This document shows, in pieces, positions 1 to 23,325 of a DNA stretch of 23,325 bases; the first letter of the stretch is position 1; each line of letters begins with the position of its first letter. This stretch comes from a virus. A program made the translations under genes and the position numbers. The stretch lies in the IMG/VR virus record IMGVR_UViG_3300008339_000501, positions 1-23,325 of that record; one strand, 5' to 3'. The notes below the pieces were generated by a model. It saw only the letters and a list, made by a program, of their open reading frames with translations. It did not search any database and was not told the origin of the DNA.

Positions 1-38
1 CCCAGCCCAGCCCAGCCCAGCCCAGCCCAGCCCAGCCC
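1..38. repeat. (CCCAG) tandem repeat at window edge
   Basis: Seven perfect 5-bp CCCAG units followed by CCC. The other strand reads CTGGG repeats, with G-runs that could form a G-quadruplex. It lies at the very edge, so it may be a genome terminus, the tail of a longer repeat, or an assembly artefact. Confidence 0.85.
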
Positions 39-49
39 CACGCCGCGTT

Positions 50-65
50 ATCAGTACGTACTGAT
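50..65. promoter_or_regulatory. Family A palindrome (exact)
   Basis: Exact ATCAGTACGTACTGAT. The dyad is perfect over 26 bp here (45-70), the longest form together with that at 2839-2864. No gene follows directly. Probably a binding site for a homodimeric DNA-binding protein (inference). Confidence 0.7.
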
Positions 66-118
66 AACGCCATTCTGACCAGTTCCGCGTGGTTGTTGGT
101 CATTGGACGTAGCGCGTT

Positions 119-134
119 ATCAGTACGTACTGAT
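119..134. promoter_or_regulatory. Family A palindrome (exact)
   Basis: Exact ATCAGTACGTACTGAT preceded by GCGTT, as at 45-49. The right flank (GGC) breaks the extended dyad. Second copy, 69 bp after the first. Confidence 0.7.
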
Positions 135-323
135 GGCTATTGTTCCGAAACACACAGATCGTTTGTTAACACGTGATTTTTCAAAACCATCAAAAAAACC
201 GCGTCAGATATATTTAATTTTGCACGCAGCACGCCACGCACCGACACGCTTGCAGCGCCCCAAAAGAGCGCAAACCCACCAGTTCCGGATGGCGGGTCGA
301 TTCTAAGTTATTGATTTTCGGTA

Positions 324-411
324 TTGTTCATAAAGTTCCTAATTGTTCAGATTGGAAAGTCTCGTAAGTCTTTGATTTTCGGTATTGTTCATATTGTACA
401 TAAAGTTCCGG
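324..411 (+). repeat. Left arm of 88-bp inverted repeat
   Basis: Read in reverse complement, this arm matches 612-699 at 80 of 88 positions with no gaps. It carries the motif TTGATTTTCGGTATTGTTCA (a copy begins just upstream at 311 and again at 372) and TAAAGTTCC (331 and 401), so there is also a direct repeat inside. Most mismatches cluster near the middle of the arm. Confidence 0.9.
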
Positions 412-611
412 CGAAATAAGCACACGCCCAAGCAAATCCGCACCCAAACTTTTTTAATTCCATATTATTTTTAAGGTTTTTTTAGTTTTATGTGATTCTG
501 CATTTGTTCAAGAACGTTACCTATCATTCAGATATGTTCAGATACGTTTTCCCACGCTCTCCTACTGCCATTTTCGTTTTTCCAAAAACGCTTTGGCGCG
601 TGCTTTTTTTC
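412..611. other. AT-rich spacer between inverted-repeat arms
   Basis: About 200 bp between the two arms. It includes strongly AT-rich stretches with runs of T at about 450-490 and again just before the right arm (603-610). Such an easily melted segment flanked by inverted repeats is compatible with a replication origin or an extruding cruciform, but no initiator sites of a known type are recognised. Confidence 0.4.
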
Positions 612-699
612 CCGGAACTTTATGAACATTATGAACAATACCGAAAATCAAGCACTTACAGCATTTTCCAATCTGAACAATTAGGAACTTTATGAACAA
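612..699 (-). repeat. Right arm of 88-bp inverted repeat
   Basis: Inverted partner of 324-411, same length, 80/88 identical. It starts CCGGAACTTTATG and ends TTTATGAACAA. An apparent ORF at 492-695 runs through this arm but has no ribosome-binding site and is not accepted as a gene. Confidence 0.9.
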
Positions 700-760
700 A
701 ACCGCCTGCCAAAGACTTACAGCCAATACCTCACCTAAACTCTCAACATCAGTTTACTAC

Positions 761-776
761 ATCAGTATCTACTGAT
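761..776. promoter_or_regulatory. Family A palindrome (variant centre)
   Basis: ATCAGTATCTACTGAT: both outer half-sites are intact and the centre differs. A degenerate half-copy (ATCAGTTTACTAC) lies just upstream at 748-760. Confidence 0.6.
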
Positions 777-911
777 AACGTTCCGCAATGTTCCGCCACG
801 CTCTGCCACGCCCACGCTTTCACGCAAACATTCCAACACATTTAACACATTAACAACCCCGCCGTCAGATAACGTTCTCTAACGTTCAACATTGTTCTCC
901 CACGCTATCCT

Positions 912-927
912 ATCAGTATGTACTGAT
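912..927. promoter_or_regulatory. Family A palindrome (variant centre)
   Basis: ATCAGTATGTACTGAT, one base off the consensus. Non-coding surroundings. Confidence 0.6.
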
Positions 928-1060
928 AATCCCCGGTCGGTGCCTAAAAACTCGCCAGTTCCGCGACGGTTCGGTGCGCCAGCAATTTTGCTGGGAAGCT
1001 TAGTTCGGTGCGCCAGCAATTTTGCTGGGAAGCTTAGTTCGGTGCGCCAGCGGCTGCGCC

Positions 1061-1076
1061 ATCAGTACGTACTGAT
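1061..1076. promoter_or_regulatory. Family A palindrome (exact, in tandem repeat)
   Basis: Exact ATCAGTACGTACTGAT inside the first 47-bp unit. Confidence 0.7.
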
Positions 1077-1107
1077 AAGCCTAGTTCGGTGCGCCAGCGG
1101 CTGCGCC

Positions 1108-1123
1108 ATCAGTACGTACTGAT
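1108..1123. promoter_or_regulatory. Family A palindrome (exact, in tandem repeat)
   Basis: Exact ATCAGTACGTACTGAT inside the second 47-bp unit, spaced 47 bp from the previous copy. Confidence 0.7.
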
Positions 1124-1214
1124 AAGCCTAGTTCGGTGCGCCATCCACAGCGTTAAACGCACGATTCCGGTCGGCCAATATGGCTAGTTGCTGCAAGCTA
1201 ATTGAAGGCTATCG

Positions 1215-1243
1215 TTGCTTTTCGTGGGCATGTCATGTATACT
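1215..1243 (+). promoter_or_regulatory. Candidate sigma70-type promoter
   Basis: TTGCTT (1215-1220), a 17-bp spacer, then TATACT (1238-1243). The expected start is near 1250. It faces the candidate structured RNA, and a family A palindrome lies about 30 bp downstream of the expected start, where a bound protein could block early elongation. Assigned from sequence match only. Confidence 0.5.
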
Positions 1244-1249
1244 GTTTTT

Positions 1250-1560
1250 ATTTTAAGTCGGTGGCGGACAAAGCCATCAGTACGTACTGATAGGAGGTTT
1301 TCACAAGGTTACGCATAGGTGATTCAACCGCTCGCTACGGTTAACAAGCGCGTACGACTGGAAGAGGTCGTCTGGTCGCAGCTAGGGGTGACGCCCGAGT
1401 GACTGCTGCGAATCTAGGGGGGAAGTGAGACGGTGCCCACGTAAGCGGCACTCCTGTATGGCTGGAGTATTAAATCCAGTGGAAGGTAAGAGGGGGCAAA
1501 TGCGGCCCGATAAGCACGTCCAGATGCGGCTACGGCTGCGCTGGTCACCTAGGTAAAAGA
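1250..1560 (+). ncRNA. Candidate structured non-coding RNA (unknown family)
   Basis: The segment follows a promoter-like sequence, lacks a gene, and is rich in nested complementary segments. TAGGTGA (1316-1322) pairs with TCACCTA (1545-1551) and would close a 236-nt domain. Inside are AACCG/CGGTT (1326-1330/1338-1342), ACGAC/GTCGT (1354-1358/1367-1371), TCGCAGC/GCTGCGA (1376-1382/1405-1411) and GTGCC/GGCAC (1433-1437/1447-1451). CTGGA/TCCAG (1462-1466/1475-1479) competes with ACTCC/GGAGT (1450-1454/1464-1468). I do not recognise tmRNA, RNase P, a riboswitch or an intron core. Large phage RNAs such as GOLLD or ROOL are a thought, not an identification. Ends are approximate. Confidence 0.45.
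1276..1291. promoter_or_regulatory. Family A palindrome (exact, downstream of promoter)
   Basis: Exact ATCAGTACGTACTGAT between the promoter at 1215-1243 and the stem-rich domain. It is followed by AGGAGG (1293-1298), but no start codon opens a plausible gene there. Confidence 0.65.
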
Positions 1561-1745
1561 ATAATAAGGTGGATGTAACATCACACTAATATAGGGAAAC
1601 TCGCCAATATAGACTGACAATCTATAGATGAACTACCCGCATGTCATAACATAATAAAACGCTCCTGCAAGTAACTGCCTTCACCGCTAGGCCGACGGAA
1701 CATATCGGCTGCATATAAACAAATCAGCACAAGACAATCATGCAC

Positions 1746-1801
1746 TCTGCGCGATTAATACCCGCGCAGACGGTAGCGGGCTGCGTTGTTAATACGACAA
1801 C
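1746..1801 (+). other. Overlapping alternative hairpins before the first gene
   Basis: TCTGCGCG (1746-1753) and CGCGCAGA (1763-1770) form a perfect 8-bp stem with a 9-nt loop. CCCGC (1761-1765) can instead pair with GCGGG (1776-1780), and CGCAG (1765-1769) with CTGCG (1781-1785). A further weak stem is GTTGTT/GACAAC (1785-1790/1796-1801). There is no T-run, so it is not a standard intrinsic terminator. Mutually exclusive stems could work as an attenuator-like switch (inference). Confidence 0.4.
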
Positions 1802-1841
1802 ACAGCGCCGGTGCCGACACGCACCATCACAACAATACATC

Positions 1842-1857
1842 ATCAGTACTTACTGAT
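1842..1857. promoter_or_regulatory. Family A palindrome upstream of the 1876 gene
   Basis: ATCAGTACTTACTGAT, one base off consensus, ending 18 bp before the start codon at 1876. The context (palindrome, AACTACAGGAGAC, then the start codon) is the same as at 2344-2379. Confidence 0.65.
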
Positions 1858-1875
1858 AACTACAGGAGACTAACA

Positions 1876-2037
1876 ATGTACGACGAAGAACACGACGAAC
1901 AGCCGCTTTGGTTAATCGAATACTATGGCGGTGCCACGGGCGCCGCGTGTTCGCATACCGTTCGCGGCACGTACGCCTACGCACTTGCGTGGGCCAAGCG
2001 TGTTATCAAGGGTGAGTTCTACATCACTCGTTATTAA
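1876..2037 (+). CDS. Small hypothetical protein (53 aa)
   Basis: The product is not recognised. The start is ATG 1876 because AGGAG lies at 1864-1868 with ideal spacing. An upstream in-frame start at 1786 would run through the palindrome and has no ribosome-binding site. The protein starts MYDEEHDEQPLWLIEYYGG, has an acidic N-terminus and is rich in aromatic residues. It is the first gene of the rightward cluster and shares its palindrome and leader layout with the gene at 2379. Confidence 0.7.
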   Translation: MYDEEHDEQPLWLIEYYGGATGAACSHTVRGTYAYALAWAKRVIKGEFYITRY

Positions 2038-2070
2038 TTGTTAACAACACAACACACAGGAGACACGACA

Positions 2071-2337
2071 ATGCAAGTTATTAATCTTCACGCCAACCCA
2101 CGCAACCCGCGAGTTCTGACCGAATTAGTTTTTAGGCTTACGCTGGCCGACGCGGAACGGCTTGCGGCTGCGCCGCTCGCACTCATCAAGGGCCAGAAGC
2201 AACTGACCCGCGAAGGCGGGGCTGCGTACTACCGGGGCGCTGGCATCTGGCGCTTCCAGAACTACGCATACGACGGCGCAGATACGCTCGCCGTGTTCCA
2301 GCGTGCCATTACTGAAATCTCACGTTCCACCATCTAA
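2071..2337 (+). CDS. Small hypothetical protein (88 aa)
   Basis: Unrecognised soluble protein with no membrane segment or clear motif. ATG 2071 is chosen over an upstream in-frame start because it follows CAGGAGACACGACA, the same leader as its neighbours. It lies 33 bp after the previous gene and has no palindrome of its own, so it is probably co-transcribed with the 1876 gene. Confidence 0.7.
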   Translation: MQVINLHANPRNPRVLTELVFRLTLADAERLAAAPLALIKGQKQLTREGGAAYYRGAGIWRFQNYAYDGADTLAVFQRAITEISRSTI

Positions 2338-2343
2338 TACATC

Positions 2344-2359
2344 ATCAGTACGTACTGAT
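2344..2359. promoter_or_regulatory. Family A palindrome upstream of the 2379 gene
   Basis: Exact ATCAGTACGTACTGAT in the gap between stop 2337 and ATG 2379, just before the ribosome-binding site. Confidence 0.7.
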
Positions 2360-2378
2360 AACTACAGGAGACAAGACA

Positions 2379-2804
2379 ATGACGACGACCAAAACCATGA
2401 CCAAGGTTGTGTACAACTGCACGTACGGCGGCTACACGCTCCCGCCCGAATGCGCGGAATTCTTGAAGTCGCACGGCCAATTGTTTGAGGCTGACGACGG
2501 GTACATCGGCGAAACGGTCTGGGACGCGCCGCGTTTCAACAAGACCACGGGCGAATGGACGGAGACGCATACGCGCTACGTCGCGCCTGCACGTCACAAC
2601 AAGTTTCTGGTTGCGTGGGTGGAATCGAATCCGCGTCGCAATCCCTACGCATCGAAGCTGACGGAAGACGAAGTGCCGCCTTCGATGTTGCACGACTTGA
2701 AGGTGATTGAGATTCCCGGCACCAAGTATTGGATCCGCGAGTACGACGGGGCCGAGACCGTCTACGCGATGGAGACGATGGAGTGGATTGACGCGGCGGA
2801 GTAA
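2379..2804 (+). CDS. Phage hypothetical protein, CYGGF-like family (141 aa)
   Basis: Starts at ATG 2379 after CAGGAGACAAGACA. The N-terminal YNCTYGGYTLPPE, the middle RHNKFLVAWVE and the C-terminal KVIEIPGTKYWIREYDG match the layout of an uncharacterised family common in tailed phages: an N-CYGGF-like strand, an R-x(3-4)-LV-x-WVE segment, and an IxEI...W/Y-I-x-EYDG-x-E end. No enzymatic motif is visible, and the function of that family is unknown to me. A family A palindrome sits in front. Confidence 0.75.
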   Translation: MTTTKTMTKVVYNCTYGGYTLPPECAEFLKSHGQLFEADDGYIGETVWDAPRFNKTTGEWTETHTRYVAPARHNKFLVAWVESNPRRNPYASKLTEDEVPPSMLHDLKVIEIPGTKYWIREYDGAETVYAMETMEWIDAAE

Positions 2805-2843
2805 CCCCGCCAGTTCCCGAGCGAGTGATGACAACAACGCGCT

Positions 2844-2859
2844 ATCAGTACGTACTGAT
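2844..2859. promoter_or_regulatory. Family A palindrome (26-bp extended dyad)
   Basis: Exact ATCAGTACGTACTGAT within a perfect 26-bp palindrome (2839-2864). It is paired with a family B site 12 bp downstream, upstream of the gene at 2908. Confidence 0.75.
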
Positions 2860-2871
2860 AGCGCAATCAAA

Positions 2872-2888
2872 TGACTCACAGTGAGTCA
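2872..2888. promoter_or_regulatory. Family B palindrome
   Basis: TGACTCACAGTGAGTCA, a perfect dyad around one central base, ending 19 bp before ATG 2908. First of five family B sites. Confidence 0.75.
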
Positions 2889-2907
2889 ATCAAAGGAGAC
2901 TAAGACA

Positions 2908-3195
2908 ATGCGTTTATTTATTGTTGAGTTGATTGAGTCCAAAAATGACGAATACACGTCAACCATAGTCGGAGTGTTCTCCGACTTGGAAGTGGCTAAG
3001 GCTGCTGGCCGTGCGCGGCGCGTGAAATTTCGCGACGACGTGATGCACATTCATCAGTCCACTCTGGACACAGAACAATTTGTGGGGTGGATGGGCAATC
3101 ACCCGATTGTGTTCTCGGAGTGCTTTTACGACTGCTGTTGGGATGAAAACAAAAGCTCGTCTGACGTTATGACAGACAGAACCAAAGGAGACTAA
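2908..3195 (+). CDS. Small hypothetical protein (95 aa)
   Basis: Not recognised. ATG 2908 follows AAAGGAGACTAAGACA (2892-2907). A GTG at 2881 lies inside the family B palindrome and is rejected. The N-terminus MRLFIVELIESKNDEYTS suggests a strand-rich fold, and a cysteine pair occurs near the C-terminus (FYDCCWDE). The last codons also form the ribosome-binding site of the next gene, so translation of the two is coupled. Confidence 0.7.
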   Translation: MRLFIVELIESKNDEYTSTIVGVFSDLEVAKAAGRARRVKFRDDVMHIHQSTLDTEQFVGWMGNHPIVFSECFYDCCWDENKSSSDVMTDRTKGD

Positions 3196-3199
3196 GACA

Positions 3200-3397
3200 A
3201 TGGCGAATGTTCATGTGCATTTTATGTACGACGGTGAGGAAATCGAATTGCAGTTCGTGGGGCTGAAAGACCACGAAGCCGAGGTGCTGCATTCGGTAAT
3301 CAAAAAGGCTGCTAACAACGGCCAGAACGAACACGTCCGGGGCTACGGATGGTGGAGTGACAATCAGGGCGTGATGGTTACCAAGGGGAAGAAGTAA
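3200..3397 (+). CDS. Small hypothetical protein (65 aa)
   Basis: Not recognised. ATG 3200 is preceded by a 16-bp leader identical to that of the 2908 gene (3184-3199). The gap to the previous stop is 4 bp. The protein starts with a strand-like stretch (ANVHVHFMYDGEEIELQFVG) followed by a helix. Its TAA shares a base with the next ATG (TAATG). Confidence 0.7.
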   Translation: MANVHVHFMYDGEEIELQFVGLKDHEAEVLHSVIKKAANNGQNEHVRGYGWWSDNQGVMVTKGKK

Positions 3398-3711
3398 TGA
3401 AACGCAGCAAGAGAATTCGGATTCACCAGAGCCTGCTCGGCATCTGGAAGTACGACCGACGATGGAAAGTGTGGGGGCCGCGTCAGTACACGGCCAAAAT
3501 GCACCGCGTATGGGCAGGCGCTTATGTCTGCCCGGATTGGGAACCGGAATGTGTAACTTGCCAATCGGCAAAACTTTGGAAGGAGGTGACGGAAAAAAAT
3601 ACTTCGATTACGTTTGATGAGTTCAATGCACAGGTAGATGCCGCATTGGAAATCGCGCAGGCCGAAGGGCAGGCGCAACGCATCAAAGACAGTCAAGCTG
3701 ACTCACTGTGA
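3397..3711 (+). CDS. Hypothetical protein with cysteine cluster (104 aa)
   Basis: Starts at ATG 3397 by a TAATG overlap. The N-terminal half is basic (KRSKRIRIHQSLL...KYDRRWKVW) and is followed by CPDWEPECVTC, a C-x6-C-x2-C arrangement that might bind a metal but lacks a clear fourth ligand. The C-terminal half is helical and acidic. The stop codon at 3709-3711 lies inside a family B palindrome, so the regulatory site overlaps the end of the gene. Confidence 0.65.
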   Translation: MKRSKRIRIHQSLLGIWKYDRRWKVWGPRQYTAKMHRVWAGAYVCPDWEPECVTCQSAKLWKEVTEKNTSITFDEFNAQVDAALEIAQAEGQAQRIKDSQADSL

Positions 3712-3715
3712 GTCA
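3699..3715. promoter_or_regulatory. Family B palindrome overlapping a stop codon
   Basis: TGACTCACTGTGAGTCA; the central base is T instead of A, so it equals the other copies read on the opposite strand. It overlaps the last codons of the 3397 gene and abuts a family A site with one base between. Confidence 0.75.
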
Positions 3716-3716
3716 T

Positions 3717-3732
3717 ACCAGTAAATACTGAT
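3717..3732. promoter_or_regulatory. Family A palindrome (variant), upstream of the MoxR gene
   Basis: ACCAGTAAATACTGAT. One base separates it from the family B site. The same B-T-A composite recurs at 7862-7895. Confidence 0.65.
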
Positions 3733-3752
3733 AACACACAAGGACTAATACA

Positions 3753-4910
3753 ATGTCGTTTAATAATATCATCACGATTACCCACGCCGACGCGGCGACC
3801 ATCATCAACGAACTGCGCGGTGAGACCATACTCATTCGCGGCGAGCCGGGGGTCGGCAAGACTGCAATGGGGGAAGCGTTGTCTGCGCAATTGGGGATGC
3901 CGTACGTGCATGTCAATTGCCCGAGCAAGGCCGACACGTCTGAGTTCGGGATGTTTGTGCCCAATCGCGAGACCGGCCAGTTGGAGTTCATGACCAATGG
4001 TCACTACGCATGGGACAAGCCCTGCATCTTCAATCTGGACGAGTACACCAAGGCGATGAATGCGATTAAGACCATGCTGCATGGTCTCGCGGAGTTCCCG
4101 CGTCGCATCGGTGACTTGCCTATCCATCGTGATTCCATTGTGTTCTTGACGGGTAACTTAGCGTCAGATGGTGTCGGTGACGTGCTGGCTGCGCATTCGC
4201 AGAATCGCATGTGCGAGTTGTACATGCTCAAGCCGCCGGCTGAGCCGTGGGTGCAGTTTGCCGCGACTCGCGGTATCAATCCGATTGTGTTGGCGTGGGT
4301 GACTCGCGAGCCGCAAGTGTTGGCATCGTATCTGGACGACGGCCAGCAGGATAATCCGTACATCTTCAACCCCAAGCGTGCCTCTTCATCTGTCAACAAA
4401 GCGTACGTCTCTCCGCGTTCGCTGTTCAAAGCCAGCGATACCGTGACTAAGTATCAGGAAGGCCGACTGACTGAGAATCAGATGATGGCGGTGCTTCAAG
4501 GCCAGATTGGCGGTGCGGCGATGCGTCAGTTGACTGCGTTTATTGCGGTTGCCAATCAGATTCCCACGCCGCGAGAGATTATCAACAACCCGACGAGTGC
4601 GCCTGTGCCGACTGCGCCGGGGGCTACCGTGATGGTGACGCTTGGTGCTATCCAGTGGCTGACATCAGTAGCGACTGATAAGACGCAGTTCGACAACCTG
4701 TCCGGTGCCGACGTGATGGGCCGGTGGTTCCAGTACATGCAGCGTCTGGAGAAGGAGTTGCAGGCGATGTTCGTTATCACGGCCAAGCGTGCGGGTGACC
4801 CGACCAATGGCGGCAGCGACGGTCGCAAGCTGTGGGACTTGGCGTGGAATAACAAAGCGTTCCAGCAGTGGGCGCTGTCCAACATGCACCTGTTCAAGGG
4901 GGCCGTGTAA
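3753..4910 (+). CDS. MoxR-type AAA+ ATPase (385 aa)
   Basis: A single AAA+ domain fills the N-terminal part: Walker A GEPGVGKT (residues 30-37), Walker B IFNLDEYTK with D96/E97, and sensor-1 TGN (133-135). MoxR ATPases work with VWA-domain partners to remodel target proteins, as in RavA-ViaA, NorQ-NorD and CobS-CobT (established). A VWA protein is encoded two genes downstream (6088), so this is probably the motor of a MoxR/VWA complex (inference). ATG 3753 follows AAGGACTAATACA. A family B plus family A composite lies just upstream, and a degenerate family A site lies inside the gene (4664-4679). Confidence 0.85.
   Translation: MSFNNIITITHADAATIINELRGETILIRGEPGVGKTAMGEALSAQLGMPYVHVNCPSKADTSEFGMFVPNRETGQLEFMTNGHYAWDKPCIFNLDEYTKAMNAIKTMLHGLAEFPRRIGDLPIHRDSIVFLTGNLASDGVGDVLAAHSQNRMCELYMLKPPAEPWVQFAATRGINPIVLAWVTREPQVLASYLDDGQQDNPYIFNPKRASSSVNKAYVSPRSLFKASDTVTKYQEGRLTENQMMAVLQGQIGGAAMRQLTAFIAVANQIPTPREIINNPTSAPVPTAPGATVMVTLGAIQWLTSVATDKTQFDNLSGADVMGRWFQYMQRLEKELQAMFVITAKRAGDPTNGGSDGRKLWDLAWNNKAFQQWALSNMHLFKGAV
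4664..4679. promoter_or_regulatory. Degenerate family A palindrome inside the MoxR gene
   Basis: ATCAGTAGCGACTGAT within coding sequence (reads TSVATD). Both outer halves are intact but the centre differs. It may be a weak site or a chance match. Confidence 0.35.
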
Positions 4911-5074
4911 TGCGGCCGTCCCGTAAAGAACGACGTGCGTTCAACCTTGCACACAAGTACAAGGAACAGTTACTCAGATTACGTGGACAATTGGCTCACA
5001 GTGAGTCAAAGGGGGAATACGACCATAAAACTTTGCCCGTTGAACTGACCATTACATCTATTAAATCTATCTAA
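4910..5074 (+). CDS. Small basic hypothetical protein (54 aa)
   Basis: Starts by TAATG overlap with the MoxR gene at 4910. It is very basic at the N-terminus (MRPSRKERRAFNLAHKYKEQ), probably helical, with no known domain. A family B-like palindrome lies inside it and encodes the AHSES part, so the gene may have grown across a regulatory site. It is translationally coupled to the MoxR gene. Confidence 0.6.
   Translation: MRPSRKERRAFNLAHKYKEQLLRLRGQLAHSESKGEYDHKTLPVELTITSIKSI
4992..5008. promoter_or_regulatory. Family B palindrome (one mismatch) upstream of the DUF3150-like gene
   Basis: TGGCTCACAGTGAGTCA, one base off the perfect dyad, inside the 54-aa gene and about 80 bp before ATG 5091. 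There is no family A partner here. Confidence 0.55.
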
Positions 5075-5090
5075 GTAAGAGGACATGACA

Positions 5091-6008
5091 ATGAACAATG
5101 ACAACATGAACATGAACAATCTGGTCTCCGACGAAACCATCTCCAATCTGGACGGCACCAATGGTTTCACCATTATCGAGTTGTCGATTGGTACGTGGGA
5201 CGGCAAGCGTTCCGACAAGCGCATCAACGATCAGGTGCAGAACACGTCTGGCGTTAAGACCAGCAAGAAGATTGGTGATTATAAAAAGTTCTTGCTGCCC
5301 GACTGCGAGGCGCATACCGAAATCATCAGCTTTGCCGGTCAGGTGCGTACGCGCAACTACCTGATGACGGTGCCGTGGTCTGACAATGGCCGACGCATGA
5401 TGAGCAACGAGTTGCTGGATACTTACGTGCCGGAAGTGGAAGGCTCCCAGCGCGAGTTCTGGAGCATGGTCGATAACTTCGTTGAGAATCAGTACGAGAT
5501 TGAGGTCACCAAAGCGGCGTTCAATCTCGGGCCGTTGTTCTTGCGTGAGGATTATCCGACCAAGGAGCAACTCCGCGCCAAGTACAAGTTCAACTTCTCG
5601 CCTGAGCCGATGCCCCAAGTTGGCGACTTCCGCATTGACGCGATGAACCGTGGGCGCGAGCAACTGATTAAGATGTTTGAGCGTAACGCGAACGCACGGT
5701 TGCAGAACGCAATGCGTGACGTATGGGAGCGGTTCCACGACGTGTTACTCAGCATGAGCACCAAGCTGGCAGACAAGGAAGACGGTACGCATCAGATTTG
5801 GCGCGACTCTTTGCTGCGCAACCCGATGGAGCTTGTTGACTTGCTCCAGTATCTCAACATCACCAAAGACCCCAAGCTCGACGAGTTGGCGACTGACTTG
5901 CGCCGCGTCCTGATGGGTACTGACAACAAAGAACTGCGTAAAGACGATGACCATCGTCGGGAGGTGAAGAGCAAGATTGACAGCTTGCTGTCCAAGTTCG
6001 ATTTCTAA
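5091..6008 (+). CDS. DUF3150-like phage protein (305 aa)
   Basis: Near the N-terminus, FTIIELSIGTWDGKRSDKR and the following lysine-rich part resemble DUF3150 proteins, whose N-terminus has an L-x-I-x-x-W-x-G-R/K segment followed by a helical region. DUF3150 genes are, as I recall, found between MoxR ATPase and VWA/CobT-like genes in phages and bacteria, as here. The rest is mostly helical and charged, ending RREVKSKIDSLLSKFDF. ATG 5091 is preferred to ATG 5085 because AGAGGA is 7 bp before it. The role is unknown; an adaptor of the ATPase/VWA pair is a guess. Confidence 0.6.
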   Translation: MNNDNMNMNNLVSDETISNLDGTNGFTIIELSIGTWDGKRSDKRINDQVQNTSGVKTSKKIGDYKKFLLPDCEAHTEIISFAGQVRTRNYLMTVPWSDNGRRMMSNELLDTYVPEVEGSQREFWSMVDNFVENQYEIEVTKAAFNLGPLFLREDYPTKEQLRAKYKFNFSPEPMPQVGDFRIDAMNRGREQLIKMFERNANARLQNAMRDVWERFHDVLLSMSTKLADKEDGTHQIWRDSLLRNPMELVDLLQYLNITKDPKLDELATDLRRVLMGTDNKELRKDDDHRREVKSKIDSLLSKFDF

Positions 6009-6023
6009 TCAGTACATACTGAT
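6008..6023. promoter_or_regulatory. Family A palindrome upstream of the VWA gene
   Basis: ATCAGTACATACTGAT, one base off consensus. It begins on the last base of the TAA stop codon (6006-6008) of the DUF3150-like gene. Confidence 0.7.
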
Positions 6024-6026
6024 AAC

Positions 6027-6050
6027 GAGTCACATATGGACGTGTGACTC
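6027..6050. repeat. Inverted repeat sharing a family B half-site
   Basis: GAGTCACA (6027-6034), 8-nt loop, TGTGACTC (6043-6050). The right arm overlaps the family B palindrome at 6045-6061, giving three TGACTC-type half-sites in 35 bp. Confidence 0.7.
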
Positions 6051-6061
6051 ACAGTGAGTCA
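6045..6061. promoter_or_regulatory. Family B palindrome upstream of the VWA gene
   Basis: TGACTCACAGTGAGTCA, perfect. It ends 26 bp before ATG 6088 and is paired with the family A site at 6008-6023. Confidence 0.75.
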
Positions 6062-6087
6062 ATTCAATATATAAGAGGTAAGACACA

Positions 6088-7533
6088 ATGATTAACTATA
6101 CCGCAGAGCAGAAGTTAGAGCGCGTGACTGCGACTATCCTGCGTACCAAAGAGTTGGCGTTCTATTGGGCGCTATTGGTTATCGGCAAGCGCGAAGTTGT
6201 CGATGATGTTAAGACGGCATGTACCAATGGCCGTGACGAGAAGTACGGTCGTGAGTTTGTGTTAGCAATGAGTGAGGAAGAGTTGCTGTACACACGTATG
6301 CACGAGCAGGAGCACAAGTTGCTGCGTCATATCTCTGTGTGGAAGCACTTGTGGGATAAGGACGCGGCTACTGCTAACAAAGCTGCCGACTACGTAGTCA
6401 ATGCGCGGCTTGAGAAGATGCGTGAGGATTACCCAACGTTAATGCAGATTATGCGTATGCCCGAGTGGAAGCACGGGCCAGACATTGGCAAGCCGATGGG
6501 CCTGTATGACCCGCAGTATATCGGTATGGATGTCGGTCAGGTCTTCGACTTGCTCGCAGACAAGACTGAGCCAGACGAGCCGGGGGATGACCCGAGCGAC
6601 GAGCCAGAGGATGGCGACGGGCCGACGGGTGATGGGCCGGAAGGTAATGAGCCAGACGACGGTGACGGGCCGGAAGGTGATGGGCCGACGGGCGACGGGC
6701 CAGAGGGTGATGAGCCAGACGACGGTGATGGCAAGGGCAAGGGCAAGGAGAAGGGCGGCAAGCCGGGGCGCGGGCCGGGAACGGGCGAGGCGGGCGACCA
6801 TCCATCGTTCGATGAACACGACACCAGCGGTGCCAATGACCTGACCAAGGATGAGGAGGACGAGTTAGCGCGGGAGATTGACCGCGCTGTGCGTCAGGGC
6901 ATCTACATCGCCGGCAAGATGGGCATCAACGTGGGTGCGGAAATCACGCAGTTGACCGAGGTTACCGTCGATTGGCGCGAGGTCATGCGCGAGTTCGTCA
7001 AAGCATCTACGCATGGCGGCGACGAGGTAACGTGGCGGAAGTTCAACCGCAAGTTAATCACCAGCGATATTTACGCGCCGACTACGGAGAACATTCGTGC
7101 CGGTAGTATCGCAGTGATGAACGATATGTCCGGGTCTATCACGCAGGGCATGATTAACGCATGTATCTCTAACGTGGTAAGTATCTGTCAGGAAGTCAAG
7201 CCCGAGAAAGTTGTGCTTGGCTATTGGGATACGTCACTGCGTCGCGTGGAAATCTACGACGACTCCAACTACGAGAGCTTGCTGGAGACGACCAAGCCGT
7301 GTGGTGGTGGGGGCACGGACGTGCGTTGCGTTGCCAACTACTTGCGTGGCGATACTACTGATGATAGGCTTCCATCCGCTCCTGCTGTCGATTGCGTCAT
7401 TGTACTGACTGACGGTATCTTTTCCGAAGGGCAAGGGGATTGGGGTGACTTGCCTGTGTTGTGGTGCGTTATTGACCCGTATCACCGCTCGTTTGTGCCG
7501 GTTACCGGCGTTGTTGTTCCTGTCAAATTATAA
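6088..7533 (+). CDS. HExxH metallopeptidase-like / VWA domain protein (481 aa)
   Basis: Residues ~1-150 resemble the metallopeptidase-like N-domain of DUF2201 proteins, with HEQEH at 72-76 (HExxH) in the segment LYTRMHEQEHKLLRH. Residues ~158-245 are a low-complexity acidic linker of Gly-Asp-Glu-Pro repeats ending in a Lys/Gly-rich patch. The C-terminal ~200 residues are VWA-like, with the MIDAS pieces DMSGS (346-350), GGTD (T410) and TDG (441-443). VWA proteins act as adaptors of MoxR ATPases, and one is encoded at 3753. Whether the HExxH site is active is unknown. ATG 6088 follows AAGAGGTAAGACACA. Two palindromes precede it. Confidence 0.8.
   Translation: MINYTAEQKLERVTATILRTKELAFYWALLVIGKREVVDDVKTACTNGRDEKYGREFVLAMSEEELLYTRMHEQEHKLLRHISVWKHLWDKDAATANKAADYVVNARLEKMREDYPTLMQIMRMPEWKHGPDIGKPMGLYDPQYIGMDVGQVFDLLADKTEPDEPGDDPSDEPEDGDGPTGDGPEGNEPDDGDGPEGDGPTGDGPEGDEPDDGDGKGKGKEKGGKPGRGPGTGEAGDHPSFDEHDTSGANDLTKDEEDELAREIDRAVRQGIYIAGKMGINVGAEITQLTEVTVDWREVMREFVKASTHGGDEVTWRKFNRKLITSDIYAPTTENIRAGSIAVMNDMSGSITQGMINACISNVVSICQEVKPEKVVLGYWDTSLRRVEIYDDSNYESLLETTKPCGGGGTDVRCVANYLRGDTTDDRLPSAPAVDCVIVLTDGIFSEGQGDWGDLPVLWCVIDPYHRSFVPVTGVVVPVKL
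6600..6760 (+). repeat. In-frame degenerate tandem repeats (acidic linker)
   Basis: Imperfect repeats built from GATGGGCCG/GACGGGCC and GAGCCAGACGACGGTGA-type units encode the Asp/Gly/Pro/Glu linker of the VWA protein. The motif GAGCCAGACGACGGTGA occurs at about 6649 and again at about 6712. Such repeats change length easily by slippage. Confidence 0.75.
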
Positions 7534-7542
7534 GAGGTAAGT

Positions 7543-7686
7543 ATGGACATGTTCAAAGTTGTGGATGAGTTGATGGCTAAGATGTTCGGCGAGATGCCGA
7601 CAAAGCCGGAAGAGAAAGAGGCCATTGGTATTACTGACTTGGCTAAGTTTTTAACTGCAATTGAGGAGGAAGATGAAGATGAGTGA
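7543..7686 (+). CDS. Small acidic hypothetical protein (47 aa)
   Basis: ATG 7543 follows TAAGAGGTAAGT, the same ribosome-binding site as the VWA gene, 9 bp after its stop. The product starts MDMFKVVDELMAKMFGEM and ends in a run of acidic residues. Its last codons supply the GAGGAGG ribosome-binding site of the next gene, and the two overlap by 8 bp. No known domain; it may be a small partner of the module or of the next gene. Confidence 0.6.
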   Translation: MDMFKVVDELMAKMFGEMPTKPEEKEAIGITDLAKFLTAIEEEDEDE

Positions 7687-7864
7687 GTATCTTGATGAGT
7701 TCGGTCGTCCTAAACGTATCAACGTTAGTTTTAGTCCCAGTGTGGCTAAGAAGTTGGACGAGATTAAGTTGGTGTTGTATGACGCCACAGGGTTGGAGAT
7801 GAGCTACAGCAAGATTGTTGAATACTTGTTGAGCAGATACGCCAAAGATAGAAACGTTCTTTGA
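7679..7864 (+). CDS. Ribbon-helix-helix-like small DNA-binding protein (61 aa)
   Basis: RPKRINVSFSPSVAKKLDEI gives a short strand (RINVSFS) followed by a helix. After a turn (ATGLEM), SYSKIVEYLLSRYAKD gives a second helix. This is the strand-helix-helix order and length of Arc/MetJ/CopG-type repressors, which bind palindromic DNA as dimers (established for the family). ATG 7679 is chosen for its spacing from GAGGAGG. The stop at 7862-7864 overlaps a family B palindrome that abuts a family A one, so it is the best candidate in the window to bind one of the palindromes, possibly also regulating itself (inference). Confidence 0.6.
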   Translation: MSEYLDEFGRPKRINVSFSPSVAKKLDEIKLVLYDATGLEMSYSKIVEYLLSRYAKDRNVL

Positions 7865-7878
7865 CTCACAGTGAGTCA
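7862..7878. promoter_or_regulatory. Family B palindrome next to the RHH gene
   Basis: TGACTCACAGTGAGTCA, perfect. It overlaps the stop codon of the RHH-like gene; the family A variant follows after one base. Confidence 0.75.
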
Positions 7879-7879
7879 T

Positions 7880-7895
7880 ACCAGTAAATACTGAT
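7880..7895. promoter_or_regulatory. Family A palindrome (variant), last of the series
   Basis: ACCAGTAAATACTGAT, identical to 3717-3732 including its position relative to the family B site. It lies 24 bp before ATG 7920. I found no clear family A or B site beyond this point. Confidence 0.65.
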
Positions 7896-7919
7896 ACAAC
7901 ATATATAAGGACACAAGCA

Positions 7920-8783
7920 ATGAACATACAGAATCCGAATCAGCACACTGTTCACGACGACATCATGGCCGTGCTTAAGAAAGTCACGCGCAAGGTTGCC
8001 CGCATGGACATGGTGTTTGAGGTTCTCAGCGCAGAACAGGTCGCTGTTTACATCAACGGCGAGAAAGTTGGCGGTGTTAAGCACCGCTACGTGGGGCAGA
8101 AGTATCAGTTGGCGGTGTCGTCCCCCAACATCCACAAAGAACGCACGCGGTATGGTCAGCGTAACGACGAGGCGCTCACCGAGATGCCGAATCGGGCAGC
8201 GGCGATTGCTATCGAACATTGGGTGCCGAGAACGTATGAGCATATCAAACGTCAGGTGCTTAACGATTCCAATGGCGCGTATACGCAAGCCAAGTACAAG
8301 GAGGAATCCCGAATCGACGCGGTGTACAACAAGATAGTGCGTAGCAGGAAGTTGGCTAACGCCCCTGCTTATCACACTGAAGCGTACGCAATGCACGATC
8401 TGTTCCGTGATTTGCTTATTAATTCGTCATCTGTTGACTATGTTAAGAATTACTTCAGCAATCACTGTAACGTGGCCGACTACCTTGAGGATATTGCACG
8501 GGTAGAGAAGGCGCGGGCTATCTGCGAGCGGGTTAGGAATGAGGGAGTCATCCTGCGGTTCAAGCCGCGCACCGACACTATCGAGGTGTATGACATCACC
8601 AACTGGGAGGCGGTGCAGATGCCGACGGAGTTGCGCTCGGTGGAGTTGTTACCGCCGCAGATGATGCAGTGTTACGTCATGCTTAACATTGCAGAGGAAG
8701 GCGTGCCCCTGTGGGGTATGGGCCTGCGCGTCAATGAACATGTGTATTACTTGGAAGAAGCCGCTGCTCGCGGGGGAGTGTAA
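7920..8783 (+). CDS. Hypothetical phage protein (287 aa)
   Basis: Not recognised. ATG 7920 follows ATAAGGACACAAGCA. The N-terminal half is basic with strand-like segments (VAVYINGEKVGGVKHRY) and the middle is helical. No nucleotide-binding or catalytic motif is seen, nor a signal peptide or membrane segment. It is the first gene after the last palindrome pair and probably heads the next set of small genes. Confidence 0.75.
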   Translation: MNIQNPNQHTVHDDIMAVLKKVTRKVARMDMVFEVLSAEQVAVYINGEKVGGVKHRYVGQKYQLAVSSPNIHKERTRYGQRNDEALTEMPNRAAAIAIEHWVPRTYEHIKRQVLNDSNGAYTQAKYKEESRIDAVYNKIVRSRKLANAPAYHTEAYAMHDLFRDLLINSSSVDYVKNYFSNHCNVADYLEDIARVEKARAICERVRNEGVILRFKPRTDTIEVYDITNWEAVQMPTELRSVELLPPQMMQCYVMLNIAEEGVPLWGMGLRVNEHVYYLEEAAARGGV

Positions 8784-8787
8784 GACA

Positions 8788-8955
8788 ATGCGTATTAAGA
8801 AGAAGACTGAATATGTTCTGCTTGGTGAACATCTCGCTAGGTTACAGGACATCGCCAAAGCATTAGTTGAAGACAGGGCTGCGCCTATCGAGTGCTATGC
8901 CTTGGCTTGCGAGATTCGTTTCTTACTCAAACAAGTGAGGGAATCCAATGGATAA
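8788..8955 (+). CDS. Small hypothetical protein (55 aa)
   Basis: ATG 8788 lies 4 bp after the previous stop; GGGGGAG upstream (8773-8779) is the ribosome-binding site. The product starts MRIKKKTEYVLLGEHLARLQ and is helical. It overlaps the next gene by 8 bp. Function unknown. Confidence 0.65.
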   Translation: MRIKKKTEYVLLGEHLARLQDIAKALVEDRAAPIECYALACEIRFLLKQVRESNG

Positions 8956-9127
8956 TGTACTGCGCATCAAGGTCAAAGATGTTTATGGTAACCGTTTGGT
9001 TTATCCACAATGCGAGAAATCCATTGTGTTTGCGCACATCTCTGGCAGAAAGACGCTGACTGATAACGTCATTGCGTCTTTGAAATCCATTGGCTACGTG
9101 TTTGAAGTGGTAGGAGAATCACTATGA
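8948..9127 (+). CDS. Small hypothetical protein (59 aa)
   Basis: ATG 8948 overlaps the end of the previous gene; GAGGGAATCCA provides a ribosome-binding site. The product (MDNVLRIKVKDVYGNRLVYP...) looks strand-rich and soluble. It overlaps the next gene by ATGA (9124-9127). Function unknown. Confidence 0.65.
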   Translation: MDNVLRIKVKDVYGNRLVYPQCEKSIVFAHISGRKTLTDNVIASLKSIGYVFEVVGESL

Positions 9128-9240
9128 GGTGGGAAGAGTTTGTATTCTGGGTGGTTATGAGTTTCCTAATTGGATACTTATTAGACGGTGCCGGAATTGA
9201 AATTGCTAAATTATGGGAATTGGGGGCGTTATGGCCGTGA
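9124..9240 (+). CDS. Small membrane protein (38 aa)
   Basis: Starts by ATGA overlap at 9124, with GGAGAA as ribosome-binding site. Residues ~6-20 (FVFWVVMSFLIGYLL) form one hydrophobic segment long enough to span or sit in the inner membrane, with an acidic residue pair before it. The role is unknown; a lysis or membrane-targeting function is possible but not supported by context. It overlaps the nuclease gene. Confidence 0.55.
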   Translation: MRWEEFVFWVVMSFLIGYLLDGAGIEIAKLWELGALWP

Positions 9241-9572
9241 CTCCCGAAGGGAAAGTTAAATACAAATTGGTCAAGTTCCTCAACTCTTTGGAACCCAGAC
9301 CGTACATGTTCTTTCCAGTTCCGGGCGGCTATGGTCGCTCTGGAATCCCCGACATTGTTGGCTGCTGGAAGGGCAGGATGTTTGCCATTGAGTGCAAAGC
9401 GCCGGGGAAGTTTGGGAACACCACCACCTTACAACGCCGGGAGTTGCAGAGGATTAACGAGGCAGGAGGTGTCGCGTTTGTCTATGACGGGTCAATACTG
9501 GATGAAGACATGGAAGCAATACTTAGCGGTACGCCCGCATGGCATCTAGAATTAACTAAGGAGGAAAAATGA
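9231..9572 (+). CDS. VRR-NUC family nuclease (113 aa)
   Basis: Stand-alone VRR-NUC domain of the PD-(D/E)XK superfamily: GIPDIVG (D41), FAIECKAPG (E54-x-K56) and a following LQ (67-68), the usual order and length for phage members. These proteins are nucleases that can cut branched DNA. ATG 9231 gives the normal N-terminus (MAVTPEGKVK); a start at 9213 is possible but has no better ribosome-binding site. It overlaps both neighbours. Probably part of phage DNA repair or recombination. Confidence 0.8.
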   Translation: MAVTPEGKVKYKLVKFLNSLEPRPYMFFPVPGGYGRSGIPDIVGCWKGRMFAIECKAPGKFGNTTTLQRRELQRINEAGGVAFVYDGSILDEDMEAILSGTPAWHLELTKEEK

Positions 9573-9757
9573 AACCCAATCTTAAGCTGACTGATTTGCG
9601 GCAGTTTCTACTGCGAAAGGAAGCTCCCCCGGTGTGGGGGGTAGAAGACTTGGACGAGAAGCGCCAAAGGGCGTTGAAAATTTTAGGAGATCGCTGGGTG
9701 TTACATCCTAATAACGCACCAAAGAAAGGTAACTACGATGGCTGGCCGAAAAAGTGA
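9569..9757 (+). CDS. Small hypothetical protein (62 aa)
   Basis: ATG 9569 overlaps the VRR-NUC stop (ATGA) after AAGGAGGAAAA, a strong ribosome-binding site. The product has LRQFLLRKEAPPVWGVEDLD and a basic C-terminus. No known domain. It overlaps the next gene by 20 bp. Confidence 0.65.
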   Translation: MKPNLKLTDLRQFLLRKEAPPVWGVEDLDEKRQRALKILGDRWVLHPNNAPKKGNYDGWPKK

Positions 9758-9935
9758 TTTGAACGATGCGGAAATTAGAACTGCTAGTGCTTACGAGTCT
9801 GGGGAAATCACTAGCACAGGACTTTACTTTGCCGCTAAAATTAACGGTGTGCGAGTAGAGATAGATGGGCCGTCGCGAGAAGCGTTGGCCTTGGTGGAAG
9901 CGCTCTGCGCTGCTGGACAAACTAAAGAGGACTAA
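9738..9935 (+). CDS. Small hypothetical protein (65 aa)
   Basis: ATG 9738 after AAAGGTAACTACG, overlapping the previous gene by 20 bp. It begins MAGRKSDLNDAEIRTASAYE and has a strand-turn-helix pattern (NGVRVEIDGPSREALALVEA). Function unknown. Confidence 0.6.
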   Translation: MAGRKSDLNDAEIRTASAYESGEITSTGLYFAAKINGVRVEIDGPSREALALVEALCAAGQTKED

Positions 9936-9939
9936 TACG

Positions 9940-10320
9940 ATGGGAACACAAGCAATGAACGGATTGAATCAGATTACTGAACAAATGGTGTTAAAAGATT
10001 TGCCAATGCCTAAAGCAAAACGGACGATGAACAGATTGTCAGCGACACAATCGTTCAAACTTTATGATTGGCTGAAGAACAACGCTGAGAGTTTGCAAAA
10101 ACAATCGCTTAACCGTACGCAAATTGCAAACAAAGCCACCGTTGCACTTGGGTTTCCAGTGGTCAACAGTATGATTGTAACTGCGGAAAGGGCGATTGAA
10201 ATCCGAGTTAGCTTTGAGACTTCCCCTAATCCTGTCAATGTGCTAACGCTTCAGCGCAAGATAGAAGAATTGACTAAACGTATCGAGACGTTGGAGCAGA
10301 TTGTTAAGGAATTCGTGTAG
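9940..10320 (+). CDS. Hypothetical protein with C-terminal coiled coil (126 aa)
   Basis: ATG 9940 is chosen because AAGAGGACTAATACG precedes it; a longer frame upstream overlaps the 9738 gene. The middle part (LNRTQIANKATVALGFPVVN) could be a helix-turn-helix-like segment, and the C-terminus (LQRKIEELTKRIETLEQIV) has a heptad pattern that suggests an oligomerising coiled coil. A DNA-binding role is possible but not shown. Confidence 0.65.
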   Translation: MGTQAMNGLNQITEQMVLKDLPMPKAKRTMNRLSATQSFKLYDWLKNNAESLQKQSLNRTQIANKATVALGFPVVNSMIVTAERAIEIRVSFETSPNPVNVLTLQRKIEELTKRIETLEQIVKEFV

Positions 10321-10327
10321 TCAAGTA

Positions 10328-10364
10328 TTGCGACTCCCGATGAGGGGCTATATACTAGCCTCTC
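10328..10364 (+). promoter_or_regulatory. Promoter with embedded operator-like dyad
   Basis: TTGCGA (10328-10333), 17-bp spacer, TATACT (10351-10356). A dyad GAGGGGCTA/TAGCCTCTC (10342-10350/10356-10364, one mismatched pair) surrounds the -10 element, so a protein bound there would block polymerase. It precedes only the 66-aa gene, which ends at a strong terminator. Confidence 0.6.
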
Positions 10365-10389
10365 ACTTAACCAATCTAAGGAGTTTAAT

Positions 10390-10590
10390 ATGACTGAACG
10401 TAAGCCCCGCGCCAAGAAGCTGTACATCGTTAGCATGAACGGCGAAACCCATTACGTTAATGCTATCAGCAAGACTGCCGCTCTTAACTTCGCGGTGTCT
10501 GAGACTGTTACTGTGCGTGCTGCAAGCCTGTCGGATATGGCCGAAGTTGCTGCTGCTGCCGGTAAGGGCGCTCAGATTCACGAAGCCTAA
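10390..10590 (+). CDS. Small phage protein, monocistronic (66 aa)
   Basis: ATG 10390 with AAGGAG 6 bp upstream. The basic N-terminus (TERKPRAKKLYIVSMNGE) is followed by an Ala-rich helical C-terminus. It fits a common type of short strand-helix-strand phage protein of unknown role. It has its own promoter-like sequence and an intrinsic terminator immediately after, so it is probably expressed strongly and independently of its neighbours (inference). Confidence 0.75.
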   Translation: MTERKPRAKKLYIVSMNGETHYVNAISKTAALNFAVSETVTVRAASLSDMAEVAAAAGKGAQIHEA

Positions 10591-10604
10591 GCAGTTGACA
10601 CAAG

Positions 10605-10631
10605 AGCCGGGGCATCCCCCCGGCTTTTTTT
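10605..10631 (+). terminator. Intrinsic terminator after the 66-aa gene
   Basis: AGCCGGGG/CCCCGGCT stem (10605-10612/10618-10625) with a 5-nt loop, followed by seven Ts (10625-10631). The ribosome-binding site of the next gene begins right after the T-run, so the DUF3310 gene depends on read-through or another promoter. Confidence 0.9.
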
Positions 10632-10642
10632 CGGAGAACAAA

Positions 10643-10891
10643 GTGGACAAAGTAAATAAAGAAGATGTAGACCACCCGGCTCATTACACAGCGGGTGCAA
10701 TTGAATGTATTGAGGCTATCGCGGCGGCTACCGTTGGCCTTGAAGGTATCGAAGCAGTATGTACTGCTAACGTTATTAAATACTTGTGGCGCTGGAAGAT
10801 GAAAGGCGGCGTCACTGATTTAGAAAAAGCGAAGTGGTATTTGGAAAAACTTATTAAGGAGAAAGTTAAAGATGCAAAAACTATTCGGTAA
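10643..10891 (+). CDS. DUF3310 protein, GTG start (82 aa)
   Basis: HPAHYTAGAIECIEAI (residues 11-26) and KYLWRWKMKGGVTDLEKAKWYL are the conserved ends of DUF3310, a small phage family often called a nucleotide kinase-like protein without proven activity. GTG 10643 is chosen because GGAG lies 6 bp upstream and the family begins just before HPxHY. The first codons (DKVNKED) recur upstream of the gene at 17090. The gene overlaps the next by 20 bp. Confidence 0.85.
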   Translation: MDKVNKEDVDHPAHYTAGAIECIEAIAAATVGLEGIEAVCTANVIKYLWRWKMKGGVTDLEKAKWYLEKLIKEKVKDAKTIR

Positions 10892-11114
10892 GCTAATCTC
10901 CGCAGAAACTAAGATTATCCTTGACCATGTAGAGAAAAATCCAGAGAAGTTTTTGGATGGGATTGGGCCAGATGCTCTGTCGTTTAATCCTTGGTCATTA
11001 TTAGTAGATAATGGAGTGTTTCCTTGGCACGAAAGAATTTTAATACACTTAGCCATTAGGAAAGTAAGAATGGCGGCTACTAAAAGAAAAGTTTACGCAC
11101 TGCTAATTGATTAG
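10872..11114 (+). CDS. Hypothetical protein (80 aa)
   Basis: ATG 10872 overlaps the DUF3310 gene by 20 bp; AAGGAGAAAGTTAAAG provides the ribosome-binding site. The product (MQKLFGKLISAETKIILDHVE...) is mostly helical with a basic C-terminus. Not recognised. Confidence 0.65.
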   Translation: MQKLFGKLISAETKIILDHVEKNPEKFLDGIGPDALSFNPWSLLVDNGVFPWHERILIHLAIRKVRMAATKRKVYALLID

Positions 11115-11123
11115 GAATACACA

Positions 11124-11489
11124 ATGCCAGCACACCACAAGACATCCGAGACTGGGGTATCCCACAAATCTGACCCGCACGCAGGCCCGTCCGTGGGTGA
11201 CCGTTCTTTCGAGTATTACTTCACCACCCCGATGGCGTTCCATGAAGCGATGCAGCGGGCAAAGGCGCTGGAAGCGAAGGGGATGTATCGCCGTGCATGG
11301 CGCGTCAGATTAAACCTTGACGGTGAACAGCCCAAGGTGGCACCGCCTCGACCGGAAGCGGTTCCGGCGGAATTGACCGAAGCGGAGAAGAAAGAATTGA
11401 GGAGAAAGAAAAAGAGGCTAAACGAACTGCGGTTAAAGGCAGACAAATTGGCCGAAGAATTAGCGGAGCATGAAGATGAGGAAGGTTAA
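11124..11489 (+). CDS. PerC-like protein (121 aa)
   Basis: ATG 11124 after TTAGGAATACACA. Residues ~40-60 (AMQRAKALEAKGMYRRAWRV) resemble the core of the PerC family (LE-x-KG-x-YRRAA-x-R), found in enterobacterial regulators and many phages. The C-terminal third is a highly charged Glu/Lys helix. A regulatory role is plausible but rests on this one motif. It overlaps the next gene. Confidence 0.5.
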   Translation: MPAHHKTSETGVSHKSDPHAGPSVGDRSFEYYFTTPMAFHEAMQRAKALEAKGMYRRAWRVRLNLDGEQPKVAPPRPEAVPAELTEAEKKELRRKKKRLNELRLKADKLAEELAEHEDEEG

Positions 11490-11841
11490 GTTTGTTAGTT
11501 CAAATGACCGTGAAGCCGTGCTGCTTTCCTTAGAAGAAGCAGCGCAGGAAATAGCTGACAAGGTGGCGCTTTTGCGCGAGGTGCTGCGAGAAGACGCACT
11601 AGGGTGTTTATCAAATACACACCAGCAACTGGACGAAGCGTTAGAAACACTAAACTTAGACAGCTTTGCTAGTTTTTATCCGGGGGAGTTTGAAGAAGAT
11701 AAGGAGGCCGAGGAGCAGGATGAGTACGAACTTATCGGTTGCATTAATGGAACACATGCTGGGCGGTGGCTGCTCTGGGCCGAAAACGCAGCGGCGGTTT
11801 GGCCTGACAACACCGCAGTGTATGTGAGGAGGAAGAAATGA
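11476..11841 (+). CDS. Hypothetical acidic protein (121 aa)
   Basis: ATG 11476 is preferred over ATG 11470 because GGAG (11465-11468) is 7 bp away. The N-terminal part is a long helix (LLSLEEAAQEIADKVALLRE), the middle is strongly acidic, and the C-terminus (GRWLLWAENAAAVWPDNTAV) is aromatic. Not recognised. It overlaps the next gene by ATGA. Confidence 0.65.
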   Translation: MRKVKFVSSNDREAVLLSLEEAAQEIADKVALLREVLREDALGCLSNTHQQLDEALETLNLDSFASFYPGEFEEDKEAEEQDEYELIGCINGTHAGRWLLWAENAAAVWPDNTAVYVRRKK

Positions 11842-12110
11842 ATAAGCTAACTGAGGCTCGCGCATGGGAGTTGCGTAAAGGCTCGACTGACCGAGTGCTG
11901 ATTGAAATTACAAACAACCCCGCTCGGGCGTATGACTGGAGCTGTTCGTTAGAAGAAATTGTCCCGCTGTATTCGTGGGAAACAGTTGAAGCAGCGGTGT
12001 TGGCCGAGCGCGAGGAGTGCGCGGTTTTGGTCGAGAATCTGCTGGGAGAAAACCCGGACTTATCCGAGGTTTACGTCGCTGCCGAAATTCGCGAGAGGGG
12101 GAACACATGA
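11838..12110 (+). CDS. Hypothetical protein (90 aa)
   Basis: ATG 11838 overlaps the previous stop; GAGGAGGAAGAA is a strong ribosome-binding site. The protein has a strand-rich N-terminus (STDRVLIEITNN) and a helical acidic C-terminus. Function unknown. It overlaps the next gene by ATGA. Confidence 0.65.
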   Translation: MNKLTEARAWELRKGSTDRVLIEITNNPARAYDWSCSLEEIVPLYSWETVEAAVLAEREECAVLVENLLGENPDLSEVYVAAEIRERGNT

Positions 12111-12307
12111 GAAAAAACACAGGTGGGCCAGCGTTCCCGACGAAACCGGGGCACTGGATGGAGGAAGGCATGTCGCTCCGCGATTACTTCGCGGCGAAGG
12201 CAATGGCGGGTGCGGCAGGTGAAAATTACAAACCACACGAAATCGCGGCATGGGCGTATAAAATGGCTGATGCAATGCTGGCAGAAAAGTGGAGGGAGGA
12301 GGAATGA
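12107..12307 (+). CDS. Small conserved phage protein (66 aa)
   Basis: ATG 12107 with GAGAGGGGGAACAC upstream. GGPAFPTKPGHWMEEGMSLR followed by DYFAAKAM and a C-terminal AYKMADAMLAEK is a pattern common in short proteins of tailed phages (GGPAFP, GM-S/T-LRDYFA, ADAML). Their function is not known to me. It overlaps the polymerase gene by ATGA, so the two are probably translated together. Confidence 0.75.
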   Translation: MRKNTGGPAFPTKPGHWMEEGMSLRDYFAAKAMAGAAGENYKPHEIAAWAYKMADAMLAEKWREEE

Positions 12308-14109
12308 AAATCATCACCATCGACTTTGAAACCTACTACGATAAAGAATTTTCGTTGTCAAAGATGACAACGGAGGAATACATCCGCGACCCACAATTTG
12401 AAGTCATTGGTGTTGGGGTTAAAGAGAATGATAGCGAAGCCGTTTGGTTCAGCGGAACACACGACGAAATCCGGGGGTTCCTTCGACAATATGATTGGGC
12501 CGACGTAATCGCAATCGCTCACAACGCAATGTTTGACGCCGCAATTTTATCGTGGATTTTCGACATCCGCCCCTACATGTGGGTCGATACGTTGTCCTTG
12601 GCGAGGGCGGTAGATGGGTTGGAAGTTTCTGGTTCACTTAAAGCCGCTGCTGAAAGATACGGTTTGGGCGTCAAAGGCACCGAGGTTGTCAACGCATTAG
12701 CACTACGCCGACAGGATTTTTACCCTGAGCAGTTGGCGCGGTATGGGGAATACTGCAAGAACGATTGTGATTTGACTAGGGATTTGCTTGATGTCTACAT
12801 AGATAAAGTTTCTCGACTTGAGCTTCAAGTTATCGATTTAACTATTAAGATGTTTAGTGAACCGTTGTTAGAGCTGGACTTACCGTTGCTAGAACAACAT
12901 CTGATGGATGTGAAACAACGGAAAGATATGTTGCTGCAAGCGTGCGAGTCTGAGCCTGAGTTGCTTAACTCCAATCCTAAGTTTGCTGAAGTATTGATGT
13001 CGTTGGGCGTAACGCCGCCGATGAAGACTAGCCTTACTACCGGCAAGGAAGCCTTCGCCTTTGCCAAAACCGACGAGGGACTGAAGGAATTACTAGAGCA
13101 TCCTGACGAGCGGGTGCAGGCGCTTGTTGCTGCACGTCTGGGCACCAAATCAACATTGGAGGAGTCGCGCACCGAGCGTTTTATCGGCATTGCCAAGCGT
13201 GGTTCCTTACCAGTTCCCTTAAAATATTACGCCGCACATACTGGAAGGTGGGGCGGTACGGATAAACTTAACTTACAGAACCTTCCAAGCCGGGGGCAGA
13301 ACACGTTGAAGAACGCCATCCTGCCGCCGCCGGGGCATGTGATTATCGATTGTGATAGCAGCCAGATTGAAGCACGGGTGCTGGCATGGTTGGCCGGTCA
13401 GGATGATTTAGTACAAGCGTTTGCCAACAAGGAAGACGTGTACAAGATTATGGCGTCCAAGATTTATAACAAATCGGTTGGTGAAATATCCAAAGACGAA
13501 CGTTTCATGGGTAAGACGGTAGTGCTTGGCTGTGGTTACGGTCTTGGTGCCGCGAAGTTCCAAGCATCATTGAAAACGGCGAAGGTTGATTTATCACTAG
13601 AAGAGTGTCAGGGCATTATCAATACGTACCGAGAAACGTATACAAGAATACCTGCGCTGTGGAGGCAAGCACAAAGGTGCCTTGATGCAATGCAAGCTGG
13701 TCAGACGGCACCCATTGGCGTATGTCCTGATGCTTTGTTCTTAAATAAATACGGCTTCGTGTTACCCAGTGGATACTTATTACGTTATTCAGAGCTTGAA
13801 CGCGATACGGAAAATCAGTACAGCTACAAGACGCGCAATGGCAGAGTGAAGATATATGGCGGGAAAGTTGTGGAAAACGTCACTCAGGCCATAGCGCGGT
13901 GCGTCATAGCCGAGCAGATGGTGCGCATCTCAAAGAAGTACCGGCCTGCCTTGACTGTTCACGACGCGATTGCGATTGTTGTCCCGCTGGCCGAAGCTGA
14001 AGGGGCGCAGCAGTGGATTGAAAAATGTATGAGTACGCCGCCTACATGGGCGACGGGCTTGCCCTTGGCGTGTGAAAGTGGTATTGGAGACAATTACGGT
14101 GAATGTTGA
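12304..14109 (+). CDS. Family A DNA polymerase with 3'-5' exonuclease (601 aa)
   Basis: N-terminal DnaQ-like exonuclease: DFET (D7/E9), AHNAMFD (N74/D78) and YCKND (Y150/D154). Polymerase domain: TGRWGG with NLQNLPSR (313-330), motif A VIIDCDSSQIEAR (D349/D351), motif B region RFMGKTVVLGCGYG (400-413), VTQAIARCVIAEQM (526-539), and motif C TVHDAIAIV (H553-D554). The usual HDE is HDA here. There is no 5' nuclease domain, as expected of phage polymerases. ATG 12304 follows GGGAGGAGGA. It is the replicative polymerase candidate and works with the primase/helicase encoded at 18646. Confidence 0.92.
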   Translation: MKIITIDFETYYDKEFSLSKMTTEEYIRDPQFEVIGVGVKENDSEAVWFSGTHDEIRGFLRQYDWADVIAIAHNAMFDAAILSWIFDIRPYMWVDTLSLARAVDGLEVSGSLKAAAERYGLGVKGTEVVNALALRRQDFYPEQLARYGEYCKNDCDLTRDLLDVYIDKVSRLELQVIDLTIKMFSEPLLELDLPLLEQHLMDVKQRKDMLLQACESEPELLNSNPKFAEVLMSLGVTPPMKTSLTTGKEAFAFAKTDEGLKELLEHPDERVQALVAARLGTKSTLEESRTERFIGIAKRGSLPVPLKYYAAHTGRWGGTDKLNLQNLPSRGQNTLKNAILPPPGHVIIDCDSSQIEARVLAWLAGQDDLVQAFANKEDVYKIMASKIYNKSVGEISKDERFMGKTVVLGCGYGLGAAKFQASLKTAKVDLSLEECQGIINTYRETYTRIPALWRQAQRCLDAMQAGQTAPIGVCPDALFLNKYGFVLPSGYLLRYSELERDTENQYSYKTRNGRVKIYGGKVVENVTQAIARCVIAEQMVRISKKYRPALTVHDAIAIVVPLAEAEGAQQWIEKCMSTPPTWATGLPLACESGIGDNYGEC

Positions 14110-14299
14110 CGACTACGCGGTATTCGTTACCGACATTAGAAATAAAATGCGAAAATTGGAAGATTTTTGTTTGAAAGCAGAAGTCGGCGCAACATCAGAA
14201 GAATTTAATGATGCGTTTGGTTTTACTAACGAAATCAAAATTTCCATAATGAATATAGAAAACTACATGCGAATACAAAGGTATAAGCAAAGGAAATAA
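14099..14299 (+). CDS. Small hypothetical helical protein, GTG start (66 aa)
   Basis: GTG 14099 is chosen because GGAG (14086-14089) is 9 bp upstream; it overlaps the polymerase end by 11 bp. A start at 14072 would lie deeper in the polymerase gene. The product (VNVDDYAVFVTDIRNKMRKL...) is helical and charged. Not recognised. Confidence 0.6.
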   Translation: MNVDDYAVFVTDIRNKMRKLEDFCLKAEVGATSEEFNDAFGFTNEIKISIMNIENYMRIQRYKQRK

Positions 14300-14300
14300 C

Positions 14301-14966
14301 ATGGCATCTTGGTCATACTCTTCGTTGAATCTGTTTAAGCAATGCCCTAGAAAATATTATCGTATACGTGTAGTTAAAGATATTGTTGAGCCTCAAGCAG
14401 AGCACTTGATCTACGGCACAGAAGTTCATAAAGCCGCCGAAGAGTATGGCCGTGACGGCACCCCCATCCCTACCAAGTACGACTACATAAAGCCCTACGT
14501 AGATACGTTGTTGAAGTCTCCCGGTACTCAGTTGTTTGAGTACGAGATGGGATTGACGAAAGAATTGACTCCCTGTGAGTTCTCTTCCCCTAACGTATGG
14601 TGGCGGGGCATTGCCGATTTTCTTGCGGTGCCAGAGGGCGATAAGTCAGCGATTCTGGTTGACTATAAGACCAGTAAAAGCGCCCGTTATGCGGATACTT
14701 CGCAGTTAGAACTTCTGTCTCTTGCTATATTTGCGCATTTTCCGCACATCGATATTGTCAACGCAGGCTTGTTGTTTGTGGTAAGTAAAGAATTTATCGA
14801 GATTGAACTTGATAGAAACCACCAACAAGAACTGTGGAAGAAGTGGATAAAAGAAACGGATAGACTAGACAAATGTTTCGAGTACAATACTTGGAACCCG
14901 AGTCCTAACTTCACATGCCGCAACTACTGTCCGGTATTGGACTGCGAGCATAACGGGAGAAATTAA
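14301..14966 (+). CDS. Cas4/RecB-like PD-(D/E)XK nuclease with Fe-S cysteines (221 aa)
   Basis: Nuclease pieces in order: YSSLNLFKQCPRKYY (residues 6-20), GTEVHKA (H43), GIADFLAV (D106), LVDYKTSK (D121-x-K123) and Q135 in the following helix. C15 with C206, C210 and C215 matches the four-cysteine iron-sulfur arrangement of Cas4 and AddB nucleases. These enzymes degrade DNA ends with 5'-3' polarity (family knowledge). The length is that of Cas4, but there is no CRISPR locus, and many phages carry such a gene for recombination. It lies one base after the previous stop. Confidence 0.85.
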   Translation: MASWSYSSLNLFKQCPRKYYRIRVVKDIVEPQAEHLIYGTEVHKAAEEYGRDGTPIPTKYDYIKPYVDTLLKSPGTQLFEYEMGLTKELTPCEFSSPNVWWRGIADFLAVPEGDKSAILVDYKTSKSARYADTSQLELLSLAIFAHFPHIDIVNAGLLFVVSKEFIEIELDRNHQQELWKKWIKETDRLDKCFEYNTWNPSPNFTCRNYCPVLDCEHNGRN

Positions 14967-15263
14967 ATGCCTTATGTGAACAAACCACGTCCCTATAAGA
15001 AAGAATACGAACAACAGAAGGCCCGAGGGGAAAACCCAGCACGGGCGGCGCGTGAGCGTGCGCGGTACGAGTTTGATAACCCCGGTAAAGACGGCAAGGT
15101 CATCAAACGGAAGGGCAAGGACATTGAACATATCAAACCCTTAAGCAAAGGTGGCGACTCTTCTCTATCTAATTTGCGCCTTGAATCTCCAAGCGACAAC
15201 CGAAGTTTTTATAGGAACAGTGACCACACGGTTAAGAAGAACGTTTCCCGAAAGAAAAAATAA
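14967..15263 (+). CDS. HNH endonuclease (98 aa)
   Basis: KDIEHIKPLSKGGDSSLSNL with LESPSDNRSF (51-81) is an HNH core with H55, N69 and N78. The usual first DH is EH here. The N-terminus is basic and Arg/Lys-rich. There is no zinc-finger cysteine pair in this protein, but the next gene encodes one. It starts directly after the Cas4-like stop, with GGGAGAAATTAA as ribosome-binding site. It may be a free-standing HNH or part of the recombination set. Confidence 0.82.
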   Translation: MPYVNKPRPYKKEYEQQKARGENPARAARERARYEFDNPGKDGKVIKRKGKDIEHIKPLSKGGDSSLSNLRLESPSDNRSFYRNSDHTVKKNVSRKKK

Positions 15264-15472
15264 TGTCATTCGGGCATCCATATGTTTCATACGGTGTAAA
15301 ACAATGTCCTGTATGTAAAGAAAATAAAACTCTTGAATCATACTCACATAAATCGGGAGCTAAAGACGGGCATCAAGTAACATGCAAAGCGTGTGTTAAC
15401 GCCAAACTGTACAAGAAAAATTCTGTTAAATACGAAAGACGTTTAAGTAAATATTTCAAATACGAAACATAA
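15263..15472 (+). CDS. Zinc-ribbon-like small protein (69 aa)
   Basis: Starts by TAATG overlap at 15263. CPVCKENK (C15, C18) and CKAC (C41, C44) form a four-cysteine site around a turn (HKSGAKDGHQVT), as in short phage zinc proteins that are often encoded next to HNH enzymes. The C-terminus is basic. It may bind nucleic acid; it may also be a split-off part of an HNH protein. Confidence 0.7.
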   Translation: MSFGHPYVSYGVKQCPVCKENKTLESYSHKSGAKDGHQVTCKACVNAKLYKKNSVKYERRLSKYFKYET

Positions 15473-15477
15473 GACCA

Positions 15478-17040
15478 ATGGAAATCATACATAATAAATA
15501 CTTGACAGTACGTACGAGAAACCCAGACAAAATTACAAACATTCTAAACAAAAGCAGAGTCATTAAAACAGAAAACGATGTTCACACTGTATCGGTACGG
15601 TGGGAATTGTATGAAGCGCAACAACTGCGCCGACTGAAAATCAAGAACGTCCCTAGCCCGATTCTGCGCGACTATGGCTGGCCGGGGCTGTATCAGCCAA
15701 TGGAACACCAGCGCACGACAGCGGAGTTCCTGACCCTGCACACAAGGGCGTATTGCTTCAACGAGCAGGGCACAGGCAAGACCGCAAGCGCCATTTGGGC
15801 GTCCGACTACCTCATGGAGCAGGACTATATAAAACGGGTGCTGGTAGTCTGCCCGCTGTCGATTATGCAGGCGGCTTGGCAAGCGGATTTATTTAAGTTT
15901 GCTATCCACCGTAAGGTTGGTATCGCACATGGAAACCGTGAGAAACGGAAACAAATTATCAACGGTGATTATGAATACGTAATCATTAACTATGATGGGA
16001 TTGAAATTGTCTTGCCAGAACTAATGGCTGGTAAATTTGATTTGGTAATCATAGACGAAGCGAACGCATACAAAACTTCTACTACTAAACGTTGGAAAGC
16101 TATGCGGAAGTTAGTGACTTCTAACACATGGTTGTGGTTGATGACGGGCACGCCTGCTGCACAGTCCCCTGCCGATGCGTATGGACTTGGTAAACTATGC
16201 ACGCCAGAGAACGTCCCCAAATTTTTTGGGTCATTCAAAGAGTCGGTGATGCACAACATCTCCAGATTTAAGTGGACACCCAAACCCGATGCGTCTGCCA
16301 AAGTTCATGCTGCATTGCAGCCAGCAATTCGGTTTACTAAAAAAGAATGTTTGGATTTGCCGGATGTGACCTATGTAGACCGAGAAGCTCCGTTGACACC
16401 ACAGCAACAGAAGTATTACGATATTTTGCGTAAAGATATGTTGATGACCGCAGGCGACGAAGAAGTTATATCGCAAAACGCGGCAGTTAACCTTAGCAAA
16501 TTGCTTCAAATTTCTGGTGGCGCGGTGTACAGTAATTCGGGTACGCCGTTGGAGTTTGATGTATCTAATAGGTTAAACGTAGTTGAAGAAGTGATTAACG
16601 AAGCTAGTGCGAAAGTGCTTGTCTTTGTGCCGTACAAACATACTATCGAACTTTTGAAAAGCCATTTGAAAAAGAACAACATTCCTTGTGAAGTTATTTC
16701 TGGGGAAGTGCCGGTTAACAAACGAAACGATATTTTCCATACGTTTCAAGAGAAAGGCGAAGACGTTCTGAAGGTTCTGATTATTCAGCCAATGGCAGCT
16801 TCGCATGGCGTGACGCTAACGGCAGCTAACGTGATTATTTGGTACTCCCCGGTGCCGTCTATTGAAACCTACTTGCAGGCGAACGCCCGCATCGACCGGC
16901 AGGGGCAAAAGAATCCTATGACTGTGGTGCATATCGCGGGCAGTGGGATGGAGAAGAAAGTGTACAAAGCGTTGCAGGAAAAGCTGACGCACCACACTTC
17001 GCTAATCGACCTGTACAAACAGGAAATCGGGGTTGCATGA
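15478..17040 (+). CDS. SNF2-type DEAD/DEAH helicase (520 aa)
   Basis: Walker A NEQGTGKTASAIW (95-107), motif Ia VLVVCPLSIM, motif II IIDEANAYK (DEAN, 193-196), motif III LMTGTPAAQSP (221-231), and in the C-terminal lobe LQANARIDRQGQ (motif VI). This is the single-domain phage SNF2-like translocase usual in replication blocks. No clear ribosome-binding site precedes ATG 15478, which is 5 bp after the previous stop, so translation may be coupled. Probable role in replication or recombination fork remodelling. Confidence 0.9.
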   Translation: MEIIHNKYLTVRTRNPDKITNILNKSRVIKTENDVHTVSVRWELYEAQQLRRLKIKNVPSPILRDYGWPGLYQPMEHQRTTAEFLTLHTRAYCFNEQGTGKTASAIWASDYLMEQDYIKRVLVVCPLSIMQAAWQADLFKFAIHRKVGIAHGNREKRKQIINGDYEYVIINYDGIEIVLPELMAGKFDLVIIDEANAYKTSTTKRWKAMRKLVTSNTWLWLMTGTPAAQSPADAYGLGKLCTPENVPKFFGSFKESVMHNISRFKWTPKPDASAKVHAALQPAIRFTKKECLDLPDVTYVDREAPLTPQQQKYYDILRKDMLMTAGDEEVISQNAAVNLSKLLQISGGAVYSNSGTPLEFDVSNRLNVVEEVINEASAKVLVFVPYKHTIELLKSHLKKNNIPCEVISGEVPVNKRNDIFHTFQEKGEDVLKVLIIQPMAASHGVTLTAANVIIWYSPVPSIETYLQANARIDRQGQKNPMTVVHIAGSGMEKKVYKALQEKLTHHTSLIDLYKQEIGVA

Positions 17041-17065
17041 CCTCATTTTTTGGCGTAGGGTAGTT

Positions 17066-17082
17066 GACAAAGTAAATAAAGA
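17066..17082 (+). repeat. Copy of DUF3310 gene start
   Basis: GACAAAGTAAATAAAGA is identical to 10646-10662 at the start of the DUF3310 gene, and in the same frame as the 17090 gene it would read VDKVNKED. It is a short duplication, probably retained as a leader with a ribosome-binding site. Confidence 0.7.
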
Positions 17083-17089
17083 GGACACA

Positions 17090-17479
17090 ATGGAACGCTC
17101 AGTTGAAGAAATCGTCGCCATCTACATCCAGATGCGGGACAAAAAGAAAGCCATTCAAGACGAGGCAGACAAGAAAATTGCCGAGATTGAAGAGGATATG
17201 AAGGTGCTGACTGAGCATCTTCTAGCAGTATGTAATGACGCTGGAGCCGACAGCATCCGCACAGGGGCGGGCACCGTCATGCGGGGGATTAAGACTCGTT
17301 ACTGGACGAGCAATTGGGAAGCCCTATACGACTTAATTGTTGACAATGATGCGTTTGGGTTGCTTGAGAAACGGATTCAGCAGACGAACATGAAACAGTT
17401 TCTGGAAGACAATCCAGATTTGTTTCCCGAAGGATTGAACGTAGACAAGGAGTACACAATCACCATAAGACGTAAATAA
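17090..17479 (+). CDS. Coiled-coil phage protein (129 aa)
   Basis: ATG 17090 after AAAGAGGACACA. Residues ~10-45 form a charged heptad-like helix (QMRDKKKAIQDEADKKIAEI), followed by a mixed domain with TRYWTSNWEALYDLIVDNDA and a C-terminal basic strand. It lies between a helicase and a candidate ssDNA-binding protein gene, so a replication or recombination accessory role is likely (context only). It vaguely resembles Gp157-type phage proteins, but I do not assign it. Confidence 0.7.
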   Translation: MERSVEEIVAIYIQMRDKKKAIQDEADKKIAEIEEDMKVLTEHLLAVCNDAGADSIRTGAGTVMRGIKTRYWTSNWEALYDLIVDNDAFGLLEKRIQQTNMKQFLEDNPDLFPEGLNVDKEYTITIRRK

Positions 17480-17520
17480 GAAGTTATTTAGAAGTTATTT
17501 AGAATCATTTAGGAGTATTT
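17479..17520 (+). repeat. Short direct repeats forming the leader of the next gene
   Basis: AGAAGTTATTT twice (17479-17489, 17490-17500), then AGAATCATTT and AGGAGTATTT. The last unit is the ribosome-binding site of the gene at 17521. It looks like slippage-made spacing between stop and start. Confidence 0.85.
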
Positions 17521-18384
17521 ATGAGTAACGATATTGTCCCGTTTTCTTTGGATTCTGTGCCGGATTACATTCGTCAGGAAGGCCAGACCGAGTTAGCCAA
17601 GAGCCTGCTGAAGAGCGGCAACAGCAAGCGCATATCCGTGCGTGGTAAGAAGTTCCGGCTTGTTGTGGGTGGGGAGGAAATTGCCACTCGCGCCGAACCG
17701 CATCTGGATGTGGTCATCGTGGCCGTCGCCAAAGACTACAACCGGCAGTACTACGCCAACGAGTATGACCCGAAGGCAGAAGCTGAACCGCCGACCTGTT
17801 GGTCACCGGATGGTCGTAAGCCGCACGCGAGTGTGGAAGCGCCGCTCCATGCCAACTGCAACGAGTGCCCCAAGAACGTCAAGGGTTCCGGCGCACGTAA
17901 TACTAAAGCGTGCCGTACTAAGCGCCGTATTGCGGTAGCGTTGGCCGGTGATGTTGGTGGTGGCGTGTATATGTTTGAACTTCCGGGTACGTCAGTATTT
18001 GGCACCGGGGATTCGACTCACATGCCGTTCGACCAATACGCCAACTTGGTGGGGTCTCAGGGCTTCTCCGTTGACCGTGTGGTCACCCGTGCGCGGTTTG
18101 ATGATGAGGCTGACCAGCCGAAGGTGTGCTTCTCTGCGATTGGGTTCCCGGCGATGCTGGACATTCCGAAGATTAAGGAACTGTCAGCGTCCCCCGAGGC
18201 GAAGAACGCCATCACCATGACGGTGTATCAGGCCGACAAGGAAGCTAAAGAGGCTGCACTTCCTGAGTCAATAGCGGAACCTACTGCGCGGCCCAGCGCC
18301 AAGAAGGAAACGGTTAGCCCCAAGAAAGACCTTGAGGGTGTATTGAGCAAGTTCGTCAACTCCAGCAATACGGACGACGAATAA
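17521..18384 (+). CDS. Candidate ssDNA-binding protein (287 aa)
   Basis: ATG 17521 with TAGGAG 8 bp upstream. Residues ~35-110 are strand-rich (KRISVRGKKFRLVVGGEE), followed by a cysteine cluster (C98, C117, C120, C131) that could bind zinc. The C-terminus is a Lys/Pro-rich linker ending in an acidic tail (SSNTDDE), as in ssDNA-binding proteins. It sits between helicase and primase genes, as such proteins do in many phages. No decisive motif, so the call rests on layout and tail. Confidence 0.5.
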   Translation: MSNDIVPFSLDSVPDYIRQEGQTELAKSLLKSGNSKRISVRGKKFRLVVGGEEIATRAEPHLDVVIVAVAKDYNRQYYANEYDPKAEAEPPTCWSPDGRKPHASVEAPLHANCNECPKNVKGSGARNTKACRTKRRIAVALAGDVGGGVYMFELPGTSVFGTGDSTHMPFDQYANLVGSQGFSVDRVVTRARFDDEADQPKVCFSAIGFPAMLDIPKIKELSASPEAKNAITMTVYQADKEAKEAALPESIAEPTARPSAKKETVSPKKDLEGVLSKFVNSSNTDDE

Positions 18385-18385
18385 C

Positions 18386-18628
18386 ATGGATAACCGAGGC
18401 TACAGCAAAAGAATTATTGATGCTAATGAAACGGCATCGTCTGATAGCCTCGGTGTCCTTTTAGGCCGGTATTGCATTAGTAGGGACATCCCCGTATCCG
18501 ATATTACGGGGTATTTTGGGGTATCCCGAATGGCTATATACAATTGGTTTACTGGCAAATCGGAACCGAGGAAGTACCACAGAGATAAAATAGAGACGAT
18601 ATTGCGTAGTGGGGGATGGTCAGTATAA
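18386..18628 (+). CDS. HTH DNA-binding protein, Cro/XRE-like (80 aa)
   Basis: Residues ~34-56 (DIPVSDITGYFGVSRMAIYN) form a helix-turn-helix, followed by WFTGKSEPRKYHRDKIETIL, the typical end of XRE/Cro-type domains. Starts at ATG 18386, one base after the previous stop, with no strong ribosome-binding site. Possibly a regulator of the palindrome sites or of its own unit. The position inside the replication block is unusual for a lysogeny repressor. Confidence 0.7.
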   Translation: MDNRGYSKRIIDANETASSDSLGVLLGRYCISRDIPVSDITGYFGVSRMAIYNWFTGKSEPRKYHRDKIETILRSGGWSV

Positions 18629-18645
18629 CGAATTAGAGAATCAAA

Positions 18646-21435
18646 ATGGACACAGATAAATTCCTATCTAAAGTATGGCCGACCGAAGGTTGGTACTGCA
18701 TACAGGGAATGAAATTGGACGGGTCTTATCCTGTAATTACATGGCACGATAATATCCCTGATGCCTGCAAAGAAATAGACCGGCTAACCCAAAATTCATT
18801 CAACGCTTATTACGCTTGTGCTTCTTTTGAGAAAAACACAAAGCGCGAACAAAACAACGTATACGCATGTAAAGCTCTTTGGCTAGATATTGATTGCGGG
18901 CCAAATAAACAATACCCCACTCAAGAAGTAGGCATCGAAGCCCTAGTAGGGTTTTGCAATAAGTATTCGATGCCGGTGCCGACGGTTGTAAGTTCCGGGC
19001 ACGGGATACATGTGTATTGGTTTCTCAAATCAGAAGTGCCCAGAAAAGAATGGAAGGGCGTCGCTGAACAACTGAAAGTTAAGTGTAGAGAAGCGGGTTT
19101 ATTGGCTGACTCCAGCGTTACCGCTGATGAAGCGCGAATCCTGCGCCCACCGGGGTCTAAGAATTTCAAGAACGGTACTGAAACAGATGTTGAAGTTTAC
19201 CTTGAAGGGCCGTTAGTAGAATTTGATGTTATAAAATCTGCGCTGGGCGTGATGGACATATTCCTCAACGCGCCCGACTACATACGTAGGGAATTAACAC
19301 CACTACAAAAGTCTTTGCAGGAGAATCTTCGCAATCGATTCAGCACCATCCTAGACAAAACCAATCGTAGCGTTGGGTGCAGCCAGCTTGAGTATATCGC
19401 CTGCAATCAGGCAGACGTTGACTACAATTTATGGCGGGCAGGGCTGTCGATTGCGCGGAACTGCGTCGATGGTGACATAGCAATTCATGTTATCTCCAGC
19501 GAACACCCTGAGTACACCCATGAGCGCACCGTCATCAAGGCGGAAGACCTTATCGATAAGCCGTATCTATGCCGCACCATAGAGAATATCAGGCCGGGAG
19601 GCTGCGATACTTGCATCCACAAGGGGAAAATCAAAAGCCCAATCGTGCTGGGCGTAGAGATTGAGGAAGCCCCAGAAGACGAAGACATCGTGCATATCGA
19701 TGCAGGGGGCGCAACCACTTTCTTCAAGCCACCTGTTCTGCCGGAACCGTACAAGCGTGGACGCAATGGCGGTATCTTTGTTGTAGAAGATGAAGATTAC
19801 ATTCCAGTATACGAGCATGATTTGTATTTGGTGAAGCGTATGCACGACAGCAACCGAGGCGAGTCGGTGTTGGCTAGATTGCATTTACCTCGCGAAAACT
19901 TAAAAGAATTTGTGATTCCGTTGTTCAACCTTTTATCAAAGGACGAATTACGTAAGGTTTTATCGTTCAATGGGGTTATTGCGTTACCAAAACAACTTGA
20001 CCGAATAATGCAATATCTAGTTGTGTGCGCTAAGAATCAGCAATTAGAGTTAGATATAGAAATTCTGCGCAATCAGTTTGGTTGGGCCGACAACAACACT
20101 AAGTTTATTCTTGGCTCACAAGAAATTGGGATTATGGAGACTAAGTACAGCCCCCCATCCGAAACAACTGAAAAGATTGCACGGGATATATATCAGAAGG
20201 GAGTGCTGTCTGAATGGAAGAAAGTCGCCAACACCTACAATCGTCCGGGGTTTGAACCTCATGCGTTTGGTTTTCTGGCGGCGTTTGGTGCGCCTTTACT
20301 CAAGTTTACCAACTACAACGGGGGCATGATTAACTTATTGGATTCCGAATCGGGCACCGGCAAGACGACCATCTTGAAGATGATAAACAGTGTGATGGGG
20401 CACCCCGACGGGTTGTTGTCCAAAGAGTCCGACACACTTGCGCATAAGAAATTTCGGTTGGGGGTTTACTGCAATATGGCGTACACCTGTGACGAACTTA
20501 CCAACATGCCGCCCGAAAGCATTTCTAGTTTGATTTATGAAATCTCGCAGGGCGAGGGCTCTGGGCGGATGCAGTCCCAAGTCAACATGGAGCGGAAGAA
20601 CGACACTCGCTGGGCCACAATCGCCGTGGGGACATCTAACGCTTCGCTGGTGCAGAAGCTGGGGCTGCTCAAGTCTACCGCCAATGGTGAAATCATGCGG
20701 CTTCTGGAATATAAGGTTCCCCGCACTACTACGCTTAGTAAGAACGAAGCCTATCAGCTATTTGAAGGGACGATGTATTGCAACTTTGGATTAGCAGGGC
20801 CGATATACATTGACTGGCTAGTAAAGAATCAGGAAAAGGGAGTATCTAAACTTATCGAAGTGCAGAATCGGATTGATTCTATGGCGAACTTGGATAACCG
20901 TTACCGTTATTGGTCAGCTATCAGCGCGTGCGTACTTACAGGCGGGATACTCGCAACTAATTTAGGGCTGTTAGATTACGATATGCCCCACCTAGAACAG
21001 TGGGCTACTTATGAGATGCTTCCATCGCTGATGCGGGAGCTTCGCACTTCTGTTGCAACTTATACTGACGTGCTTGGCGAATTTATGTCCAAGCATCATT
21101 CCAGCACGGTAATTTTGAAAAGCACTACGGACTCTCGCACTGGGATTTTTGAAGCACCATTTCTTGAACCTCGCAACGAGCTTCTAGTACGTATCGAAGT
21201 AGACACCAAGCTGCTTTATATCCCTTCTAAGGTACTGCGAAGATTCTGCGCCGAAGAGCAAATCATTTATAAAGATTTGTTGGAAATGCTGCGTAAAACC
21301 GGGGTATACAAGGGCGAAGTGCGGAAGCGTATGGGTAGGGGCACCAAAATCAATACGCCTGCGGTGCTGTGTTATGAGTTTAGCTTTGCCGATGATGATG
21401 TTTTTGGTGCTGAAGAATTTCTTCGGGAGCTTTAA
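18646..21435 (+). CDS. Primase-polymerase/helicase fusion (929 aa)
   Basis: N-terminal archaeo-eukaryotic-type primase (RepB/PrimPol-like): ALWLDIDCG with D81-x-D83, then VVSSGHGIHVYWFL (H122) and ARILRPPGSKNFK. The C-terminal part is a DUF927-like helicase with Walker A SESGTGKTT (567-575), Walker B-like TCDEL (D616/E617) and VGTSNASL. A cysteine-rich GGCDTCIHKG lies between them. It would prime and unwind DNA for the polymerase at 12304. ATG 18646 follows AATTAGAGAATCAAA, a weak ribosome-binding site. Confidence 0.87.
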   Translation: MDTDKFLSKVWPTEGWYCIQGMKLDGSYPVITWHDNIPDACKEIDRLTQNSFNAYYACASFEKNTKREQNNVYACKALWLDIDCGPNKQYPTQEVGIEALVGFCNKYSMPVPTVVSSGHGIHVYWFLKSEVPRKEWKGVAEQLKVKCREAGLLADSSVTADEARILRPPGSKNFKNGTETDVEVYLEGPLVEFDVIKSALGVMDIFLNAPDYIRRELTPLQKSLQENLRNRFSTILDKTNRSVGCSQLEYIACNQADVDYNLWRAGLSIARNCVDGDIAIHVISSEHPEYTHERTVIKAEDLIDKPYLCRTIENIRPGGCDTCIHKGKIKSPIVLGVEIEEAPEDEDIVHIDAGGATTFFKPPVLPEPYKRGRNGGIFVVEDEDYIPVYEHDLYLVKRMHDSNRGESVLARLHLPRENLKEFVIPLFNLLSKDELRKVLSFNGVIALPKQLDRIMQYLVVCAKNQQLELDIEILRNQFGWADNNTKFILGSQEIGIMETKYSPPSETTEKIARDIYQKGVLSEWKKVANTYNRPGFEPHAFGFLAAFGAPLLKFTNYNGGMINLLDSESGTGKTTILKMINSVMGHPDGLLSKESDTLAHKKFRLGVYCNMAYTCDELTNMPPESISSLIYEISQGEGSGRMQSQVNMERKNDTRWATIAVGTSNASLVQKLGLLKSTANGEIMRLLEYKVPRTTTLSKNEAYQLFEGTMYCNFGLAGPIYIDWLVKNQEKGVSKLIEVQNRIDSMANLDNRYRYWSAISACVLTGGILATNLGLLDYDMPHLEQWATYEMLPSLMRELRTSVATYTDVLGEFMSKHHSSTVILKSTTDSRTGIFEAPFLEPRNELLVRIEVDTKLLYIPSKVLRRFCAEEQIIYKDLLEMLRKTGVYKGEVRKRMGRGTKINTPAVLCYEFSFADDDVFGAEEFLREL

Positions 21436-21653
21436 TGGTACTGCACACTATTAAGTTCGTTATTGATTGGGGCGAATTTAAGCCTTACACGTCATTTTTT
21501 ATCCCTTGTTTGGATTACAAAAAAGCTAAGAAAATAATCAAGGCTGAATGTACCAAACGGGGATACGTAGTACGTACTTATGTACGTATCGAAGATGGGA
21601 TATTAGGTGTACGAACTTGGAGAAAAGAGGTCAAACGGGTTGACCTCTCCTGA
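21435..21653 (+). CDS. Small hypothetical protein (72 aa)
   Basis: Starts by TAATG overlap at 21435. Strand-helix-strand pattern (TIKFVIDWGEF, KKAKKIIKAECTKRGYVV, RTYVRIEDGILGVRTW), basic. Not recognised. Last gene of the rightward block. Its final codons form the hairpin at 21626-21648. Confidence 0.65.
   Translation: MVLHTIKFVIDWGEFKPYTSFFIPCLDYKKAKKIIKAECTKRGYVVRTYVRIEDGILGVRTWRKEVKRVDLS
21626..21648 (+). other. 9-bp perfect hairpin at gene end
   Basis: AGAGGTCAA (21626-21634), loop ACGGG, TTGACCTCT (21640-21648). No T-run follows. It lies about 55 bp before the intrinsic terminator, inside the last codons of the 21435 gene. Confidence 0.75.
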
Positions 21654-21704
21654 GACGGCGTGGTACGGTATGGGCGTACATTGTCTTGTGTCCTTACTGT
21701 ATTC

Positions 21705-21731
21705 AGCCCCGCTCCGAGCGGGGCTTTTTTT
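21705..21731 (+). terminator. Intrinsic terminator of the replication block
   Basis: AGCCCCGC/GCGGGGCT stem (21705-21712/21718-21725), 5-nt loop, then seven Ts. It ends the rightward transcripts and lies just beyond the convergent minus-strand gene. On the minus strand no T-run follows, so it works in one direction. Confidence 0.92.
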
Positions 21732-21733
21732 GC

Positions 21734-23325
21734 CTATCTGAACAGGGAGCCTACGGAAGTATCCCCATACAACCCATAAACATAATCCCTAGTTTTCTTA
21801 TCTAGATAAACCCCATTTACGGCGTCTTCCATTCTAGACAAATGCGATTTACGAGATTTTTCTTTCATCTTGTAATCAATTTTCTCTGAAGGATTATTCT
21901 GCACCCAGTCGGACATATTGAATTTATCAATTACGTCTTCTAACTCTATCTGTTCGTCAAGGTCTTGGTTATCTATTGCGGCGTTTAACCTAGCCAAAAT
22001 ACTTGTTTGACGTGCATTTATTGCATTTTGGTACATATTCAACGCTTGGTTTTGGTCATACATCTGTTTGACTTCGTTAGGTGTAATGCCAAATGCTTGT
22101 TTGAACGCATCAAGTCTACTAACGTCTTTAATCTTCATGCCCGCAGCGTTGGTGATACCTTCATCGGCAATCCGAATTCCTTTGGAGAAATTACGAAGGA
22201 ACGCAGGGGAAACAGCTTCAAACGCTTTTTGCCATTCGCCTTTAGCCGCAAATTCATACGCACGGGGAACGCTCATTGCGGTAGACATCGTTGGGCCAAG
22301 CGCAGTTTCTAATACAAACGTAGGCAGGCCAACTTTTTCCAACCGCTGCGGATTGTCTTTCCACACCAAGTTACTTAGCCCAGCGCGGCTGAAATCGATG
22401 TTCAGCGCGTAGCCAATCGGCCCGTTATAGAGGGGGAACCCCAAGACGCGCATCAGTTCAGCATCAGGATCTACAGGGTCGTCTTTATCGCCAAACAGCC
22501 CATTCAGAAGCTGCGCAAGGAACGTCGCAGCCCCCACCAACGGCATACCCTTAACCCCCGCAAACATCCCCGCAGTTGCATACATTGAAAGTAACTGAGC
22601 GCGGGCAATTTCTTGTTCTTTTTGACTTGCTTTACCGAATGCTTTCTTAAACAGTTTATACTGTAAGTATATCATGGTAAGTGGGTAACGTTTGAACGTA
22701 CCAATTACTTTGCCCCAATCACGCTGGAACAACGCCGCGCCGGTTTCGGAATTAGCACCGCCGTTTGCAAGATCCACCATGTTCATGGCTTCTTCGACGG
22801 CTTCGTTATGGGTCATCCCCTTAGCTTTGGCGAGCTTGTACGCTGCCAACAACGTCACTTCACGGTTAAACCGTTCGGAATTTTGGAAAATCCACCCAAG
22901 TTTCTTCTCTACCTGATACCGAATACCGGAATAATCGGAGGTGCTGACACCTCTACGGCCCAGCAAATCTTCCGCAGCAGTCCTACCCACACGGCGACGC
23001 CCTAATGCCTGCTGCGCCAAATCGGCGTATTCCCACTTGAACAGCGCACTCTTCTTGGCTTTGTCGCCATAGAACGAGATGTCGCTGTTATCCCAACCGC
23101 CAGAGAACACCATTTTTGTGGCTTCCATCATGGCTCTTGCAGCGCGATCTACTCCGTACTTACCACCCAAAAGGCTGTAGGTAATAATGGGCAACGCCGT
23201 CAAGTTCATCATTGCGGAGCCGACGCTGGCGAGGATGTACATCACATAGTTGGAGTAGCCTGCTCTGGACGCCCAGACGTTCGCAGATGGCGTCAGGATG
23301 CCTTCCTTGCGGCCTTCCATGCTTT
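21734..23325 (-). CDS. C-terminal part of a large phage virion-type protein (partial, at least 529 aa)
   Basis: Minus strand; the frame is open to the window edge and the Met at 23318-23320 need not be the true start, so the 5' part is missing. The sequence is Ala/Lys-rich with hydrophobic stretches (YVMYILASVGSAMMNLTALP, MPLVGAATFLAQLLNGLFGD) and the segment FNREVTLLAAYKLAKAKGMT, as in the C-terminal regions of giant phage proteins (PLxRFG or large polyvalent/internal virion type) of several thousand residues. These are probably virion proteins ejected with the DNA. It is convergent with the replication block and belongs to a different transcription unit. Confidence 0.7.
   Translation of the reverse strand, partial: SMEGRKEGILTPSANVWASRAGYSNYVMYILASVGSAMMNLTALPIITYSLLGGKYGVDRAARAMMEATKMVFSGGWDNSDISFYGDKAKKSALFKWEYADLAQQALGRRRVGRTAAEDLLGRRGVSTSDYSGIRYQVEKKLGWIFQNSERFNREVTLLAAYKLAKAKGMTHNEAVEEAMNMVDLANGGANSETGAALFQRDWGKVIGTFKRYPLTMIYLQYKLFKKAFGKASQKEQEIARAQLLSMYATAGMFAGVKGMPLVGAATFLAQLLNGLFGDKDDPVDPDAELMRVLGFPLYNGPIGYALNIDFSRAGLSNLVWKDNPQRLEKVGLPTFVLETALGPTMSTAMSVPRAYEFAAKGEWQKAFEAVSPAFLRNFSKGIRIADEGITNAAGMKIKDVSRLDAFKQAFGITPNEVKQMYDQNQALNMYQNAINARQTSILARLNAAIDNQDLDEQIELEDVIDKFNMSDWVQNNPSEKIDYKMKEKSRKSHLSRMEDAVNGVYLDKKTRDYVYGLYGDTSVGSLFR

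Follow-up and report, generated by a model that had tools for sequence, protein, structure and literature searches.

Dispersed operator-like palindromes in the early region of a phage family: recurrent positions and lineage-specific sequences

Described systems and the array of the window

Most known examples of dispersed repressor sites come from temperate phages and plasmids. In P1, a temperate phage-plasmid, one phage repressor, C1, acts on many scattered operators, which are asymmetric. The array described here lies in a stretch of viral DNA of 23,325 nucleotides, analyzed as a whole and referred to as the window; it resembles the P1 system in offering many scattered sites to one putative phage repressor, but its sites are symmetric.

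In Cluster A mycobacteriophages (L5, Bxb1, TipsytheTRex), stoperators occur in many copies in promoter regions and short intergenic gaps, with sequences that differ from one related phage to another (PMC9283540, PMC6550527). The array of the window likewise consists of many copies of one site, many of them in short intergenic gaps. However, L5 sites are asymmetric 13-bp sequences that follow the direction of transcription and bind a monomer, whereas the sites of the array are palindromic and without orientation, forming dyads of 14–18 bp (seven of the A sites described below are perfect, and dyads are likewise found in G003, G015 and other relatives); moreover, L5 is temperate, while no integrase was found in relatives of the window's phage. 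On the IncP plasmid RK2, the global repressors KorB and KorA act on palindromic sites, where OA is TGTTTAGCTAAACA and OB contains TTTAGCGGCTAAA (PMC11790492, PMC4889941). The array shares with these regulons palindromic putative operators at many places, but its site sequences vary by lineage and its sites hug gene starts. A KorB/ParB-type protein was not detected in 14 records (no PF08535 or PF02195 match, controls positive), and the KorA search (PF16509) gave no match, its control likewise giving none above the cut-off. A literature search returned no description of such an array for this phage family.

The A site, ATCAGTACGTACTGAT, is a 16-bp mirror-symmetric sequence with seven exact and seven variant copies in the left 8 kb of the window (Table 1). 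At up to three mismatches there are 17 matches in the window against 0.03 expected by chance, and in 60 shuffles a perfect 16-bp palindrome never occurred more than once. The preliminary description had reported seven exact and about seven altered copies, two of them extending to perfect 26-bp palindromes; all 14 copies were located, as were both extensions (45–70 and 2839–2864). Its range of 50–7895 needs correction on the left: contig L004, 100% identical to the window over 9–2811, carries exact copies at its positions 2805 and 3623, one immediately outside the left edge of the window and the other about 800 bases further left, which brings the total to about 16. Beyond 7895 lie three weaker matches with three mismatches each (10753, 11720 and 13618), all coding. 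The placement that it had given, in non-coding sequence or in gaps before ribosome-binding sites, holds for most copies, the exceptions being 4664, inside MoxR, and 6008, which takes in the final base of a gene. Six of the seven early-gene A sites fall within the non-coding 6% of the early-gene stretch, and the usual spacing to the start codon is 18–24 nt, measured from the 3′ end of the sites at 1842, 2344, 3717 and 7880.

A possible −10 box, TATACT, with a weak −35 was noted by eye at 1238–1243; the promoter search did not return it. The non-coding segment 1292–1590 scored z = −0.77 as a structured RNA, the Rfam search gave no match and the tRNA search no tRNA.

Table 1. Palindromic sites and selected genes of the window
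Feature	Positions	Strand	Remarks	Domain match
A site, exact	50–65		core of 26-bp palindrome 45–70	
A site, exact	119–134			
A site, variant	761–776		centre altered to TC	
A site, variant	912–927		centre altered to TG	
A site, exact	1061–1076		within 47-bp tandem repeat	
A site, exact	1108–1123		second copy of 47-bp repeat	
A site, exact	1276–1291		about 30 bp downstream of possible −10 box	
A site, variant	1842–1857		centre CT; 18 nt upstream of gene 1876 start codon	
A site, exact	2344–2359		19 nt upstream of start codon 2379	
A site, exact	2844–2859		core of palindrome 2839–2864; 48 nt upstream of gene 2908	
B palindrome	2872–2888		TGACTCACAGTGAGTCA	
B palindrome	3699–3715		TGACTCACTGTGAGTCA; spans stop codon of gene 3397–3711	
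A site, variant	3717–3732		ACCAGTAAATACTGAT; 20 nt upstream of MoxR start; adjoins B site 3699	
MoxR-type AAA ATPase	3753–4910	+	triad gene 1	PF00004 (1.5e-6)
A-like variant	4664–4679		wholly within MoxR coding sequence	
B palindrome	4992–5008		one mismatch; inside gene 4910–5074	
Third triad protein	5085–6008	+	function unassigned	
A site, variant	6008–6023		centre CA; between third triad gene and vWA gene	
B palindrome	6045–6061			
DUF2201 metallopeptidase-like/vWA protein	6088–7533	+	triad gene	PF13203 (1.5e-16), PF09967
RHH-like small protein	7679–7864	+	candidate site binder in window's sub-group	
B palindrome	7862–7878		spans stop codon of RHH-like gene	
A site, variant	7880–7895		3′ of RHH-like gene; 24 nt upstream of gene 7920; adjoins B site 7862	
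HTH-like protein	18386–18628	+	judged a poor binder candidate	

Recurrent positions in relatives

Relatives with the MoxR/third-protein/vWA triad (MoxR homologs were found in 19 loci) each carry 6–28 dispersed dyads whose lineage-specific sequence differs from that of the window, for example GTTAGTCC-NN-GGACTAAC or CCTAACA-N-TGTTAGG; three shuffled sequences per genome gave 0–1 dyad matches each. At least a dozen such sequences occur at recurrent positions. Thus, where the preliminary description had looked to related genomes for the site at matching positions, the positions correspond, but the sequence differs, which it had not anticipated. Of 18 genomes, 14 have a dyad in the 100 nt preceding MoxR, and 10 of 17 have one in the corresponding interval before the third triad gene, where chance would usually give 0.1–0.2 per slot. 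Intergenic dyads make up 129 of 201, against coding fractions of mostly 88–96%, and the commonest gap between site and start codon is 15–24 nt. The dyads of the 61–65 kb relatives are confined to one early stretch of roughly 3–18 kb (G001, 19703–27401; G002, 8904–18759; G015, 8296–26381), and those of two named phages are spread more widely. Recurrent positions with differing spelling point to a fast-evolving putative switch protein that controls many genes by way of a single type of site.

Between two strains that are 98.7% identical, L021 and L022, dyads of the GTTAGTCC and GTTATGCC types have been exchanged at two orthologous positions, with the two half-sites changing together. Such a class swap between near-identical strains is one natural case for a testable question, namely how the specificity of a regulator can shift in step with that of more than ten sites; the named members of the family, Rhizobium phage RHph_TM3_14A and Planktothrix phage Pag-Yong1, make experiments feasible. 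In G003, GTTATAAC recurs at 10-bp steps, which would place the copies on one face of the DNA.

A scan of bacterial genomes by vWA alignment recovered a phage-like contig with seven GGGTAC-NN dyads of its own (L216) and a Spiribacter chromosomal locus (L217) with MoxR/vWA and no array. No array was seen in the stretches read of the N4-like phages G7C and Presley, which have MoxR/vWA homologs, or of Roseobacter CRP-7 and Rollin, the latter a primase relative. Exact 16-mers in other viral contigs are all single copies and were taken as chance: one common to L002, L003, L007 and L010, in overlapping reading frames of a distant relative, one where an apparent terminase frame ends (L009) and one in a 437-kb contig (L005).

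Candidate binding proteins and lysogeny

The product of the first early gene (L004:2900–3517, minus strand) is hypervariable and is our candidate binder; its gene is followed by a strong intrinsic terminator and has A sites on both sides. The protein has no Pfam or PHROG match, and its fold has no clear PDB match (Foldseek, VIA-align). A second candidate, for the window's sub-group only, is the RHH-like protein 7679–7864, whose model (pLDDT 84) comprises two helices and a short strand; its best fold matches include TraM, Reg576, MazE, NikA and TCP domains, at Z of only 3.4–5.2, and it has no Pfam RHH match. Neither candidate matched the PDB by sequence, and both are outside recognized DNA-binding families. 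The HTH protein at 18386, put forward in the preliminary description, was rejected as a universal binder, since its recognition helix is nearly constant across phages with different site sequences and no homolog was found in the near-complete genomes G001, G003 and G015.

Searches for Phage_integrase and Resolvase domains, with positive controls, gave no match in ten near-complete relatives and the two named phages; they cover the window's phage itself only in part, and extrachromosomal prophages may exist all the same. AAA_31 ParA had no match in the searched phages. With no integrase found in relatives, a lysogeny repressor as the binder is doubtful, and the likeness to L5 and P1 drawn at the outset is weakened on its lysogeny side, while the dispersed operator-like array near ribosome-binding sites, with its stoperator-like placement, stands. 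In phages without sign of lysogeny a standing repressor has no obvious prophage role. In this case dispersed operator-like arrays run through an entire phage family in which no lysogeny genes were detected, and the role of a global operator array in a phage that seemingly does not lysogenize is a testable question.

Proposed function and competing explanations

We propose that the palindromes are probably operators through which a phage-encoded dimeric DNA-binding protein acts on early transcription, with stoperator-like placement. One putative dimeric protein would occupy about 16 sites, from the immediate-early leader through the early genes as far as the MoxR/vWA triad. Since the gene-region sites lie mostly between a stop codon and the next ribosome-binding site of a co-directional cluster without local sigma-70 promoters, the bound protein would there most likely check transcription running through the cluster, in the manner of a roadblock or stoperator, and at the leader sites most likely initiation; the early region would thereby be silenced, or kept at a fixed level, in the course of infection. 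That the binder is phage-encoded, that it represses rather than activates, and that it blocks elongation are what we infer. Counting against operators, besides the lack of a recognized DNA-binding family for either candidate and of any sign of lysogeny, are the near-constant distance to the start codon, which would also suit an RNA-level element or a promoter with a very short leader, and the intragenic position of some sites, among them 4664 and many of those in G002 and RHph. On a wider and only tentative reading, the first early gene product may represent a new hypervariable DNA-binding family that runs the early region of widespread, apparently non-lysogenic phages, its specificity repeatedly rewritten by concerted change of all sites, with two operator classes in some genomes.

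The same spacing, together with an A bias at positions 1–3 downstream of the sites, would fit activator or promoter sites of a phage-specific early or middle type, with transcripts that start just downstream and carry a short leader ahead of the ribosome-binding site; the lack of enrichment of sigma-70 −10/−35 patterns upstream of the sites is as expected of such promoters. We consider this unlikely, since nine copies lie in the long non-coding leader with no adjoining gene, the sites are symmetric and thus directionless, and some fall inside genes; a T7-type RNA polymerase search also gave no match, though its control was silent as well. Quite improbable are RNA hairpins controlling translation or mRNA processing. 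The A site folds as RNA (−4.1 kcal/mol; −17.2 for the 26-bp form) and the sites adjoin ribosome-binding sites, 49 of 64 gaps containing SD-like sequence, but RNA pairing is not kept: one-sided departures from symmetry comprise 33 broken pairs and 5 G-U (6.3 expected), alongside 1 compensatory change. Within a genome the exact sequence is kept rather than the structure, and the non-coding leader holds many of the sites.

That leader, where several A sites accompany a 130-nt inverted repeat pair, and the palindromic KorB operators of RK2 would suit ParB/KorB-like sites for replication, partition or DNA organization, with regulation secondary. Yet the sites follow gene starts rather than one origin, and no ParB_N, KorB or ParA domain was found in the searched records, so we give this explanation little credence. 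Least probable of all are non-regulatory repeats, either REP-like and mobile or copied convergently, to which the duplication of a composite B+A cassette (3699 and 7862; 93% over 40 nt) and the 47-bp tandem units at 1025–1118 might be ascribed; the positions recur across lineages with unrelated site sequences and the class swaps are symmetric, a combination that calls for selection on the match between protein and DNA.

Palindromes of the window

The window, an IMG/VR virus record of 23,325 bases, contains the 16-bp A palindrome reported in the preliminary description: seven copies are exact and a further seven are variants. Allowing up to three mismatches, we count 17 matches versus 0.03 expected, and none of 60 shuffled versions of the window repeats a perfect 16-bp palindrome. 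Between 1876 and 8000, 94% of bases are coding and six of the seven A sites lie outside genes, a count that takes in the site at 1842, immediately 5' of the first gene, and one site overlapping a gene end by 1 base. Contig L004, identical to the window over 9-2811, extends the genome leftward and carries further exact copies at L004 2805 and 3623, the latter between divergent early and late genes, with TerL and portal further on. Contig G020 overlaps the window's right end and runs on into late genes; A-class copies are absent among its repeated dyads. L004 also continues through the CCCAG tandem repeat at window 1-40, so the window's end is probably an assembly break.

Three A-like matches past the array, with three mismatches each, fall in coding sequence; at 10753 the edges form a perfect palindrome and the double change is symmetric. 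The non-coding leader contains an inverted repeat with 130-nt arms (84% complementary), possibly a replication origin or a large hairpin.

A second palindrome, B, occurs as four exact copies and one with a single mismatch. B adjoins an A site twice, at 3699/3717 and again at 7862/7880, in a duplicated cassette whose copies agree at 93% over 40 nt; it also covers a stop codon in two cases. Its sole variant retains RNA pairing through a G-U pair, so B may be a hairpin of the mRNA or else a second operator.

Coordinates of palindromes, repeats and genes
Feature	Record	Position	Strand
B palindrome, TGACTCACWGTGAGTCA	window	2872-2888, 3699-3715, 4992-5008, 6045-6061, 7862-7878	
A-like matches past array	window	10753-10768, 11720-11735, 13618-13633	
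Inverted repeat, leader	window	304-433 / 590-719	
First early gene, window phage's copy	L004	2900-3517	minus
First early gene, apparent duplicates	L175 (G012)	8836-9333 / 9855-10319	
First early gene, apparent duplicates	L192 (G016)	5020-5601 / 6174-6746	
First early gene, apparent duplicates	L012	4721-5248 / 6251-6802	
Exchanged operator class	L021	8495/9623	
Exchanged operator class	L022	5001/6134	
GTTATAAC stacks	L164 (G003 54091, 54658)	14091-14118, 14658-14685	
GGGTAC-NN-GTACCC	L216	2950-8243	

Dyads in related phages

Viral contigs were searched with the vWA protein, yielding 25 loci in which inverted-word repeats were sought without prior sequence knowledge; whole records were read for 17 contigs, related or control. 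Nearly all 25 loci contain a dispersed dyad, including GTTAGGGA-NN, GTTAGTCC-NN, GTAGGGGT-N, CCTAACA-N, GTTATGCC-NN, GTTATAAC-NN and TGTAGTGA-NN, among others; three shuffled controls per genome gave 0-1 matches each. The positional conservation sought in the preliminary description is found, as dyads stand at the same places, but their sequences differ between relatives. In 61-65 kb genomes the sites form a single stretch that begins in the divergent leader, takes in the triad (MoxR ATPase, third protein and vWA protein) and generally ends before PolA, while those of Pag-Yong1 (GGTTCAG-N, 28 sites) and RHph_TM3_14A (GTTACCT-NNNN, 25 sites) extend over most of the examined sequence. The triad is common to array-carrying phages, and is not sufficient for an array, because N4-like phages with MoxR/vWA homologs are without one. 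Another dispersed dyad occurs seven times in L216, a phage-like contig from an uncultured bacterial assembly.

Across 15 genomes, 129 of 201 sites are intergenic, 75 of these with a start codon within 60 nt, most commonly at a gap of 15-24 nt; genes on unannotated contigs were called by our simple caller, and single distances hold some error. Annotated Pag-Yong1 displays the same clustering, mostly at 17-28 nt. A site precedes MoxR in 14/18 genomes and the third triad gene in 10/17; for either gene, chance would give roughly 10-20% in most genomes. In many genomes a site also lies at or near the stop codon of the small gene after vWA.

Mode of action

Sequence comparison indicates that the dyads act as DNA and not RNA. 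One-sided departures from symmetry break the RNA pair in 33 cases and leave G-U in five, where random change predicts 6.3 G-U. Half-sites of 8 bp (GTTATAAC) are stacked in G003 in 10-bp steps, equal to one helical turn; the second stack includes one degenerate half-site. Strains L021 and L022 share 98.7% identity over 13 kb, yet they carry different dyads, GTTAGTCCACGGACTAAC in one and GTTATGCCACGGCATAAC in the other, at two orthologous positions. Both half-sites are altered jointly, the flanks are almost unchanged and each genome contains both classes, an exchange that would be hard to explain without dyad-reading proteins.

No sigma-70 element was found near the sites, and gene-region sites lie mostly inside a co-directional cluster. 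On these grounds, the most economical reading is that gene-region sites would impose a stoperator-like check on elongation, and leader sites would control initiation; the main rival is activation from phage-specific promoters. Integrase, serine recombinase, ParA, KorB and ParB_N domains were not found in the relatives, which leaves a lysogenic or plasmid-type role without support, although a negative from incomplete records carries little weight. The array resembles stoperators in site number and placement but has symmetric dyads where theirs are asymmetric (PMC9283540, PMC6550527); the symmetry of its sites recalls those of KorB/KorA (PMC11790492), but a KorB/ParB protein was not found in the relatives searched. 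We therefore assign it to neither system, and file it as a new variant among dispersed operator arrays.

Candidate binders

An extremely variable protein of 160-210 aa is the product of the first early gene beyond the divergent leader. In the window phage a strong intrinsic terminator lies behind this gene, and sites stand on either flank. The protein's sequence groups track the motif groups (GTTAxxxx-NN; CTAACx-N; TAxxGTC-N), a correspondence confounded by core-gene ancestry, and its homology across groups is argued from synteny, not sequence; for the window phage's copy, relatives were detected only within its own phage. In the predicted structure of the G010 homolog the helical N-domain is confident, and a clear fold match was not found. 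The window, G015, G016 and G025 share a small RHH-like protein, encoded after vWA, whose model weakly resembles ribbon-helix-helix regulators. Both products are candidate binders, not established ones, whereas the HTH protein at 18386, also proposed initially, is an unlikely one. The first early gene is apparently duplicated in some relatives, and in G012 a GGGAGGC-NNNN-GCCTCCC hairpin follows each copy.
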